Assembly (NCBI GenBank): GCA_022846035.1
Contig: AP025580.1
Span: 186,001-250,000, forward strand
DNA: 64,000 nt
DNA from: Christensenellaceae bacterium
GTDB taxonomy: Bacteria; Bacillota; Clostridia; Christensenellales; Christensenellaceae
Reading direction: 5' to 3'
Shown: in pieces, positions 1 through 64,000 of the stretch
Position numbering within the stretch: position 1 is the stretch's first letter
How the letters are laid out: the number at the start of each line of letters is the position of its first letter
The notes under the pieces: model-generated
What the model was told of the DNA's origin: nothing
The model's database searches: none
The model's input: the letters and a program-made list of their open reading frames with translations, nothing else
Position numbers and translations under genes: made by a program

Positions 1-651
1 GGATCGGTAAACAGCATGCATGACAGCTATACGCCTCTTAGTGGACTAGCGACAATGCTGCAAATGCAGCTGGGGGAAGTGATCTTTGGAGGCGTTGGAT
101 GCGGTCTTTACGGTATGCTTGCCTTTGCAATCATTGCCGTATTCCTGGCGGGACTGATGGTGGGCAGGACGCCCGAATACCTAGGTAAAAAAATTGAACC
201 GTTTGAAATGAAAATGGCGACGCTGGTCTGTCTGGCGACTCCGCTTGCGGCTTTGATCGGCACGGCAATCGCATGCTATATACCGTCTTCGATGGACAGT
301 CTTACCAATGGCGGACCGCATGGATTTTCGGAAATCCTGTATGCCTTTTCGTCGGGCGCAGGCAACAATGGCTCGGCATTCGCGGGCCTTAATGCCAATA
401 CGCCGTTTTTCAACATAGCAATCGGCATTGTCATGCTGTTTGTACGTTTTATGCCTATGATCGCAACCCTGGCGATTGCGGGTTCGATGGTACACAAGCA
501 AAAGGTAGCGGTGTCCGCAGGGACCCTGCCTACGCATAACGCGCTGTTCATCATCATATTGATTATTGTGGTATTGCTTGTGGGAGCGCTTTCGTTCCTT
601 CCGGCTCTGGCGGTAGGACCTATTGCGGAATATTTCCAGATGATCGGTTAA
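1..651 (+). CDS. kdpA: Potassium-transporting ATPase subunit KdpA, 3' part (5' end outside window)
   Basis: This is the C-terminal 216 residues of KdpA, the channel-like K+-binding subunit of the KdpFABC high-affinity potassium pump in the cytoplasmic membrane. The frame is open from base 1, so the true start lies upstream. The fragment starts at the conserved [10 protein letters not shown] segment and contains the [13 protein letters not shown]...GNNGSAFAG selectivity-filter region, followed by three hydrophobic helices. The stop is 15 bases before the kdpB start and a strong GGGGAGGAG ribosome site lies between them, so the genes are an operon. The identification rests on family motifs and on the adjacent kdpB and kdpC. 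Confidence 0.97.
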
Positions 652-666
652 GGGGAGGAGAAGATC

Positions 667-2736
667 ATGAATACGAAAAAACAAAAATTCGCGAACAAAC
701 AAATGATTGGACGCGCCCTGAAAGATTCTTTCTTAAAGCTCAATCCGAAAATACAGGTGCAAAATCCGGTTATGTTTGTTGTCTATATCGCGTCCATCCT
801 CACAACAGCGCTTTATGTACTGGCGTTGGTGGGGGTCAGAGACAATACCCCGGGTTTTATCCTAGGGATTGCAGTCCTTTTGTGGCTGACAGTTCTGTTT
901 GCCAACTTTGCCGAGGCCATCGCCGAAGGCCGCGGCAAAGCGCAGGCAGATGCACTGCGAGCGGCAAAACGTGATATTACCGCGAAAAAAATACCGTCCG
1001 CAGAGCAAAAGGACAAGGTGACGGAGGTTCCCTCGGCAACACTGCGCAAGGGAGATATTGTATTCGTCGCGGCAGGAGAACAGATTCCTGCGGACGGCGA
1101 TGTGATTGATGGCGCGGCTTCCGTTGATGAAAGCGCAATTACCGGAGAATCCGCACCCGTTATCAGGGAAAGCGGCGGCGATCGGTGTGCGGTCACGGGC
1201 GGAACGACAGTCATTTCCGATTGGCTGGTCGTTCTGGTGACCAGCAATCCGGGAGAAAGCTTCCTCGATAAAATGATCGCGATGGTGGAGGGAGCCGCGC
1301 GTAAAAAGACGCCTAACGAGATCGCGCTGCAAATATTGCTGGTGACGCTGACAATCATTTTTCTGGTGGTAACCGTGTCACTGTATGCATTCGCTCATTT
1401 CTCGGCGCAGATGCAGGGAATGGACGCTAACCCGACATCCGTCACATCCTTGCTGGCGCTGCTGGTATGTCTTGCGCCGACCACCATTGGCGCATTGCTT
1501 TCCGCGATCGGTATTGCGGGCATGAGCCGTTTAAACCAGGCAAACGTACTGGCGATGAGCGGACGGGCGATCGAAGCAGCCGGAGATGTGGATGTACTGC
1601 TTTTGGATAAAACAGGAACGATCACCCTGGGAAACAGGCAGGCCAGCGAATTTGTTCCTGTAGACGGCACGGATATAAACGAACTGGCGGACGCGGCGCA
1701 GCTTTCTTCCCTGTCCGACGAGACGCCGGAAGGCAGGAGCGTCGTCGTATTGGCAAAAGAAAAGTTTGGGATACGCGGACGCAACTTAGGCGAACTCAAT
1801 GCAACCTTTATACCATTTTCAGCTAAAACCCGTATGAGCGGGGTGGATTATGAGGGGAACGAAATACGCAAGGGCGCGGTTGACGCGATCTGCAGCTATG
1901 CATTGGAACACGGGCATCAGTACTCGGACGAATGCCGGAAAGTTGTAAAACGCGTATCAAATAGCGGAGGAACACCGCTGATTGTCGCTAAAAACGGCAG
2001 GATACTGGGCGTGATCCATTTGAAAGATATTATCAAACAGGGAGTACGGGAAAAGTTTTCCGACCTCAGAAAAATGGGCATCAAAACGATCATGATTACA
2101 GGAGATAATCCACTGACGGCTGCCGCAATCGCGGCGGAAGCGGGCGTGGATGATTTCCTGGCAGAAGCGACGCCCGAAGGGAAGCTGGAACTAATCCGTG
2201 ATTACCAGAAAAGCGGCCATATGGTGGCAATGACAGGCGACGGAACCAACGACGCACCCGCGCTCGCGCAGGCGGATGTTGCGGTAGCGATGAATACGGG
2301 CACGCAAGCTGCAAAAGAAGCGGGAAACATGGTAGATCTCGATTCCTCGCCAACTAAGCTGATAGACATTGTGCGCATTGGTAAACAGCTTTTGATGACG
2401 CGCGGCGCGCTGACAACGTTTTCCATCGCCAACGATATTGCAAAATATTTTGCGATCATCCCGCCGCTTTTTTTCCTGTTATTTCCGCAACTGCAGGCGC
2501 TTAATATTATGGGGCTTCATAGTCCGGAAAGCGCCATCCTTTCGGCCGTGATCTATAACGCGGTTATCATCGTGGCGCTCATTCCGCTTGCTTTAAAGGG
2601 CGTGAAGTACAGGGAAGTACCGGCGGGAAAGCTGCTGATGCGCAATCTTCTCGTGTTTGGAGCGGGCGGCGTCATCCTGCCGTTTATCGCTATCAAGCTG
2701 ATTGACATGCTGCTGGTGGCGGTAGGAATGTTTTAG
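667..2736 (+). CDS. kdpB: Potassium-transporting P-type ATPase, KdpB
   Basis: KdpB is the catalytic P-type ATPase subunit of KdpFABC and couples ATP hydrolysis to K+ uptake through KdpA. At 689 residues it has normal family length. Visible motifs are the actuator-domain TGES (in [12 protein letters not shown]), the phosphorylation motif DKTGTIT near residue 317, [11 protein letters not shown], and [14 protein letters not shown] of the nucleotide and hinge regions. The membrane helices sit near residues 35-90, 215-290 and 580-689. The start follows a GGGGAGGAG site, and kdpC begins 11 bases after the stop. The gene looks intact, unlike the regulator at the end of the operon. Confidence 0.98.
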
Positions 2737-2747
2737 GAGGAAATGAT

Positions 2748-3353
2748 ATGTGGAAAACGATAAAAACGGTTGCGCCTAAGGCGCTGGTGTTTATACTGAT
2801 ACTAACGCTTGTTTGTGGATTGGTCTATCCGCTTGTCATCACGGGAATTTCGCAAATCGCGTTCCCAAAACAGGCAAACGGCAGTATCATAGAGATAGGC
2901 GGCGTACAGTATGGCAGTGAACTCCTAGCACAGGAATTTACAGGCGGGCAGTATCTGCATGGACGCGTAATGAACGTGAACACGGAAACATTTACCGATG
3001 ATGAAGGAGAGCCGTTGCTGTTCGCAGGACCGACAAACTTATCTCCGGCGAGTGAGGACTTTGATGCCTTGATGGCGGAGAGGGTCAATAAGATACGTGC
3101 GGAAAATCCGGAAATGGGAGATACGCCAATTCCCGTCGACCTTGTGACAAGCTCCGGTAGCGGGCTGGATCCGCATATATCGCCTGCGGGGGCGGAGTAT
3201 CAGGTGAAGAGGATTGCAAAGGCTCGAAATATGGAAGAGCAGCAGGTGCGCGACGTGATTACGAAATATACGGACGGACGCTTCCTGGGAATTTTCGGAG
3301 AACCGACGGTGAATGTACTGAAAGTAAACCTGGCCCTTGACGGGTTATTATAA
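2748..3353 (+). CDS. kdpC: Potassium-transporting ATPase subunit KdpC
   Basis: KdpC is the single-span subunit that stabilises the KdpFABC complex. It is 201 residues long with one N-terminal membrane helix (about residues 10-32, rich in L, V and I), then a periplasm-facing domain with the conserved SGSGLDPHISP motif and YQVKRIAKAR. The start is preceded by GGAGGAAATGAT. The stop overlaps the region leading into the sensor gene, whose own start lies 17 bases downstream of the KdpC stop. The gene belongs to the kdpABC operon. Confidence 0.97.
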   Translation: MWKTIKTVAPKALVFILILTLVCGLVYPLVITGISQIAFPKQANGSIIEIGGVQYGSELLAQEFTGGQYLHGRVMNVNTETFTDDEGEPLLFAGPTNLSPASEDFDALMAERVNKIRAENPEMGDTPIPVDLVTSSGSGLDPHISPAGAEYQVKRIAKARNMEEQQVRDVITKYTDGRFLGIFGEPTVNVLKVNLALDGLL

Positions 3354-3369
3354 TAATAGGAGAGAGAAT

Positions 3370-6300
3370 ATGGAGCATCGTCCCGATCCGGCCGAATTGC
3401 TTAGGCAGATCCAGCAGGATGCGCCGGTAAAGGCGCAGGGAAAACTGAAAATCTTTTTTGGCTATGCGGCTGGCGTAGGAAAAACCTACGCTATGCTGGA
3501 AGCCGCACAGGATGCAAAAAAGCGCGGCGTTGATGTGGTAGTCGGGTATGTGGAACCGCATACCCGTCCGGAGACGCTCGCGCTTATTGATGGTCTTGAG
3601 GTACTTCCGCCGCTTGAAGTGGCATACAAAGGGATTGCACTTAAGGAATTTGATCTTGACGCGGCGCTAAAGCGCAACCCCAAGCTCGTTTTGGTGGACG
3701 AACTGGCGCATACCAATGCGCCGGGGCTTCGGCATAAGAAACGGTGGGGAGATATTGAAGAATTGCTGAATGCAGGCATCAATGTTTATACGACGGTCAA
3801 TGTCCAGCATATTGAGAGTCTGAACGATATTGTCGCGTCCATTACGCAGGTTGTGGTGCGCGAACGAATTCCGGATAAAGTGTTTGATATGGCGGACGAG
3901 GTAGAAATTATCGACGTCGAGCCGTCCGTTTTGTTAGAGCGGCTGCATGAAGGGAAAATATATCAGGAAAAGCATGCCAGCGAGGCGTTGACTCATTTCT
4001 TTGTACGGGAAAACCTGACGGCGCTGCGCGAGATCGCGTTGCGGCGCGTCGCCGATCGGGTCAACCAGGAAAACGAAAACGTTCCGGCGCGGGAACATAT
4101 TTTGGTATGTCTGAGCACTTCGCCTTCCAACGCAAAGGTGATTCGCACAGCGGCGCGCATGGCGGAGGTGTTTCATGCCTCGTTTACCGCGCTGTTTGTG
4201 GACACACCTGAAAATCCGGCGCTGGATGCGCAGGGAGCAAAAAACTTGCGGGATAATATACGGCTGGCAAAGGAGCTGGGGGCAAAGATCGCAACGACGT
4301 ACGGGGAGAATGTGCCGTTACAGATTGCCGCATTTGCGCGTGTAAGCGGGATTACCAAAATTGTGACAGGCAGGACGAAACGCAAAGCACCGTTCATCGG
4401 GCGGAGGCAGAATTTTGTGGACCAGTTGATTATGCACGCGCCCGAACTGGAGATTTTTGTAATACCGGACAGCGAGGCAAAGGAATATAAGCCGCGCAGG
4501 CGGCATGCCTGGGGAAAATTCCGTTTTTCACTGAGGGATTTTGTCAGGATGTTGCTGATCATGGCGGCGGCGGTACTGGTCGGTATTTTGTTTGATTATA
4601 TTGGTTTCAGCCAAACAAACGTGATCGTGGTGCTGATATTGGGCGTACTTATAACGGCAAACCAGACGCGCGGCCGCTTTTACGGCGTGGTCGCATCTGT
4701 GATTGGCGTGCTGCTCTATAATTTTTTCTTCACTGATCCACGGTTTACCTTTAACGCATATGGCGCAGAGTATCCGGTCACCTTTGCGATTATGTTGGTT
4801 GCCGCGCTGATCACGAGCGCGCTTACCAGCAAGGTAAAGAGACAGGCGGCGTCCGCGACGGTTAACGCTTTCAGGACAAACATCCTTTTGGAAGCGGACC
4901 GCAGCCTGCAGGATGCAAAAACACGTGATGAAATTGCCAAGCGCGCACTGGTACAGATCGCTCGGTTTACGCATCGTCCGGCAGTTATTTACCTTACGGA
5001 ATACGGGGAAGTATGCAGTGTATATGCTGTTAATGAGGATGGGGAAGCTTTGGAAAAGGCGGCCTTTTTAAACGAGGATGAACGGGCGGTCGCCGCCTGG
5101 TGCGTCCGCAACCGACATTCCGCAGGAAAAGGAACGAACACTCTGCCCGGCGCGGCAGCACAGTATACGCCTCTTACCGCAAAGGAAGGCGTGCTGGCCG
5201 TCGCAGGCGTGGTCGCGGACGAGGAAGAGCAGCTTGACAGCATGCGGGATTCCCTGCTTTATGCCCTGTATGCGCAAATTACATCCGCGCTCGAGCGGTA
5301 TGCGCTCAATGAAGCGCAGCGAAAAGCGGAAATGCAGGCGGAAAGCGAGCGCTTCCGTTCCAATCTGCTGCGTGCGGTTTCACATGACCTGCGCACACCG
5401 CTCACGAGCATATCGGGCAGTGCAAATTCAATACTGACGAACGATTTTGACAAGGAAACCAGGGATAAACTGATTACAGGGATATATGACGATTCGCTGC
5501 GGCTTATAAACCTGGTGGAGAACCTGTTGTCCGTTTCGCGGATCGATAACAATCATGTGAAGCTGCGTACCGAGCCGCAACTGGTATTTGAAATCATTGA
5601 AGAAGCGCTGCGGCATGTGAGCCGCAAGCTTTCCGAACATCATTTACTTACGCATTTGCAGGACGATATGATGACGGTGAATGTGGACGTGCAGTTGATT
5701 GTGCAGGTGTTTATCAATATCATCGACAATGCGGTCAAATATACGGACGCCGGATCGACGATCGAGATTCTTGTGCTGCGCAAGGGAAACGAGGCCGTTG
5801 TACGTATCGGGGACGACGGTAAGGGGATCAGCGACCGCGATAAAAAGAATATATTCGATATGTTTTATACCGCAGGCGGAAACAAGGGAGACAGCCGCAG
5901 GGGACTGGGACTGGGATTGGCGCTTTGCAAGATCATCGTGGAAGCGCACGGCGGCAGGATCGCCGTCATGGACAACAGTCCGGTACGTGGAACGGTATTT
6001 GAATTTACGCTGCCCATAGCGGAGGTGATAAACATCGTTGAGGACGATCAGGCGATCCGTAATTTTATGACGGCGACGCTCGATTTGAACGCTTATCGGT
6101 GTATTGCCGCAGAGAGCGGGGAACAGGCGCTGATGTACGCGGTCACAAACCGGCCGGATATCATTATATTAGACCTTGGTCTGCCGGATATGGACGGTGT
6201 GGATATTATTAAAAAGCTGCGTGGCTGGTCGCAGTGCCCGATCATTGTCGTCGGCGCGCGCAGCGAGGATAAGGACAAGATCAGTGCGCTTGACGCAGGC

Positions 6301-6618
6301 GCGGATGATTACCTGACAAAGCCTTTTTCCATGGACGAGCTTTTAGCGCGTATACGGGTTGCCGTGCGTAAGTTAAATCCCGCACAGGCAGGCGGAGAGG
6401 CCGTATTCCGAAACGGCGGGCTGAAGATCGATTATTCCGCCGGCTGCGTATATCCTGACGGAAAGGAATGCCACCTGACGCCTATGGAATATAAGATGGT
6501 TTGCCTGCTTGCAAAAAATGTAGGAAGGGTGCTTACACACAAATACATTTTAAAAGAGGTGTGGAACAGCACGCTGGAAAGCGATATTCCATCGCTGCGG
6601 GTTACGGAAAATGAGTAA
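3370..6618 (+). CDS. kdpD: KdpD osmosensor kinase fused in frame to a C-terminally truncated KdpE response regulator
   Basis: One reading frame of 1082 residues carries all of KdpD and most of KdpE. The order is: KdpD domain with P-loop GYAAGVGKT; universal-stress-like domain; four membrane helices (about residues 390-490); GAF-like region; histidine-kinase core with SHDLRTPLTS (His about 672) and the ATPase boxes; then from about residue 900 a receiver (VEDDQAIRNFM, Asp about 935 in LDLGLPDMDG, TKPFSMDEL) and a partial OmpR-type winged helix. KdpE homologues continue past SLRV with the rest of the recognition helix and the wing. Here SLRV is followed by TENE and a stop, so DNA binding is probably impaired. 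At the junction, 6021-6030 reads like a ribosome site (GGAGGTGATA) followed by ATC where an ATG would be expected, so separate KdpE initiation at ATC or ATA remains possible. The start ATG is chosen for its AGGAGAGAGA site. Identity is certain; functionality of the regulator part is doubtful. Confidence 0.9.
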   Translation: MEHRPDPAELLRQIQQDAPVKAQGKLKIFFGYAAGVGKTYAMLEAAQDAKKRGVDVVVGYVEPHTRPETLALIDGLEVLPPLEVAYKGIALKEFDLDAALKRNPKLVLVDELAHTNAPGLRHKKRWGDIEELLNAGINVYTTVNVQHIESLNDIVASITQVVVRERIPDKVFDMADEVEIIDVEPSVLLERLHEGKIYQEKHASEALTHFFVRENLTALREIALRRVADRVNQENENVPAREHILVCLSTSPSNAKVIRTAARMAEVFHASFTALFVDTPENPALDAQGAKNLRDNIRLAKELGAKIATTYGENVPLQIAAFARVSGITKIVTGRTKRKAPFIGRRQNFVDQLIMHAPELEIFVIPDSEAKEYKPRRRHAWGKFRFSLRDFVRMLLIMAAAVLVGILFDYIGFSQTNVIVVLILGVLITANQTRGRFYGVVASVIGVLLYNFFFTDPRFTFNAYGAEYPVTFAIMLVAALITSALTSKVKRQAASATVNAFRTNILLEADRSLQDAKTRDEIAKRALVQIARFTHRPAVIYLTEYGEVCSVYAVNEDGEALEKAAFLNEDERAVAAWCVRNRHSAGKGTNTLPGAAAQYTPLTAKEGVLAVAGVVADEEEQLDSMRDSLLYALYAQITSALERYALNEAQRKAEMQAESERFRSNLLRAVSHDLRTPLTSISGSANSILTNDFDKETRDKLITGIYDDSLRLINLVENLLSVSRIDNNHVKLRTEPQLVFEIIEEALRHVSRKLSEHHLLTHLQDDMMTVNVDVQLIVQVFINIIDNAVKYTDAGSTIEILVLRKGNEAVVRIGDDGKGISDRDKKNIFDMFYTAGGNKGDSRRGLGLGLALCKIIVEAHGGRIAVMDNSPVRGTVFEFTLPIAEVINIVEDDQAIRNFMTATLDLNAYRCIAAESGEQALMYAVTNRPDIIILDLGLPDMDGVDIIKKLRGWSQCPIIVVGARSEDKDKISALDAGADDYLTKPFSMDELLARIRVAVRKLNPAQAGGEAVFRNGGLKIDYSAGCVYPDGKECHLTPMEYKMVCLLAKNVGRVLTHKYILKEVWNSTLESDIPSLRVTENE

Positions 6619-6709
6619 TTACGGTCGGAGATGAAAAAACGCCCATCTATAAAGGCAGGTAGGATAAAGAAGTAAGTTATCACATCTAAAAGGCAACGGG
6701 CAAACTGAA

Positions 6710-6741
6710 AAAACAAGGAAGAAATTTATCTTCCTTGTTTT
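6710..6741. terminator. Bidirectional rho-independent terminator
   Basis: A 13-base perfect inverted repeat (AAAACAAGGAAGA / TCTTCCTTGTTTT) with a 6-base loop has A-rich and T-rich flanks on both sides. It would end the kdp operon on the plus strand. It overlaps the last codons of the convergent gene on the minus strand, which it could also terminate. Confidence 0.75.
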
Positions 6742-7217
6742 TTTAATGTTTTTACAAAAAAATGTGCGATTCGTTTCACATCATCCATAGCATTCGTCGT
6801 TCTGGTATAGTCACCGAATGTTCCTTCTTCTATCATTCGTTTCCGATTTTTTTCGATCAGTTCACTTTCTACGTTTGTCGCAATACTCCCCGCAGCGTCC
6901 GATAAAGCATCTTTTATCAGTTCTTTTTTGTTTTCTTTCAAGATTTCTCCGGCAATTTTTCTCGATTGTCTTTTTTGTTCTTTCGTCATTTTCGCGGGAC
7001 GCGGCGTACATCTCGGCAGAATTGCATTGAACCGGTCTGATAAGCCCGCAGATGCAAACCGTTCTTCAAATTCCACCGCATTGGAACAACTTTCTCCAAG
7101 GACAGTGAGTTCTTCTATAAAAGAATCGACTTCATTCTGCATCTCTTGCGGAACACCATAATATTGATACAAAAAATCAATCCTTAAATCGACACATTTT
7201 TTTACATCATTAACCAT
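6726..7217 (-). CDS. Hypothetical protein, charged and helical, 163 aa
   Basis: I do not recognise this protein. It is hydrophilic, with no signal peptide or membrane segment. It is acidic in the first third (MVNDVKKCVDLRIDFLYQYY), with a lysine- and glutamate-rich helical stretch around residues 90-140 (TKEQKRQSRKIAGEILKENK), resembling a small cytoplasmic helical protein. The ATG at 7217 is preferred over the upstream TTG because a GGAGAAAAGG site lies just before it, and because it then starts after the reconstructed stop of the upstream gene (7247). Base composition is AT-rich compared with the kdp operon. It probably forms a two-gene unit with the frameshifted gene at 7247-7551. Confidence 0.6.
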   Translation of the reverse strand: MVNDVKKCVDLRIDFLYQYYGVPQEMQNEVDSFIEELTVLGESCSNAVEFEERFASAGLSDRFNAILPRCTPRPAKMTKEQKRQSRKIAGEILKENKKELIKDALSDAAGSIATNVESELIEKNRKRMIEEGTFGDYTRTTNAMDDVKRIAHFFVKTLKKQGR

Positions 7218-7246
7218 ATCATTTTCCTTTTCTCCATTTATCCTGC

Positions 7247-7551
7247 TCAAGAAATAAATGATTTCTCATTTTCACGAATAAAATTCGTGCATACTTCCAA
7301 AAACTCTGCCTGCGCGTCATCGTAATATTCCGGATGCAAAGTTCCCATTGCAGAAATAGTTTCTCCGTGGTTTTATAAAAACCATTCCATTGGTCAATCT
7401 GGTATTTTTCTGCAATTCTTGCTAATTTTTCCAGAACAGGCCCGCTTATCGTTACGTCTACAATGACGTCACCTGCATCCATCTCCGCATATAAATGCAT
7501 CCCATCCGGCCGCTGTTCAATAGAATAGATATAGATTTCGTCCGTTGACAT
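7247..7551 (-). pseudogene. Small hypothetical gene broken by a single-base frameshift
   Basis: The ATG at 7551 opens a frame reading MSTDEIYIYSIEQRPDGMHL and onward to QWNGFYK. Past the A-run on the coding strand (plus coordinates 7371-7374) that frame turns into basic, unnatural sequence. The next frame instead continues sensibly as NHGETISAMGTLHPEYYDDA and ends FIRENEKSFIS with a TGA at 7247. Adding one A to the run joins the two into a smooth protein of about 101 residues. This is a deletion in a homopolymer: either a real mutation or a sequencing error. The family is unknown to me; the joined protein looks like a small soluble alpha/beta protein. It lies 30 bases upstream of the next gene's start. 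Confidence 0.7.
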
Positions 7552-7882
7552 ACCGCTATGGCTAAATGAAAAAAATGATTTCCATCGGTTCTGCTTTTAT
7601 TGCTTTTTTGAGGGACGTTAACGGCACATTTACAGCCTTATGCCTTATGTCCAAAATTCATTGAGCAACCATAGGCAAACAACAGGAATACCAGCGTTAT
7701 TAGAAAAAATACCTGTCCCTTCACGGCTTTTCCTTTTATATCGGCAGCAGCGGCATAGATCTGATCGCTGTCTCATACGGCCTATTTATCTTAACCTTAA
7801 ATTGAACTTATTTTAAACGCATATAAATTGGGGAATCTGTTAAATATAGAAACAGACTCCCCAAAGATTGTTGGCTTGCTTG
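7552..7882. other. Gene-free stretch of about 330 bases in the accessory island
   Basis: I see no convincing gene here. A 32-codon plus-strand frame starting at 7568 has no ribosome site. A short plus-strand hydrophobic frame near 7725-7800 resembles the end of a membrane protein but has no start. The only clear element is the terminator hairpin at its right end. Confidence 0.5.
7830..7862 (-). terminator. Terminator-like hairpin downstream of the 7883-8296 gene
   Basis: The arms GGGGAATCTGTT and AACAGACTCCCC form a 12-base stem with one G-U pair and a 9-base loop. The hairpin begins about 20 bases past the stop of the minus-strand membrane protein gene. The T-run is weak, so termination could be partial. 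Confidence 0.6.
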
Positions 7883-8296
7883 TTATTGTTTCGCTTTATA
7901 CTGAAACGCCGCGATCAAATAAAGGATCGGAACAATCAGTCCTGTCACAATAGACAAAATGCTGAAACTGTCAGGATAACCCACCAGTGTCATTATGATG
8001 GATACGACGCACAACGCGACAGTTAAAATTCCGCAAATCATGCAACTGTTTACTTTTTCCGGAACATTCCAATTTTTGATTCCCAGAATCCCTGCAATCA
8101 ATTCAAAAATCGCGCTGACCAAGGCTATAACAAGAGACGCCGTCAATAGTTCCACCGGTACTGTCACTCCGGCCAATCCTGCCAATGATACGACCATCCC
8201 GATCCCCATCAGCGAGAGCAATCCGCCGATGATTGCGATGATCCCGAAAATCAGCATAATAATTCCCATTACTTTTAAAAATTTTGAACTCTCCAT
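7883..8296 (-). CDS. Small four-helix membrane protein, 137 aa
   Basis: The protein is unrecognised beyond being an integral membrane protein. Four hydrophobic helices are visible at roughly residues 8-35, 45-70, 82-105 and 112-132, with a short polar loop KNWNVPEKVNS between helices 2 and 3 and a basic C-terminus (YKAKQ). The first helix contains MGIIMLIFGIIAIIGGLLSL. The start follows an AAGGAGATAAAG site. It is followed by a terminator hairpin and lies 36 bases downstream of the lipoprotein gene, so the two may be cotranscribed. Composition is AT-rich, like its island neighbours. Confidence 0.65.
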   Translation of the reverse strand: MESSKFLKVMGIIMLIFGIIAIIGGLLSLMGIGMVVSLAGLAGVTVPVELLTASLVIALVSAIFELIAGILGIKNWNVPEKVNSCMICGILTVALCVVSIIMTLVGYPDSFSILSIVTGLIVPILYLIAAFQYKAKQ

Positions 8297-8332
8297 GCTA
8301 TCTTTATCTCCTTACATTAATATTATATGAAT

Positions 8333-8683
8333 TTAATCCCTCGTATATTCATAAGTTGTTTCCAGCGATTCATCTGTCAACGTCAGTACATCACCGCTAA
8401 TGGAATAGGTATACGCCATTGCTTTTTCGCTGTCCATTCCAAACAACTGGGCATAAATATTAAGCTGATCCCCGTCTATATCATATTTAAAATCATAAGA
8501 CAACAATGCATTCTCATTATGCCCTGTACCGTCTGCTTTAAATTCAAAAGTTTCCTCCATAAGATCGGAACCCTTCCATGTTCCCACTAAAGGTGAAACT
8601 TCTTCCTGCGCTCCTCCTGCACCGCAGCCCGCGAACAGGCAAAAGACAAACAAAACTAAAATAACAACGCAAACTTTTTTCAT
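8333..8683 (-). CDS. Small lipoprotein with a lipocalin-like repeat fold
   Basis: This is a 116-residue exported lipoprotein. It has MKK, a hydrophobic core and the lipobox LFAGC, with the cysteine at residue 20. The mature part reads LVGTWKG...FEFKADGTGHN...YDFKYDIDGDQL...YTYSISGDVLTLTDES. The WKG, F-x-DGTG and L-x-G-D-x-LTL pattern is typical of the small lipocalin-like or DUF5640-like lipoproteins of Firmicutes, whose function is generally unknown. An AGAGAAGAAATG start context supports the ATG at 8683. It is upstream of, and probably cotranscribed with, the four-helix membrane protein. Confidence 0.75.
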   Translation of the reverse strand: MKKVCVVILVLFVFCLFAGCGAGGAQEEVSPLVGTWKGSDLMEETFEFKADGTGHNENALLSYDFKYDIDGDQLNIYAQLFGMDSEKAMAYTYSISGDVLTLTDESLETTYEYTRD

Positions 8684-8796
8684 TTCTTCTCTCCCGTATC
8701 ATTTTTAAATTTTAGTTGTGATTTCACCAACATAGAATTGATCTGCAAAAGGCCTTTTTCTGTTCAAGATAATACCAAAATCTTACGGGACAGGAT

Positions 8797-8813
8797 AGTA
8801 CCCAATGGGTACT
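8797..8813. repeat. Perfect 8-base inverted repeat AGTACCCA-a-TGGGTACT
   Basis: A 17-base palindrome lies in the gap between the lipoprotein gene and the LuxR-type regulator. GTACC cores recur in the terminator at 8851-8867 and again at 10421-10426 just upstream of the regulator. It could be a regulator site upstream of the lipoprotein gene (whose start is at 8683) or a hairpin; the sequence does not decide. Confidence 0.5.
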
Positions 8814-8844
8814 CTTTAGTTTGCTTCCGTTTTTATCCCACAAT

Positions 8845-8867
8845 AAAAAAGGTACCACGCGGGTACC
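8845..8867 (-). terminator. Terminator of the membrane LuxR-type regulator gene
   Basis: On the minus strand GGTACC-CGCGT-GGTACC is followed directly by six T residues, 42 bases past the stop of the regulator gene. The stem is short (6 bases) but perfectly placed. Confidence 0.6.
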
Positions 8868-8908
8868 ATTCCTGAAAAAAATTCGGTTTGTCAGGCTTTA
8901 TAATTGCT

Positions 8909-10360
8909 TTAATCGGTCAATTTTTCAATTTCAACCAACCGGTTACTGCGGCGGAGCAGGTCAATATAGAGCAACAGTTCTTCTTTCGTGCTGACCGCAA
9001 GCTTTCGATAGATATTTTTATTGTGCTTTCGCACCGTATAAATGCTGATAAATGCCAATCCCGGTATTTCGGCAATTTCATATCCGTCTATATAATATTG
9101 CAGAATATTCCGTTCCGCCGGAGTCAATGTTGCGATCCGGTCCACAAAAGAACCCAGCATATTTAAAACTTCAGAGGCAAACTGTCCATGCCCAGATTCT
9201 TCAGCCGCTCGTTCCTGTCCTGCGGCTTTTAATTCTTCTGACTTGACGGTCACTGGTTGCGTTTCGTGCCCTATATACGATAAGTCTACAAAACGCATCA
9301 AGCTTTCCACCGTCCAGTCTGTTCCCGCCAAATCTACTGCGCAAATTTGTATGGGAAGCTGCGCCATTTGATTTTTGTACTGCCATTCACCAGAAAATTT
9401 CCGGGCTATTTTCTCTGTCAATAGTTGCATATCATAACTGTTATGGAATACCGTCAGAGCAAAATGTCCTCTTTCACAGTCATACACGTCTATTTTTTTA
9501 GATAGGCTATTGAGCCATTCTGCCGCACTGGCCATAAATCCATTAACATATCCTGCGCCAAGCGCGGCAATATCAAAATAATGGGAACGCGAGAGCTTGA
9601 CTATCGTCACATAAAGGCTGGATTGATTTTGGACTGTCAAATCAATGCTTCGCAAAAAAGCCGCGCGGTTATATACTTTTGTAACCGGATTATGGGTTAC
9701 GTCCAGATTTTCTACTGTAGTCAAAAATCCAAAAATACCGATCGACTGGAAAAAAAGTTCCAAAAGTTGATGCGGCATGAAAACCTGCTGCACAAAAATA
9801 GGAATAATGCTGAAAATAAGCAGCATGATCGCCGCATACCGCTGTGATTTAAGCAATAGATTCCGAAACCGTATTGCTAAATATACCGTAAACAACATAT
9901 ATAAATATCCCGCGCCATATAAAGCATAGATCATAACGCCGTGGGAGTAAAGGCCATTTTCATCATAATAAAATACCCAATGGAAAACCGGATTCAGCGC
10001 CAGCGGTAGAAAAATGGCAAGGACTTCCGGCAACAGAAACAGAACAAAAAGCGGCTTTTTAATGCGATACTTCAATCCAAGCAATACGATCATATACCAT
10101 GCAAACAAGCATGCTGTGCTGGTATGGACAAATAAGAAAATATAGTTGAGGATATCCCGTGAAAAATACGTATATTGATCTATATAAGAATTACCGACAG
10201 AACTCCAGATATCAAAAACAGCGGAGATCAGCGCTGCAATAATAACAAATAGCAGTAATTGATTGGATTCCTTTTGTAACCCTTTTTGGGAAATAATCAC
10301 ATATAGGGAAAAAATGGAGATCACTCCGGCGCAAATATCAAAGGTTACATTGTAAATCAT
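8909..10360 (-). CDS. Membrane-anchored LuxR-type regulator with degenerate GGDEF-like middle domain
   Basis: The protein has 483 residues and an unusual architecture. The first 230 or so residues hold seven hydrophobic helices, like the 7TM sensor domains of histidine kinases. The middle (residues about 230-370) begins with NPVTKVYNRAAF, matching the DxLTGLxNRxxF entry of GGDEF domains, but the active-site loop reads CERGHFAL, so cyclase activity is not expected. A linker leads to a C-terminal LuxR helix-turn-helix (about 415-480: LTPAERNILQYYIDGYEIAE, then IYTVRKHNKNIYRKL). It probably senses a signal at the membrane and acts on DNA as a one-component regulator. The ATG at 10360 with GGAGAG upstream is chosen over a TTG 15 bases earlier. 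It has its own terminator, and GTACC repeats flank the gene. Confidence 0.75.
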   Translation of the reverse strand: MIYNVTFDICAGVISIFSLYVIISQKGLQKESNQLLLFVIIAALISAVFDIWSSVGNSYIDQYTYFSRDILNYIFLFVHTSTACLFAWYMIVLLGLKYRIKKPLFVLFLLPEVLAIFLPLALNPVFHWVFYYDENGLYSHGVMIYALYGAGYLYMLFTVYLAIRFRNLLLKSQRYAAIMLLIFSIIPIFVQQVFMPHQLLELFFQSIGIFGFLTTVENLDVTHNPVTKVYNRAAFLRSIDLTVQNQSSLYVTIVKLSRSHYFDIAALGAGYVNGFMASAAEWLNSLSKKIDVYDCERGHFALTVFHNSYDMQLLTEKIARKFSGEWQYKNQMAQLPIQICAVDLAGTDWTVESLMRFVDLSYIGHETQPVTVKSEELKAAGQERAAEESGHGQFASEVLNMLGSFVDRIATLTPAERNILQYYIDGYEIAEIPGLAFISIYTVRKHNKNIYRKLAVSTKEELLLYIDLLRRSNRLVEIEKLTD

Positions 10361-10398
10361 AGAATGTCTCTCCAACCGTCCATCGAATGGGAAAATAA

Positions 10399-10698
10399 TT
10401 ATATATCATAAATTTTATTGGTACCATCAATAATTTTTCGCGCCCATTCCTTCACGCTTATTTTGTAATGATTCAGCTCTGCTTGACTCCTAATTATGGC
10501 AAATTCGCGACAATTAAAAACCGGGCTATGTATCTATTCCCAAATTCCTGAAAATTCAACTGTATTCCGGTTACGCAACCAGTCTGAAATGAAAAAGTCT
10601 CCGTCCTTTGCCTTAATCATATCTGTAAGGGAGATACGGTCTTTATCTTCAATTTTTAGAATTGTGATTTCTGTGGAATCGACAACTAATTTTTTCAT
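10399..10698 (-). pseudogene. KilA-N domain gene remnant with in-frame amber codon
   Basis: From the ATG at 10698 the frame reads MKKLVVDSTEITILKIEDKD, then RISLTDMIKAKDGDFFISDW and LRNRNTVEFSGIWE, which is the N-terminal half of a KilA-N domain as found in phage and chromosomal genes. A TAG at 10534-10536 then interrupts it. The same frame continues after the stop with IHSPVFNCREFAIIRSQAEL and KISVKEW, still KilA-N-like, before ending at TAA 10399. The conserved second half (the NAIGI...GRYGGTYAHKDIAFEFASW region) is missing. KilA-N proteins bind DNA. The ATG overlaps the stop of the upstream XRE gene (ATGA), so the two were a translationally coupled pair. Here both are dead. Confidence 0.8.
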
Positions 10699-11057
10699 TT
10701 TTCTTTTTTCCCTGCCATATCCAACATCATTTTTCTGAGTTTAGTATTCATAGGGGAAGCGGGCTCGAAACACATATCCACAAATTCTTTCCATGTATCA
10801 TCCTTAGCGGCACGGTCTTTCAATATCTGCGCCTCATAATTATATAATTTGCCCTGCAGTATCCGTGCGGCAAAAAATAGTCCAAAGAAACAACAAAATA
10901 TTCCGCATATTTTAGTAGTATCTTATATAGTGCGTCTGAATGTTTTTTTCATAACGGTTTATTGCCGATCGCACTGTTCCGAACACTTCTGCAAGGTTTT
11001 TTGTGAAAAACCAATTCTACCGCACAATATACGAAGTCTATCGTCTACTGTCACCAT
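10695..11057 (-). pseudogene. XRE-family regulator remnant broken by at least four frameshifts
   Basis: A start ATG at 11057 with an AAGGAG site opens MVTVDDRLRILCGRIGFSQK. The protein then continues in a second frame as NLAEVFGTVRSAINRYEKN (a helix-turn-helix), in a third as LYKILLKYAEYFVVSLDY, in another as IFCRTDT, and finally as LQGKLYNYEAQILKDRAAKD and CFEPASPMNTKLRKMMLDMA to a TGA that overlaps the KilA-N start. Read together these match a familiar clostridial XRE regulator of about 120 residues with a conserved C-terminal tail. Each segment is well preserved, so decay is recent or the local sequence has indel errors. XRE-KilA-N gene pairs are common in clostridial genomes. Confidence 0.75.
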
Positions 11058-11115
11058 GCACATTTCTCCTTAACACAGTACTTATTCATATAACATGATA
11101 TATCATATGAAGATT

Positions 11116-11745
11116 TTATTCAACGCTATTTTTAGATTTTTCTTTTTCTACTAATTTTGTCCTGTAACTCCGTCGTCTCATAGGAACATTCTCATTGACC
11201 AGTTCCCGCGCCTGCGTAAGCGCCCGCATGATCCCCAGCAGGTACGCATCCTCCACATCCGGCACAGTCAGGTGTTCGTTCCCGATCCACAGGCCCGGCT
11301 GCGGCAGGGCGTCTCCATCCGCCATCAGGTATGGTTCATCCGCATCGAGGTACAGGAAATCCATGATCCGGTCAACCAGGAAATTCGTCTGCACCAATGT
11401 ACTTAACATATTCAAATATTTCCTGCTGTAGCCGTCGCTGTCATACTGCTTCGCGTGCTCCGTGATCCGCTCCAGCGCACCGTCGGACAGCCGCGTGGCC
11501 TCCTTCACATCCTGAAGCTCCCGCTCCGGCGTGTGACTTTTCCCCAGCAGGTAATCATACGAGCATTGTAAAATATCTGTCATGATCTCCAGCGTTTCCA
11601 CCGAATAGCTCACTTTCCCCGACATATATTTCTTTAAGCTGGACAGGCCTACTCCCGCCGCTTCGGCAAATTCTTCCTGTGTGAACCCCCTGTCCTTAAT
11701 TACCTTCTTTAATATGGCTCCTATTTTGGCTTTATCCACATTCAA
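11116..11745 (-). CDS. XRE-family transcriptional regulator, 209 aa
   Basis: An intact DNA-binding regulator. The N-terminal helix-turn-helix (residues about 8-65) reads ILKKVIKDRGFTQEEFAEAA, GVGLSSLKKYMSG, then VETLEIMTDILQCSYDYLLG. The C-terminal 140 residues are helical and polar with no recognised domain and a basic end (RRRSYRTKLVEKEKSKNSVE). It lies at the left end of the GC-rich mobile segment, with GC-rich codons like the downstream mob genes, so it is probably cargo or regulator of that element. The start is preceded by GGGGGATTGA. No partner gene is cotranscribed. Confidence 0.8.
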   Translation of the reverse strand: MNVDKAKIGAILKKVIKDRGFTQEEFAEAAGVGLSSLKKYMSGKVSYSVETLEIMTDILQCSYDYLLGKSHTPERELQDVKEATRLSDGALERITEHAKQYDSDGYSRKYLNMLSTLVQTNFLVDRIMDFLYLDADEPYLMADGDALPQPGLWIGNEHLTVPDVEDAYLLGIMRALTQARELVNENVPMRRRSYRTKLVEKEKSKNSVE

Positions 11746-12271
11746 TCCCCCGAATTATATAAATATTAGCTCTTTTGAGCTCTGTATGTTTTGAGGATAA
11801 TATTTTTACGGGATTTTGTCAAGCCCTGAACGGCAGCTTGTATCCTGCCAACTGCACAATGATACTTCCGTCCAGCCACAGCCCGGGCGCAGCACATACA
11901 TATGCGCCGCACGCAATGGGGACGGCCCGGCACAGGAATGCGGGGAGGAAGGCTCGAAACGGTCTTTCCTATGAAACGGCAGAATGCAAAGTTATCCACA
12001 ACCGGTCCGCAGGGAGCGAAAAAAATTCCCGGCAAACATCGAGGTAAATGGATCACATCACATACCCGCCCTTGCGGCGGGTATGGTGGGTATGGCAAGC
12101 TCCCCAAGTGGCACGCCACTTGGTACCCACCCCGCACGCGGGGACCCCGGGAGCTTGCAAAGGGGAGACCCCCCTTGATCCCCCTTATGCGAAACGGCAG
12201 GCTGCCTGCCTCCGCTTCGCTGTCCCGTGCGCCCGCAAGCGAAGCGGGCCGGCGCGGGCAAAGAAAAAAGC
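11746..12271. other. Non-coding lead region of the mobilizable element
   Basis: About 525 bases separate the XRE regulator from the mobC remnant. I find no gene with a ribosome site. The left half is featureless apart from one exact DnaA-box-like TTATCCACA at 11992-12000. The right half (from 12062) is packed with nested inverted repeats, annotated separately as a candidate oriT. Open frames here on both strands are GC-driven shadows. Confidence 0.5.
12062..12180. other. Candidate origin of transfer (oriT) with nested inverted repeats
   Basis: Four hairpins lie just upstream of the mobilization genes. ATACCCGCC/GGCGGGTAT has perfect 9-base arms at 12062-12070 and 12076-12084. GCAAGCTCCC/GGGAGCTTGC has perfect 10-base arms at 12095-12104 and 12149-12158. 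The latter encloses CCAAGTGGC/GCCACTTGG (12104-12112, 12115-12123) and CCCCGC/GCGGGG (12130-12135, 12138-12143). The enclosing pair gives a cruciform-like three-way structure. The position directly before mobC and the relaxase, and the inverted-repeat layout, fit oriT of MOB-type elements. The nick site cannot be assigned from sequence alone. Confidence 0.6.
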
Positions 12272-12592
12272 ATGGAAAGAGTGGTGCATATCGTAACAAG
12301 AAGCAGGACAAGGAACATCGGGATCAGGGTAAACGAGCAGGAGTAGACGCTCATCCAAAGGAAAGTGCAGTTATCCGGATTGACGCTGCGGGAATACCTC
12401 CTGCGGTGTATCACAGGCAAGGAGATCGTCGTCCATGAAGGCGGGAATATGGTAGTAGCGGAGCTCAAGAGAATCGGCAACAACCTCAACCAGCTTACTT
12501 ATCTTACCAACGCCGGGCGCATTTATGACTGTGAGCGGGAGCTGCAAAACCTGTATACCGAGGTACGGGAGGTGCGCAGGGCATGGCAATAA
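12272..12592 (+). pseudogene. mobC: MobC-like relaxosome accessory gene with in-frame amber codon
   Basis: From the ATG at 12272 the frame reads MERVVHIVTRSRTRNIGIRV, NEQE, then TAG at 12344, and continues in the same frame as TLIQRKVQLSGLTLREYLLR, and ELKRIGNNLNQLTYLTNAGR to the stop at 12592. The RNIGIRV...GNNLNQL pattern is the ribbon-helix-helix and conserved C-terminal motif of MobC proteins, which help relaxases open oriT. The amber codon replaces one residue between two conserved halves, so it is a nonsense mutation. A shortened product from GTG 12365 would lack the DNA-binding strand. The stop overlaps the relaxase start (ATGGCAATAA), as in intact elements. Confidence 0.75.
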
Positions 12593-13279
12593 TTAAGGCG
12601 GTAAATTCATGGGCGGGCCTTGCGCGGGCCATAAACTACATCGCAAGCGGCGGGAAAACGGAATGCAGGCTGACCGGTGGGCATAACTGCTCTTCCATGT
12701 ACGCCATCGAGGAAATGCGGGACACCAAAGAGGCATGGCGCAAAACGGGAGGCAGTACAAACACTTTATCCAGAGTTTTCCCCCGGCGAGGACATTACCC
12801 CGCGCGAAGCCTTTGACATCGCCGGGGAGCTCATACGCCGCTCCCCGCTCTTTCGCGGCTATGAGGTGTGTTACGCCACCCATGCAGACAGGGGGCATCT
12901 CCACACGCACTGGATCGTCAATTCTGTCAGCTTTGAGCATGGGTACAAATTCCGGTATTTCAAGCGGATGCTCCAGGAATTAAAGGACTTATCTGACCGC
13001 ATCCTCAAAGAGCGCGGCAAAAGCATCTGCAAGCAGGGGCGCTCCGTTACCTCCTTCCGCACCAAAGCATACAGGGCTTTGGAAAAAGCTGCGCAGGGCA
13101 CATACAAAAGCTGGCTGCTGGATACCGTCATTGCAGTGCAGGATGCGATGCAAATGTCCCAAAGCAGGGACGCCTTCATACAGGTACTGGAAGATAAAGG
13201 ATATGCCGTGAACTGGAAGGACAGCAGGAAATATATCACTTTTGTCACTCCGGACGGAAAGAAAGTCCGGGATAAAACG
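12583..13279 (+). pseudogene. MOB-family relaxase remnant with two frameshifts and lost C-terminus
   Basis: The ATG at 12583 opens MAIIKAVNSWAGLARAINYI and continues to EAWRKTGG. Near 12750 the sense moves to a second frame (RQYKHFIQSFPP), and near 12785 to a third (GEDITPREAFDIAGELIRRS, and CYATHADRGHLHTHWIVNSV). The HADRGHLHTHWIVN segment is the metal-binding three-histidine motif of MobA/Nic relaxases, which nick oriT and pilot DNA transfer. After KKVRDKT the family sequence ends, and the DNA passes within about 15 codons into a different mobilization ORF, so the rest of the relaxase has been deleted. The gene cannot make an active relaxase as read. Confidence 0.8.
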
Positions 13280-13316
13280 GCAGGACAGGGAGTGCTGGGA
13301 CAAGCTCGGCCAAAGG

Positions 13317-13622
13317 ATGCAGGACTTAGAGGACAGCAACCAGACCGTCAAAGACGCCATGCAGCAAGCCGCCGCTGGGACCGTGGGGACGATGAACACT
13401 CTTTATGAGGAGATGCAGGCGGATTGGAATAAGCTGTCCGGCAGCATCGGAGCGGCGGCGAAGCAATTTATTTCTTCCTCGCAAAAGGCAATGGCCAAGC
13501 TGCACGAGCAGGAGGAACGCTATTGGCGGGCACGGTATAGGCGCAATGCCTGGATCTGCATCTATCTCGCCGTTACCCCTGCTCTCGTACTGCTCGACAC
13601 GCTTATCCGATTGTTCGGATGA
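13317..13622 (+). CDS. Small mobilization-type protein with coiled coil and C-terminal membrane helix
   Basis: A 101-residue frame with a long polar helical stretch (MQDLEDSNQTVKDAMQQAAA to QKAMAKLHEQEERYW) is followed by a basic segment RARYRRNA and one hydrophobic helix (WICIYLAVTPALVLLDTLIRL). Such coiled-coil plus membrane-anchor proteins follow relaxase genes in Tn4451-like and related mobilizable elements; I do not assign a finer function. The upstream part of the frame merges with relaxase-derived sequence, so a deletion has probably removed its normal start. The ATG at 13317 has only a close AAAGG. It may not be expressed. Confidence 0.5.
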   Translation: MQDLEDSNQTVKDAMQQAAAGTVGTMNTLYEEMQADWNKLSGSIGAAAKQFISSSQKAMAKLHEQEERYWRARYRRNAWICIYLAVTPALVLLDTLIRLFG

Positions 13623-13641
13623 TAAAAAGGAGGGACGCCAT

Positions 13642-13839
13642 ATTTCTACACACTCGCACCTTGACAGCAGAATATTTGACAAAGGCACAAAAGGCAAATC
13701 CGCCCTGCCGCAGCTTACGCTGCGTACGAAGATTGGCGGTACGGCATATATCGTGACCGGGCATTACAGCCCTGGCGCGAAGGAGGACATGGCCTCCAAA
13801 CTGCGGCGAGTGATCCTTTCGCACAAATTCCCCGCTTAG
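13642..13839 (+). CDS. tnpW: TnpW-like transposon protein with ATT in place of the start codon
   Basis: A 65-residue frame ends KGKSALPQLTLRTKIGGTAY, then IVTGHYSPGAKEDMASKLRR and VILSHKFPA. This is the pattern of TnpW, a small protein of unknown role found next to the large serine recombinase in Tn4451/Tn4453-type elements. A strong AAAAAGGAGGG site ends seven bases before an ATT codon that sits exactly where ATG is expected. Either the start has mutated from ATG to ATT or initiation is weak. The next gene is the serine recombinase, about 90 bases downstream, as in related elements. Confidence 0.65.
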   Translation: MSTHSHLDSRIFDKGTKGKSALPQLTLRTKIGGTAYIVTGHYSPGAKEDMASKLRRVILSHKFPA

Positions 13840-13930
13840 CATAGACTTGGACAGCCGGACGCGGTATACTGTACTTACGCTGCATTACCGTTTGTCCGAC
13901 TGCCTTGATACAAAGGAGGCATAAAAACAT

Positions 13931-15464
13931 ATGACAAAGCAGCCGGAGAGGATCACCGCACTGTATTGCAGGCTTTCACGCGACGACGATAATACCGGTA
14001 GTATTGCAAACCAAAAAAGAATATTGGGCACGTTCGCGCGAGCAGGGATTTTCCAATCCCCAGTTCTTTGTGGACGACGGGTATACCGGCACAAACTTTG
14101 AACGCCCGGATTTCAAACGGATGATAGAACTGGTAAAGGGTGGAACGATTGACACCGTCATTGTCAAGGATATGTCCCGCTTCGGCAGGGATTACCTCGG
14201 CGTGGGCTTTTACACCGAGGTAATGTTCCCTGAGCTGGACGTCCGGTTCATCGCCATTATGAGCGGCGTGGACAGCAGCGCACAGCAGGACACGGATTTC
14301 ATTCCCTTCCTCAATATCATTAACGAATGGTACGCTAAGGACACGGACGATCCCAAGCGCTGGATCGTGGATGAAGAGGCGGCGCAGGTTGTGCGCCGCA
14401 TTTACGATCTGTGCATGGACGGATATAGCCCCGCGCAGATCGCGGGAATTCTCCGCGCTGACAAGGTATTATGCCCGGCGGCCTATGCCGTGCAGCAGGG
14501 ACGCAAACAGTGCCATCCCGTTCCCGCCGATCCCTGCGAATGGCACGCCAATACCGTTGCAAGGATTCTATCCCGCAGGGAGTATCTCGGGCACACCGTT
14601 AACTTCAAGACCTTCACCAAGTCCTACAAGGATAAGAAGATAAGGCCCAACCCCGAAGAAAAGCAGATGGTGCTCGAGAACACGCAGGAGCCTATCGTCC
14701 CGCAGAAGGTGTGGGACAGGGTGCAGGAGCTCCGCTCGCACAAGCGCAGGCCGTGCAGCACCGGCAAGTCCAGTATATTCTCAGGGCTCGTCTATTGCGC
14801 CGACTGCGGCAGGAAGCTCTACTACTGCACCACCAACCATTTCAAGGCCGGTCAGGATTTCTTCGTCTGCTCGAACTACCGCAGCAACACCGGCACATGC
14901 TTCGCTTACTACATCCGGTAGGCTGTCCTTGAAAAACTCGTGCTTGAACACCTGCAACGCACACTTTCTTTCGCGCAAGGCTCCGAGGACGGCTTTGTAC
15001 GGGCGGTCAGCCGGCAGTCCGAACTGGAATGGAAGAAAGAGCGGCAGGACGTATGCAAAGCCCTCACTGCCGCCGTGCGCCGCATCAGCGACATCGACGC
15101 CCTGTTCCGCAGGCTCTATGAGGACAGCGTATCCGGCAGGATCACGGACGAAAGGTTCTCACTCCTGTCCGAAAGCTATGAGCAAGAACAGGCGAAGCTC
15201 AAAGGGGAGATTCCTGCCTTGCAGGAGCGCCTCGGCGAGACCGAGGGCAAAGTCCTCGGCATCGGCAATTTCCTTGCTCTGGTGCGCAGGTACACCCGCG
15301 TCGAGAGGCTCGACGGCGCCCTGCTCAATGAGTTCGTGCGCAGTATCACAGTCCACGCCCCCGACAGGTCTTCCGGCAAGCGCACGCAACAAATTGACAT
15401 TCTCTACAACTTTATTGGGGAGGTTCCTGCTAATTCCTTCCCACGCAGCGTAAAAGCGGTATAG
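13931..15464 (+). pseudogene. tnpX: Large serine recombinase (TnpX-like), broken by frameshift, deletion and amber codon
   Basis: The ATG at 13931 opens MTKQPERITALYCRLSRDDD with the catalytic serine in RLSRDD. Near 14030 one base is missing within GCGCGAG and the sense moves frame to EQGFSNPQFFVDDGYTGTNF, then DTVIVKDMSRFGRDYL. After NEWYAKDT about 30 residues usual in the family are missing before DDPKRWIVDEEAAQVVRRIY. The zinc-ribbon (CADCGRKLYY...CSNY) follows. YYIR is then cut by TAG at 14919, in a place where relatives have a glutamate codon. The same frame continues as AVLEKLVLEHLQRTL with the coiled-coil C-terminus to 15464. This enzyme class excises and integrates elements at short dinucleotide cores. 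It cannot be active here. Confidence 0.85.
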
Positions 15465-15541
15465 CCCCCTATGGGCTACACCGCTCATTCACTTCCTTAT
15501 TCTGCCTGCTCTAATAGACGGGCGCCTTTTTATTTTGGGAA

Positions 15542-17032
15542 TTACTCAGCCGCAGGGCTCGGATTATCATCCACCTGCGCAGGTATTTCTTCGTTTACCT
15601 GCTTGTCGCCTGCCTGTCCGGATACCACGGTCTGCTCCTGGTCGGAAACGTCTACCGTTGCCGGAGTATCGCTGATTTTCCTGCCCAAAAATTCAGGCAG
15701 CTCCATGCCCGCCATCTCGAAAATTTCGTTCATGGGCGGGATACTCTTCATCAGGCCGGAGAGGAAGTTTGCGGTGCTGGATTTACCGTCCTTACCGGCC
15801 GCGCCGCCGTCCCAAACGGTAACCTTATCAATCTTGAGGTCGCGTACCGCTTCCACCTGTACTTTCATCAGTTCTTCCATTTTATCCGCGAGCATTAGCA
15901 TAAGCGCGTTCTTGGCGTTGCCGCCTGCCGCCTGTACGATGTCGGCAAAACCGGATGCCTGTTTTTTGAGGATTTCCTCCATACCGCGCGCCTGCGCTTC
16001 CATCTTGGCGTAAATCGCGTCCGCTTCACCGGCTGCCTGCCTGCGCAGGCGCTCCGCCTCGGCTTCCGCTTCCAGCTCGACCTGGCGTTTTTTGATCTCT
16101 GTCTTTACGATAACGTCTGCCTCGAGAGTTGCTTTTTCACGCTGCGAACGCGCGAGCTCCGCCTGCTTTTCCGCTGCGTAGGCTTCTTCCAGAGCCTTTG
16201 CGGCCTGTACCTTTTCCGCCGCGGTTGCAAGCCTTGTCGCTTCCGCTTCCTTTTCACGGCGGGCCGCGTCGGACTGGGCAATCTCAATTTTGGCGGTATT
16301 TTCACCGGTGATCGCTTTGGAGTTCGCGGTTGCGACTTCTACGCGCTGGTCGCGCTGGGCGTTTGCTTCACCGATGGAGCCGTCGCGTACTTTTTCTGCA
16401 ACCGATTTTTTGGCGTCGTTGATTGCCTTGGCGGCGGCTTCCTTACCAAGCGCCGTAATGTAGCCGGATTCGTCGCTAATATCCGTTACGTTTACGTTGA
16501 TCAGCCGCAAACCGATTTTTTTCAGCTCGGATTCCACGTTGCGCGAAACCGCTTCCAAAAATTTGTCGCGGTCGGTGTTGATTTCTTCAATATCCATTGT
16601 TGCGATGACGAGACGCAACTGGCCAAAAATAATATCCTTGGCGAGTTCCTGTATCTCGGCCATCTGCAAACCGAGTAAACGTTCCGCCGCATTTTGCATG
16701 ATTCCCTGCTCCGTCGAGATACCGACCGTAAAGATGGAAGGTACGTCGATACGGATATTCTGACGGGAAAGCGCGCTTTTCAAATCAACCTGTATGGAAA
16801 GCGGCGTCAGGTCAAGATATTGGTACGACTGGATGACGGGCCAAATGAAAGCTGCGCCGCCGTGGATACATTTTGACGTACGGTTCGTACCGTCGCTGTT
16901 CTGGCCGACTTTACCATAGATGACCATGATTTTGTCAGAGGGACATTTTTTGTACCGCGTCAGGAAAATCAGCAGGCACATAAATACCAATATGACGATG
17001 ACTACAATAAGGATCAAGCTCTCAATACTCAT
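15542..17032 (-). CDS. Flotillin-like SPFH membrane-scaffold protein
   Basis: A 496-residue flotillin (FloT/YuaG type). One N-terminal membrane helix (about residues 5-25) is followed by the SPFH domain (about 30-210; PSDKIMVIYGKVG, VDVPSIFTVGIS-like strands, FGQLRLVIATM). A long alanine/glutamate-rich coiled coil (about 215-370, with EAEATRLATAAEKVQAAKAL) and a low-complexity acidic tail complete it. Bacterial flotillins oligomerise in the membrane and organise lipid domains and membrane fluidity. It is the third gene of an operon with DUF1836 and NfeD genes; NfeD-flotillin pairing is a well known arrangement. The start has a GGAGGGAG site. The stop is 77 bases from the end of the mobile element remnant. 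Confidence 0.9.
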   Translation of the reverse strand: MSIESLILIVVIVILVFMCLLIFLTRYKKCPSDKIMVIYGKVGQNSDGTNRTSKCIHGGAAFIWPVIQSYQYLDLTPLSIQVDLKSALSRQNIRIDVPSIFTVGISTEQGIMQNAAERLLGLQMAEIQELAKDIIFGQLRLVIATMDIEEINTDRDKFLEAVSRNVESELKKIGLRLINVNVTDISDESGYITALGKEAAAKAINDAKKSVAEKVRDGSIGEANAQRDQRVEVATANSKAITGENTAKIEIAQSDAARREKEAEATRLATAAEKVQAAKALEEAYAAEKQAELARSQREKATLEADVIVKTEIKKRQVELEAEAEAERLRRQAAGEADAIYAKMEAQARGMEEILKKQASGFADIVQAAGGNAKNALMLMLADKMEELMKVQVEAVRDLKIDKVTVWDGGAAGKDGKSSTANFLSGLMKSIPPMNEIFEMAGMELPEFLGRKISDTPATVDVSDQEQTVVSGQAGDKQVNEEIPAQVDDNPSPAAE

Positions 17033-17065
17033 TTTTTTCTCCCTCCGACCGGATTTTTCCGGTCG

Positions 17066-17794
17066 TTATTTTCTCTTTGCGACAAGCGTATTTCCGCTTG
17101 TAATTCCTGTAATAATAACCTGTGCGCCCGTAGGGATGGTTTCTTCCTCATCCGTGACCGCGTCCATCTCCGTGAGCACGCCCTGCACAAGGACAGTCAC
17201 TTTGCCCACAGAGCTGCGTTTGCCATGGATTTGCAGGTAAACGATGCCGGATTTTCCAAGCGCATTGCGAATATCCATACTGCCGTCGGACTGGAGGCGA
17301 AGCATGGCGCGCATAGCAAGGGCAATCAGCACCATAGCGATAAATCCAAAAACGATGGCAAGGATAACGCTGGGCACGGGCAGCATATCCGCCTTGAGCA
17401 TCAGCAGGCCGGACCAGCCGAACACAGCGAAGAACGCAACCAGGCCCTGCAGGGTAAACAGGTGCAGGCTGCTGCCCTCAAAATGTGTTTTTCCGGTATC
17501 CGTATGCATGAAGTCGCCTGGCGGCGCATCAGGGTCTGCCGATATATCAATGTCCGTAACGCCGTCCGGCGTGATCTCGCCGATGTGGACGTCCGTATGC
17601 GGGATACCGTCATGCATAGCAAGGTCATGACCGCCAGCGTCCATATCGCCCGGCGCGTCCATATCGGTATCCGCGCCGTGTCCCGCGCCAATAAGGAGCA
17701 GAATCACTTCAATTACCAATAAAACGGTAGAGGCAATCCCTACCACGGCAAAGATCTGCTCAACCAATGTCATGGCTTCCCACCAAGCAATCAT
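17066..17794 (-). CDS. NfeD-family membrane protein with C-terminal OB fold
   Basis: A 242-residue partner of flotillin. One N-terminal helix (residues about 10-37, LVEQIFAVVGIASTVLLVIE) is followed by an acidic Asp/His-rich extracytoplasmic segment (DTDMDAPGDMDAGGHDLAMH to about 110), two more membrane helices (about 112-165) and the OB-fold NfeD domain (about 170-240; GKSGIVYLQIHGKR, VDAVTDEEETIPTGAQVIIT-like strands). NfeD proteins assist flotillin assembly or localisation. The metal-ligand-like DTDMD/HD segment is unusually long. It starts after a GGAGGAATTTGAT site, 17 bases after the DUF1836 stop, and is followed by the flotillin gene. Confidence 0.85.
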   Translation of the reverse strand: MIAWWEAMTLVEQIFAVVGIASTVLLVIEVILLLIGAGHGADTDMDAPGDMDAGGHDLAMHDGIPHTDVHIGEITPDGVTDIDISADPDAPPGDFMHTDTGKTHFEGSSLHLFTLQGLVAFFAVFGWSGLLMLKADMLPVPSVILAIVFGFIAMVLIALAMRAMLRLQSDGSMDIRNALGKSGIVYLQIHGKRSSVGKVTVLVQGVLTEMDAVTDEEETIPTGAQVIITGITSGNTLVAKRK

Positions 17795-17811
17795 ATCAAA
17801 TTCCTCCTGTA

Positions 17812-18345
17812 TCAGATATCGAGTGCGTTCAATTCCAAGGCAGCTTCCCCTTTGATTTGCGCTGAAATATGCGCGAGGAGCATAATCTTCAATACTTTTT
17901 TAAGCCTGTCCTGCGCTGCTTTTTCTACGGAATGCTTATGCAGCACGGAGCTGATCATCGCATCGAGCTTTGTGGCGGCGCGGATCGCGTCTGCGGGCAC
18001 CAGCGCAAGCAGGTCGGCAAAGCAGGTATAGATCAGGGTGGGCGCGCTGGCGGCCGTTGCCTTAATATAGTCGATCATCCGCGTAATTTGGTCGATCTGG
18101 AACGTGTCATTCAGCATATTGATGATGACGATGGTACAAAACTGGTCGCAATCATATTTTTTGCCGACAGGCGGACTCACAAACTTACGTTTCACCCAGT
18201 TTTGCACAGTATGCGCGGAAAGTCCGGTGAGCTGCAAAACCTGCGAAAGGACCAAGCCGTTTGCTGCGAACAGTGAATTCAAAAAATCCTGCACGCCATT
18301 TTCCATATTCATTTCAACCGTGGTACCCGGTAAATAACCAATCAT
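17812..18345 (-). CDS. DUF1836 protein, putative MerR-like DNA-binding regulator
   Basis: The 177-residue product contains DUF1836: a predicted helix-turn-helix (LVLSQVLQLTGLSAHTVQNW, VKRKFVSPPVGKKY) followed by an all-helical domain. The family is described as putative transcription factors and is mostly clostridial. As first gene of an operon with NfeD and flotillin it is a candidate regulator of that operon. A longer frame extends 66 codons upstream, but its product is only Arg/Lys/Gly-rich. The ATG at 18345 begins MIGYLPGTTVEMN with AAAGG upstream and fits the family, so the upstream part is taken as a leader. Confidence 0.8.
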   Translation of the reverse strand: MIGYLPGTTVEMNMENGVQDFLNSLFAANGLVLSQVLQLTGLSAHTVQNWVKRKFVSPPVGKKYDCDQFCTIVIINMLNDTFQIDQITRMIDYIKATAASAPTLIYTCFADLLALVPADAIRAATKLDAMISSVLHKHSVEKAAQDRLKKVLKIMLLAHISAQIKGEAALELNALDI

Positions 18346-18368
18346 AACTGCCGTACCTTTCCTGCGTC

Positions 18369-18393
18369 GGAACGCGCCCCTCTGCTCGTTTCG
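18369..18393. repeat. Copy 1 of a 25-base direct repeat in the flotillin-operon leader
   Basis: It starts GGAACGCGCCCCTCTGCTCG and ends TTTCG, and differs from copy 2 (18487-18511) at two positions, both C to T. Confidence 0.75.
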
Positions 18394-18486
18394 TCCTGCA
18401 GACGAAACAGCGCGGTTATGGGCGGTTCCTCCTTTGCCCCTCCGCGATCCGCTTTTCCGGATTCGCGCGGGGACCCCGCTTTTGCC

Positions 18487-18511
18487 GGAACGCGTCCCTT
18501 TGCTCGTTTCG
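18487..18511. repeat. Copy 2 of a 25-base direct repeat in the flotillin-operon leader
   Basis: It starts GGAACGCGTCCCTTTGCTCG and ends TTTCG, 23 of 25 bases identical to copy 1, starting 118 bases downstream of it on the plus strand. It lies immediately inside the predicted transcript. Confidence 0.75.
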
Positions 18512-18525
18512 ATCTTTCTTCCACT

Positions 18526-18554
18526 ATTATACATCGCGGTCACATGACTGTCAA
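18526..18554 (-). promoter_or_regulatory. Perfect consensus sigma-A promoter of the DUF1836-NfeD-flotillin operon
   Basis: On the minus strand TTGACA (18554-18549) and TATAAT (18531-18526) are separated by exactly 17 bases. Transcription would start near 18519. A promoter this strong suggests high or repressor-controlled expression. Confidence 0.8.
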
Positions 18555-18590
18555 ATAAAATCGTATGACTTTTTAAACATCAGTAATGCA

Positions 18591-18619
18591 AAAAAGGCTG
18601 CCGTATCAGGCGGCAGCCT
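18591..18619 (-). terminator. Terminator of the aldo/keto reductase gene
   Basis: Arms AGGCTGCCG/CGGCAGCCT (9 bases, perfect) are followed on the minus strand by a T-run, 18 bases past the reductase stop. Confidence 0.85.
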
Positions 18620-18636
18620 CCGGATTTTTCCTAGGC

Positions 18637-19485
18637 CTATACGTCCAGATTATCAGGGTCCCAACCGTTACTGGCAAAACATTCCATATGATTGATGGTA
18701 TCCATGTCGCGGCCGGAGATTTCGAAATCAAATAAATCGGCATTTTCACGGATACGGCTGGGTGTGACGGACTTCGGGAGGGGAAGCACACCGTTTTGGA
18801 GCGCCCAGCGCAGGCAAAGCTGCGCCGCCGATTTATGATACCCTGCGGCGATGGCCTTCAGGGTTTCGTTTTGCAGCATCTTCCCGAGGCCGAGCGGACT
18901 GTATGCTTCGACGAGGATATTGTTGCTGCGGCAATAAGCAAGTACGTCTTTTTGCATGTAGCCCGGATGAAATTCGATCTGGTCGACCATGGGGGCGGTG
19001 ACTGCGCTTTTCATGAGCGCGTCAAAATGATGCGGCAGGAAATTGCTCACGCCAATGGCGCGGATTCTTCCGTCGCCATACAGTTTTTCAAACGCGCGCC
19101 ATGTCTCGGCATTCGCATGCTGCCAGTCGTCACGGAAATCCTTGGGAACAGGCCAGTGTATGAGATACAGGTCGAGATAATCCGTTTTGAGGTCCCGAAC
19201 AGAGTTTTCAAAGGCGCGTATCGTTTTGTCGTAGGTATGCTCCGTATTCCACAATTTGCTGGTAATGAAAATCTCTTCGCGTGGAATTGAGGAATCCGCA
19301 ATGGCGCAGCCTATCTCGCTTTCGTTACCGTAGGCGCCGGCAGTGTCGATATGCCGGTAGCCCGCTTCAAGTGCACAAAGGACGGAGTCGTGCGCTTCAC
19401 CGCCGGTAGACTGCCAGGTGCCGAAGCCGATGCACGGGATGGTGACGCCGTTTTTCAAAGTAAATACGTCGGTCAGATTTTTCAT
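18637..19485 (-). CDS. Aldo/keto reductase
   Basis: A 282-residue (beta/alpha)8 NADPH-dependent oxidoreductase of the AKR family. The catalytic set is visible: Asp in YRHIDTAGAYGNE, Tyr in AYGNE, Lys in FITSKLW, His in LYLIHWPVP. The cofactor-loop PLPKSVTPSRIREN lies near the C-terminus. It resembles the 2,5-diketo-gluconate reductase/YvgN group, which reduces small aldehydes; substrate unknown. It follows a GGAGGATTAAATCC site and is the last gene of a leftward run with the MmcQ-like and Gfo/Idh/MocA genes. The stop is followed by a clear terminator. Confidence 0.9.
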   Translation of the reverse strand: MKNLTDVFTLKNGVTIPCIGFGTWQSTGGEAHDSVLCALEAGYRHIDTAGAYGNESEIGCAIADSSIPREEIFITSKLWNTEHTYDKTIRAFENSVRDLKTDYLDLYLIHWPVPKDFRDDWQHANAETWRAFEKLYGDGRIRAIGVSNFLPHHFDALMKSAVTAPMVDQIEFHPGYMQKDVLAYCRSNNILVEAYSPLGLGKMLQNETLKAIAAGYHKSAAQLCLRWALQNGVLPLPKSVTPSRIRENADLFDFEISGRDMDTINHMECFASNGWDPDNLDV

Positions 19486-19489
19486 GGAT

Positions 19490-19849
19490 TTAATCCTCCT
19501 TGGAACATTTTTGCTTACGCGGCTTTGGCCGGATAAGATCGTAGCTATGGCTGATCATTTCAAAAATCTGTCCATCCTCGAGGCTGCCGTCTATAGTTAC
19601 CGTATTCCAGTGCGTTTTGTTCATGTGGTAGGCAGGCGTTACGGCGGGAAGAGCCTGCCGCAAAAAATCAGCGCGCATAGGCTCGCATTTCAGATTGATA
19701 CACAAATGACCGTTGCGGCGGTAAATGAGCGCAAAGCTTTTGTGATTGCCGCCGTGGCGCATTACGGTCCAATCCCCGCCAAAGGGATAATCTTCATAGG
19801 AGGCGGGGAGAGAAAGGCAAAAAGCAATGATTTCCCGTGCGGTGAGCAT
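19490..19849 (-). CDS. MmcQ/YjbR-family protein
   Basis: A 119-residue protein of the MmcQ/YjbR (DUF419) fold: LTAREIIAFCLSLPASYEDY, PFGGDWTVMRH, ALIYRRNGHLCINLKCEP, and MNKTHWNTVTIDGSLEDGQI. The family has a CyaY/DNA-binding-like fold and no agreed function. The ATG at 19849 is chosen because it has a GGAGGGGG site and begins at the conserved MLTAREII. A longer frame upstream reads non-conserved sequence from within the gap. It lies 4 bases upstream of the aldo/keto reductase start, so the two are translationally linked. Confidence 0.85.
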   Translation of the reverse strand: MLTAREIIAFCLSLPASYEDYPFGGDWTVMRHGGNHKSFALIYRRNGHLCINLKCEPMRADFLRQALPAVTPAYHMNKTHWNTVTIDGSLEDGQIFEMISHSYDLIRPKPRKQKCSKED

Positions 19850-19874
19850 AGCGGTGACTCCCCCTCCTTTAACA

Positions 19875-20849
19875 TTAAAAAGAAAGACCTGCCTGCGCGC
19901 GCATTTCCTGAAGCGTTTCGCATACGGCGACAGAAAGCTGCTGCGCGTAGCGGTATTCATCCCGAGTGCCCAGCGGGTCATTGATATAGCGGCTAAAATC
20001 TTTCATTTCATTGGCGAGCAAAATCGGCTTTTCAATATCGCCGCAGATTTCCTCGAGCGTTCCGTCCTGACGGTGGAGCATGATGCCCGTAAGGTGGTGC
20101 AGCATAGTGATGGTGAGCGTGCCGCGGTCGCCGATAATCTGCGAGCCGCAATATCCCTGCCCGAGTTTGGACGCAGTCAGGATTACCTGTTTATCCGGAT
20201 AAAAAAAGGTGCTGCTAAAATATCCGTCTACGCCGGAACGCAGGAGACGGGCGTTTGTCTTTATGTGCTCTGGCCTGCCGAAAAAGTCGAGGGCCGGATA
20301 GACGCAATAGACGCCAAGATCCATAATGCAGCCGGCAGCAAGTTCGGGATTAAAAATATTGGGCAGCTCGCCTTTGCAATATGCTTCATACCGCGAGGAA
20401 AGCTGTGAAAAATCAAAATGAACGGTGCGGATATTTCCAAGTTCCGAAAGAAGCCGCCTGACTAAAAGGCGCTGCGGCTGGTGCATCATCATGATCGCTT
20501 CTAAAAAAATCACGTTTTTTTCGTGCGCCAAGTTGATGAGTTCCCGCGCCTGATCGGGCAGCACGGTCAGGGGTTTTTCGCACAACACATGCTTGCCGCA
20601 TTCCAAGAGCACTTTACATTGCTGATAATGCAGGGCGTTCGGACTGGCGACATATACTGCTTCAATATCGCTTTTTGCAAGCTCATTAAGATCGTCAAAA
20701 ATAAGCGAAACGCCGTACCTGGCGCCAAAACTGCGCGCGTTTTCCAAATCGCGGGAATAAACGCCGGCAAGTTGTGCAAAGCCTGCCTCGCGCGTACCGT
20801 CAATCATTTGCCGGGTGATCGCCGAACTGCCGATGGTTGCATATTTCAT
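19875..20849 (-). CDS. Gfo/Idh/MocA-family oxidoreductase
   Basis: A 324-residue NAD(P)-dependent oxidoreductase. An N-terminal Rossmann fold (MKYATIGSSAITRQMIDG, VYVASPNALHYQQ) is followed by the family's EKP motif (GKHVLCEKPLTV), whose lysine is catalytic, and the C-terminal alpha/beta domain (GCIMDLGVYCVYPALDFFG). The first glycine-rich loop is GSSAIT rather than GxGxxG, as in some relatives. It could act on a sugar or inositol-like compound; the substrate is not predictable. First gene of a leftward run with the MmcQ-like and aldo/keto reductase genes. Confidence 0.88.
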   Translation of the reverse strand: MKYATIGSSAITRQMIDGTREAGFAQLAGVYSRDLENARSFGARYGVSLIFDDLNELAKSDIEAVYVASPNALHYQQCKVLLECGKHVLCEKPLTVLPDQARELINLAHEKNVIFLEAIMMMHQPQRLLVRRLLSELGNIRTVHFDFSQLSSRYEAYCKGELPNIFNPELAAGCIMDLGVYCVYPALDFFGRPEHIKTNARLLRSGVDGYFSSTFFYPDKQVILTASKLGQGYCGSQIIGDRGTLTITMLHHLTGIMLHRQDGTLEEICGDIEKPILLANEMKDFSRYINDPLGTRDEYRYAQQLSVAVCETLQEMRAQAGLSF

Positions 20850-20933
20850 GTATTATATCCTCTTGCGTATTTTACTCTTTATTTCAGTATATCATATTTC
20901 AGAAGTTTGTAAGGAAATATTAAGAATAATCCT

Positions 20934-20962
20934 TTGATAAAGCGGAAAAAATATGGTATAAA
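20934..20962 (+). promoter_or_regulatory. Promoter of the zinc-ribbon/PQ-rich membrane protein pair
   Basis: TTGATA and TATAAA with a 17-base spacer, 32 bases upstream of the first ATG. The downstream gene has an AAAGGAG site. Confidence 0.7.
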
Positions 20963-20994
20963 TAACATGTAGCAAGCGAAAGGAGTTTTCAATC

Positions 20995-21609
20995 ATGAAT
21001 TGTAAACGTTGTCATCAGGACTATGATGAAAATTTAAATGCATGTCCATATTGCGGAGCGCCCAAAGAGCAGCCCGCGGAGGGATACCAACCGCCGGTGC
21101 AGCAGCCGCAGTATCAGCAGGCTCCGCCACAGCAGCCGCAGCAGCCCCAGCCGGGACAGCAGCCTGTTCCGCCTGTTCCGCCACAAGCTCCACCGCAGTA
21201 TCAGCAGGTCCCGCCGCAGCAACCACAGCAGGGACAACAGCAGCAATACGGACAGCCGCAGTATCAGCCGCAGTACCAGCAGGTTCCGCCGCAGTATGTA
21301 CCTGCAACGGATGTACAGGCAAAAGCGAAAAACATGGCCACAGCATCCATGATATGCGGTATCCTCGGTTTGATTTTATGCTGGACGCCGTATGCGGGAC
21401 TCATCCTTAATATTCTGGGCATCGTTTTTTATACGCTGTACAAGAAAAATGAACCGGCAGGGCAGAACGGTATGGCGACGGCAGGCCTTGTATGCAGTAT
21501 TATCGGCCTCATCGTTTCCATTATCTTCACCATTCTTTGGACTACTGTGTTTGCAGCCGCGTCTTTCTATGCGTCCAATCCGTGGATGTGGAGCGATTTG
21601 ATCTATTGA
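20995..21609 (+). CDS. Zinc-ribbon, Pro/Gln-rich, two-helix membrane protein (copy 1)
   Basis: A 204-residue protein. The N-terminal zinc ribbon has CKRCH and CPYCGAP (residues 3-22). A long Pro/Gln/Tyr-rich linker (about 30-105, with YQQ/PPQ repeats) leads to a C-terminal DUF4190-like domain with two membrane hairpins (ATASMICGILGLILCWTPYA, and ATAGLVCSIIGLIVSIIF). Such proteins are common in Clostridia and presumably sit in the membrane with the ribbon and linker cytoplasmic; function unknown. It is followed by a terminator and then by a shorter paralogue of the same design. Confidence 0.8.
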   Translation: MNCKRCHQDYDENLNACPYCGAPKEQPAEGYQPPVQQPQYQQAPPQQPQQPQPGQQPVPPVPPQAPPQYQQVPPQQPQQGQQQQYGQPQYQPQYQQVPPQYVPATDVQAKAKNMATASMICGILGLILCWTPYAGLILNILGIVFYTLYKKNEPAGQNGMATAGLVCSIIGLIVSIIFTILWTTVFAAASFYASNPWMWSDLIY

Positions 21610-21625
21610 TAACAAAAACACCTTG

Positions 21626-21659
21626 ATTACGCAGCTGCTTTGCGGCTGCGTAATTTTTT
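21626..21659 (+). terminator. Terminator between the two zinc-ribbon membrane protein genes
   Basis: Perfect 10-base arms ATTACGCAGC and GCTGCGTAAT are followed by five T residues, starting 16 bases past the first gene's stop. The second paralogue therefore either relies on readthrough or has its own weak promoter. Confidence 0.85.
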
Positions 21660-21677
21660 GAAATGAAAGGGAAAATT

Positions 21678-22193
21678 ATGATTTGCAAAAAATGTGAACA
21701 AAGCTATAGCGACGCTTTGGCGATGTGCCCGTATTGCGGTGCGCCAAAGGAGCCGGTGGAGGAAAGCCCACAGCAGCAAGAACCCCAGGCAGAGGCGCAG
21801 CAGGAATATCAGCCGCCTGTTCCGCCGCCGGTGCAGCCACAGTACCAGCAGCAATACCAGCAGGTTCCGCCGCAGCAGCAATACGGACAGCCGCCGCAGT
21901 ATCAGCAGCAGCCCCAGCAGGGCAAGGGCAAGGGTACGGCGTCCATGGTATGCGGAATACTGGGCCTGATCTTTTGCTGGGTGCCATTTCTCGGCCTGAT
22001 CCTTACCATTGTCGCGGTTTCGCTCTATGCTTCGTCCAGGAAATACGGACCAAGCGGTATGGCGACGGCAGGTCTTGTATGCGGTATCATTGGCATGATT
22101 GTGGCGATTATTGTTACTATTGTCTCGATCGTGGCGCTGGCGTTCGTAGGAACGGTAGGCATGGCGGCGGTATCGATGCTTCCGTATATTTAA
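21678..22193 (+). CDS. Zinc-ribbon, Pro/Gln-rich, two-helix membrane protein (copy 2)
   Basis: A 171-residue tandem paralogue of the preceding gene: MICKKCEQSYSDALAMCPYC zinc ribbon, a shorter Pro/Gln/Tyr linker (about 30-85) and the same double hairpin (GTASMVCGILGLIFCWVPFL, and ATAGLVCGIIGMIVAIIVTI). The ATG at 21678 aligns with the start of copy 1 and has an AAAGGGAAA site; an ATG 15 bases earlier is less likely. The two C-terminal halves match closely while the linkers differ in length, as expected after tandem duplication and repeat slippage. It is followed by a terminator. Confidence 0.8.
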   Translation: MICKKCEQSYSDALAMCPYCGAPKEPVEESPQQQEPQAEAQQEYQPPVPPPVQPQYQQQYQQVPPQQQYGQPPQYQQQPQQGKGKGTASMVCGILGLIFCWVPFLGLILTIVAVSLYASSRKYGPSGMATAGLVCGIIGMIVAIIVTIVSIVALAFVGTVGMAAVSMLPYI

Positions 22194-22217
22194 ACGATGG
22201 GATTTTATTCCGGACAA

Positions 22218-22253
22218 AAAGAGCGGAAAGGGGAACTTTTTCCGTTCTTTTTT
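22218..22253 (+). terminator. Terminator after zinc-ribbon protein copy 2
   Basis: Arms GAGCGGAAA/TTTCCGTTC (one G-U pair) with a T-rich tail lie about 25 bases past the stop. Confidence 0.75.
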
Positions 22254-22311
22254 CGTCTTATGGATAGGCGTGAAAAGCAGGCGGGCCATGTGCACAGGTA
22301 TTGTGAAAAAA

Positions 22312-22330
22312 ATGTAAAATAATTTCACAC
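22312..22330. promoter_or_regulatory. Rex operator upstream of rex
   Basis: The site reads ATGTAAAATAATTTCACAC and matches the Rex consensus TTGTGAAATAATTTCACAA at 16 of 19 positions, including the central AAATAATTTCACA. A second half-site, TTGTGAAA, lies just upstream (from 22300). A TATAAT-like -10 follows at about 22347. This implies autoregulation of rex by the NADH/NAD+ ratio. Confidence 0.75.
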
Positions 22331-22389
22331 AATGTCCTGCAACTATAGTATAATAATGTATTATAGGAAGAAACATGGAGGAATACAGC

Positions 22390-23022
22390 ATGAGCGAAAA
22401 GATATCACCCGCGGTTATAAGGCGTCTCCCGCGTTATTACAGATATCTGGAAGAGCTGGAAAGTAAGGGGATCGATAAGATATCCTCGTCTCAGATGAGC
22501 ATGGAGATGAGCCTTAACGCGTCTCAGATCAGGCGTGACCTTAACTGCTTCGGCGGATTCGGGCAGCAGGGATACGGCTACAGCGTTGGGAAACTGAAAA
22601 AAGAAATTGCCCGTATCCTGGGCCTTGATAAACGGTATAATGTGATCATCGTCGGCGCAGGACGAATCGGTCAGGCGCTCCTGGGCTACAAGAATTTTAT
22701 GCTGGAGGGATTTAATATCGTTGATATTTTTGACAACGATCCGGCTAAGGTTGGCGCGTTCATCGAGGGACGCATGGTACAGGATATTGGCAAAATGGAA
22801 GGATACTTAAAGGACAAGGATATTGATATTGCGATTATCTGTACGCCGAAAGAATATGCACAGCAGTCGGCAGACCTGCTCGTCAGCTTTGGGATTAAGG
22901 CGATCTGGAACTTCGCCCCTACGGACGTGGCGGTACGGCGCGGCGTAGCGGTAGAGAACGTGCATCTTTCGGACAGCCTGTATGTCCTGTCCTATAAATT
23001 AAAGGAAAGTATTTTTGAGTAA
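22390..23022 (+). CDS. rex: Redox-sensing transcriptional repressor Rex
   Basis: A 210-residue NADH-responsive repressor of fermentation and energy genes. The N-terminal winged helix reads PAVIRRLPRYYRYLEELESK, SSSQMSMEMSLNASQIRRDL, then FGGFGQQGYGYSV. The Rossmann domain has GAGRIGQALLGY and the C-terminal helix used for dimer swapping. The ATG at 22390 is preferred over one 15 bases earlier because GGAGG lies at optimal distance. A near-consensus Rex operator lies just upstream. It is followed 14 bases later by the YjbQ-like gene and is probably cotranscribed with it. Confidence 0.97.
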   Translation: MSEKISPAVIRRLPRYYRYLEELESKGIDKISSSQMSMEMSLNASQIRRDLNCFGGFGQQGYGYSVGKLKKEIARILGLDKRYNVIIVGAGRIGQALLGYKNFMLEGFNIVDIFDNDPAKVGAFIEGRMVQDIGKMEGYLKDKDIDIAIICTPKEYAQQSADLLVSFGIKAIWNFAPTDVAVRRGVAVENVHLSDSLYVLSYKLKESIFE

Positions 23023-23036
23023 GAAGGATTTGGCCT

Positions 23037-23429
23037 ATGAAATCATATGAACTGCAAACCTACCAAAAAGAGGTATTTATCGATATTACGCGCAACATCC
23101 GCGACGCGGTCGCAAGGAGCGGGATAAGCGAGGGGATTGCGGTCGTTCATTGTCCGCATACCACGGCGGGCATTCTGATCATGGAAAATTCCGACCCGAC
23201 GGTGCGCGAGGATACGATCAAGGCGTTTAACAAGATGATTCCGGAGGAAGAATTCAAGCATGATAATTTTGTCGCTCATTTCAAGGCGGCAATGGCGGGC
23301 AACAGCGTCAGTCTTCCCATTGAAAACGGAAAGCTGAAGCTGGGCACATGGCAGGCGGTATATTTTTGCGAGTTTGACGGTCCGCGTCCGCGCCGCAATT
23401 ATTATGTGACGATCGGAAAGTGCGAATAA
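23037..23429 (+). CDS. YjbQ/UPF0047-family protein
   Basis: A 130-residue protein of the UPF0047/YjbQ family: ITRNIRDAVARSGISEGIAV, HCPHTTAGILI (with conserved histidines), and GNSVSLPIENGKLKLGTWQA to FCEFDGPRPR. Members can show thiamin-phosphate synthase activity in vitro, but the physiological role is unsettled. It starts 14 bases after the rex stop with an AAGGA site, suggesting cotranscription with rex. It has full family length. Confidence 0.9.
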   Translation: MKSYELQTYQKEVFIDITRNIRDAVARSGISEGIAVVHCPHTTAGILIMENSDPTVREDTIKAFNKMIPEEEFKHDNFVAHFKAAMAGNSVSLPIENGKLKLGTWQAVYFCEFDGPRPRRNYYVTIGKCE

Positions 23430-23558
23430 AATACAAGTTGTTTGCGCTCCTCCCTCATATTTTAATATGGTACGGCGGGGAAACGTATAGTATGATAGGT
23501 ATGGATGATACAATCTTGCTATAGTATATATGTAAATCAATCATAAAGAGGTAAGAAG

Positions 23559-25409
23559 ATGTCTGAGTTTGAAAAAGACAAAAACGAAGAGCATAAGTTT
23601 GGCGAAACAGCCCGCAAGATAGGCGAAACTCCTACGGAGGGCGGCGCGCCTGCAAACGAGCCGCTAAATGCGGACATGCAGCCGCCGGAGGCTGCAGAGA
23701 AGCCGTCAGAGGAAACGCCGACGGCTGGGAATGAAAGCGACGATAAAACGGTGGCCTATGAACCGGTGGAGGACGCTGGAAAAGAAGCTGCGGAGGAACC
23801 TGCGGCGGCTTTGGGCGCAACCGCAGCCGCTTCGGCCGGAGGCGGGGAAAAGGTTTCCCAATCCGGCGGAAGAAATAAATTCCACGACGAGATGTCCGGT
23901 AAAAAGAAATGGAGCACCAAAAAGATCGTCGTTATCGCGGTGATCATTGTGGCAATCGTCGCCGTCGGTATCACAGGATATGCGATGCTGGGCAACAGCA
24001 AAGTACTTTCCGGAGATAATCTGCAGCAGATTATTGATAACGGAACGTTTTACGACGGCGTCAGCATGGCGGGGGTAGACCTGTCCGGAAAAACGATTGC
24101 AGAGGCAAAGCCGGAGGTGCAGCAAAAAGAAGATGAATATCTGGCGGATATTTCGCTCGATTATTCTGTGGATGGCGATACCTATACGCTCAAGGGCGAG
24201 CAGCTTGGCGCAACCGTAGATATAGACGCGGCCCTGCAAAAGGCGATGCTTTATGGGCGCCAGGGGACTTTCGCGGAGCGCAGCGCCGCCATCAGGGAAG
24301 CCAAGGACAAAGGTGTGGAGATCGAAATGCCCGTTACCTATGACAAGGCGACCATCCTGACATCCCTGCAGGCAAACGATGAAAAGATCAATGTTCCCGC
24401 GCAGGACGCCACGGTTGAAGTCGCGACGACCCGGGATGAAGACACCCTTATGACCGGATCCACGATCACTTTGAAAGATGAGGTCGTGGGCAAGGAAGTG
24501 GATGATAACGAGCTGGCGGATACGATTTTTGCGCAGCTTGGGCAAAATGATTTTACCCCTGTGACGGCGGAAACCAAGGTAACGCAGCCTAAGCTTACCA
24601 AGGCGGACCTTGAAGATAAATATGCGCTGCTGGGAACATACAGTACGGAATACGCGAAATCCGACTTTGGCAGGCGATATAATATTTGGAAGATGGCGGA
24701 CGTGATCAACGGCGTGAAAATCGAGCCGGGAGAAACCTGGTCCATCAATGAAGAGGCGGGCCCGCGCTCTTACTCCCGCGGATGGAAAGCGGCGCCGGGC
24801 ATCGCGGACGGGAAATACCAGGACGAGCCGGGCGGCGGTATCTGCCAGACATCCTCTACGCTGTACAATGCAGTATTGCGTGCGGAAGTCGAGATTGTAG
24901 ACCGGTCACATCATTCGTGGCCGCTTAACTATGTGCCGGGAGGGTTGGATGCGACGATCTCTACGGGAGCGCCGGATTTTAAAATCAGGAATAATTACGA
25001 TATTCCGATCTATATCATCGCAAACTGCGACGGGCAGAACAGGACTATCGAAATTTCAATCTACGGACCGAAGTTTGAAGACGGACTGACGCGCGACTTT
25101 ACATCCAAAGAGGTTGGCGGCAGCCCCGCCGGAGAGCAGATCATCGAAGATCCTACGCTGCCGGAAGGAACGCGTATCGTAGAGCGAAGCTCACATCCAC
25201 GCAGGGTTTTCGACGTTTATAAGCATTGGTACGATGAAAACGGAAAAGAAGTAAAGGTCGAGAAGTATTCCACGGAGACATACCAGGCGTTTAACTCCAT
25301 CGTGAGGATAGGAACGGCGCCCGCGGCAACGCCGGATCCGACGCCGACCCAAACGCCAACGCCGGATCCAACGCCGGCGCCGGAGTCGACAGGCGAAGCT
25401 GCTGCTTAA
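23559..25409 (+). CDS. VanW-family cell-envelope protein with peptidoglycan-binding-like repeat (copy 1)
   Basis: A 616-residue membrane-anchored protein. The cytoplasmic N-terminus is acidic and low complexity (residues 1-110). One membrane helix follows (about 122-144, KIVVIAVIIVAIVAVGITGY). Outside it has putative peptidoglycan-binding (PG_binding_4-type) strands (about 165-360) and the VanW domain (about 360-520), with NIWKMADVINGVKIEPGETW, PGGGICQTSSTLYNAVLRAE and DATISTGAPDFKIRN. The C-terminus is rich in Thr-Pro repeats. The VanW domain is widespread in Gram-positives and its biochemical role is not established. The start has a GAGG site, and a terminator follows. The neighbouring gene is a paralogue. 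Confidence 0.88.
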   Translation: MSEFEKDKNEEHKFGETARKIGETPTEGGAPANEPLNADMQPPEAAEKPSEETPTAGNESDDKTVAYEPVEDAGKEAAEEPAAALGATAAASAGGGEKVSQSGGRNKFHDEMSGKKKWSTKKIVVIAVIIVAIVAVGITGYAMLGNSKVLSGDNLQQIIDNGTFYDGVSMAGVDLSGKTIAEAKPEVQQKEDEYLADISLDYSVDGDTYTLKGEQLGATVDIDAALQKAMLYGRQGTFAERSAAIREAKDKGVEIEMPVTYDKATILTSLQANDEKINVPAQDATVEVATTRDEDTLMTGSTITLKDEVVGKEVDDNELADTIFAQLGQNDFTPVTAETKVTQPKLTKADLEDKYALLGTYSTEYAKSDFGRRYNIWKMADVINGVKIEPGETWSINEEAGPRSYSRGWKAAPGIADGKYQDEPGGGICQTSSTLYNAVLRAEVEIVDRSHHSWPLNYVPGGLDATISTGAPDFKIRNNYDIPIYIIANCDGQNRTIEISIYGPKFEDGLTRDFTSKEVGGSPAGEQIIEDPTLPEGTRIVERSSHPRRVFDVYKHWYDENGKEVKVEKYSTETYQAFNSIVRIGTAPAATPDPTPTQTPTPDPTPAPESTGEAAA

Positions 25410-25424
25410 TGGCAAAGTGAAACC

Positions 25425-25456
25425 AAAAGGCCTGCTGAAAAATGTGGGCCTTTTTT
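25425..25456 (+). terminator. Terminator between the two VanW genes
   Basis: AAAAGGCC and GGCCTTTT arms with a 14-base loop and a T6 tail, 15 bases past the first VanW stop. Confidence 0.75.
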
Positions 25457-25506
25457 GCTCAATATTAACGTATTTATGAAAATTTTTTAAATAGAGACAA
25501 GATTTG

Positions 25507-25535
25507 TTTACAACCCCCTATGGATACGTTATATT
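25507..25535 (+). promoter_or_regulatory. Promoter of the second VanW gene
   Basis: TTTACA and TATATT with a 17-base spacer, about 45 bases upstream of the ATG. The two VanW genes thus appear to be separately transcribed. Confidence 0.6.
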
Positions 25536-25580
25536 TATATGGTATACTTATATTTTTAGCATTTTTGGGAGAAAGGCATT

Positions 25581-27194
25581 ATGAAATATTACAGGCCCAC
25601 AAAAGGGCGCAGGGTAGTGAACAAAAAGAGGATTGCAATATTCGGCGTAGCGGTTGCTGTCGCGGTTGTTGCAATCATTTTTTGTGTCTATATGTTTTCT
25701 GAGGTTAAGCTGACAAGCGAAAAAGAACAGGAATTATTGGCCACGGGAACGTTTGTGGAGGGCGTATCGGTCGGTGGGATCGATGTCGGAGGACTTACGT
25801 ATGCACAAGGGGAAGCCAAGGTAAAACCTGCTGCGGACGGATTGCAAAACGATAACAAGATCGAATTTACCGTACAAGGCGAGCAATATGCCTATCCTCT
25901 TACAGAGGTGGGCGTTTCTGTCGGATATGAAGAACCACTGAAAGCGGCGATGCTGTACGGCAGGGAAGGAACACGGTGGGATCTTATGTTCGGTGAGCCG
26001 GAGGCAAAGGATTTTCCGTTGGATTATGGATTTGACGAAACCAAGCTCAATGCCCGTATCGATGCAGACAGCGTATCCTGGGGCGAGGAAGCGGTAGATG
26101 CTTCCTATGGGGTAGAGAAAGTCTTTAGCGAAGAGGACCTGACTACAGGCGGAACGATTGTAAAGCAGGAGCCAAAGGACGGCTGGAAAGTCAATATAGA
26201 CGAAATCAAGGCGACGGCAAAAAGCCAGATCGAGGCAAAATCTTTCGAACCCTTTGAAGCGCAGATTGAAGTGATCAAGGGCAGTACACAGGCGCCTGAC
26301 GGAGAGCTGGTGCTGATGGGGTCGGCAACCACAACGGTCGGCGGCAGCGATGCAAGAAAATATAATGTATGGAAGATGAGCGATATTTTAAACGGCACGG
26401 TTTTTAAACCGGGCGTAGTGTTCTCAATCAACGATACGGCAGGCGACCGGACACTGGAAGCGGGCTGGAAAGCGGCGCCGGGGATTGAAAACGGTACTTA
26501 TACCGACCAGCCGGGCGGCGGTATCTGCCAGGTGTCGTCCACCATGTACAATGCTGCGCTGAAAGCGGAAATGACGATCAAAGCACGCGTGCCGCATACC
26601 ATTATGGCAAAATATGTGCCGGATGGGATGGACGCAACCATCTCCACCGGCGGACCGGACTTCAAGGTTGAGAATCCGTACGAATCGGATATGGTTATGA
26701 TCATCAAATGCAATATACCGGATTCCAAACTCACGGTGGAAATCTGGGGACCGAAAGAGCGGGATTATTATCTGGAATTTGACCAGAAACTCACGGGTGA
26801 GGAGCCTATGCCTGAGATTCAGTACAAGACGAATCCGGCGCTGGAAAAGTATCAGGTAGAACGTACAAAGGTAGGGCAGTCATACGAGCAGTATACGATC
26901 TACGCGCGCAAGGTCGATAAGAAAACGGAAAAGCCGCTTGGAGACTGGTATGAAGTAACGACGTCCACTTACTATGCCATAGCGCCGGTCGTGGAACTGG
27001 GCAGCGGTATCCCGCTTCCTGCGGACGGAACTGCCATTGAGGACGTGAAAGCGCAGGCGGCGGAGCTTAAGGCGGCGGAAGATGCGGCAAATAATCCACA
27101 GCCGCAACCATCACCCTCTTCCGAGCCCACACCATCCGTTGCTCCGGAGCCGACTCCGACCGTACCGGCAGGGCCGGTGGAAGGCGCGGCATAA
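25581..27194 (+). CDS. VanW-family cell-envelope protein (copy 2)
   Basis: A 537-residue paralogue of the preceding gene without the long acidic N-terminus. A basic start (MKYYRPTKGRRVVNKKR) leads into one membrane helix (about 18-39), then binding-like strands (about 60-245), the VanW domain (about 250-410: NVWKMSDILNGTVFKPGVVF, PGGGICQVSSTMYNAALKAE, DATISTGGPDFKVEN), a G5-like or accessory segment, and a Ser/Pro/Glu-rich tail. The conserved GGGICQ-S-T-YNA core is shared with copy 1. It has its own promoter. The product presumably faces the cell wall. Confidence 0.88.
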   Translation: MKYYRPTKGRRVVNKKRIAIFGVAVAVAVVAIIFCVYMFSEVKLTSEKEQELLATGTFVEGVSVGGIDVGGLTYAQGEAKVKPAADGLQNDNKIEFTVQGEQYAYPLTEVGVSVGYEEPLKAAMLYGREGTRWDLMFGEPEAKDFPLDYGFDETKLNARIDADSVSWGEEAVDASYGVEKVFSEEDLTTGGTIVKQEPKDGWKVNIDEIKATAKSQIEAKSFEPFEAQIEVIKGSTQAPDGELVLMGSATTTVGGSDARKYNVWKMSDILNGTVFKPGVVFSINDTAGDRTLEAGWKAAPGIENGTYTDQPGGGICQVSSTMYNAALKAEMTIKARVPHTIMAKYVPDGMDATISTGGPDFKVENPYESDMVMIIKCNIPDSKLTVEIWGPKERDYYLEFDQKLTGEEPMPEIQYKTNPALEKYQVERTKVGQSYEQYTIYARKVDKKTEKPLGDWYEVTTSTYYAIAPVVELGSGIPLPADGTAIEDVKAQAAELKAAEDAANNPQPQPSPSSEPTPSVAPEPTPTVPAGPVEGAA

Positions 27195-27217
27195 AGGCGG
27201 TATAGTGGGCCTGATAC

Positions 27218-27246
27218 TTGACAAACGAGGGCGGAAACCTTAAAAT
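27218..27246 (+). promoter_or_regulatory. Promoter of tuf
   Basis: TTGACA and TAAAAT with a 17-base spacer, about 88 bases upstream of the tuf start. An alternative -10 (TATACT) lies a few bases on. Confidence 0.75.
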
Positions 27247-27334
27247 ATTATACTATAGCGCATCAGGTAAACTGAAAAACAAATTTGGGGCAAAACCTCA
27301 TTCAACAAAAAGATTTTCGGGAGGGAAATAAGCA

Positions 27335-28546
<1,212 letters not shown>

Positions 28547-28572
28547 GCTGCGGCGCACAAAAGACAAGCAAA

Positions 28573-28602
28573 AGAGCAGGCCTTATGGCCTGCTCTTTTT
28601 TT
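28573..28602 (+). terminator. Terminator of tuf
   Basis: Perfect 10-base arms AGAGCAGGCC/GGCCTGCTCT with a TTAT loop and a T7 tail. It also sits just past the stop of the convergent FGGY kinase gene. Confidence 0.9.
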
Positions 28603-28620
28603 GCGCGCGCGGATAGATCA

Positions 28621-30177
28621 TTAATAATCGAAACGTTCGCTGTTTTTGACAACCAGTTCTGCCTGGCGCGCGTAAGTGTCTTTTAAAATGGGATATAGGG
28701 AACGGTAAGTTCCATAGTATTCCTCGTAAATTTCTACATTGGTGGGATCGGGAGAAACTTCGCCGGTTATTTTGATGATGGAACGGCAGGCGTCCTTTAA
28801 AGATGCAAAAGCGCCGCAGCCGACGGAAGCCATGAGCGCCACGCCGCAGGCCGGAGCTTCCTCAATACTGGTACTCAGGATGGAAGCGTTGAAAACATCA
28901 GCCTGGATATGCCGCCAAAGACTGCTTTTCGCGCCGCCGCCCGAAGCCCGTATCTCATTGACCTCGATGTCGTATTCGCGCAGGATTTCCAGCGTGTCAC
29001 GCAAGCTGAAAGTAACGCCCTCCATAACGCTGCGGCAAAGTTCCTCGCGTCCGTGACGGTAAGTAATACCGAAGAATACGCCTGAAGCGTTTGGATCGGA
29101 ATACGGCGTACGTTCGCCGTTCAGATAGGGAAGAAAACAAAGTCCCTCGCTGCCGGGATTGGCATTTTGCGCAAGCTCGCTCATGTAGTTGTATACGTCC
29201 TTACCGAGGGAGGCAAGTTCCTTTTTTTCCGTAGGAAACATGGAATCGCGCAGCCACTTAAAGGAACCGCCGGCGCCGAGCGTACATCCAAAGAGGCACC
29301 ATTTTTCCTGCTGGACATGGCACATGGAGAGCGCCGCGCGGGGAAGCTTATCGGCAATCGGCGTATCCATGGCGGCAAATACAACACCGGAAGCGCCGAT
29401 GGTGGAAGAAACCATACCGGTCTCGATGACGCCGTTGCCCACGCCGCCGGCCTGCTGGTCTCCACAGCCCGCAACCACGGGGATACCGCTCTTAAGCCCC
29501 AACTCTCTGGCAATATCCCGCTGAAGGTATCCGGCCACGTCACACGATTCCAGCACACGATCGGGTACGATCGATTTATCAATCCCGCACATGGAAAAAA
29601 GTTTGTCAGACCATTTCCGGCGCGGAACGTCAAACAAAAAGGAACCGGACGCATCCGTAACCTCTGTCGAGATGTCGCCCGTCATTTTAAAACGCAGATA
29701 ATCCTTGGAAAACAATACCTTATAGATTTTTTCATATTCCTCCGGCGTATGCTTTTGCATCCACATCAGTTTGGGCGCCCAAAAACCGGGCAGGGGATGG
29801 TTGGCCGTGATCCCGAGGAAAGTATCGGAACCTATATTTTCTTCGATCCACGCCTTTTCCCTGGTAGCACGCTGGTCGAGCCAGATAATGCAGTTGCCGA
29901 TTGTGTCCAGGTTACGGTCAAGGCATGTGGTCGCAAGCATTTGGCCGGTAATACCGATCGCTTCGATCTTCCTGCCTGCGTCACTTGAATGGACGGCCCT
30001 GCGGACAGCCTTTTTGCACGCGGCCCACCATTCGCCGGGGTTTTCCTCAGCGTAATGATATTTGGGCGTGATCATATTATATTCTTCATATCCCATACCG
30101 GCGAGATAACCGTTTTCTTCTATAACAATGGCCTTTACGCCATTGGTTCCGGCATCGATGCCGAGAAAATACTTCAT
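28621..30177 (-). CDS. FGGY-family carbohydrate kinase (xylulokinase-like)
   Basis: A 518-residue two-domain sugar kinase. The N-terminal phosphate loop is GIDAGTNGVKAIV. The substrate region has GITGQM and WLDQRA. The second domain has AGCGDQQAGGVGNG, GASGVVFA and the FGGY signature region near MEGVTFSLRDTLEILRE, GGGAKSSLW. It is closest in pattern to the xylulokinase group, but FGGY substrates vary widely (ketopentoses, glycerol, erythritol), so the substrate stays open. It starts 20 bases after the SorC regulator stop with a GGGAG site. Together they form a regulator-kinase operon divergent from an SMP-30-type lactonase. Confidence 0.9.
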   Translation of the reverse strand: MKYFLGIDAGTNGVKAIVIEENGYLAGMGYEEYNMITPKYHYAEENPGEWWAACKKAVRRAVHSSDAGRKIEAIGITGQMLATTCLDRNLDTIGNCIIWLDQRATREKAWIEENIGSDTFLGITANHPLPGFWAPKLMWMQKHTPEEYEKIYKVLFSKDYLRFKMTGDISTEVTDASGSFLFDVPRRKWSDKLFSMCGIDKSIVPDRVLESCDVAGYLQRDIARELGLKSGIPVVAGCGDQQAGGVGNGVIETGMVSSTIGASGVVFAAMDTPIADKLPRAALSMCHVQQEKWCLFGCTLGAGGSFKWLRDSMFPTEKKELASLGKDVYNYMSELAQNANPGSEGLCFLPYLNGERTPYSDPNASGVFFGITYRHGREELCRSVMEGVTFSLRDTLEILREYDIEVNEIRASGGGAKSSLWRHIQADVFNASILSTSIEEAPACGVALMASVGCGAFASLKDACRSIIKITGEVSPDPTNVEIYEEYYGTYRSLYPILKDTYARQAELVVKNSERFDY

Positions 30178-30196
30178 GACGAACTCCCTTTAAGCT

Positions 30197-31201
30197 CTAT
30201 TTATCTTCTTCCGGCTTCAGGCGTTCCAAAATACCTTTAGCCGTATATTCATCCGTAATGAGCACATTGAACAGTTTGCTTCGTGCCGCGCCGATGATAG
30301 CGCCAACCTTAAATTTGCCGCCTGCGGCGGCGATCACAGTAGGAATACTCTTGAGCGTTTCCGTATTGACAGCGATCACGCGGCGGTTTAAGGAAGTGCT
30401 GCAGGGATTGCCGTTAAGGTCATAAAAGCGGGCGCAGATACAGCCTACCGCCTTGCTACGCTTTAGTTCCTCGACGTCTTCCCGCGTGACCGCGTCCGAA
30501 TCCGCGGCCAGCGCGTTTTCAATGGTTGAGGAATGGTCCAAGTCGCCGTCGACACCAACGACAGCCATGTCCAGCATCTTTGCTTTGGAAAAAATGGCCT
30601 TTATTGGTTTGGAATCCAAAAATGCCTGTGCGGTAAGGACATTGGTGGCGATCATAGGAGCATACAGATAGCGTATCGTGCTTCGGGGAAAATTCGCCGC
30701 TACCTTTTCGCAAAGCGCATTGGAAAGGATGTTGACCTCGCGGTTGGTACCAAGGCCTCCGACCAAAGGGATAAATTCGATGTCCTTGATTTTGTTGGTG
30801 GTTTTTACTTTCTCGGCAAAGCATTCAAGCGTCCGCCCCCATCCAAACCCGATATGACTGCCGCTCTTTAAAAGATTGGCGGTGTATACCGCAGTGGCGC
30901 TGCCGATACGGTCGTCGATGATGTCGCGATTCTCGCTGGGAACATTGACGATTTTTACGTCCTCTATTCCCAAAAGATGGCGCAGCGTAAGCTCATCTTT
31001 CAAAAAGGCGTTCGTTTGACGGGGTTCGGCGATCTGGATGCGCACGATCTTTTCCTGTTTTGCTTCTTTGAGCATTTTGACAATGGTAGGACGGGAGATA
31101 TTCAGCATTTTTGAAATTTCAGCCTGCGTTTTATCTTCCATATAATATAAATGCGCGATCTTGACTTTCAGATCATACCGTTCTTCAATAGAGAAAGCCA
31201 C
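30197..31201 (-). CDS. SorC/DeoR-like sugar-responsive transcriptional regulator
   Basis: A 334-residue regulator of the SorC family. The N-terminal helix-turn-helix (KIAHLYYMEDKTQAEISKML, NISRPTIVKMLKEAKQEKI; residues about 12-58) is followed by a C-terminal sugar-binding domain (GSHIGFGWGRTLECFAEKV, FIPLVGGLGTNREVN, AVNTETLKSIPTVIAAAGG) related to phosphosugar isomerases. The start is GTG with GAGGAC upstream. It is the first gene of the regulator-kinase operon and diverges from the lactonase gene across a 219-base gap, which probably carries its operator. Confidence 0.88.
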   Translation of the reverse strand: MAFSIEERYDLKVKIAHLYYMEDKTQAEISKMLNISRPTIVKMLKEAKQEKIVRIQIAEPRQTNAFLKDELTLRHLLGIEDVKIVNVPSENRDIIDDRIGSATAVYTANLLKSGSHIGFGWGRTLECFAEKVKTTNKIKDIEFIPLVGGLGTNREVNILSNALCEKVAANFPRSTIRYLYAPMIATNVLTAQAFLDSKPIKAIFSKAKMLDMAVVGVDGDLDHSSTIENALAADSDAVTREDVEELKRSKAVGCICARFYDLNGNPCSTSLNRRVIAVNTETLKSIPTVIAAAGGKFKVGAIIGAARSKLFNVLITDEYTAKGILERLKPEEDK

Positions 31202-31420
31202 TTTTTGTCCTCATTTCTGATGCATAGATTGAAATTAATTCTATCATGATAGTAGCGAAGATCTTAACGAATGTCAAGCAAATGTAAATATAATAGTCAA
31301 ATGTTAACCGATTTGATAAAGAAAGGCATTGCTCTATCAAAAAAGCAATTGACTTCATAAAATATTTGTGCTTCAATCAAAGTTAATTATAGAACAAAAA
31401 TGAAAAACGAGGAACTGCAT

Positions 31421-32308
31421 ATGAAATTCGATTTGGTGTTGGATACAGGCTTTGAAATAGCAGAGACGCCCGTTTGGGATGGGCGGATCGGCAAACTGTA
31501 TTATACAGACCTTTTTACCGGCGATATACATCGTTATGATCCGGCGGACGGAACGCAGGAGACATGGAAAACAAACGCTCTCATTGGCAGCGCGATCCCG
31601 ACGGACGACGTGGATCGTTTGTTTTGCGCGCTGGAAACGGGCATGCATATTCTGGACCTGAAAAGCGGTAAGCTTGAATTTCTATGCGATCCGGAAAACG
31701 GCAATGCGGAAAACCGCTACAACGACACGCGTATCGATCCGAAAGGGCGTATCTTCACCAGCTCGGTATCGAGGCTTTATGGCACGGACGATTACCGGCC
31801 GCATATGCTGGGAAGCTTTTATATGATTGATACGGATATGAGCGTGCATATTTTGGAAGAAGAGATCAACCAGTATAACGCGATCGTATGGAACGCGGAT
31901 ACGACAAAGATGTTCGTCATTGACACTTTCCATGAAGCGCTGGTCGGATATGATTACGATAAGGAGCGCGGACCGATGGGAAAAGGCCGGATCTTGATCG
32001 AATTTAAAGAGCTTGGTATGCCGGACGGAATGAGTATCGACAGCGAAGACAACCTCTATGTGTGCCACTGGACAAAACAAATATCCGTGTGGGACAGGGA
32101 GTTGAATTTAAAAGAGACGATTGCAATTCCGGTAGAGTATGCATGCTGCACGGGCTTTGGCGGAGAAGATATGAAAGATTTGTATCTGGCGACCGCAAGG
32201 TATCGTTATTCGGAAAAAGAATTAAAGGCGAACCAAGGAGCCGGCGGCGTGTTTCGTGCGAAAAACGCAGTCAAGGGAACCGGCGACAATTTCTATAAAG
32301 TAAAATAG
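31421..32308 (+). CDS. SMP-30/gluconolactonase-family protein
   Basis: A 295-residue six-bladed beta-propeller of the SMP-30/LRE family, which mostly hydrolyses sugar lactones with a divalent metal. Likely metal ligands: Glu in FEIAETPVWD, Asn in NRYNDTRIDPKGR, and Asp in MPDGMSIDSEDN. The ATG at 31421 is chosen for its GAGGAACTGC site; an ATG 21 bases earlier lacks one. It diverges from the SorC-kinase operon, suggesting a shared sugar/lactone pathway: lactone opening, then kinase. The 3' end abuts a bidirectional terminator shared with nrdG. Confidence 0.88.
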   Translation: MKFDLVLDTGFEIAETPVWDGRIGKLYYTDLFTGDIHRYDPADGTQETWKTNALIGSAIPTDDVDRLFCALETGMHILDLKSGKLEFLCDPENGNAENRYNDTRIDPKGRIFTSSVSRLYGTDDYRPHMLGSFYMIDTDMSVHILEEEINQYNAIVWNADTTKMFVIDTFHEALVGYDYDKERGPMGKGRILIEFKELGMPDGMSIDSEDNLYVCHWTKQISVWDRELNLKETIAIPVEYACCTGFGGEDMKDLYLATARYRYSEKELKANQGAGGVFRAKNAVKGTGDNFYKVK

Positions 32309-32344
32309 AAAAGGCCTGGGAATCAATAAAATCCCAGGCCTTTT
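32309..32344. terminator. Bidirectional terminator between SMP-30 gene and nrdG
   Basis: AAAAGGCCTGGGA and TCCCAGGCCTTTT arms around a 10-base loop, with A-run and T-run flanks on both strands. It sits between two converging genes. Confidence 0.9.
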
Positions 32345-32355
32345 CTTATGTCATT

Positions 32356-33021
32356 TTAACATCTGGCAAAGATGTTTGGTTGACGGTCTGACAGGGATCG
32401 CGCAAAATCTTCGATCTCCCGCGGAGAATAGACGCGCAGCTTCTCCACGCCCACCGGACGGTAAAGCTGCAGGGCATAAGCTGGGAGCGTGTCCGCCTCG
32501 TCAGCCATGACGCTCAAATCCTCAGGTGAAAGCTGGGGAATCACGGTGGTGCGCAGCTCCCACTCAATATCGGAAGCAAACAAGATATTGAGCGTTTCCC
32601 GCACAGGAGCAGAATCCGCCTGCCCGCCGCAAATTTCCGCGTAGCGGGCGAAAGGCGCCTTATAATCCATGGCGACGTAATCAAGGAGATTACGCTCAAG
32701 CAGCGTTTTAACCACAGTGGGATTGCTGCCGTTGGTATCCAGCTTGACCTCGTAACCGAGTTCTTTCAGGTATCCGGCAAAGGGAACGAGGTCTTTTTGC
32801 AGCGTAGGCTCGCCGCCGGAAAGTACGACGCCGTCAAGAAGCCCCGCGCGTTTTTCAAGAAAAGTACGCACTTCGCGGTCGTCCATGAAATCCCGTGTAT
32901 TAAGCAGGTGGCGGTTATGGCAAAAGCCGCAGTCGTAATTGCAGCCTGCCGTAAACACTACTGCCGCAAGCCGGTGCGGAAAATCAATGGTACCGTTTTT
33001 TAAAAGTCCGGCGATATTCAC
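32356..33021 (-). CDS. nrdG: Anaerobic ribonucleotide reductase activating protein NrdG
   Basis: A 221-residue radical-SAM enzyme that installs the glycyl radical on NrdD. The iron-sulfur motif is CNYDCGFC (residues 27-34), and the SAM-binding GGEP motif is in VVLSGGEPTLQ. The fold of a short class-III activase follows. The start is GTG, overlapping the nrdD stop (GTGA), so translation is coupled to nrdD. It is controlled with nrdD by the upstream cobalamin riboswitch. It ends at a terminator shared with the SMP-30 gene. Confidence 0.95.
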   Translation of the reverse strand: MNIAGLLKNGTIDFPHRLAAVVFTAGCNYDCGFCHNRHLLNTRDFMDDREVRTFLEKRAGLLDGVVLSGGEPTLQKDLVPFAGYLKELGYEVKLDTNGSNPTVVKTLLERNLLDYVAMDYKAPFARYAEICGGQADSAPVRETLNILFASDIEWELRTTVIPQLSPEDLSVMADEADTLPAYALQLYRPVGVEKLRVYSPREIEDFARSLSDRQPNIFARC

Positions 33022-35117
33022 AGCGAATTTTCTTTGATCGCGTATTTAACGCGCTCGTCGTATTCGGTCTTTTTACCCTTATGGAAATTCTGTACCGGAC
33101 GCAGGTAACCAACGACGCGGCTCCAGACCTCCGTATCGTTCCCGCATTCGGGGCAGGTAAACTGCTCGCCGCTTAAATACCCGTGCTCATGGCAAATGGA
33201 GAACGTAGGCGTCAGGGAGATGTACGGAAGCTTATAATTGGTAAAGATTTTCCGGATCAGTTTTTTGGCGACCTCAATATCCGAGATACGCTCGCCCAAA
33301 TACAGGTGCAGCACCGTACCGCCCGTATACAGGCTTTGCAGCTCGTCCTGCAGGTCCATTGTCTCGAAAATATCGTCCGTAAAACCGACGGGAAGCTGTG
33401 TGGAGTTCGTATAATAAGGGACCTTTTCGTCGCCGGCGCAGATGATCTCAGGATATTTCTTGCGGTCCAGCTCCGCCAGACGATAGCTCGTACCCTCTGC
33501 CGGCGTTGCTTCCAGATTGTAGAAGTGGCCGGTTTCTTCCTGGATCTGCGTCATTAAATCGCGCATGTAATTCATGATGGAAACGGCGAATTCCTGTCCT
33601 TTTTCCGTGGTCAGGTCCGTGCCGTCGCCAAAGAAGTTTAGCAGAGCTTCGTTCATGCCCAGTACGCCGATGGTATTGAAGTGATTAAACCAATACTGGC
33701 CGGTGCGCATTTTGATGTTGCGCAGGTAGTGCGCGGAGAACGGATACAGGCCTTTCGCGGTCTGGTCCTCGATGATCTTACGCTTGATTTCGAGACTGCT
33801 TTTCGCCATCATGACAAGCTGCCATAGTCTTGCCTTGAACTCGCCCTCGGATTTGGAGAGATAGCCGATACGCGGCAGGTTGATGGTGACAACGCCGATG
33901 GAACCCGTCATGGGATTGGAGCCGAACAGTCCGCCGCCGCGTTTCCGAAGCTCTTTGGTATCAAGACGCAGACGGCAGCACATGGACAGCGCGTCTTCCG
34001 GAGAAAGGTCGGAGTTGATGTAGTTGGAGAAATACGGAATGCCGTATTTACATGTAATCTCCATAAATTTGTTGACAACCGGACTATCCCAGTCAAATTC
34101 ATTGGTGACATTGATGGTGGGGATAGGGAACGTGAAAACACGGCCCTTGGAATCGCCCTCGAGCATGACTTCACAAAAAGCTTCGTTGAAGAGGTCCATT
34201 TCTTTTTGGAACTGCCCGTATGTCTCGCGCCGTACCTGGCCGCCGGTGATGACCGCTTCGTCCTTTAAGGTACGCGGGCAGACAATATCAAAAGTCAGGT
34301 TGGAGAACGGGCACTGGAAGCCTACGCGCGTGGGAACGTTGATGTTGAAGATGAATTCCTGCAGCGCCTGCTTGACTTCCTTTTTGGTCATGTTGTCGTA
34401 ACGGATGAACGGGGCGCAATAAGTATCGATGGAAGACCATGCCTGCGCGCCTGCCGTCTCGCCCTGCGTGGTGAATGTGGAATTGACGACCTGTCCTAAG
34501 AAAGAACGCAGATGATTGGCGGGGGAAGATTCCACCTTGCCCGGAACGCCGCCGAAGCCGTCCATCAAAAGCTGTTTTAAATCCCAGCCCGCGCAGTAAG
34601 GACCGAAAAATCCGAGATCGTGGATATGGAAATCGCCGCCCGTATGCGCCTGCCGTATTTCCTGCGGATAGATCTCGTGCAGCCAGTATTGCTTGGTGAA
34701 CGTCTCGCGCACATAGTTGTTCATACCGTTGATAGATTTTTGCGTATTGGCGTTTTCCTTGATCTGCCAGTCCTTATCGTCGAGATAATCGGAAAACATA
34801 TCGATGGTCGCGCCGATGAGGGCGTTTGATTCCCTTGCGGCACGGCGCTTTTCACGGTACAGGATGTAGGCTTTGGCCGTTTTTGCGTGTCCGCCCTCGA
34901 TGAGGACTTTTTCCACGAGGTCCTGAATCTGCTCGACGTCTGCGGTGTCGGTCTTTAATTGCAGGTTGGCAAGGTCCACAACGTCGTCGCTGATTTTCTG
35001 CGCGGTATCAAAATCGTCGCCGCCGACTGCGGTAACGGCTTTGAAAATGGCCCACGTGATTTTCTCTTTTTGGAAAGCCTGGGTGCTTCCGTCCCTTTTC
35101 TTGATTTGTGTGATCAT
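33018..35117 (-). CDS. nrdD: Anaerobic ribonucleoside-triphosphate reductase NrdD
   Basis: A 699-residue class III ribonucleotide reductase that makes dNTPs without oxygen. An N-terminal ATP-cone (KRDGSTQAFQKEKITWAIFK, residues about 5-95) precedes the catalytic barrel. The C-terminal zinc-binding segment has CHEHG and CPECG, and the glycyl radical site is RVVGYLRP (Gly about residue 670). It is cotranscribed and translationally coupled with nrdG. A cobalamin riboswitch and intrinsic terminator lie upstream, so high B12 would be expected to shut this enzyme off, which is sensible if the cell also has a B12-dependent class II reductase. Confidence 0.97.
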   Translation of the reverse strand: MITQIKKRDGSTQAFQKEKITWAIFKAVTAVGGDDFDTAQKISDDVVDLANLQLKTDTADVEQIQDLVEKVLIEGGHAKTAKAYILYREKRRAARESNALIGATIDMFSDYLDDKDWQIKENANTQKSINGMNNYVRETFTKQYWLHEIYPQEIRQAHTGGDFHIHDLGFFGPYCAGWDLKQLLMDGFGGVPGKVESSPANHLRSFLGQVVNSTFTTQGETAGAQAWSSIDTYCAPFIRYDNMTKKEVKQALQEFIFNINVPTRVGFQCPFSNLTFDIVCPRTLKDEAVITGGQVRRETYGQFQKEMDLFNEAFCEVMLEGDSKGRVFTFPIPTINVTNEFDWDSPVVNKFMEITCKYGIPYFSNYINSDLSPEDALSMCCRLRLDTKELRKRGGGLFGSNPMTGSIGVVTINLPRIGYLSKSEGEFKARLWQLVMMAKSSLEIKRKIIEDQTAKGLYPFSAHYLRNIKMRTGQYWFNHFNTIGVLGMNEALLNFFGDGTDLTTEKGQEFAVSIMNYMRDLMTQIQEETGHFYNLEATPAEGTSYRLAELDRKKYPEIICAGDEKVPYYTNSTQLPVGFTDDIFETMDLQDELQSLYTGGTVLHLYLGERISDIEVAKKLIRKIFTNYKLPYISLTPTFSICHEHGYLSGEQFTCPECGNDTEVWSRVVGYLRPVQNFHKGKKTEYDERVKYAIKENSL

Positions 35118-35164
35118 GATTTTTCTCCCTTGTGTGTTGATAAATACGGATAAAGCTTAAGAAT

Positions 35165-35189
35165 AAAAAAACGCCCAAGCTAAGAGCGT
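35165..35189 (-). terminator. Riboswitch-controlled terminator upstream of nrdD
   Basis: On the minus strand ACGCTC-TTAGCTT-GGGCGT (6-base stem with one G-U pair) is followed by TTTTTT. It lies between the cobalamin aptamer and the nrdD start, in the place of an expression platform. Confidence 0.7.
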
Positions 35190-35236
35190 ATATAACTCTT
35201 TTGCCATACTCCGTGGCAGTATTTGAGTGAAATTTT

Positions 35237-35400
35237 GCAGGCTGGTCTTCTGGCTCGAGTTTTAGACGTTGCATACGCCTTCCCGAAACTCCGCGCTTCA
35301 GTGGCGTCTTGTATACAACTATGCTCTTACAGCGGCGGGACCGCGCGGGATTTACACCCGTCTTCCCAATTATGATCCCGAGGGATCACCCGCAAGACAC
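35237..35400 (-). ncRNA. Cobalamin (B12) riboswitch aptamer upstream of nrdDG
   Basis: Reading the minus strand, the region carries the conserved B12-element parts in order: GGTGTAAATCCC, then GCGCGGTCCCGCCGCTGT (core CGGTCCCGCC-CTGT) and GAGCCAGAAGACCAGCCTGC (consensus GAGCCAGGAGACCTGCC). Spacing and paired arms fit the adenosylcobalamin family. A promoter lies just upstream and a terminator downstream, so binding of cobalamin probably ends transcription before nrdD. Confidence 0.92.
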
Positions 35401-35437
35401 AATATACTGTGTGGTTATATTTAATTAATCCATAGAT

Positions 35438-35466
35438 ATTGTATTGCTAATGGATACAAAAGTCAA
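35438..35466 (-). promoter_or_regulatory. Promoter of the nrdDG riboswitch transcript
   Basis: On the minus strand TTGACT (35466-35461) and TACAAT (35443-35438) are separated by 17 bases, directly upstream of the aptamer. Confidence 0.75.
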
Positions 35467-35522
35467 TAGCATATTTTACAAAAGAGTTACAAAAAAAACG
35501 CCCGAGCGGACGTTTGTAAGTT

Positions 35523-35732
35523 TTATTCGTTGATTTTGCCGTGTTTGGCCTTAAACTCGGCGATATGTTTTTTAATCAATTGGACGATTTCCATGTTGGC
35601 GGAACGCCCATTGTAGCTCGCGACAAAGTGAAGCTGATCAAGCAGCTCGCGTGACAGGCGCAATGTATAAGTGGTGCCCGCAGCCCGGGCGGGCATTTGT
35701 AAAAGATGTTTTTCATTCATCCTTTGTTTCAT
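35523..35732 (-). CDS. Arc-like ribbon-helix-helix DNA-binding protein
   Basis: A 69-residue small regulator. The ribbon and two helices are visible: TTYTLRLSRELLDQLHFVAS, NGRSANMEIVQLIKKHIAEF. The ATG 12 bases further in (MNEKHLLQ) is an alternative start. Arc/MetJ-type proteins dimerise and bind palindromes, and a perfect 9-base-arm palindrome lies at 35772-35790, upstream of this gene and of the divergent small ORF. This suggests autoregulation. No toxin-type partner is obvious unless the divergent 70-residue ORF is one. Confidence 0.8.
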   Translation of the reverse strand: MKQRMNEKHLLQMPARAAGTTYTLRLSRELLDQLHFVASYNGRSANMEIVQLIKKHIAEFKAKHGKINE

Positions 35733-35771
35733 TCCCCGTTTTCACATGACAGTTTCTATATGAACTCATTT

Positions 35772-35790
35772 TATAGTTATTATAACTATA
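35772..35790. promoter_or_regulatory. Candidate operator of the ribbon-helix-helix regulator
   Basis: TATAGTTAT-T-ATAACTATA is a perfect palindrome with 9-base arms, placed between the regulator gene (minus) and a divergent small gene (plus). Confidence 0.6.
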
Positions 35791-35859
35791 TTTATCATTC
35801 GATTGTGAAAAATGAATGCAAATATCATTTATTATGCATTCATAAGGAGGTTGGATTTT

Positions 35860-36072
35860 ATGAAAATCTTATTATTTACGGATGATGAAATAGAAATCGA
35901 ACATTATAATACAATGAAAGTTTTGCTACCGCCGGACTGCGCCCTCGCGGCGGCGGACCGCGCCGTGGTTATTGTAACTGACGAACAAAGCTGGTTTGTC
36001 GGGGCGGTAGGCATGGCGGCGGAGCTGGCGGGCAAGCCGTGCGACGTGCTGCAAATAAAAAAGCCCCGCTGA
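35860..36072 (+). CDS. Hypothetical small protein, 70 aa
   Basis: I do not recognise this protein. The ATG at 35860 follows a strong AAGGAGGTTGGATTTT site. The product begins MKILLFTDDEIEIEHYNTMK and contains LLPPDCALAAADRAVVIVTD and ELAGKPCDVLQIKKPR, a mixed hydrophobic/polar soluble protein with two cysteines and a basic end. It diverges from the ribbon-helix-helix regulator gene across the palindrome at 35772-35790 and may be its regulated partner. The next gene on the other strand is an EFR1 protein that ends 40 bases on. Confidence 0.55.
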   Translation: MKILLFTDDEIEIEHYNTMKVLLPPDCALAAADRAVVIVTDEQSWFVGAVGMAAELAGKPCDVLQIKKPR

Positions 36073-36112
36073 GGGGCGTGTCTTACGCGAAGATATGTAC
36101 CGGTAAGTATCC

Positions 36113-36868
36113 TTACGGCAAAAAGCTTTCGCACTGTTGATCGGTTTTGGTGAGGTTATCTTCCAGTTTCTTTGCTGCGGCGCGAAAAAGAGGATTGGAA
36201 AGTTTGCGCGAGAGCGTGGGGCACTGCTTGATACAGGCAAAACAGCGAATGCACTTTGCCGTATCCGTTTTCCTCGGAGCGGAGGGGTCGATGGCGCCCG
36301 CGGGACAAATTTTCGAGCAGACCCCGCAGCCTGTGCAGGACTTATCCCCCTTGGGAGCAAACGGCACGCTGCCGTAAGGACTGTAGGGACGTGTTCCGGG
36401 GAGGGTGGGAACGGAAGTGGGAAGCGGATCAAGCTGCGCGGCAAAACCGCGGGCAAGCGCGAGGTCCTCTGCATGCGGCCTGCCAGCCGCTATTTTAGGA
36501 GAGAACGTATGCTGCGCGATTCCGGTAAAAGCGGCTACCGTATAAAAATCCTGTTTGGCGCAAAGGTCCGAAAGCTCCAGCAGCGCGTCGTCAAAGGCAC
36601 GGTTGCCATAGCTTAAAACGAGGACGACAGGCGTATGGTCGCCGTGCAGACGATTCAAAAGCCCGCCCTCGATCTGCGGAACCCGTCCGTAATAGACGGG
36701 CACGCCTAAAACGACCAGGTCATCCCCTGTGAAAAAGTGTTCCTCAAGCCGCGTATCCCTGTTGGTTAAATCAATTTCCGTATATTCCTCGCTTAATTCT
36801 GCGGCGATTTGCCGTACGTATTTCTGTGTTCCGCCTGTGGGGCTGAAATAAACTGCCGTTATTTTCAT
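36113..36868 (-). CDS. EFR1-family ferredoxin-flavodoxin protein
   Basis: A 251-residue electron carrier. A flavodoxin-like domain (about residues 1-140; VYFSPTGGTQKYVRQIA is the FMN phosphate loop, and VVLGVPVYYGRVP, VLVLSYGNRAFDD) is fused to two 4Fe-4S clusters (CTGCGVCSKICP and CIRCFACIKQCP, about residues 180-220). Such EFR1 proteins are clostridial and are thought to move electrons between low-potential donors and unknown partners. The ATG at 36868 is taken because GGAG lies 10 bases away; one at 36874 overlaps the TetR stop. It is downstream of, and coupled to, the TetR gene. Confidence 0.85.
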   Translation of the reverse strand: MKITAVYFSPTGGTQKYVRQIAAELSEEYTEIDLTNRDTRLEEHFFTGDDLVVLGVPVYYGRVPQIEGGLLNRLHGDHTPVVLVLSYGNRAFDDALLELSDLCAKQDFYTVAAFTGIAQHTFSPKIAAGRPHAEDLALARGFAAQLDPLPTSVPTLPGTRPYSPYGSVPFAPKGDKSCTGCGVCSKICPAGAIDPSAPRKTDTAKCIRCFACIKQCPTLSRKLSNPLFRAAAKKLEDNLTKTDQQCESFLP

Positions 36869-36873
36869 GTGCA

Positions 36874-37578
36874 TTATTCTCCTTTTTCGGACGGGTTATG
36901 CCTGGAATGGCAATGCCTGTGGATTTCGCGCATTTTGCGGCGGCGGCCGTCGCGGTCCCAATTCCGCCAGATTTCATCGAGGTTGATATGCTGCGCCTTA
37001 CGCAGCTCTGGCCTGACGTCGAAAAGCACTTCCATCTCCGCGCGGCTGGCTTCTTCAAAGCTGAATTCGCCGTCGGACATCACCCACGCAAAGGACGTAC
37101 TCATCAAAAGCTGGTGCATGAGCGAAAGCAGCATTTTAGGATCGGACAAATTGCGCATCTCGCCTGCGGCCTGCGCTTTTATTATAATATCCTGCTGTAA
37201 CTTCAGGGAAGCGTCCCGCCGGTCGTCGAGGCGGAAAGTGCCTACATCGCGATTTAAATTTTTGATAAAGAGCTGGCGCGCGATTTCCGTGCCGGAATCG
37301 TTAATGCGCTTAAAAAACGGTTTATAGGAAAACCATAATTGTTCGATAAAGTTTTCGGCATTGAGGATTTCTACAAAATAGGTAGCGTCGATGTCATAGG
37401 AGATTTCATGGTAGTCGTCCAAAAGGTCGTCCTTGGACTTGAAATAATAATAGAAAGTATGCTTATTGATTCCACTCGCTTGGCAAATTTCATTGATGGT
37501 GACATTTTCGAAGCCTTTCTCACGAAACAGGTCCAGTCCGATTTCTTTGATTCTCTCCTTGGTATTCTTCTCAGCCAT
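36874..37578 (-). CDS. TetR-family transcriptional regulator
   Basis: A 234-residue repressor. The N-terminal helix-turn-helix (ERIKEIGLDLFREKGFENVT, INEICQASGINKHTFYYYFK, about residues 8-52) is typical. The C-terminal ligand domain is helical. It diverges from the ABC exporter pair and shares a 159-base gap with an inverted repeat overlapping the exporter -35 box, so it most likely represses the exporter and itself. The EFR1 gene follows directly on the same strand. Its last residues (HRHCHSRHNPSEKGE) are His-rich. Confidence 0.88.
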   Translation of the reverse strand: MAEKNTKERIKEIGLDLFREKGFENVTINEICQASGINKHTFYYYFKSKDDLLDDYHEISYDIDATYFVEILNAENFIEQLWFSYKPFFKRINDSGTEIARQLFIKNLNRDVGTFRLDDRRDASLKLQQDIIIKAQAAGEMRNLSDPKMLLSLMHQLLMSTSFAWVMSDGEFSFEEASRAEMEVLFDVRPELRKAQHINLDEIWRNWDRDGRRRKMREIHRHCHSRHNPSEKGE

Positions 37579-37633
37579 GGCGACACTTCTCTCTCTAGTA
37601 TTTCAATATTGAGGTTATCATATTTATGCAACC

Positions 37634-37686
37634 ATGTCAATAATTATTAAAAACATATTGACATTATTATGCAACCGCAGTATCAT
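37634..37686. promoter_or_regulatory. Promoter and candidate TetR operator between TetR and the ABC exporter genes
   Basis: ATGTCAATA (37634-37642) and TATTGACAT (37656-37664) form a perfect 9-base inverted repeat. The right arm contains the plus-strand -35 TTGACA (37658-37663), followed after 17 bases by TATCAT (37681-37686). The left arm gives a mirrored TTGACA for the TetR gene. A direct repeat TTATGCAACC also occurs twice, about 42 bases apart. A repressor on the inverted repeat would block both promoters. Confidence 0.7.
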
Positions 37687-37737
37687 AAACCAATCAAGAA
37701 GTTTTGAATTTGGAAAAGAAAGGAAAATGGGAAATAT

Positions 37738-40050
37738 ATGAGGCGTATACTAAAGTATTTAAAGCCTTATGCCGTGCTCGTCATTGCAGCAGTCGTACTG
37801 TTATTCGGGCAGGCGTACTGCGACTTATCGCTTCCTAATTATATGTCGAAAATCGTTGATACCGGCATACAACAGGGCGGCATTGAAAGCGCGGCGCCGC
37901 AGGCGGTAAGCGAGGGAACCATGAATACCTTAAAGGGATTCATGGAAGAGGATCAAAAACCCTTAGTAGAAGCAAGCTACACGCTCGTTAGCAAAGACAG
38001 CGCGGATTATGATACCTATTTGAAAAAATATCCGGCGCTCGAGAATGAAAATATTTATGTGGAGAACCAAGTAGACGAGCAGACACAGCTTGAACTCGGC
38101 GCGATTTTCGCGCGGCCGTTTGCGTCTGTAAGTGCGATCGGACAGGTCATAGAGGCGCAACAGAGCGGCCTTGATACCATCGCGCTGGATAAACAGCAAA
38201 ATGCGGACGGAACGGAGAAAACCGCCGAAATCCCGCCGGCGATCATGCAGTTTATGATGTATTACGCGCAGCAGCCGGAGGGAACGGATTTTTTTGCCGC
38301 CTTAAACACGTATCCGGACGCCGGACAGGTATACGGGGCGTTAAATGAGCTTCTCGACGAAAAACTGAACGGAATGGACGCCAGCATGCTCCAGCAGATG
38401 GCGATTCCGGCGGTAAAGGCGGAATACTCTGCGCTGGGGATGGATACTACGGCGATCCAGCAGAACTACATATGGAGCAATGGCGGCCTGATGCTTCTTC
38501 TGGCGCTGGGCAGCGCGGCCTGTACCGTTGTCGTCGGCTTGCTTGCCGCCAAAGCGGGCGCGGGCGTTGCGCGCGACCTGCGGGAGCGGACATTTACCAA
38601 GGTGGAGAACTTTTCCAATGTGGAATTTGATAAATTCTCGACGGCGTCGCTCATTACACGCAACACCAACGACGTGACGCAGATACAGATGGTGCTGATC
38701 CTCATGATCCGTATGGTCATCTATGCGCCTATTATGGGCGTGGGCGGCGTCATTATGGCGCTCAATAAGAGCGTATCCATGTCGTGGATCATCGCGCTGG
38801 CGGTCATCGTCCTGCTGGGCTTTATCGGTTCGATCTTTGCGGTCGTCATGCCAAAGTTCAAGAAGATACAGGCCCTTGTGGACCGCTTAAACCTGGTCAT
38901 GCGCGAGAGCCTTTCAGGGCTGATGGTCATCCGTGCTTTCAACACGCAAAAATTTGAACTCGACCGCTTTGACAAGGCAAACGAAGACCTGACAAAAACA
39001 TCATTGTTCGTCAACCGGGCGATGGTGCTGATGATGCCTGTCATGATGCTGATCATGAACGGAATCTCCGTACTTATCATTTGGGTGGGCGCGAACCAGA
39101 TTGCCGCTTCTTCCATGCAGGTAGGCGATATGATGGCGTTTATCCAGTATGCGATGCAAATCATTATGGCTTTCCTCATGATGTCCATGATGTTCATTAT
39201 GCTGCCGCGTGCTTCCGTATCGGCAAACCGTATTGCGGACGTGCTGGAGACGGAACCGGAAATCACGGATCCTCCAAACCCAAGGAAATTTACTGACCCC
39301 AAGGGACTGCTGGAATTTAAGGATGTATGCTTTGCATACCCGGGGGCGGATGCTAATGTGTTGACAGATATTAATTTTGTCGCCAGACCGGGCGAGACGA
39401 CGGCGTTCATCGGCTCGACCGGCGCGGGAAAATCTACGGTGGCGAACCTTATCCCGCGTTTTTACGACGTAACGAGCGGCAGCGTCACGATCGACGGGAT
39501 CGACGTGCGCGATGTGACGCGTCATGACCTGCGCGACCAGCTCGGATACGTGCCGCAAAAATCGGTGCTGTTCTCGGGCACGGTTGCTTCCAACCTGCGG
39601 CTGGGCGACGAGGACGCGAGTGACGAACAACTTGAAAAAGCGGCTGAACAGGCGCAGGCAATGGAATTTATCAGCAAAAGCAAGCGCGGCTTTGACGGCG
39701 GTATCTCGCAGGGCGGCGCCAACGTTTCGGGCGGGCAGAAGCAAAGGCTCTCCATCGCGCGTGCGCTGGTGAAAGATCCCAACATCTATATCTTTGACGA
39801 CAGCTTTTCGGCACTTGACTTTAAAACGGACGCGACGCTGCGGGCGGCGATCAAGGAAAAGACAAAGGATAAAACAGTGCTCATTATTGCTCAGCGCGTA
39901 GGCACGATCATGGATGCGCATCAGATCATCGTACTTGACGAGGGCAGGATCGTCGGCAAGGGCACGCATAAGGAATTGATGAAGAATTGCGAAGCATACC
40001 GCGAAATCGCGCTGTCGCAGCTTTCGGAGGAGGAATTGACAAATGAGTGA
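37738..40050 (+). CDS. ABC exporter half-transporter with large external insert and degenerate ATP site
   Basis: A 770-residue type IV ABC protein (permease plus ATPase). After the first membrane helix (about residues 10-30) comes an insert of about 200 polar residues, probably extracytoplasmic, before the second helix (about 250). The ATPase domain has GSTGAGKST and VSGGQKQRLS, but the Walker B ends IFDDSFSALD with Asp in place of the catalytic Glu, and the switch reads IIAQR instead of IIAHR. It therefore holds a degenerate ATP site and pairs with the next gene, as in heterodimeric exporters such as TM287/288. It overlaps the next gene by 8 bases. TetR lies upstream. Confidence 0.9.
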   Translation: MRRILKYLKPYAVLVIAAVVLLFGQAYCDLSLPNYMSKIVDTGIQQGGIESAAPQAVSEGTMNTLKGFMEEDQKPLVEASYTLVSKDSADYDTYLKKYPALENENIYVENQVDEQTQLELGAIFARPFASVSAIGQVIEAQQSGLDTIALDKQQNADGTEKTAEIPPAIMQFMMYYAQQPEGTDFFAALNTYPDAGQVYGALNELLDEKLNGMDASMLQQMAIPAVKAEYSALGMDTTAIQQNYIWSNGGLMLLLALGSAACTVVVGLLAAKAGAGVARDLRERTFTKVENFSNVEFDKFSTASLITRNTNDVTQIQMVLILMIRMVIYAPIMGVGGVIMALNKSVSMSWIIALAVIVLLGFIGSIFAVVMPKFKKIQALVDRLNLVMRESLSGLMVIRAFNTQKFELDRFDKANEDLTKTSLFVNRAMVLMMPVMMLIMNGISVLIIWVGANQIAASSMQVGDMMAFIQYAMQIIMAFLMMSMMFIMLPRASVSANRIADVLETEPEITDPPNPRKFTDPKGLLEFKDVCFAYPGADANVLTDINFVARPGETTAFIGSTGAGKSTVANLIPRFYDVTSGSVTIDGIDVRDVTRHDLRDQLGYVPQKSVLFSGTVASNLRLGDEDASDEQLEKAAEQAQAMEFISKSKRGFDGGISQGGANVSGGQKQRLSIARALVKDPNIYIFDDSFSALDFKTDATLRAAIKEKTKDKTVLIIAQRVGTIMDAHQIIVLDEGRIVGKGTHKELMKNCEAYREIALSQLSEEELTNE

Positions 40051-41923
40051 AAAGACGAATAAACGGCCTCCGATGGGAGGAAAACGAGGGGCCATGGGCG
40101 GCGGCCCGGGGCACAACGTGCCCATGACGGGTGCAAAGGCCAAAGATTTCAAAGGATCTATGAGCCGGCTCCTAAAATACATTGGAAACTATAAGGGCGC
40201 GGTTATCACGGTATTTATTTTTGCCATCGCTTCCACAATATTCACGATTATCGGACCAAAGCTAATGGGTAACGCGACCACGGTGTTGTTCGAAGGCGTG
40301 ATGGGACAGATCAGCGGGAGCGGCGAGGGGATCGACTTTGTTAAGGTCGGGCAGATTCTGATCACCCTATTGGTACTGTACGGAATATCGGCGCTGTTCA
40401 GCTATATCCAGGGGTTCATCATGACGGGTGTTTCCATGAAAGTGACGTACCGTCTGCGCAAGGACATCAGTGAAAAAATGAATACTCTGCCGCTTTCTTA
40501 TTTTGACAGGACCAGTCATGGAGACGTGCTGTCGCGCGTTACCAATGACGTGGATACGATCAACCAGACTCTAAACCAGAGTTTATCCCAGATCATTACG
40601 TCGGTGACGATGGTCGTCGGCGTTGTGATTATGATGCTCACGATCAGCGCGCTGATGACGGCCGTCGTGGTTTGCATTATTCCCATTGCGCTGGTGCTGA
40701 TTTTCCAGGTGGTCAAACGCTCGCAGAAGTTCTTTAAGCAGCAGCAGGAATATTTGGGCACGGTCAACGGCCATGTGGAAGAAATGTACGCGGGGCACAA
40801 CGTTATTTCCGCTTATAACGGCGAAGCGGAGAGCATCGAGGTGTTTAAGGAAGAAAACGGAAAGCTCTATAACGCGGCGTGGAAAGCAAACTTTATGTCG
40901 GGTATGATGCAGCCTATCATGGGCTTTATCGGCAACCTCGGCTATGTCGCGGTATGCGTGCTGGGCGGGTACCTTGCGGCAAACGGCACGATCACAGTGG
41001 GTAATATCCAGTCATTCGTGCAGTACGTGCGCAACTTCACGATGCCCCTGTCGCAGCTCGCGAATATCTCGAATATCCTGCAGCAGACGGCGGCGGCCGC
41101 GGAACGCGTGTTTGAATTCTTAAATGAAAAGGAAGAATCGCCGGACACGGAAAATCCGGTGAGGCTTGAAAAAGTAAAGGGCAATGTGGAATTCCAGGAT
41201 GTACACTTCGGCTATACGCCGGAGAAGATCATCATCAACGATTTCTCCGCCAAGGTGAACCCGGGACAGAAAATTGCAATCGTAGGACCGACGGGCGCCG
41301 GCAAGACGACGATGATCAAGCTGCTCATGCGTTTTTATGACTTGAACGGCGGCAAGATATTGATTGACGGACATGACGCGATGGATTTTACACGGGCGGA
41401 TTTAAGACGGCATTTTGGCATGGTGCTGCAGGATACGTGGCTTTATAACGACACGATCATGGAGAACATCCGTTACGGGCGTATGGACGCGACGGACGAG
41501 GAAGTGATCGCTGCGGCCAAGGCGGCTTATGCGGACCACTTTATCAAGGCGCTGCCGCATGGATATGAGATGGTGCTGAACGAGGACGCGTCCAATATTT
41601 CGCAGGGACAAAAGCAGCTATTGACCATTGCGCGCGCGATCCTCGCCGATCCGGATATGCTTATTCTGGACGAGGCCACGAGTTCGGTCGATACGCGCAC
41701 GGAAGCCTTGATTCAGAAAGCGATGGATAAACTGATGGAAGACCGGACGAGCTTTGTCATTGCGCACAGGCTCTCGACCATCAAGGACGCAGACCTGATC
41801 CTTGTCATGAAAGACGGCGATATTGTTGAGCAGGGCACGCACGACGAGTTGCTAAAAGAGAACGGATTTTATGCGGACCTTTACAACAGCCAGTTTGCGG
41901 CTCCGGTAATCGCGGCGTCGTAA
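40043..41923 (+). CDS. ABC exporter half-transporter with canonical catalytic Glu (partner of previous gene)
   Basis: A 626-residue half-transporter. Six membrane helices (about residues 50-340) lead into the ATPase with GPTGAGKTT, Walker B LILDEATSSVD and switch VIAHRLSTI, all canonical. Its signature reads ISQGQKQLL instead of LSGGQ. In the heterodimer the altered signature would face the partner's degenerate site, leaving one working site, as seen in TM287/288-like exporters. The N-terminus has a Gly/Pro/Arg-rich cytoplasmic stretch. Substrates of this type are often drugs or lipids; the actual one is unknown. It ends at a bidirectional terminator. Confidence 0.92.
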   Translation: MSEKTNKRPPMGGKRGAMGGGPGHNVPMTGAKAKDFKGSMSRLLKYIGNYKGAVITVFIFAIASTIFTIIGPKLMGNATTVLFEGVMGQISGSGEGIDFVKVGQILITLLVLYGISALFSYIQGFIMTGVSMKVTYRLRKDISEKMNTLPLSYFDRTSHGDVLSRVTNDVDTINQTLNQSLSQIITSVTMVVGVVIMMLTISALMTAVVVCIIPIALVLIFQVVKRSQKFFKQQQEYLGTVNGHVEEMYAGHNVISAYNGEAESIEVFKEENGKLYNAAWKANFMSGMMQPIMGFIGNLGYVAVCVLGGYLAANGTITVGNIQSFVQYVRNFTMPLSQLANISNILQQTAAAAERVFEFLNEKEESPDTENPVRLEKVKGNVEFQDVHFGYTPEKIIINDFSAKVNPGQKIAIVGPTGAGKTTMIKLLMRFYDLNGGKILIDGHDAMDFTRADLRRHFGMVLQDTWLYNDTIMENIRYGRMDATDEEVIAAAKAAYADHFIKALPHGYEMVLNEDASNISQGQKQLLTIARAILADPDMLILDEATSSVDTRTEALIQKAMDKLMEDRTSFVIAHRLSTIKDADLILVMKDGDIVEQGTHDELLKENGFYADLYNSQFAAPVIAAS

Positions 41924-41961
41924 ACAGGTTAAAAAACAGGAAGCGTTGCTGCAAAACAAAG

Positions 41962-41992
41962 AAAAAAGCCGCCTTTTCACGGGCGGCTTTTT
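41962..41992. terminator. Bidirectional terminator between the exporter and the YbaK-like gene
   Basis: AAAAGCCGCC and GGCGGCTTTT arms with an 8-base loop and A/T runs on both sides, between converging genes. Confidence 0.9.
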
Positions 41993-42003
41993 GTTTGCAA
42001 ATT

Positions 42004-42453
42004 TTATTCGACGAATCCGAGCATTCGGTTTAAGCGGATGACGTCTTCCGGCTTGATCTTGAGCGTATGCAGACCGTCCCCGCTTCCGCCGTAAATATAA
42101 TCGTGTATCGTGAGGCTTTTATCGAACAGGCAGGGAAGATTATGGCCGATCAGGGGGATACTGCCCGTTTTATATCCGGTGGCCTGCGCAACCACTTTGG
42201 GGTTGGCAAGCTGCAGAGTATGGTAGCCGAGATCTGCGGCCATGGACTTTAGGTTAACCTGTCCGCGCTGCGCGTTCATGATCAGGGCAACGAGGCTTTG
42301 GTCTGCCTGTACCACGAAAACAGGGGCGCATTCCTCCAAGGGGAAATGCTTGCCGGCGTCTTCTATGGTAATAACAGGTTCTTCGTGTGTAATAAGTTCA
42401 AAATCAGCCTTGTTGGCCGTTAAAAATTCCGTTAACTGTTCCAATGAAAACAC
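42004..42453 (-). CDS. YbaK/EbsC-family aminoacyl-tRNA deacylase-like protein
   Basis: A 149-residue protein of the YbaK/ProX editing family, which clears misacylated tRNA (typically Cys- or Ala-tRNA-Pro). Family parts seen: ELITHEEPVITIEDAG, CAPVFVVQADQSLVALIMNA, MAADLGYHTLQLANPKVVAQ, ATGYKTGSIPLIGHN. The lysine of the QADQSLVALI..K region that is key in YbaK is not obvious, so substrate and activity are uncertain. It is a single gene between terminators. An ACGTATT context gives no strong ribosome site, so the start is not certain. Confidence 0.8.
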   Translation of the reverse strand: MFSLEQLTEFLTANKADFELITHEEPVITIEDAGKHFPLEECAPVFVVQADQSLVALIMNAQRGQVNLKSMAADLGYHTLQLANPKVVAQATGYKTGSIPLIGHNLPCLFDKSLTIHDYIYGGSGDGLHTLKIKPEDVIRLNRMLGFVE

Positions 42454-42644
42454 GTATTATTGCCCTCCTTTATGCGATCCCGCGCCGCAGAAGCAAAAGC
42501 GACTCTTTACACAGGATTTTGTTTCATCGCCTATATTTTATCACAAAATATGGTGTTTTGAAAAGGAAAATGCACCGCGCTTTTGGAAGCGGCATACCGG
42601 TATATGCAGGATTTGGGAAAAAACAAGAAAGTTTTACCTATGAA

Positions 42645-42677
42645 AAAACAGGCCCCGCAAAGCGGCAGCCTGTTTTT
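42645..42677 (-). terminator. Terminator of the leftward catabolic operon
   Basis: AAAACAGGC and GCCTGTTTT arms with a long loop, T-run on the minus strand. It lies 15 bases past the 2-hydroxyacid dehydrogenase stop. Confidence 0.8.
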
Positions 42678-42691
42678 ATATGAAATGCCTT

Positions 42692-43651
42692 TTAAGGATT
42701 GACAACGTTAACGGGATTTCCTGCAAGGAACTGCTTTAAGTTATCGACGGCTATATCCATCAGGCGCTGACGGCTTTCCCTGGGCGCCCAACTGATGTGC
42801 GGCGTAATCAGGCAGTTTTTTGCACCCAGCAGGGGATTATCCGCCTTGATGGGCTCTGTGGAAACAACGTCGAGACCGGCGGCATAGACTTTGCCGCTGT
42901 CAAGCGCCTCGGTCAAGTCTTCTTCTACGATCAACGGACCGCGGCTGTTGTTCAGGATGATTACGCCGTCTTTCATTTTAGCGATCGTGTCTTTGTTGAT
43001 AATCCCATTGGTATCAGGGAACAAGGGACAATGCAGCGCGATTACATCCGAGGTTCTGAGCAGCGTATCCAGGTCGACATACTGGCCGATGGTTTTGGCC
43101 GCTTCGTTTTGGTAGCTGTCGTATGCGATTACTTTCATGCCGAGAGCTTTCGCGATACGTCCGGTCGCCTGTCCGATCCGCCCAAAGCCGATGATCCCCA
43201 TGGTCTTTCCTGCCAGCTCGATTAAGGGATAATCCCAGAAGCACCAGTCGTCGTTGTTGGTCCAGCGTCCTTCGTGAACGGCCTGGTCGTGATGGCCGAT
43301 ATGGTGGCAGATTTCCAGCAGCATGGCGATGGCAAACTGACCGACTGCGTCCGTTCCGTAGGTCGGAATATTGGAAACGATAATGCCCTTTTCCCTGGCA
43401 GCGTCTACATCGATCACGTTATAGCCGGTAGCAAGCACGCCGATGAAACGAATGTTTTTGCAAGCGTCCAGTGTCTCGCGTGAAAGAGGCGTTTTGTTGG
43501 TATAAACGACGTCCGCGTCGCCGATGCGCCCGACGATTTTATCTGCGGGCGTACGGTCGTATACGGTGAGTTCACCGAGGGCGGCCAGAGCGTCCCAGCT
43601 CAAATCGCCCGGGTTTTCTGTATATCCGTCAAGTACTACAATTTTCGTCAT
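42692..43651 (-). CDS. D-2-hydroxyacid dehydrogenase (glycerate/hydroxypyruvate reductase-like)
   Basis: A 319-residue NAD(P)H-dependent enzyme interconverting 2-oxoacids and D-2-hydroxyacids. The cofactor loop is GIIGFGRIGQATGR; the catalytic Arg is in NNSRGPLIVEEDL, the Glu in DVVSTEP, and the His in LITPHISWAP. It belongs to the HprA/glycerate dehydrogenase type, so hydroxypyruvate or a sugar-acid keto compound is likely. It is the last gene of a leftward operon with the TIM-barrel protein, zinc alcohol dehydrogenase and dihydrolipoyl dehydrogenase, and the terminator follows. Role in the locus: recycle or reduce a 2-oxoacid. Confidence 0.9.
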   Translation of the reverse strand: MTKIVVLDGYTENPGDLSWDALAALGELTVYDRTPADKIVGRIGDADVVYTNKTPLSRETLDACKNIRFIGVLATGYNVIDVDAAREKGIIVSNIPTYGTDAVGQFAIAMLLEICHHIGHHDQAVHEGRWTNNDDWCFWDYPLIELAGKTMGIIGFGRIGQATGRIAKALGMKVIAYDSYQNEAAKTIGQYVDLDTLLRTSDVIALHCPLFPDTNGIINKDTIAKMKDGVIILNNSRGPLIVEEDLTEALDSGKVYAAGLDVVSTEPIKADNPLLGAKNCLITPHISWAPRESRQRLMDIAVDNLKQFLAGNPVNVVNP

Positions 43652-43669
43652 AAGATAGTTGCTCCTTTC

Positions 43670-44566
43670 TTAATCTTCCAGAAGTGCCCACGCGCGGTTT
43701 ATCACGCGCTTGGTATTTGCCAGGATCAGGTCCTCATCCTCATCTTTCCACGGTTTGACTTCAAACGAGAGGACATAGGGAGACTGCGCATTGAAAAATC
43801 CCTCATCCCTGAGTACACGGAAAAAGTCCAGCAGTTCGGGCGTATCGTTCGCGCTGTTGGGATAACCAAAACGCGGGTGCTGGTCGCCGTAGGCTTCGCA
43901 GCCCTCAGCTACAACGGCGTTGCCGATGTGGAAGTGCGTGATATACGGCCGCAATGTGCGCACGACGAACTGACTGGTCTCGTAGGTGGTCGGGAAATGA
44001 CTCAGGTCTACCATCAGGCCGAAATTGTTGTGTGTGGTGCGCATATCAGCCGCGAATTTTGCCGCATACGGCGCGGGGCCGATGAGCGCGGCTTTATCCA
44101 TATCGAAATCGAATACTTCCAGCTCTACGATCATGCCTTTTCCAGCCGCATAATCACATACGGCGCGCGTTGTTTTCAAAAGCTGCGCATAGGCCTGGTC
44201 TTTGGTTGCCTCTTCCCATTTGCCGGCCAGAAAAGCGATACCCTTTGCGCCAAGGTATTCCGCTTCGTCGACCGCTTCAATAAGCGTCGCTTCGGCGGCC
44301 TTGCGCCCCGCTTCGTCGATATTGTTGGGATTGAGTCCAGGGCCCAAAAGTCTTGGCTGCGCGCCGTAGCAGACCTTAAGGTGCGACTGCTCCAGGATGT
44401 TCTTTGCCTGCGCGCGCGTTTCGTCATCGGCGAATTTGCATACCTCAAGCGCGTCGAAAAAGTCGTCTTTGGCGATCGTAGCAATAGAATCCAGTACGCC
44501 GCGTTTCGGATGGCTCATCCACTGGATGGTACCGACCTGGAAATATTTATGGATCGAGTCTCTCAT
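43670..44566 (-). CDS. Sugar-phosphate isomerase/epimerase-like TIM-barrel protein
   Basis: A 298-residue protein of the AP-endonuclease-2/xylose-isomerase-like TIM-barrel superfamily. Metal-binding acidic and histidine residues are seen along the strands: VELEVFDFDMDKA, MVDLSHFPTT, YITHFHIGNAV, SFEVKPW. It may isomerise or epimerise a sugar or sugar acid in the locus. The family is broad, so the reaction is not predicted further. It lies in the same leftward operon, between the 2-hydroxyacid dehydrogenase and the zinc alcohol dehydrogenase genes. Confidence 0.8.
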   Translation of the reverse strand: MRDSIHKYFQVGTIQWMSHPKRGVLDSIATIAKDDFFDALEVCKFADDETRAQAKNILEQSHLKVCYGAQPRLLGPGLNPNNIDEAGRKAAEATLIEAVDEAEYLGAKGIAFLAGKWEEATKDQAYAQLLKTTRAVCDYAAGKGMIVELEVFDFDMDKAALIGPAPYAAKFAADMRTTHNNFGLMVDLSHFPTTYETSQFVVRTLRPYITHFHIGNAVVAEGCEAYGDQHPRFGYPNSANDTPELLDFFRVLRDEGFFNAQSPYVLSFEVKPWKDEDEDLILANTKRVINRAWALLED

Positions 44567-44615
44567 GGTTTTTCTCCTTTACATATATCGTTTTATTTTA
44601 AATCGTGATCTGGGT

Positions 44616-45671
44616 TTAGTCCACGGGGAGCAGGAATATTTTAGCGCCTGCTTTTTTTTCGAACAGGTCGAAAGCTTCTTTCCACCGCGTAATGGGCAGC
44701 TTATGAGTGACGAGCGGTTCCACATTTACGCGGTGAGAACCAAGCAGCTTTAAAGCCATCCGCCAACTTGCGTTACGCGAACCCATGGAGCCGGAAAAAT
44801 GCATTTCCTTATAATTGATTGCTTCAATATCGAATTCGATTTTTTTGCCGGTGAGGCCGATCTGCGTGAAATAGCCGCGTTTTTTTACCAGGCGCAAGGC
44901 GGTATTGATCGCGATGGCCGCGCCCGAGCATTCCAGCACTACGTCCACGCCGTAACCATCCGTGACGCGCAGGACAAGGTCATTAAGATCTTCTTTCTGG
45001 ACGTTGATGGTATAGTCTGCGCCCAATTGCCTTGCAAGCGCGAGGCGTTCTTCGTCAATATCCGTACCGGAAACGATTACTTTTGCGCCATAGGCTTTGG
45101 CAACCTGCGCCGCCATCATGCCGATGGAGCCGGGACCGGAGACTAAGACAACGTCGTCCGGATTGATTACCGTCAGATCCCCCACGGCATGCGTGACGCA
45201 GGCGAGCGGTTCGGTCATGGCGGCAGCCGTAAAGCTTACGCCCTCCGGAATATGATGCACGCGGTCTGCGGGTACTACGGTGTATTTGGTGAAAATCCCA
45301 TTATACCAATAGCCAAGCGTTTTGCGTTCGATACACAGGTTATACCAGCCCTCGCGGCAGAAATCGCACTTGCCGCAATAATCGTACGCAGTTTCCGAAA
45401 CCACGGGATCGCCGGGTTTAAATCCGGATACTCCTTCGCCGACCTCCTCGACGATACCGGAAAACTCATGTCCGGTAATAACGGGAGGGTTGATGGGGAT
45501 GGCAATATCGCTATGGTAGATATGCAGGTCGCTGCCGCATATACCGGCCTCCATAACCTTGATTTTGATCTGACCCGGGCCGGCGTGGGGCACGGGCATA
45601 TCGCGTATTTCCATGTTGCCCGAGCCGGACGCATATTTTACAAGAGCTTTCATTGTGTCGCTGTTTTCCAT
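44616..45671 (-). CDS. Zinc-dependent alcohol dehydrogenase (sorbitol/iditol dehydrogenase-like)
   Basis: A 351-residue medium-chain dehydrogenase. Catalytic zinc ligands are in GICGSDLHIYHSD and GHEFSG, the structural zinc cysteines in CGKCDFCREGWYNLC, and the Rossmann loop is VSGPGSIGMMAAQ. It resembles L-iditol/threonine dehydrogenases that oxidise secondary alcohols of polyols or sugar acids. The first ATG has AAAGGAGG upstream at a workable distance; an internal ATG 18 bases on (MKALVKYAS) is possible. It is second in the leftward operon after the dihydrolipoyl dehydrogenase gene. A second, distinct zinc dehydrogenase lies at 58326-59348. Confidence 0.88.
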   Translation of the reverse strand: MENSDTMKALVKYASGSGNMEIRDMPVPHAGPGQIKIKVMEAGICGSDLHIYHSDIAIPINPPVITGHEFSGIVEEVGEGVSGFKPGDPVVSETAYDYCGKCDFCREGWYNLCIERKTLGYWYNGIFTKYTVVPADRVHHIPEGVSFTAAAMTEPLACVTHAVGDLTVINPDDVVLVSGPGSIGMMAAQVAKAYGAKVIVSGTDIDEERLALARQLGADYTINVQKEDLNDLVLRVTDGYGVDVVLECSGAAIAINTALRLVKKRGYFTQIGLTGKKIEFDIEAINYKEMHFSGSMGSRNASWRMALKLLGSHRVNVEPLVTHKLPITRWKEAFDLFEKKAGAKIFLLPVD

Positions 45672-45708
45672 TCTCTAAGATCCTCCTTTTGTATTGTGCT
45701 GTGCGTTT

Positions 45709-47073
45709 TTACTGGTGAATCGCCATGCCGTCCGTATCGAGGATACTTTCGTGGATCATCTCGCTGACGCTGGGATGTGCGAAAATAACATCTTCCAGGT
45801 CGCCGGTCGCGGTTTCGAACTGCACGAGCGCCGCCATGCCGGAGATCATTTCCGTCACCATCGGGCCCGCAAGATGAATACCATAGATCACGCCTGTGCG
45901 TTGGTCGGCAATGATTTTGGAAAAACCGTCCTCCCGCTCGATCAGGGCGCGCCCATTGCCTGCGGCAGAAAACCGCCCGACCTTAACCGCGCCCTTCTTG
46001 GCGGCGACGCTCTCGGTAAGGCCGACGGATGCAAGCTCGGGAGAGGTATAGATGCACTGGGGTACGGCGGTATACTCTATTTGTTGCGGATGGCCGAGGA
46101 TATTGTTTACGGCAACGATTCCCTGATGCGATGCGACGTGCGCAAGCTGGATATTTCCCGTGACATCGCCAATAGCGTAGATATTGGGAACATTGGTGCG
46201 CATGTTGGCGTTGGTGGCAATATATCCCTTAGGCGTCATGGCGATACCTGCCTTATGGGGCGCAAGAGCGGCGCTGTTCGGCCTGCGCCCGGCCGCCAGC
46301 AAAACTTTTTCCGCGGTTATAGTCTTTTTTTGCCCGTCAGGCGAAGTACAGGAAACGCTGACACTACCTACGCCCGGCGTGATGGACTGGATTGTATGCT
46401 TTACAAAAATATTGACTCCGTCCGTTTTCATTGTTTTTTCAAGCAGGGCGGACTGGTCTTCGTCCATATTGGCGATCAGGCGGGGAAGCATCTCTACAAT
46501 AGAGACCTCGCATCCCATACGTGAAAAAGCCTGGGCGATCTCGCAGCCGATCACGCCGCCGCCGACGATGGCAAGAGTTTTTGGCAGCGATGTAAGCTTT
46601 AAGATATGATCGCTGTTTAAAATATTGATTCCGTCCGCTTTGGCAAAGGGAAGATCGGACGGACTGGAGCCGGTGGCAACGATAAAAGTATCGGCCTTGA
46701 TTTCCTGTCCGTTGACGCTGACGCGGTGCGCGTCTAAAAATTTCGCTTCGCCCGTAATCACGCGTACGTTGTTTTTCTTCAAAAGATACCCGACGCCGCC
46801 GGTGAGCTTTGAAACGATTTTATCTTTATTGGACATGACCGATGAGAAATTCAAGGATACCCCGTCAGCCTCGACGCCAATCTCTTTTCCGGTTTTGACC
46901 TCATGGAGCAGGCTCGCGGAATGCAGAATGGCTTTTGTGGGAATACAACCACGGTTAAGGCAGGTGCCGCCCAGCCTGTCCTGTTCAATTAAAGTAACTT
47001 TGGCCCCTGATTTGGCAGCGTGAATGGCTGCTACATAGCCGCCGGGACCTCCTCCTAAGATAACGATTTCCAT
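45709..47073 (-). CDS. lpd: Dihydrolipoyl dehydrogenase (E3)
   Basis: A 454-residue FAD disulfide oxidoreductase, the E3 component that reoxidises the lipoyl group of a 2-oxoacid dehydrogenase complex. Seen: FAD loop GGGPGGYVAAIHAA, redox-active disulfide GGTCLNRGCIPTKA, NAD loop IVGGGVIGCEIAQ, AIGDVTGNIQLAHVA, and the C-terminal HPSVSEMIHE with the catalytic His-Glu. No lipoyl domain is fused. It is the first gene of the leftward operon and diverges from the fused E1 gene, while E2 lies in the rightward operon, so one complex is encoded from two divergent promoters. Confidence 0.95.
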   Translation of the reverse strand: MEIVILGGGPGGYVAAIHAAKSGAKVTLIEQDRLGGTCLNRGCIPTKAILHSASLLHEVKTGKEIGVEADGVSLNFSSVMSNKDKIVSKLTGGVGYLLKKNNVRVITGEAKFLDAHRVSVNGQEIKADTFIVATGSSPSDLPFAKADGINILNSDHILKLTSLPKTLAIVGGGVIGCEIAQAFSRMGCEVSIVEMLPRLIANMDEDQSALLEKTMKTDGVNIFVKHTIQSITPGVGSVSVSCTSPDGQKKTITAEKVLLAAGRRPNSAALAPHKAGIAMTPKGYIATNANMRTNVPNIYAIGDVTGNIQLAHVASHQGIVAVNNILGHPQQIEYTAVPQCIYTSPELASVGLTESVAAKKGAVKVGRFSAAGNGRALIEREDGFSKIIADQRTGVIYGIHLAGPMVTEMISGMAALVQFETATGDLEDVIFAHPSVSEMIHESILDTDGMAIHQ

Positions 47074-47182
47074 TTTGGATGCGATTGCCTCCTTTTATTA
47101 AATATGATCCTGTTATAAAAATAGTGGCATTGATAAGTGGGGGTATATTCGTAAAAATCTACTCAAATATATGTATGAACTT

Positions 47183-47211
47183 ACTATAATCTATGAATTG
47201 AAATATTTCAA
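47183..47211 (-). promoter_or_regulatory. Promoter of the lpd operon
   Basis: On the minus strand TTGAAA (47211-47206) and TATAGT (47188-47183) are separated by 17 bases. The -35 lies inside the palindrome at 47197-47212. Confidence 0.6.
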
Positions 47212-47212
47212 T
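47197..47212. promoter_or_regulatory. Palindromic operator candidate ATTGAAATATTTCAAT
   Basis: A perfect 16-base palindrome overlapping the -35 of the leftward promoter. The GntR-type regulator encoded in the locus is a candidate ligand, though the sequence is not the usual FadR-type half-site. Confidence 0.55.
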
Positions 47213-47337
47213 ACAAAAAACAAAAAAATATTTAATTTTTGCAAAAAGTTATTTTGTAATAAAAGGCGGTGAAATCTTCTGGAAAATGTGAATAAGCTTA
47301 TATAACGCTGTTTTTAACATAAATATTGAAAAATGCC

Positions 47338-47366
47338 TTGACACATTTATACAAAAAACCTATAAT
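47338..47366 (+). promoter_or_regulatory. Perfect consensus promoter of the fused-E1 operon
   Basis: TTGACA and TATAAT with a 17-base spacer, about 110 bases upstream of the E1 start. Confidence 0.8.
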
Positions 47367-47476
47367 AAATTTAAGTAAATTTTATAAAGATTAACTTAAA
47401 TAACAAACCCCCGTTCACCAATCTCTGCAAAGAATATTTTTTATTAAATATCATAAAATAGTAAGGAGTTACCATC

Positions 47477-49951
47477 ATGCCAAAATCACTTATTGTGGAC
47501 CCAAAAGCATTACGTGCGCCAGGGATGCTTAAGCTTCGCGATATCCCATTAAACGCATACCAAAAAACGCTGAAAGACGTAAAAAAGGATTTTCCCCAGG
47601 AGGATCTTAAGCATATCTTTGAAGATATGAGGCTGATCCGTGAATTTGAAACCATGCTCGAGGGGATACGGACGGTCAAGACGTATAACGGGGTCGAATA
47701 CTCCTATACGGGACCGGCGCACTGCTCGCACGGACAGGAAGCGTTTGCCGTAGGCGAAGCTTATGTGCTCGACACAGACGATTATTCCTTGGGAACGCAC
47801 CGCGCCCATGCCGAAGTTCTGGCGCGGGGCATGTCCGCGATCCGCGAGCTTCCGGAAGATAAGCTTTACAAGATCATGAGTGATTTTAAGGAAGGCAAAC
47901 TCTTGCGCAATGTGGAACAATTTTCCGCGCATAAGGACGATGTGCGGGCGCTGGCAAAAGATTTCTTCCTTTATGGATTCATGACCGAGCTTTTCGGGCG
48001 CGAGATCGGATTTACGGGCGGACTGGGAAACTCGATGCACGTATTTTTCACACCGTTCGGCATCTATCCGAACAATGCGATCGTGGGGGCGTCCGCGGGC
48101 GTGGGCGCCGGCGTTGCCTTATATAAGAAATTAAGGAAAGAAAAAGGCATTTGCGTAGTGAACAGCGGCGACGGCTCCCTTTCCACAGGGCATACGTGGG
48201 AATCCATGAACTTTGCTTGCATGAACCAGTTTAAGACGCTTTGGGAAGAGGGATATAAAGGAGGCCTGCCGATCATATTCAATTATGTAAACAATTTCTA
48301 CGCCATGAGCGGCCAGACGGACCAGGAGACGATGGGATATGATATTCTGGCGCGCGTAGGCGCGGCTTTCAACGCCGATGAGTTGCATACGGAGCGCGTG
48401 GATGGATATAATGTATTTGCGGTGATCGACGCTTTTAAACGTAAAAAAGCACTGATACAGGAAAACAAGGGACCGGTGCTCCTCGATACCATCACCTACC
48501 GCCATACGGGACACTCCGTAACGGATCAGATGGCATACCGGACAAAGGACGAAATGGATCTTTGGAAAGAAGAAGATTCGCTTGCGAATTACCGTCGGGA
48601 GATGATCGAGCAGGGCCTGATGAGCGAGGAAGACGCGAAAGGGATCGAAGAAGATACACGCGGACTGATTACGGATATTCTCAAGAAAACGGTTGACCTT
48701 GATTTTTCACCGCGTATGAATTTTGTCGCCGAGCCGGACGCGATCGCCAAATGCATGTTCTCGAACGAACACATCGTCAGCATGGCGGAGGGCGAGGCAG
48801 AGGTTATCGGCGCCAAAGAAGACAATTCCAGATATAAGAAAATTTCAGCGAAGTTCCGCAAAACGACGGATGAGAACGGTAAACCGGTATCGGCGCTCAA
48901 GCTGTACACGTACCGTGATGCGATCTTTGAAGCACTGATCGATAAGTTTTATGTAGACCCGACGATGGTCATGTTTGGCGAGGATATTCGCGAACATGGC
49001 AACTCATTCGGCGTACTGCAGGGACTGTACGAATCCGTTCCCTACCACAGGATGTTCAATGCGCCCATCGCGGAATCGGCGATTATCAACGCTGCGGTAG
49101 GATATGCGCTTGCGGGCGGACGCGCCGTACCTGAAATTATGTGGTGCGACTTCCTCGGGCGCTGCGGAGACGAGCTTTTTAACCAGCTCGCCAAATGGCA
49201 GGGCATGAGCGCGGGCATCCTCAAAATGCCGTGCGTGGTACGCGTTTCTGTCGGCGCTTTTTACGGCGCGCAGCATTCGCAGGACTGGACGTCGCTGTGT
49301 ACGCACATTCCGGGACTCAAGATTATCTATCCGGCTACGCCGTATGATGCGAAAGGACTTCTCGCGAGCGCGCTGTGCAGCTCAGACCCGATCATGTTCT
49401 TTGAAAGCCAGAAACTTTACGATATGGGCGAGCAGTTCGCGCCGGACGGCGTGCCGCAGGAGTATTATGAATTGCCTATCGGCAAGGCGGATATTAAGCG
49501 CGCGGGCGGCGACGTAACGATCCTGACGATTGGGCCGACGCTGTATCCGGCGCTGGAAGCGGCAAAAGAGCTTTCTGAAAAATACGGCATGGAAGCGGAA
49601 GTCATTGACGCGCGCAGCCTGATTCCGTTTGATTACGATACGCTTATTGAAAGCGTGAAAAAGACGAACCGTCTCGTGCTTTTAAGCGACGCATGCGAAC
49701 GCGGAAGCTATACCAAGACCATCGCGAGCAACATGACGGAGCTTGCTTTCGACTACCTGGACGCGCCGCCTGTATGTATCGGTTCGCACAACTGGGTGTC
49801 GCCGTGTCCGGAGCTGGAGAAGTACTTCTTCCCGCAAAAGGATACAATTTTGGACGTCATCAATGAAAAGGTGGTAAGGCTTGATGGATATGTGCCGACG
49901 AGCAACGTGACAAATGAGGAAAAGCTGCGCTGCGAACGCCTGGGTATCTGA
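47477..49951 (+). CDS. Fused E1 (alpha-beta) of a thiamine-diphosphate 2-oxoacid dehydrogenase complex
   Basis: An 824-residue fusion of what are usually two subunits. The N-terminal half (about 50-440) is E1 alpha: CSHGQEAFAVGEAY, HRAHAEVLARG, and the thiamine-diphosphate motif starting VNSGDGSLSTGHTWESMNFA and ending with an asparagine near NYVNNFYAMS. The C-terminal half (about 475-824) is E1 beta: MFGEDIREHGNSFGVLQGL, NAPIAESAIINAAVGYALAG, PEIMWCDFLGRCGDELFNQL. It belongs to the acetoin/pyruvate/branched-chain type and decarboxylates a 2-oxoacid and passes an acyl group to E2. The N-terminal 40 residues are an extra segment. It starts after a TAAGGAG site and leads the rightward operon. 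The 2-oxoacid is unknown. Confidence 0.9.
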   Translation: MPKSLIVDPKALRAPGMLKLRDIPLNAYQKTLKDVKKDFPQEDLKHIFEDMRLIREFETMLEGIRTVKTYNGVEYSYTGPAHCSHGQEAFAVGEAYVLDTDDYSLGTHRAHAEVLARGMSAIRELPEDKLYKIMSDFKEGKLLRNVEQFSAHKDDVRALAKDFFLYGFMTELFGREIGFTGGLGNSMHVFFTPFGIYPNNAIVGASAGVGAGVALYKKLRKEKGICVVNSGDGSLSTGHTWESMNFACMNQFKTLWEEGYKGGLPIIFNYVNNFYAMSGQTDQETMGYDILARVGAAFNADELHTERVDGYNVFAVIDAFKRKKALIQENKGPVLLDTITYRHTGHSVTDQMAYRTKDEMDLWKEEDSLANYRREMIEQGLMSEEDAKGIEEDTRGLITDILKKTVDLDFSPRMNFVAEPDAIAKCMFSNEHIVSMAEGEAEVIGAKEDNSRYKKISAKFRKTTDENGKPVSALKLYTYRDAIFEALIDKFYVDPTMVMFGEDIREHGNSFGVLQGLYESVPYHRMFNAPIAESAIINAAVGYALAGGRAVPEIMWCDFLGRCGDELFNQLAKWQGMSAGILKMPCVVRVSVGAFYGAQHSQDWTSLCTHIPGLKIIYPATPYDAKGLLASALCSSDPIMFFESQKLYDMGEQFAPDGVPQEYYELPIGKADIKRAGGDVTILTIGPTLYPALEAAKELSEKYGMEAEVIDARSLIPFDYDTLIESVKKTNRLVLLSDACERGSYTKTIASNMTELAFDYLDAPPVCIGSHNWVSPCPELEKYFFPQKDTILDVINEKVVRLDGYVPTSNVTNEEKLRCERLGI

Positions 49952-50024
49952 GGCTGCCGCAAACGGCCGGCAAAGACCGCGTGGGTATGGGAAGCATGCG
50001 ACGGCGAAAGAAAGGTGAAACAAT

Positions 50025-51293
50025 ATGTCTAAGTACAGCGCAATGGTACATGGCGTCAGGCTGCCCAAGATGGCGCTTGTTCGCCAGGTGTTCGATCGGG
50101 AAATATTAGAAGATATTCCGGGCGAGATCAGAAAGCAACTGAGCCGGCCGGAAATAGAAGACCGGATGAAGCCGGGGATGCGTATTGGTATCACGGCAGG
50201 CAGCCGTGGCGTAGCAAATATTGCGCTTATTACGCGCGAGATCGCTTCGTTTATTCGGGAAAAGGGGGCCCAGCCGTTTATCTTTCCGGCTATGGGCAGC
50301 CACGGCGGCGCAACGGCACAGGGACAGAGGGCGATTCTGGAAAGTTATGGAATCACCGAGGAATATTGCGGATGCCCGATTTGCGCGACGATGGAGACAA
50401 AGGCGATTGGCAAAACGGAAGAGGGACATGTCGTACAAATCGATCGGTATGCGGCGGAAGCGGACGGCTATATTGCCGTTAACCGTATCAAGCCGCATAC
50501 CGCGTTTCGCGGGCCGTACGAAAGCGGCCTCATGAAAATGCTGACGATCGGCGTGGGAAAACAAAAAGGCGCGGAAGTAACGCATACGGCCGGTTTTGGC
50601 GAAATGCACCATCTGGTTCCCTTGTTCGGCAAAGCGATCATGAAACATTCCAATCTGCTGTTCGGCGTAGGGATCATTGAAAACGCCTATGACGAAACCT
50701 ACCGGATCGACGCCTTGACACCGGAGGAGATCGTTGCCGAGGAACCGAAGCTGCTTTTGATCGCTAAATCAAAGATGGGAAGTATTTTGTTCAAGGAAGC
50801 GGACGTGCTTGTGATCGATGAGATCGGTAAAAATATCAGTGGAGACGGCGCGGATCCCAATGTGAGCGGCGTGTTTTGTACGCCGTATGCAGACGGCGGG
50901 CTTAAGAACCAGAATGCCGTCGTATTGGGGCTTACCAAGGAATCCCATGGCAGCGCCGCAGGGGTGGGCGTATTCGATGCGGTAAGCAAGCGGCTTTACG
51001 AGCAGACAGATTTTGAAGTCACCTATCCGAACGCTATTACCAATACGGTGCTGCTGACGGTAAAGATGCCCATTGTGATGGACAACGACAGGGATACGAT
51101 CGCACTGGGCGTTAAATGCTGCAACAAGATCGATTATGCAAATCCGCGTATCATACGTATCAAAAATACGGCGCATATCGAACAGATATATATTTCGCAA
51201 GCGCTGATGGAAGAAGCGAGGGCGAATCCCAATATCGAGATATTAGAAGAGCCGCAGCCGTTTGCTTTCAATGAGGAAGGGAATCTTTGGTGA
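50025..51293 (+). CDS. LarA-like (DUF2088) protein, putative nickel-pincer racemase/epimerase
   Basis: A 422-residue protein of the lactate racemase catalytic domain family. Characteristic segments: FPAMGSHGGATAQGQ, AVNRIKPHTAFRGPYESGL, MKMLTIGVGKQKGAE, HTAGFGEMHH. Lysines that could carry the nickel-pincer nucleotide are present in the IKPH and GVGKQKG stretches. Known relatives racemise or epimerise 2-hydroxyacids. No cofactor maturation genes (larB, larC, larE) lie in this window, so they would have to be elsewhere. It sits between E1 and an SDR in the rightward operon, with a GAAAGG site. Confidence 0.75.
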   Translation: MSKYSAMVHGVRLPKMALVRQVFDREILEDIPGEIRKQLSRPEIEDRMKPGMRIGITAGSRGVANIALITREIASFIREKGAQPFIFPAMGSHGGATAQGQRAILESYGITEEYCGCPICATMETKAIGKTEEGHVVQIDRYAAEADGYIAVNRIKPHTAFRGPYESGLMKMLTIGVGKQKGAEVTHTAGFGEMHHLVPLFGKAIMKHSNLLFGVGIIENAYDETYRIDALTPEEIVAEEPKLLLIAKSKMGSILFKEADVLVIDEIGKNISGDGADPNVSGVFCTPYADGGLKNQNAVVLGLTKESHGSAAGVGVFDAVSKRLYEQTDFEVTYPNAITNTVLLTVKMPIVMDNDRDTIALGVKCCNKIDYANPRIIRIKNTAHIEQIYISQALMEEARANPNIEILEEPQPFAFNEEGNLW

Positions 51294-51320
51294 CGGCCCA
51301 GGCCGGGAAAGGATGTTAGG

Positions 51321-52058
51321 ATGAAATACGATGATTTAAAAGATAAAACCGCAATCGTGACGGGCGCGGCCCGAGGGATCGGCTTTGCCTCGGCCAAGCT
51401 GCTTGCGGAGCACGGGGCGACGGTGGTGATCGCCGATATGCGCTTTTCGCTCGCGCAGGAAAGCGCGAATGCTTTGATTGGCGAAGGGCTTCGGGCGGTG
51501 GCGGCAGAGGTTGACGTGAAATCGCAGGAGTCCATCGACGCGATGGTGGAGGACGTAAGCGCAAAGCAAGGCAGGATAGACATCCTCGTCAATAACGCCG
51601 GTATCGCAGACGCGACGCCCATGCTCGATTTGACACAGGATGCATGGGATAACCTGATCGATATTAATTTGCGCGGGGCGCAGCTTTGTACGCAGGCATG
51701 CCTGAAAAAAATGATCGGACAGGGCTGTGGAAAGTTGATTTTTATGGCGTCTCGGGCGGGCGAAATGGGAAGCCCATTGGTAGCGCCCAGTTATTGCGCG
51801 TCTAAGGGCGGGATTCTTGCCCTTGCGAAATCGTACGCACTGTTTTGCGCACCGTATAATATCAATGCAAACGCTATCGCGCCGGGATTCATCGAAACGG
51901 ATATGACAAAAGGGCGCGACGATCCGAACTCCGTGCCGATCAAAAGGCTGGGCACGCCGCTCGACGTGGCAAAAAGCGTATATTTTTTGGCATCCGATCT
52001 TTCGGATTATGTGACGGGAGCAGTGATCGACGTTAACGGCGGACTTTATATCCGTTAG
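51321..52058 (+). CDS. Short-chain dehydrogenase/reductase
   Basis: A 245-residue classical SDR oxidising or reducing a hydroxyl/keto group with NAD(P). Cofactor loop TGAARGIGFASA, NNAG motif in ILVNNAGIADAT, catalytic Ser in MASRAG and YxxxK in SYCASKGG. The C-terminus DYVTGAVIDVNGGLYIR is typical. It is third in the rightward operon, 28 bases after the LarA-like gene. In related threonate or sugar-acid clusters an SDR oxidises the hydroxyacid before the kinase step, but the exact order is not known here. Confidence 0.9.
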   Translation: MKYDDLKDKTAIVTGAARGIGFASAKLLAEHGATVVIADMRFSLAQESANALIGEGLRAVAAEVDVKSQESIDAMVEDVSAKQGRIDILVNNAGIADATPMLDLTQDAWDNLIDINLRGAQLCTQACLKKMIGQGCGKLIFMASRAGEMGSPLVAPSYCASKGGILALAKSYALFCAPYNINANAIAPGFIETDMTKGRDDPNSVPIKRLGTPLDVAKSVYFLASDLSDYVTGAVIDVNGGLYIR

Positions 52059-52098
52059 CGGTCTGGAAACTATAGGAAAGCAGTAAGAGGAGTATATT

Positions 52099-53331
52099 AT
52101 GGCAAATTTTATATTAATGCCGCAAAAGGGCCTGACGGAAGAAAGCGTCATCATGGGCGATTGGCATGTGAAAAAGGGAGATATTGTAGGCGAAGGAGAC
52201 ATCCTGTTCGAGATCGAGACGGGAAAAGCGACGTTCCCTGTTGAGAGCGACGCGGCAGGGACAATCCTGGAGATGATCGGAGAGCCGGGCGACGAGATCC
52301 GTGTAAAGGAAGTCGTGTGCGTGATCGGAGAGCCGGGCGAAAGTTATACGCTGCCCCATGCTGCGGGAGCCGCCGCCCCAAAAGAGGATGTGCATGAAGA
52401 GAAAAAACCGGAAGTAAAGCCGGACGCGGCGCCTGCGGAGGTAAAAGCGCCCGCAGCAGAAACGAGACCTGCGGTGGGACGGGTTTTTGCTTCGCCCATT
52501 GTGCGTAAGCTGGCAAAGGAAAAAGGCGTTGACCTTGGAAAGGTCACGCCGAGCGGGCCTAATGGACGTATTATCCGAGCAGACCTGGAAAAATATTTAA
52601 ACGGGCGTCCGGACACGGCCGGACAGGCGTCACAAACGGAAGAACGCGTGATAGCGCATACGCATATCCGTAAGATCATTGCCGATAATATGATGAAATC
52701 GATCCACGGTATGGCGCAGCTCACGATGGCTGCAGAGATCGACGCGTCACAAATGATAGAATACCGCAGGAAGACAAAGGCAAAGGCGGATATGCTTGCG
52801 TATGCCGGCGCGACGCTCAATGATATGATCGTATTTGCGCTGTCGCGAACGCTGCCTCAGTTTCCGGAGTTCAACGCCCATTACCAGGAAGACGGCTTGC
52901 ATGTGTTTTCTGACACAAATATTGGAATATCCGTGGATACGGACAGGGGACTGATGGTGCCTACCGTGATGCGGGCCAACAGGAAGAGCCTGAACGCCAT
53001 CGCGCGCGAAACAAAGGAACTGATCGCGCTGTGCAAGGAAGGCTCTGTGGACCCGTCAAGACTGGCGGGCGGAACATTTACGCTGACCAACCTCGGCACC
53101 ACGGGCATCACGGTATTCACACCCATTATCAACCCGCCGCAGACGGCTATTCTGGGAGTTGGAACGCTTTGTTATCGGCAGCGTGTGGAGAACGGCGAAT
53201 TTATTACATACCCGTGTATGACCCTGTCGCTCACGTTTGACCACCGCGCCGTGGACGGCGCTCCGGCAGCGCGGTTTTTGCAGGCGGTCGCCAAACGGCT
53301 GGAAAATTTTCCATTGCTATTATCCGAGTAA
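52099..53331 (+). CDS. Dihydrolipoamide acyltransferase (E2)
   Basis: A 410-residue E2 of a 2-oxoacid dehydrogenase complex. One lipoyl domain (residues about 1-78) has the modified lysine Lys43 in the motif IETGKATF (the usual motif is ETDKA). An Ala/Pro/Lys/Glu-rich linker leads to the E3-binding domain (about 132-170, FASPIVRKLAKEKGVDLGKV, GPNGRIIRADLEKYL) and the catalytic domain (about 185-410) ending with the CoA-transfer motif DHRAVDGAPAARFL, with its His and Asp. It completes the complex with the fused E1 and the divergent E3. Acyl specificity is not readable. Confidence 0.93.
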   Translation: MANFILMPQKGLTEESVIMGDWHVKKGDIVGEGDILFEIETGKATFPVESDAAGTILEMIGEPGDEIRVKEVVCVIGEPGESYTLPHAAGAAAPKEDVHEEKKPEVKPDAAPAEVKAPAAETRPAVGRVFASPIVRKLAKEKGVDLGKVTPSGPNGRIIRADLEKYLNGRPDTAGQASQTEERVIAHTHIRKIIADNMMKSIHGMAQLTMAAEIDASQMIEYRRKTKAKADMLAYAGATLNDMIVFALSRTLPQFPEFNAHYQEDGLHVFSDTNIGISVDTDRGLMVPTVMRANRKSLNAIARETKELIALCKEGSVDPSRLAGGTFTLTNLGTTGITVFTPIINPPQTAILGVGTLCYRQRVENGEFITYPCMTLSLTFDHRAVDGAPAARFLQAVAKRLENFPLLLSE

Positions 53332-53411
53332 ATCAGTATAATGTTAAGGTGAATAAGCGGGGAAGTTCATGAAATTTTGAGCCCCAAATAAGTAAGCGGA
53401 CAGGAGGTCTG

Positions 53412-54152
53412 GTGGTTTTGGAAGAGAATTCATCTTTGCTTGATTCAACGTATTCTCATTTAAAAAATATGATTATTATGGGAAAATATTCGCAGAATAG
53501 TCGTTTGGTGGTTAGTAAACTCTCGGAAGAATTGGGAGTCAGCCACACGCCGATCAACGAAGCGCTGAATCGTTTGGTTTCTGAAGGTTATGTCGAATTC
53601 ATGCCCAGGCGCGGTATGAAAGTAAAGCAGCTTACATTCGAGGAAATTGCAGAGACGTATGAAATGCGCAAAATGATCGAGCTTTACTGTGCGGAAGACA
53701 TGATCTATTATGCAAAAACAGTTCCACTATACTTGGAGGAACTGCACAAATGCACGGATAAGCAAAACGAAATGGGGTATAAAATCAACGCGGAAAACGA
53801 TATGAAGCACTTTTTTGAGTACGAAACGTACTTTCATCAACTGCTTCTGTCGGCTACGAACAACAAACAAATGTTCACGCTGTACCGCAACTTAAAATCA
53901 AACGGCATGTTTTATTATATGATGCAGTCAACGCACCATAAGCTTTCCAAAGCGAGATACCTGCAGACGATGAAAGAACACGGGGATATTTTAAAAGCGC
54001 TGGAAGACGAAAACTTAAGAAGGCTGAAAACCTTGCTCACAAGGCATCTGGAAAAATCGCAGGCGAACCTGGTACAGACGATCCAGAACGAAAAGGAGCA
54101 CGATAACAGTCCCTTTATCCAGAGCCTGCGGATGCGCAAGCGTGAAAAATAA
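53412..54152 (+). CDS. GntR-family (FCD-type) transcriptional regulator
   Basis: A 246-residue regulator. The winged helix at the N-terminus (DSTYSHLKNMIIMGKYSQNS, LSEELGVSHTPINEALNRLV, FMPRRGMKVKQLT) is followed by an all-helical FCD ligand domain with the conserved Arg/Asp/His pattern. Starts are ambiguous: GTG at 53412 lies close to AGGAGG, and TTG at 53418 is better spaced. It sits inside the rightward operon and is the obvious candidate regulator of the whole locus, with an acidic sugar or keto acid as effector. Confidence 0.88.
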   Translation: MVLEENSSLLDSTYSHLKNMIIMGKYSQNSRLVVSKLSEELGVSHTPINEALNRLVSEGYVEFMPRRGMKVKQLTFEEIAETYEMRKMIELYCAEDMIYYAKTVPLYLEELHKCTDKQNEMGYKINAENDMKHFFEYETYFHQLLLSATNNKQMFTLYRNLKSNGMFYYMMQSTHHKLSKARYLQTMKEHGDILKALEDENLRRLKTLLTRHLEKSQANLVQTIQNEKEHDNSPFIQSLRMRKREK

Positions 54153-54167
54153 CCGATTGGAGAAACT

Positions 54168-55205
54168 ATGAGATCAATCCTTGCAATTACGATGGGCGAT
54201 GCGGCCGGTGTAGGCGCGGAGATCGCCGTGAAAGCGCTGCGCAACCGGAACGTTTACGAAAAGTGTATTCCGGTTGTGGTGGGCGATTATGAGCCGATGG
54301 CGGACGCGGCTGCTTTTACGAAAAGCGGGCTTACGCTAAACAAGATCGACGACCCGTCGCAGGCCAGGGGTGAGTTCGGCGTAATCGACGTGATCGATAT
54401 GGGCTTTTTGCAGCCGCAGGGCTGGGAGTATAAAAAGGTGAGCGCAAAGACGGGCGACGCGGCGTATCATTATGTCGTGAAAGGCATTGACCTTGTGCTT
54501 GAGGGCCGCGCGCACGCTGTCGTGACAGGCCCGATTAACAAGGAAGCGATCCATGAGGCGGGGCACCAGTTTGCCGGACATACTGAAATTTTTGCGCACC
54601 GGACAAAGTGCGGAAATTACGCAATGATGCTTACTTCAAAGGATCTGCGGGTTATTCATTGTACGACGCATGTTTCTTTGAAGCGGGCGTGCGACATGGT
54701 GACCACGGAGCGGGTGCTTGGTGTGATCGCCCTGGCGGACGAGGCGCTTAAGCTGCTCGGAATCAGGCAGCCGAGGATTGCGGTTGCGGGCCTTAATCCG
54801 CATTGCTCGGAAAACGGGCTTTTTGGCGACGAGGAGCAAAAGTGGATTATTCCCGCCATAGCACAGGCGCGGGCGAAAGGCCTTATCGTAGAGGGGCCTG
54901 TGCCGCCGGATACTGTTTTTGTCAAGGCGATGGCGAAGCAATACGATATTGTGGTCGCTATGTACCATGACCAGGGGCATATCCCGCTCAAGCTGAGCGG
55001 CTTTAAGCTGAATCCGGAGACAAATCGGTTTGAATCCATGAGCGGCGTTAATATCACGGTGGGATTGCCGATCATTCGCACTTCGGTGGACCACGGAACC
55101 GCTTTTGACAGAGCGGGCGAGGGCCGCGCGAATGAGGAGAGCATGGTGGAAGCCATCGAGATGGCGGTAGTCATGGCAAGCAACAAGTTTCCGGAACTTG
55201 CGTAG
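54168..55205 (+). CDS. PdxA-like 4-hydroxythreonine-4-phosphate/threonate-4-phosphate dehydrogenase
   Basis: A 345-residue NAD-dependent decarboxylating dehydrogenase of the PdxA family. Metal-binding histidines are seen in AGHTEIFAHRT, VIHCTTHVSLK and MYHDQGHIPLK, with GDAAGVGAEIA at the N-terminus. A PdxA gene next to a DUF1537 kinase marks the D-threonate pathway (PdxA2), in which threonate-4-phosphate becomes dihydroxyacetone phosphate plus CO2, rather than vitamin B6 synthesis. The start follows a GGAGAAAC site, and the kinase gene follows after 9 bases. Substrate stereochemistry cannot be read. Confidence 0.9.
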   Translation: MRSILAITMGDAAGVGAEIAVKALRNRNVYEKCIPVVVGDYEPMADAAAFTKSGLTLNKIDDPSQARGEFGVIDVIDMGFLQPQGWEYKKVSAKTGDAAYHYVVKGIDLVLEGRAHAVVTGPINKEAIHEAGHQFAGHTEIFAHRTKCGNYAMMLTSKDLRVIHCTTHVSLKRACDMVTTERVLGVIALADEALKLLGIRQPRIAVAGLNPHCSENGLFGDEEQKWIIPAIAQARAKGLIVEGPVPPDTVFVKAMAKQYDIVVAMYHDQGHIPLKLSGFKLNPETNRFESMSGVNITVGLPIIRTSVDHGTAFDRAGEGRANEESMVEAIEMAVVMASNKFPELA

Positions 55206-55214
55206 GATAAAACG

Positions 55215-56450
55215 ATGGCACAATTGATGCTTTTGGCGGATGATTTTACGGGCGCGCTGGACGCGGGCGTACAGTTTGCCCAGCATGGGGCAAGCGTCTT
55301 TGTGACGGCTGACGGAGAATTTGCTGCGGATACGCGCGCGGACGTGATCGTAATCGACATGGAATCGCGTCACGAAACGCCGGAAAAAGCATATCAAAAG
55401 GTTTACAGACAAACGGAATATGCCGCGCGCAGGCATATTCCGTTTCTTTATAAGAAGACGGATTCCACTATGCGCGGGAACATCGGCGCGGAGCTCGCGG
55501 CGATGCTCGAAGCGTCAGGGCGAAATATATTGGTGTTTGTTCCGGCGTTTCCACGGATGGAACGAACGGTGAAAGACGGGATATTCAGAGTGGCCGGCGA
55601 GCTGCTGACGGAAACCTCGTATGCGCGAGACCCGTTCCAGCCGGTCACTACCGATAAGGTCGTGGATATTGTCAAAAGCCAGACAGAATTGCCTGTGCGT
55701 ATGATCGATGTGACATCGGAGAAGTTACCGCAGGACGATATGCCTGTTATTTTGGTGTGCGACGCGCAGAGTGAGAAAGAACTGGAGAAGATTGCAGGGC
55801 GGCTTGCGCCTGCCGCGGATAAAATCGTACTCGCGGGCTGTGCCGGATTTGCGGCATATGCCGCTTCCTATATTCGCGGAACACGGCAAAGGGATACGGA
55901 AAGCAGGCTGGAGCGCCCGGGCCATATCATGCTGTGCGGCAGCATCAACGAGCGTACGCGTCGGCAGGTGTCGTATGCAAAGAAGCTGGGCATGTCAAGT
56001 TATAGGCTGCGTCCTGCGGATTACCTGGGGGCTGGATTGACACAGGAATCGGCGGACAGAATACGCGAGCTTGGACGAGGTGACGGCGCGGCGCTGCTAT
56101 ATACCGCGGACAGCGAGGATGATATTCGCGCGGCAAAGGATTACGCTGCCGCAAACGGGCTGGGGAAAGAAAATCTTCACCTGCGTATTGCGCAGGGGCT
56201 GGGGCGTATCGCGCGATATTGTATCTTGGGCGGGCATATCGGTCTGCTTTCGGTGATCGGCGGGGATACGCTGTTCGGCGCGATACGGGGGATACGGCCT
56301 AAGGGGCTTGTCCTTTGCCGCGAGGCGCTGCCGGGCGTAATTTTGTCGCGGCTGCTGCTGGAGAACGGAATGGAAAAGTATATGCTTTCCAAGGCGGGCA
56401 GTTTTGGTGATGAAGCGGTATTGTGGGATATGGGACGCTTGTTTCAATGA
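55215..56450 (+). CDS. DUF1537 four-carbon acid sugar kinase
   Basis: A 411-residue kinase of the DUF1537 family, members of which phosphorylate threonate, erythronate or related four-carbon sugar acids (DtnK, OtnK) or oxo-isoapionate. N-terminal substrate domain: LMLLADDFTGALDAGVQFAQ; YKKTDSTMRGNIGAEL. C-terminal nucleotide domain: ILGGHIGLLSVIGGDTLFGA, CREALPGVILSRLL. It is the last gene of the rightward operon, directly behind the PdxA-like gene, and ends at a bidirectional terminator. The product of this kinase would be the substrate of PdxA. Confidence 0.9.
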   Translation: MAQLMLLADDFTGALDAGVQFAQHGASVFVTADGEFAADTRADVIVIDMESRHETPEKAYQKVYRQTEYAARRHIPFLYKKTDSTMRGNIGAELAAMLEASGRNILVFVPAFPRMERTVKDGIFRVAGELLTETSYARDPFQPVTTDKVVDIVKSQTELPVRMIDVTSEKLPQDDMPVILVCDAQSEKELEKIAGRLAPAADKIVLAGCAGFAAYAASYIRGTRQRDTESRLERPGHIMLCGSINERTRRQVSYAKKLGMSSYRLRPADYLGAGLTQESADRIRELGRGDGAALLYTADSEDDIRAAKDYAAANGLGKENLHLRIAQGLGRIARYCILGGHIGLLSVIGGDTLFGAIRGIRPKGLVLCREALPGVILSRLLLENGMEKYMLSKAGSFGDEAVLWDMGRLFQ

Positions 56451-56460
56451 AAATATGCAA

Positions 56461-56496
56461 CAAAAGAGGCGGGAAGTAAAATCCCCGCCTCTTTTG
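56461..56496. terminator. Bidirectional terminator between the convergent catabolic operons
   Basis: Perfect 13-base arms CAAAAGAGGCGGG/CCCGCCTCTTTTG with a 10-base loop and A/T-rich flanks. Confidence 0.9.
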
Positions 56497-56538
56497 CTAT
56501 TATGGTCCTATTATGTTGTTGGCAATGGAAATCGGAAC

Positions 56539-57474
56539 TTACTTTTTGGCGACCGCTTTCCTTACCGCGTCCGCGATGGCGTTTGCGTCAAGGCCGTATT
56601 TTTGCATCAAGCTGTCGTAAGGGCCGCACTCCGCGTGCAAATCGTTCATGCCCACAAAGGTAACGGGACATACGGCGTTTTCCTGGCACAGAACCTCAGA
56701 GACGGCCCCGCCCAGTCCGCCGATCACATTATGTTCCTCGGCGGTCACGATCGCCCCGCATTGACGGGCGGCGTTTGCGACGGCCGCGCGGTCGATGGGC
56801 TTTAAACAGAACATATCGATAACGCGCGCCTCGATTCCTTCTTTGGCAAGAATACCGGCCGCGTCCAGTGCGTAACCGACCATTGCGCCGCAGGCGATTA
56901 TGGCAACGTCTTTGCCCTCGCGCACGGTTTTGGCTTTGCCATCAATAAAGGTTTCGCCGGACGCATAAATATCCTTGAAAGCGTTGCGCGAAAGGCGGAT
57001 ATACATGGGCGAGCGATCCTCGATGGCATGTTTTACCAACCAGTCTGTCTGCACGGCGTCTCCGGCGACATAGACCTTGAAATTGGCGAGGCTGCGCATG
57101 ATGGCGATGTCTTCGATCGCGTGGTGGCTGGGGCCGTCAAACGCGTCTGACAGTCCGCTGTACGCGCCCATCAGCTTGATGGGAAGACCGGAATAGGAGC
57201 CGAAAGCGCGGGCGGAAATGAGCCCGATACTGGTCAGAAACACCGCGAAAGTATTGACGAAGGGAATTTTGCCGCTGGCGGCAAATCCTCCCGCCATAGC
57301 GGTCATGTTTGCTTCCGCGATACCTACGTTGAAGAAACGTTCCGGGCACGCCGCCTGGAACATCGCGGATTTGGTAGACCCTGAAACGTCCGCGTCGAGC
57401 ACGACGACCCTCTTGTCATCCCTGCCATACTTTACCAGGGCTTCCCCATATACTTCTCTGATTTCTTTGGTCAT
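56539..57474 (-). CDS. Transketolase, C-terminal (pyrimidine-binding) subunit
   Basis: A 311-residue split half of transketolase, holding the pyrimidine-binding and C-terminal domains. The catalytic Glu region reads FNVGIAEANMTAMAGGFA, followed by FVNTFAVFLTSIGLISARAF and the HHAIEDIAIMRSL segment. It partners with the N-terminal subunit in the preceding gene, overlapping by one base (TAATG). Split transketolases of this type occur in pentose and apiose catabolic clusters as well as in archaea. It transfers two-carbon units between sugar phosphates. It is the last gene of the third operon. Confidence 0.92.
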   Translation of the reverse strand: MTKEIREVYGEALVKYGRDDKRVVVLDADVSGSTKSAMFQAACPERFFNVGIAEANMTAMAGGFAASGKIPFVNTFAVFLTSIGLISARAFGSYSGLPIKLMGAYSGLSDAFDGPSHHAIEDIAIMRSLANFKVYVAGDAVQTDWLVKHAIEDRSPMYIRLSRNAFKDIYASGETFIDGKAKTVREGKDVAIIACGAMVGYALDAAGILAKEGIEARVIDMFCLKPIDRAAVANAARQCGAIVTAEEHNVIGGLGGAVSEVLCQENAVCPVTFVGMNDLHAECGPYDSLMQKYGLDANAIADAVRKAVAKK

Positions 57475-58304
57475 TATTTTGTACCTCCCAGCTCAAGCAT
57501 AGCGGCCTTGTAATCCGCATCGCCGATCGGTTTGCCGTGCCATGCGTTTTTGCCCTCCATAAAGGATACGCCTTTCCCCTTGACGGTATGCGCCAATATG
57601 ATGGATGGCATGCCTTTTTTTGCATGGGCATGTTCGTAGGCGTCGATGAGCGCACCGACGTCGTGGCCGTCGCATTCGATGCAATACCAGCCGAAAGATT
57701 CGAATTTGGCGCGTATATTACCCATAGGCATGATCTCCGCAGACGTTCCGTCGAGCTGCACGCCGTTCAGGTCAAGGATAGCGGTCAGGTTGTCGGCGGC
57801 GTATTTGGAAGCGGACATGCATGCTTCCCAGATGGTGCCCTCGTTGATTTCACCGTCGCCGAGGATCGCGTATACGCGCGCGTCGCTTTGATCAAGGCGC
57901 AAGGAAAGCGCCATGCCGAGCGCCGCCGAAAGGCCGAGGCCGAGCGGACCGGTGGAAAGCTCTACGCCGGGCGTATCCTGCGCGCATGGGTGCCCCTGCA
58001 GGCGCGTTTCGAAGTCGCGCAGGGTTTGCATTTCTTCAACGGGGAAGAAGCCCTTTTCCGCCAATACGCGGTACAGCATAGGCGCCGCATGGCCCTTGGA
58101 GAGGACAACGCGGTCGCGCGCCGGATTCTGGGGATCGTCCGGATACACATTGATTGTATGAAAATAAAGCGTGGTCAGAATTTCGCATACCGAGAGAGAA
58201 CCGCCGGGATGACCCGTCTGCTTGGAGTGCAGCACTTCGATGAGGTCGATCCTGAACTTATGACATAATTCATTGAGATAAGCACGTTCTTGTTCCGTTA
58301 TCAT
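57474..58304 (-). CDS. Transketolase, N-terminal (thiamine-diphosphate-binding) subunit
   Basis: A 276-residue N-terminal half of transketolase. The thiamine-diphosphate motif is YAILGDGEINEGTIWEACMS ending in AILDLNG. HSKQTGHPGGSLSVCEILTT, VLSKGHAAPMLYRVLAEKGF and GPLGLGLSAALGMALSL are typical. It overlaps the C-terminal subunit gene by one base, so the two are made together. It lies downstream of the zinc dehydrogenase gene in the third operon. The two subunits sum to about 590 residues, slightly shorter than fused transketolase. Confidence 0.92.
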   Translation of the reverse strand: MITEQERAYLNELCHKFRIDLIEVLHSKQTGHPGGSLSVCEILTTLYFHTINVYPDDPQNPARDRVVLSKGHAAPMLYRVLAEKGFFPVEEMQTLRDFETRLQGHPCAQDTPGVELSTGPLGLGLSAALGMALSLRLDQSDARVYAILGDGEINEGTIWEACMSASKYAADNLTAILDLNGVQLDGTSAEIMPMGNIRAKFESFGWYCIECDGHDVGALIDAYEHAHAKKGMPSIILAHTVKGKGVSFMEGKNAWHGKPIGDADYKAAMLELGGTK

Positions 58305-58325
58305 GTGATAACCTCCTTAAATGAT

Positions 58326-59348
58326 CTATTCCTGCATGGAAATGACGATTTTCATCACATCGTCAGGATTTTCGTCGATAAAGGCAAACGCTTCCTTAAG
58401 CTTGTCCGACGGATAAACTTTGGTGATAAAGCCGTCAAGCTTCAAATCGCCGTTTGCTGCAAAACGGATGGCATCTGCAAAATCCTCGCGGACGTACATC
58501 ATATGCCCAATCAGACTGATTTCCTGCCGTTGGAGCACGGGCATCTCGATTTCCACAGGAACCTTGAAATTGCCGGTCACGATGATTTTGGAGCTGGGCC
58601 GTGCGGCTTGCAGGATGGAAGCAAAGGAACCGCGCGTCGCGGCACAGTCAACAATCACATCCGCGCGCTGCATGCCGAAATACTTGTCAATCGCATCAGG
58701 CAAGGAAATAGCCGAGGTGTTGACGCAATATTCGATACCGCATTCTTTCGCGTAATCAAGCTTTTTCTGGTTAATATCCGTTACCATTACGCGCGCCGCC
58801 CCCAAGGCCTGCGCGCTTTGCGCGGCGAGGTTGCCGATGGTGCCTGCGCCCACGACGACAACGTTTTGCCCGGCGAGGCTGCCTGCGCGTTTTACGGAAC
58901 CGATGCCTACGGCAAGGGGTTCTATGAGCGCGGCGAGCCTGGGGTCAAGCCCTTTGCAGGAATGCAGATAGCAAGGGTCTATGGCAAAGTATTCGCAAGC
59001 AAAGCCGTCCTGGTGCACGCCCATCACGCGAAGACGCTGGCATACGTTGAAACGCCCGATCCGGCATGGCCAGCATTCGCCGCAAAACACCTGCGGTTCT
59101 ACCGTTACAAGCTCGTCGGACGTATAACCCGAAACGTTCTTACCGGTTTTTTCCACGATGGCCGATACCTCATGCCCGATAACGACGGGATAGGTCATAT
59201 ATTTATGCAGTCCGTGATACATCTGGATGTCGGAGCCGCAAATGCCGATATATCCGATGCGCAAAAGTACCTGGTCGTCTGTGATCTCAGGAATGGGCGC
59301 ATCTTCCGTTTCGATGGTATAAGGAGCGCTCAGTACAAATTTTTTCAA
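58326..59348 (-). CDS. Zinc-dependent alcohol dehydrogenase (second copy type)
   Basis: A 340-residue medium-chain dehydrogenase. Catalytic zinc site in GICGSDIQMYHGLH and GHEVSA; structural zinc cysteines in CGECWPCRIGRFNVC; Rossmann loop VVGAGTIGNLAAQ. It differs clearly from the one at 44616, so it likely takes another substrate. It belongs to the third operon with the importer, cyclase-family protein and transketolase. It starts after an AGGAGGAAACCGCC site. A role in oxidising the imported sugar, polyol or sugar acid is an inference from context. Confidence 0.88.
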   Translation of the reverse strand: MKKFVLSAPYTIETEDAPIPEITDDQVLLRIGYIGICGSDIQMYHGLHKYMTYPVVIGHEVSAIVEKTGKNVSGYTSDELVTVEPQVFCGECWPCRIGRFNVCQRLRVMGVHQDGFACEYFAIDPCYLHSCKGLDPRLAALIEPLAVGIGSVKRAGSLAGQNVVVVGAGTIGNLAAQSAQALGAARVMVTDINQKKLDYAKECGIEYCVNTSAISLPDAIDKYFGMQRADVIVDCAATRGSFASILQAARPSSKIIVTGNFKVPVEIEMPVLQRQEISLIGHMMYVREDFADAIRFAANGDLKLDGFITKVYPSDKLKEAFAFIDENPDDVMKIVISMQE

Positions 59349-59369
59349 GGCGGTTTCCTCCTTTTGGTG

Positions 59370-60041
59370 TCAGTCCCCGATTTTCATAGCGACGACGCGG
59401 CAGGGCGCGCCGCCGAACCCTTGCAGCTTTAAAGGAAAGGCGACTACGTACCATTCGCTTTCCTCAAGAAGCTCGTCGTCCATGTAAACCTCTTCTACAA
59501 TGACGACGCTGCTTGACAGCAGTACCTCATGCGGGGGACGGCCCGTGCCCTCCGGCCAGCCGCCTGCGCTCATACCGTCGATACAAATTGTTTTAACGCC
59601 GTGATCGACGAGCCATTGCGCGCCGTCACGGGTGATATAAGGCCATTCGTACATATATTCAGCGGTCATGGCGCGTTTTTCGCCCCAGCCTGTATATAGC
59701 AATGCAATATCGCCCTGATGAAGCAAGTCCGCAAACGGCTCAAGCTGCTTAGCGCCGATAGAAGAAGAATCCATATCTTTTAAATTGATGACAACGCCCC
59801 TGCCCTGGAAACTGAAGAGATCCATCTGGTCTACTGTTTTTCCGTCCGGAAAAAAGTGGCGGGGAGCGTCCAGGTGCGTACCGGTGTGACTGTTGAAATC
59901 GATACGCTCCGCCAAAAAACCATGCGTTACATGCTGCGCTTCATAATTTACGTTGGTGGGCAGATAGGTCGGCCATGCAGGACAGTTATGGAAGATAGGC
60001 TGACTCAAATCAAGGATTTTGGTTACATTAGGCATTTTCAT
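59370..60041 (-). CDS. Cyclase-family (kynurenine formamidase-like) metal hydrolase
   Basis: A 223-residue protein of the cyclase/formamidase family. The metal signature HTGTHLDAPRHF is present (HxGTHxDxPxH), with LDLSQPIFHNCPAWPTYLPT at the start and LLYTGWGEKRA and ICIDGMSAGGWPEG further on. Members hydrolyse amides, esters or lactone-like bonds. The ATG at 60041 is taken for the conserved start (MKMPNVTKILDL) with GAAAGGTTGG upstream; the longer upstream reading is not conserved. In the operon it could open a lactone or ester of the imported compound, which is an inference. Confidence 0.82.
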   Translation of the reverse strand: MKMPNVTKILDLSQPIFHNCPAWPTYLPTNVNYEAQHVTHGFLAERIDFNSHTGTHLDAPRHFFPDGKTVDQMDLFSFQGRGVVINLKDMDSSSIGAKQLEPFADLLHQGDIALLYTGWGEKRAMTAEYMYEWPYITRDGAQWLVDHGVKTICIDGMSAGGWPEGTGRPPHEVLLSSSVVIVEEVYMDDELLEESEWYVVAFPLKLQGFGGAPCRVVAMKIGD

Positions 60042-60112
60042 TTGTTGTTTCCAACCTTTCGTCTGAAACGGCCGCGCCGCAGATGCGCTGGCCAGGTGCT
60101 TTGTAATAAGAA

Positions 60113-60138
60113 GGGAAGGCATACCCCCTATGCCTCCC
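60113..60138 (-). terminator. Hairpin downstream of the substrate-binding protein gene
   Basis: Arms of 10-11 bases (GGGAAGGCATA and TATGCCTCCC, one G-U pair) without a full T-run, between the binding protein and the cyclase gene. It probably lowers downstream expression or stabilises the binding-protein message. Confidence 0.55.
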
Positions 60139-60163
60139 CCTCATCAACATATATCGGTTTAGC

Positions 60164-61225
60164 TTATGAATTTACAGGGCAAACATTGGCAACGATTTCA
60201 TCGATCTGGTCGTTTACCGTATCCTTGGTCAGGAGCAGGACCTCAACCGGAGTTTCTTTCGGAACGTCTTCGCCATTCCAGAAAGCGATCAGGGCATTGA
60301 CTGCTTCGCGCCCCATCTGGATCGGCTGCTGCGCGCCGCAAACGAGGATCTTGCCATCTTTTAAGTAATCAATGATGTCCGGATCGCCGTCGAAGCAGGC
60401 AACGAGGACTTTGTCGCTCATGCCGAGCTCGTCAAGAGCTTTTACGATACCCAGTGTGGCCTGGGAATGGTGAGACCAAATCGCCATCAGGTCAGGATTT
60501 GCACTGATGATGTTTTTCGCCTGGCCATACGCTTCGTCCACGGAGAAGTCGCTGCTCTCGAGCACCGTCGTCTTTTTGATTCCGGCTTCGTCAAGGGCTT
60601 TCTGGAAACCTTTCTGGCGGTTCTGGCCGTTGATGCGTGCAAGCGGGATGGTGATTTCGCCGACAACGCCTTCTAAGTTGTTGTCTTTGACGTATTTTGC
60701 GAAATACTGGCCGACTTCATATGCGCCGGCTTCATTCGGCGTAACGATCTGAGTCAGGAATTCGCCGGAGTCCGTACCAACGTCGCAGATCACGACGGGA
60801 ACATTGGATTTTTGCGCTTCTTCCAGAACAGCCGGACATGCCGCGCTGTCCGTAGGAGAGATGATAATCGCATCTGCGCCGGCGGCAATTGCGTTTTGTG
60901 CATTTTTAAGCTGTGTGGACGCTTCGTTGTTGGAGTCGTAAGACGTTACTTCCCAACCCTGTTTCTCGCATATGTCCTTGATACCGTCTTCACAGTAGAC
61001 CCAGAAAGGCGTATTGAAAGAAGGCGCCAGGTAAGCGATCTTTTTTGCGCCGCCTGCGTCGGTCGATGCAGCGGCGGATTCCGAAGAAGCGGGCGCTGCC
61101 GCCGATTCTGAAGCGGCTGGCGCGGAAGCGGACTGTGAAGGGGTTGTTTCAGCGGGCGCGCAGCCGGCGAGGGCGAAAGCAACGACCAATACAACCGCCA
61201 AAATAGTTACTAAAGTCTTTTTCAT
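60164..61225 (-). CDS. Sugar ABC transporter substrate-binding lipoprotein (RbsB-like)
   Basis: A 353-residue exported binding protein of the ribose/galactose type. It has a signal peptide with lipobox ALAGCAP (Cys about residue 22) and a Ser/Ala-rich linker (to about 60). Two periplasmic-binding lobes follow: IAYLAPSFNTPFWVYCEDGI, AIAAGADAIIISPTDSAACP, LMAIWSHHSQATLGIVKALD, VLVACFDGDPDIIDYLKDGK. It captures the sugar, polyol or acid for the permease and ATPase encoded upstream. The start follows AAGGAGGAAC, and a hairpin lies between it and the permease gene. The ligand is unknown. Confidence 0.93.
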   Translation of the reverse strand: MKKTLVTILAVVLVVAFALAGCAPAETTPSQSASAPAASESAAAPASSESAAASTDAGGAKKIAYLAPSFNTPFWVYCEDGIKDICEKQGWEVTSYDSNNEASTQLKNAQNAIAAGADAIIISPTDSAACPAVLEEAQKSNVPVVICDVGTDSGEFLTQIVTPNEAGAYEVGQYFAKYVKDNNLEGVVGEITIPLARINGQNRQKGFQKALDEAGIKKTTVLESSDFSVDEAYGQAKNIISANPDLMAIWSHHSQATLGIVKALDELGMSDKVLVACFDGDPDIIDYLKDGKILVCGAQQPIQMGREAVNALIAFWNGEDVPKETPVEVLLLTKDTVNDQIDEIVANVCPVNS

Positions 61226-61249
61226 TTAAAGTTCCTCCTTTTATTATTA

Positions 61250-61270
61250 TTCCGGTACAGGGTACCGGAA
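61250..61270 (-). promoter_or_regulatory. Hairpin in the leader of the binding-protein gene
   Basis: Perfect 9-base arms TTCCGGTAC/GTACCGGAA with a 3-base loop, about 25 bases upstream of the binding-protein start. It could stabilise the 5' end of the abundant binding-protein message after processing. Confidence 0.6.
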
Positions 61271-61291
61271 AAGAAATCCACATCGCTTAAA

Positions 61292-62296
61292 TCAGGCTAC
61301 GGTAGCTTTCTTCTTTTCACGTATCATGGTGCTGATACTTTCGATAAGCAGGGCCGCAATGATGATGATGCCTACCGTGACAGTCTGCCAGTAAGGGGAC
61401 ACTCCCAGCAGGTCGAGGCCGTTTTTGACAAGTCCCATAAATACAACGCCGATGGCGGTACCGACAAGCGTGCCCTTGCCGCCGGTCATGGCGACACCGC
61501 CAATGACGACTGCGGCCAGGGTATCCATTTCGTAGTTCGCGCCGTACGTCGCGTCAACGCCCATCAGGCGCGAGGACATCAGCAATGCGCCGAGCGCTGC
61601 CATCAGGCCGCTGATCATGTAGGGGTACAGTGTAAACCGCTTTACATTAACACCCGCAAGCCGCGCTGCGCCCGCGTTGCTGCCGATCGCGTAAATATAG
61701 CGTCCGAGCTTCGTATTGTTAAGGCACCATGCCATAACGATAAAGAGTACGACGATGGCGACATAATAAATGCGTACATAAGGGACAACCTCCAATTTGG
61801 CAATCGCGGAGAAGCCGTCTGGAATGTTGGAAACCGAGCGGCCGTTGGAAACGAGGTAAGTAGCGCCGCGCGCAATCATTTGCATGCCCAGCGTACAGAT
61901 AAACGCCGGAATGCGCATGTAGGAAACCAGGAAGCCGTTTAAAGAACCGATGGCAAGACCAATCAGCAGCCCGATCACGATCGCTATCGCAATATTCTGC
62001 GTAGCGGCCATGATCATCGCCATGGACATGGCGGAAATTCCCAGAACGCTGCCGACGGAAAGATCGATACCGCCGGTAAGCATAACGAAAGTTTGGCCGA
62101 TGGAGAGAATCGCGATGATAGCGACCTGCGAGGCGACGTTGCTTAAATTTTGTGCTGTGCGGAAATTTGCCGTCAGGATACACATCAGGATGAAAAATGC
62201 GACCATGATAATGCCCATAGCCAGCTCCGTGCGGTATTTTACGCGAATCACGCCCCACTTCGAAGCGCCCTGATTGGGTAATTGATTTTTGCTCAT
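61292..62296 (-). CDS. Sugar ABC transporter permease (RbsC-like)
   Basis: A 334-residue permease with about ten membrane helices, including YRTELAMGIIMVAFFILMCI, LSIGQTFVMLTGGIDLSVGS, and GLMAALGALLMSSRLMGVDA. The GGIDLSVGS and GGxxMTGGKGTLVGTAIG motifs are typical of the ribose permease family. The ATG at 62296 is separated by one base from the ATPase gene stop (TAATATG) and is taken over a longer reading. It forms the channel with the ATPase upstream and the lipoprotein downstream. Confidence 0.92.
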   Translation of the reverse strand: MSKNQLPNQGASKWGVIRVKYRTELAMGIIMVAFFILMCILTANFRTAQNLSNVASQVAIIAILSIGQTFVMLTGGIDLSVGSVLGISAMSMAMIMAATQNIAIAIVIGLLIGLAIGSLNGFLVSYMRIPAFICTLGMQMIARGATYLVSNGRSVSNIPDGFSAIAKLEVVPYVRIYYVAIVVLFIVMAWCLNNTKLGRYIYAIGSNAGAARLAGVNVKRFTLYPYMISGLMAALGALLMSSRLMGVDATYGANYEMDTLAAVVIGGVAMTGGKGTLVGTAIGVVFMGLVKNGLDLLGVSPYWQTVTVGIIIIAALLIESISTMIREKKKATVA

Positions 62297-62297
62297 A

Positions 62298-63866
62298 TTA
62301 TGATACCTCCACTGAATCCGTTGGATTATGTTCACTCCCCGATGTACCGAAGGAAGCAAAGTTCATGATGTTTTCCTCGAAGAATTCATTTTCTTTGTCG
62401 TTCATATCCGCGACGATTTTCCCGTCCCGCATAATAATGATCCTGTCGCAGATCCCCAGCAGCTCGGGAAGCTCGGAAGAAATGACGATTACGCAAATCC
62501 CCTGCGACACCAGCTTGTGCAAAATATTATAGATTTCAACCTTTGCCGAAATATCGATACCGCGCGTCGGTTCGTCAAGGATAAATACCTTGGGGTCTGT
62601 CAGCAACCATTTGCTCAGCACTACTTTTTGCTGATTGCCGCCCGATAAGCTGCTGACGGCATTGTCGGCGCTGGATACCTTGATGTTCAGATCGCCGATC
62701 ATCCTGTTGCAGTCCTCTCGTTCGGACTTATGCGGCAAAAGCGCTGCTTTTGAATTGGCGGTTTTCGCAAAAGCGGAATTTTGCAGGACACTCATATTGA
62801 GGATCAGGCCTTCCTGCTTGCGGTTTTCCGTCGCCAGCGACAATCCCGCGCGGATCGCGCTCGCGGGGGAGTTTTCCTTGATGGAAACGCCGTCGACCGT
62901 CACCGTTCCGGATTTGCGCGGGTCGGCGCCGAAGATGCAGCGCGCGAGCTGCGTACGGCCTGCCCCGACGAGGCCGGAGAATCCCAATATTTCGCCGGTA
63001 TAAGCTTCGAAAGAAAGGTCTTTGATAAAATTGTAAGTATCGCTTAAGTGCTCGACCTTGAGCATTGCCTTTTTCTCCACGCCTTCCTCGAGGGGAAGCT
63101 TCTCGCCGTAAAATTCTTTGATTTCATGCCCGACCATCGCCTTTACCAGCTTTTGCTCAGTCATTTGCCTCATATCTTCGTTGCCGAGCATCAGAAGACC
63201 GTCGCGCAGTACGGTAATACGGTCGGAAATCTCAAATATTTCACTGAAACGGTGGGAAACGATAACAAGCCCCAGCCCTTGTGATTTGAGACGCCGCATT
63301 ACCTCGAACAGCCGGACGGCTTCGTTGTTTGTGAGGGAAGCCGTCGGCTCGTCGAAAAAGATAATTTTTGAATTATAAGAAACCGCTTTAATGATTTCCA
63401 CGATTTGCTGTTCCGCTACGGAAAGTTCGCTCAGCAGCGTTTCCGGATTGATATGATGCTCCATATCAAACAGGCGCAGCAGTTCGTTCGTGCGTGTGAT
63501 GGCTTCCGCCTTGGAGAAAACGCCTCTTTTGAAAAGCTCGTTGTGCCCTAAAAAAATGTTTTCGTATACCGGCAAATGCGGCATGGAATTAAATTCCTGC
63601 ATCACGATGGAGATACCGTTTGTAATCGCATCCAAAGGCGTATTGATTTCCTTTTCAACGCCTTCGATAAAAATCTTGCCCGAATCGGCCGGCTCAATCC
63701 CGCTTATAAGCTTCGCGAGGGTAGATTTTCCGGCGCCATTTTCCCCCATCAGAGCGTGGACCTCGCCTGCGGTTATGGTAAAATCCACATTGTTGAGGGC
63801 AACAACCGCGCCTGCGCCGTACGTTTTGGTCATTCCGTTTGCCTGAAGCAATGGTGTTATACTCAC
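62298..63866 (-). CDS. Sugar ABC transporter ATP-binding protein, two ATPase domains (RbsA/MglA-like)
   Basis: A 522-residue protein with two tandem ATPase domains. Domain 1: GENGAGKSTLAKLI (Walker A), LSVAEQQIVEIIKA (signature) and IIFFDEPTASLT (Walker B). Domain 2 is divergent at Walker A (GLVGAGRTQLAR), as is usual, with LSGGNQQKVVLSKW and FILDEPTRGIDIS. This is the standard RbsA/MglA design of monosaccharide importers. The start is GTG with AGAGGG upstream. It is the first gene of the third operon. I cannot see a strong promoter in the 134 bases before the window edge. Confidence 0.93.
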   Translation of the reverse strand: MSITPLLQANGMTKTYGAGAVVALNNVDFTITAGEVHALMGENGAGKSTLAKLISGIEPADSGKIFIEGVEKEINTPLDAITNGISIVMQEFNSMPHLPVYENIFLGHNELFKRGVFSKAEAITRTNELLRLFDMEHHINPETLLSELSVAEQQIVEIIKAVSYNSKIIFFDEPTASLTNNEAVRLFEVMRRLKSQGLGLVIVSHRFSEIFEISDRITVLRDGLLMLGNEDMRQMTEQKLVKAMVGHEIKEFYGEKLPLEEGVEKKAMLKVEHLSDTYNFIKDLSFEAYTGEILGFSGLVGAGRTQLARCIFGADPRKSGTVTVDGVSIKENSPASAIRAGLSLATENRKQEGLILNMSVLQNSAFAKTANSKAALLPHKSEREDCNRMIGDLNIKVSSADNAVSSLSGGNQQKVVLSKWLLTDPKVFILDEPTRGIDISAKVEIYNILHKLVSQGICVIVISSELPELLGICDRIIIMRDGKIVADMNDKENEFFEENIMNFASFGTSGSEHNPTDSVEVS

Positions 63867-64000
63867 TTTATCCCTCTTTTCTTTATAGATTACTTATGCA
63901 GTTATGATAGTAAAGACAATGATAGATTAACTTTAAGTATTCAAATAATCTTTAAGCGGTATATAATATGTAATCCTTATTTTGTTATGGAGTCTGGTAC
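63867..64000. other. AT-rich upstream region of the importer operon
   Basis: 134 bases to the window edge, AT-rich, holding no gene. TATAAT-like and TTGAAT-like strings occur but none pair at normal spacing, so the promoter is not called. Operator repeats are not evident. Confidence 0.4.

Follow-up and report, generated by a model that had tools for sequence, protein, structure and literature searches.

The kdp locus of a gut Christensenellaceae bacterium (assembly GCA_022846035.1) encodes the sensor kinase KdpD and its response regulator KdpE in a single reading frame, which raises the question of whether this is a natural fusion or a decaying regulator, the two readings offered by the original prediction for this DNA. 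We analysed the surrounding 64,000-nt stretch of contig AP025580.1 (positions 186,001 to 250,000, hereafter referred to as the window) and found that the fusion is real and that regulator decay is the better supported of the two. In Escherichia coli, KdpE is an activator. The reading that we favour, and hold to be likely, is a recent loss of KdpE function by two small deletions in a formerly ordinary two-gene two-component system; the switch for an otherwise intact K+ pump is probably dead. The pump genes kdpA, kdpB and kdpC, which had been predicted to be intact, are indeed all open and full length (580, 689 and 201 aa). The features of the locus are listed below, where G004 denotes a genome of the same genus.

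1 to 651, plus strand: 3' part of kdpA, an open frame (whole gene 580 aa, starting upstream of the window)
667 to 2736, plus strand: kdpB, an open frame of full length, 689 aa
2748 to 3353, plus strand: kdpC, an open frame of full length, 201 aa
3370 to 6034, plus strand: KdpD part (sensor domain, DUF4118, HisKA, HATPase), from Pfam, translation and 85% identity to G004 KdpD
6034 to 6035, plus strand: junction scar, 19 nt fewer than G004, from alignment with G004 and C. hongkongensis
6035 to 6603, plus strand: KdpE part with the whole receiver profile and the winged helix up to SLRV, from Pfam and ortholog columns
6594 to 6604, plus strand: scar of an in-frame 87-bp deletion, from alignment with G004
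6604 to 6618, plus strand: original C-terminus TENE and stop, kept (TEGE and stop in G004), from alignment with G004
6634 to 6650, plus strand: left half of the native kdpE terminator, from flank comparison
about 6651 to 15515, no strand assigned: mobile island carrying genes for a relaxase-like protein and a decayed large serine recombinase, inserted within the kdpE/flotillin terminator loop; gene families taken from the G002 copy
15516 to 15540, plus strand: right half of the native terminator, with a flotillin-like gene on the minus strand coming next, from flank comparison

The fused frame opens with ATG at 3370 and runs to TAA at 6618 (1082 codons) with zero internal stops, which bears out the prediction of KdpD and KdpE in one frame, and it contains KdpD, the KdpE receiver and a partial winged helix. 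Pfam placed KdpD at residues 23-231 (PF02702, the sensor), DUF4118 at 393-496, HisKA at 663-727 and HATPase at 773-884, which is the order expected of a KdpD. Response_reg followed at 887-996 over its whole profile (1-111 of 111), and Trans_reg_C matched at profile positions 1-48 of 77 only, leaving the KdpE part without a complete winged helix. The receiver is complete and carries the phospho-acceptor Asp and the conserved Lys, and kinase and receiver stand on one polypeptide, as in a hybrid kinase. The match to the NCBIfam equivalog for KdpD (PRK10490.1; 698 bits, model positions 5-890 of 895) fell below a cut-off of 1123 bits that is probably suited to closer relatives of E. coli. The KdpE equivalog (PRK10529.1) matched at 188.6 bits, below its cut-off of 325 bits, and the matches to the TorS, ArcB and BarA profiles were likewise below their cut-offs.

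The origin of the fusion could be traced by comparison with relatives. The nearest named relative in our genome scan was Christensenella hongkongensis (L009, 74%), and by kinship the window genome would itself belong to Christensenella. In G004, kdpD (896 aa) and kdpE (229 aa) are separate, overlapping and complete, with protein identities to the window of 85% for KdpD and 92% for KdpE; a separate, full kdpE thus exists in a relative, a point that had been put forward for checking. The junction in the window reads GGAGGTGATAAACATC. The 19 nt missing from it begin, in G004, with the GTG start of kdpE, and the G004 kdpD stop lies just past them in the other frame. Their loss therefore removed the kdpE start, left the kdpD stop out of frame and joined the two frames, in agreement with the earlier claim that the usual stop and start between sensor and regulator are gone. 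The junction sequence was also as described there, but the ATG expected at the site of an ATC was misplaced, since the G004 start is a GTG inside the missing 19 nt. A search of the host genome for a second, separate kdpE found none, the 27 other matches being at most 38% identical.

A second lesion lies near the 3' end of kdpE, where 87 bp are absent in frame at 6603/6604. The equivalent 29 residues in G004 (FMATLRKKIDREGKYIQTHIGVGYRMLRI) make up the recognition helix and the wing. In G004 the missing piece is flanked by GCTGCGGGTC and GCTGCGGATC, which are GCTGCGGRTC direct repeats, and because such short direct repeats bound the lost piece there, slippage between them likely made the deletion. 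In E. coli KdpE, R193 and R200 of the recognition helix and T215 of the wing are required for DNA binding and induction, according to the accessible portion of PMC3264566, which gives T215 as T214 in one passage. Beyond the gap, the window ends in the codons ACG GAA AAT GAG TAA, compared with ACG GAA GGT GAA TAA in G004; because 12 of these 15 positions are identical, we take the window stop to be ancestral rather than one met by chance in foreign sequence. By alignment count and the E. coli numbering offset, we take R193 to correspond to the R of SLRV, which is kept, and R200 and T215 to residues that are lost here. The original prediction that KdpE is cut inside its DNA-binding domain, ending SLRV-TENE-stop, is thus correct, but the cut is an internal 87-bp deletion and not the edge of foreign DNA. 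Its further claim that foreign DNA starts at SLRV-TENE did not hold, as the native stop and the left terminator half precede the island at about 6651.

We further examined which conserved KdpE positions the window retains, using 63 orthologs (68 loci, described below, minus the duplicates L067, L068 and L070, the split hit L094 and the receiver-only match L049). Among the 51 columns conserved in at least 90% of these orthologs, the window keeps 41, deletes 8 and changes 2, one of the two changes being common to G004. The other replaces the switch Ser (position 80 of G004 KdpE) with Gly, a position held by Ser in 62 orthologs, Thr in 1 and Gly in 0, so that the Ser or Thr typical of KdpE is missing. 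Within the winged-helix stub we also found V147P, at a column with Pro in none of the 63 orthologs.

To place the fusion among relatives, 391 genomes of the class were searched, with no more than two candidates scored in the listed genomes. Of the 391, 52 gave a match at E ≤ 1e-60, and a stop-free match across both proteins occurred only in the window's own genome; the remaining matches running across both contain stops. A separate locus count started from 89 loci with a KdpE-like hit, after exclusion of the window or its duplicates (L001, L036, L037, L066 and L069), and omitted 21 loci without a KdpD hit (mostly other regulators). KdpD and KdpE shared one stop-to-stop frame in none of the 68 remaining loci. 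Three congeners (G002, G001 and G003; loci L070, L071 and L072, respectively) carry separate frames for the KdpD sensor (567-577 aa) and the kinase (496-528 aa) beside kdpE, and because sensor and kinase parts are separate genes there, the architecture of the kdp sensor is fluid in this genus. In another genome of the same family (G009, L049), a 328-aa frame has a KdpE-like receiver, and the receiver part alone matches KdpE.

The age of the loss was approached through substitution rates. The kdpE dN/dS between the window and G004 was 0.051, within the 0.03-0.08 range of kdpA-D, a rough value since dS (1.1) is near saturation. Amino-acid changes assigned to the window and G004 lineages numbered 8:3 in kdpE versus 69:75 in kdpA-D (kdpA by its last 211 codons only; 5 and 79 ambiguous changes omitted, respectively), with KdpD at 41:39 (51 ambiguous omitted). 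Relaxed constraint on kdpE was not significant in this comparison (Fisher's exact test, P = 0.13; P = 0.21 without the junction residue). Because long freedom from constraint on this branch would give far more changes, and given the low dN/dS and the lack of an internal stop, these results suggest that the loss of KdpE was recent.

A box TTTATA-N5-TTAATA is retained with two changes upstream of kdpA (TTTATACAATCTTAATAC in G004 and C. hongkongensis, TTTATGTAATCTTAATAC in the window genome). The E. coli KdpE target has a 6-5-6 direct-repeat layout in the accessible portion of PMC3264566, and the conserved box TTTATACAATCTTAATAC, of the same layout, is a likely KdpE operator. A scan of 18 loci at up to three mismatches found the box in 11, namely L069 (4717), L073 (4787), L009 (1326) and 8 of the 15 others; it was absent at this threshold from L070, L071, L072, L110, L111, L112 and L114 (7 of 18). 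Its placement relative to kdpA was established in only part of the loci that have it. The stretches from L105, L106 and L109 showed neither a kdpA nor a kdpB motif. One of the two box changes also occurs in G403 (L107), whose KdpE frame (L078) is full length. The putative operator is largely kept, as would be expected for a recent loss. The window genome has one TrkH-family match and none to the Kup family, and given the TrkH-family transporter, Kdp is not the sole possible K+ route. No known riboswitch was matched near kdp at the Rfam gathering score in L069, L065 and L009, the region upstream of kdpA being included for L069 and L009 only; the single Rfam match was a pemK RNA (L069, 17857-17975), away from kdp. 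The open-access papers listed for Christensenella and kdp included none on kdp regulation, judged by title and start of abstract.

Together, these observations point to the following course. Until recently, the locus would have held an ordinary two-component pair of separate kdpD and kdpE genes. The frames would have been joined by the loss of 19 nt where the two genes overlap, and, earlier or later, the 87 bp that encode the recognition helix and wing of KdpE would have dropped out between short direct repeats. Because both losses keep the reading frame, a membrane-bound protein of KdpD, receiver and stub could still be made, and most likely this protein is made, is located in the membrane and is unable to bind DNA. 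Unable to bind the kdp operator, it would leave kdpABC uncoupled from K+ switching via KdpE, K+ uptake could fall back on the TrkH-family transporter, and the regulator would be on its way to becoming a pseudogene.

Several observations count against this loss-of-function reading: the frame is open through both losses, for which we estimate a chance of about 1 in 9 and which decay does not need; the excess of changes in kdpE is not significant; and KdpD remains, as do the receiver's phospho-acceptor Asp and Lys. The open frame and the kept Asp and Lys, along with the low dN/dS, speak for a working hybrid kinase, in which a receiver tethered to KdpD, no longer able to bind DNA, would act as an internal phosphate sink or relay to another regulator; a receiver at the C-terminus is common among kinases. 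We consider this unlikely, because the switch Ser has become a Gly seen in none of the 63 orthologs, a winged-helix stub of no evident use is still kept and has gained a Pro foreign to its column, none of the 68 loci is fused, and the low dN/dS is explained by the time preceding the deletions. Similarly improbable is a newly born hybrid kinase whose output-less receiver damps or reroutes KdpD signalling, and which would be very young compared with the time that has passed since its lineage and the nearest relative parted.

The evidence comes from the assembly of one genome, the only one available for the species, and an assembly or sequencing artefact masking separate, complete genes is therefore worth weighing, although we give it little credence. 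The assembly consists of one 2.77-Mb contig at 99.76% completeness, differences of 19 and 87 nt that leave the frame cleanly open are unlike indels of 1-2 nt, and the Ser-to-Gly change is independent of both gaps. Read errors typically give indels of 1-2 nt, and assembly should not collapse repeats as short as about 10 bp. The mobile island, which begins only 32 nt past the stop of the fused frame, might also have cut kdpE upon insertion. We rejected it as the cause, a reading of very low probability, since native terminator halves flank the island on both sides, the native C-terminus and stop precede it, and no convincing missing piece of kdpE was found on the far side or elsewhere in the window; sister elements in G002 and G005 likewise sit inside terminators. 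A tblastn search of the window with the lost KdpE segment returned only short scattered matches besides the retained LRV-TENE stub, the best at 16703-16789 (E = 0.023, 38% over 29 residues).

The preferred reading, recent loss of KdpE function, amounts to what seems to be ordinary gene decay of recent date, and a parallel is known from another bacterium. In Mycobacterium tuberculosis B0/W148, a 2-nt deletion near the kdpD end produced a KdpDE fusion that its authors judged to be a loss of function, with kdpFABC elevated under normal K+ and largely unaffected by K+ depletion (PMC12210973, in its accessible portion). In both cases, a small deletion at the kdpD end joins the sensor and regulator frames (here 19 nt, at 6034/6035). 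Unlike that case, in which the accessible portion of the source names only the junction deletion, the window has also lost the helix, wing and switch Ser, and its bacterium belongs to a different phylum. Among the matches listed in our open-access literature search, judged by title and start of abstract, this was the only KdpD/KdpE fusion. A KdpD-KdpE fusion by small deletion is thus already published, and the present locus adds a second lesion and another phylum; if our reading is true, it is an independent instance and a natural case of a K+ pump outliving its regulator. Compared with canonical E. coli KdpD/KdpE (KdpE structures 4kny and 4kfc), the window proteins share the same domains up to the winged helix, the gene order kdpABC-D-E and a putative operator of 6-5-6 layout, but they are fused and lack the recognition helix, wing and switch Ser. 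The order of sensor, HisKA, HATPase and receiver is that of hybrid histidine kinases, from which the window protein differs in stemming from a recent gene fusion, carrying a DNA-binding stub and having lost the switch Ser.

The island itself lies inside the kdpE terminator. In G004, a flotillin-like frame on the minus strand directly follows kdpE and ends 30 nt past it, and its window homologue matches at 15674-17032, beyond the island. Related elements occupy different sites in G002 (93% over 5.5 kb) and G005 (87% over 5.5 kb). Genes for a relaxase, a NikA-like protein and a DUF4368-containing large serine recombinase are present in the G002 copy. These relaxase and DUF4368 recombinase elements of three Christensenella genomes lie in the window (6651-15515), in L122 (about 2920-11105) and in L123 (reverse strand). 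The insertions in the window, G002 and G005 each interrupt, within its loop, a palindrome resembling a terminator that is preceded by a run of A and followed by a run of T; the split halves at the three sites are CGCCCATCTAT / AGACGGGCG, GCCCTTCGCT / AGCGAAGGGC and GGCCCGGCGCA / TGCGCCGGGCC. The joined window flanks fold at -19.8 kcal/mol, compared with -10.8 (sd 2.7) for shuffled sequences and an average of -12.8 (sd 4.9) for random joins from the window, of which 98 of 500 reach -17. The folding energy is weak support for the terminator reading, and because random joins also fold well, the argument rests on the matching arms and T-runs.

We then extended the comparison to 30 recombinase loci, of which 18 (the window and G002 included) had sufficiently close sister sequences for the right-end junction to be placed by eye, at the point of divergence, and were scored. 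At least five T within 24 nt after the junction were found in 14 of the 18, compared with 136 of 1642 background windows (binomial test, P = 1.6e-12); the four junctions with no run of five T were L136, L150, L137 and L143. A left-arm search of 19 upstream stretches, run without a shuffled control and in which scores up to about 12 may arise by chance, gave the clearest arms in L128, L130, L135 and L145, and the best matches of L127, L129 and L131 fell in the element's own ends. These results suggest that the DUF4368 large serine recombinase family targets terminators, its insertions in this sample often lying at intrinsic ones. If true, terminator insertion would account for the spread of 'multi-targeting' recombinases with genes left unbroken, and such a terminator-landing family is perhaps a more interesting by-product than the kdpDE lesion. 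In the accessible portion of PMC10083194, a clade in which DUF4368 recombinases abound is called multi-targeting, and one integrase is given a TT core and target ends enriched in T and A; the word 'terminator' has zero occurrences in the main text as accessible. None of the literature matches listed names terminator targeting by serine recombinases; IS1272, with a different enzyme family, inserts at inverted repeats (PMC5678879, accessible portion).

The recombinase of the window island (14331-15461) matches only over residues 168-544 in one frame with an in-frame TAG and looks decayed; the G002 copy is open. About 1.07 kb of the island (6753-7827) has no counterpart at the corresponding position in G002 or G005, and part of it, at about 6742-7244, matches G001 at 84%.
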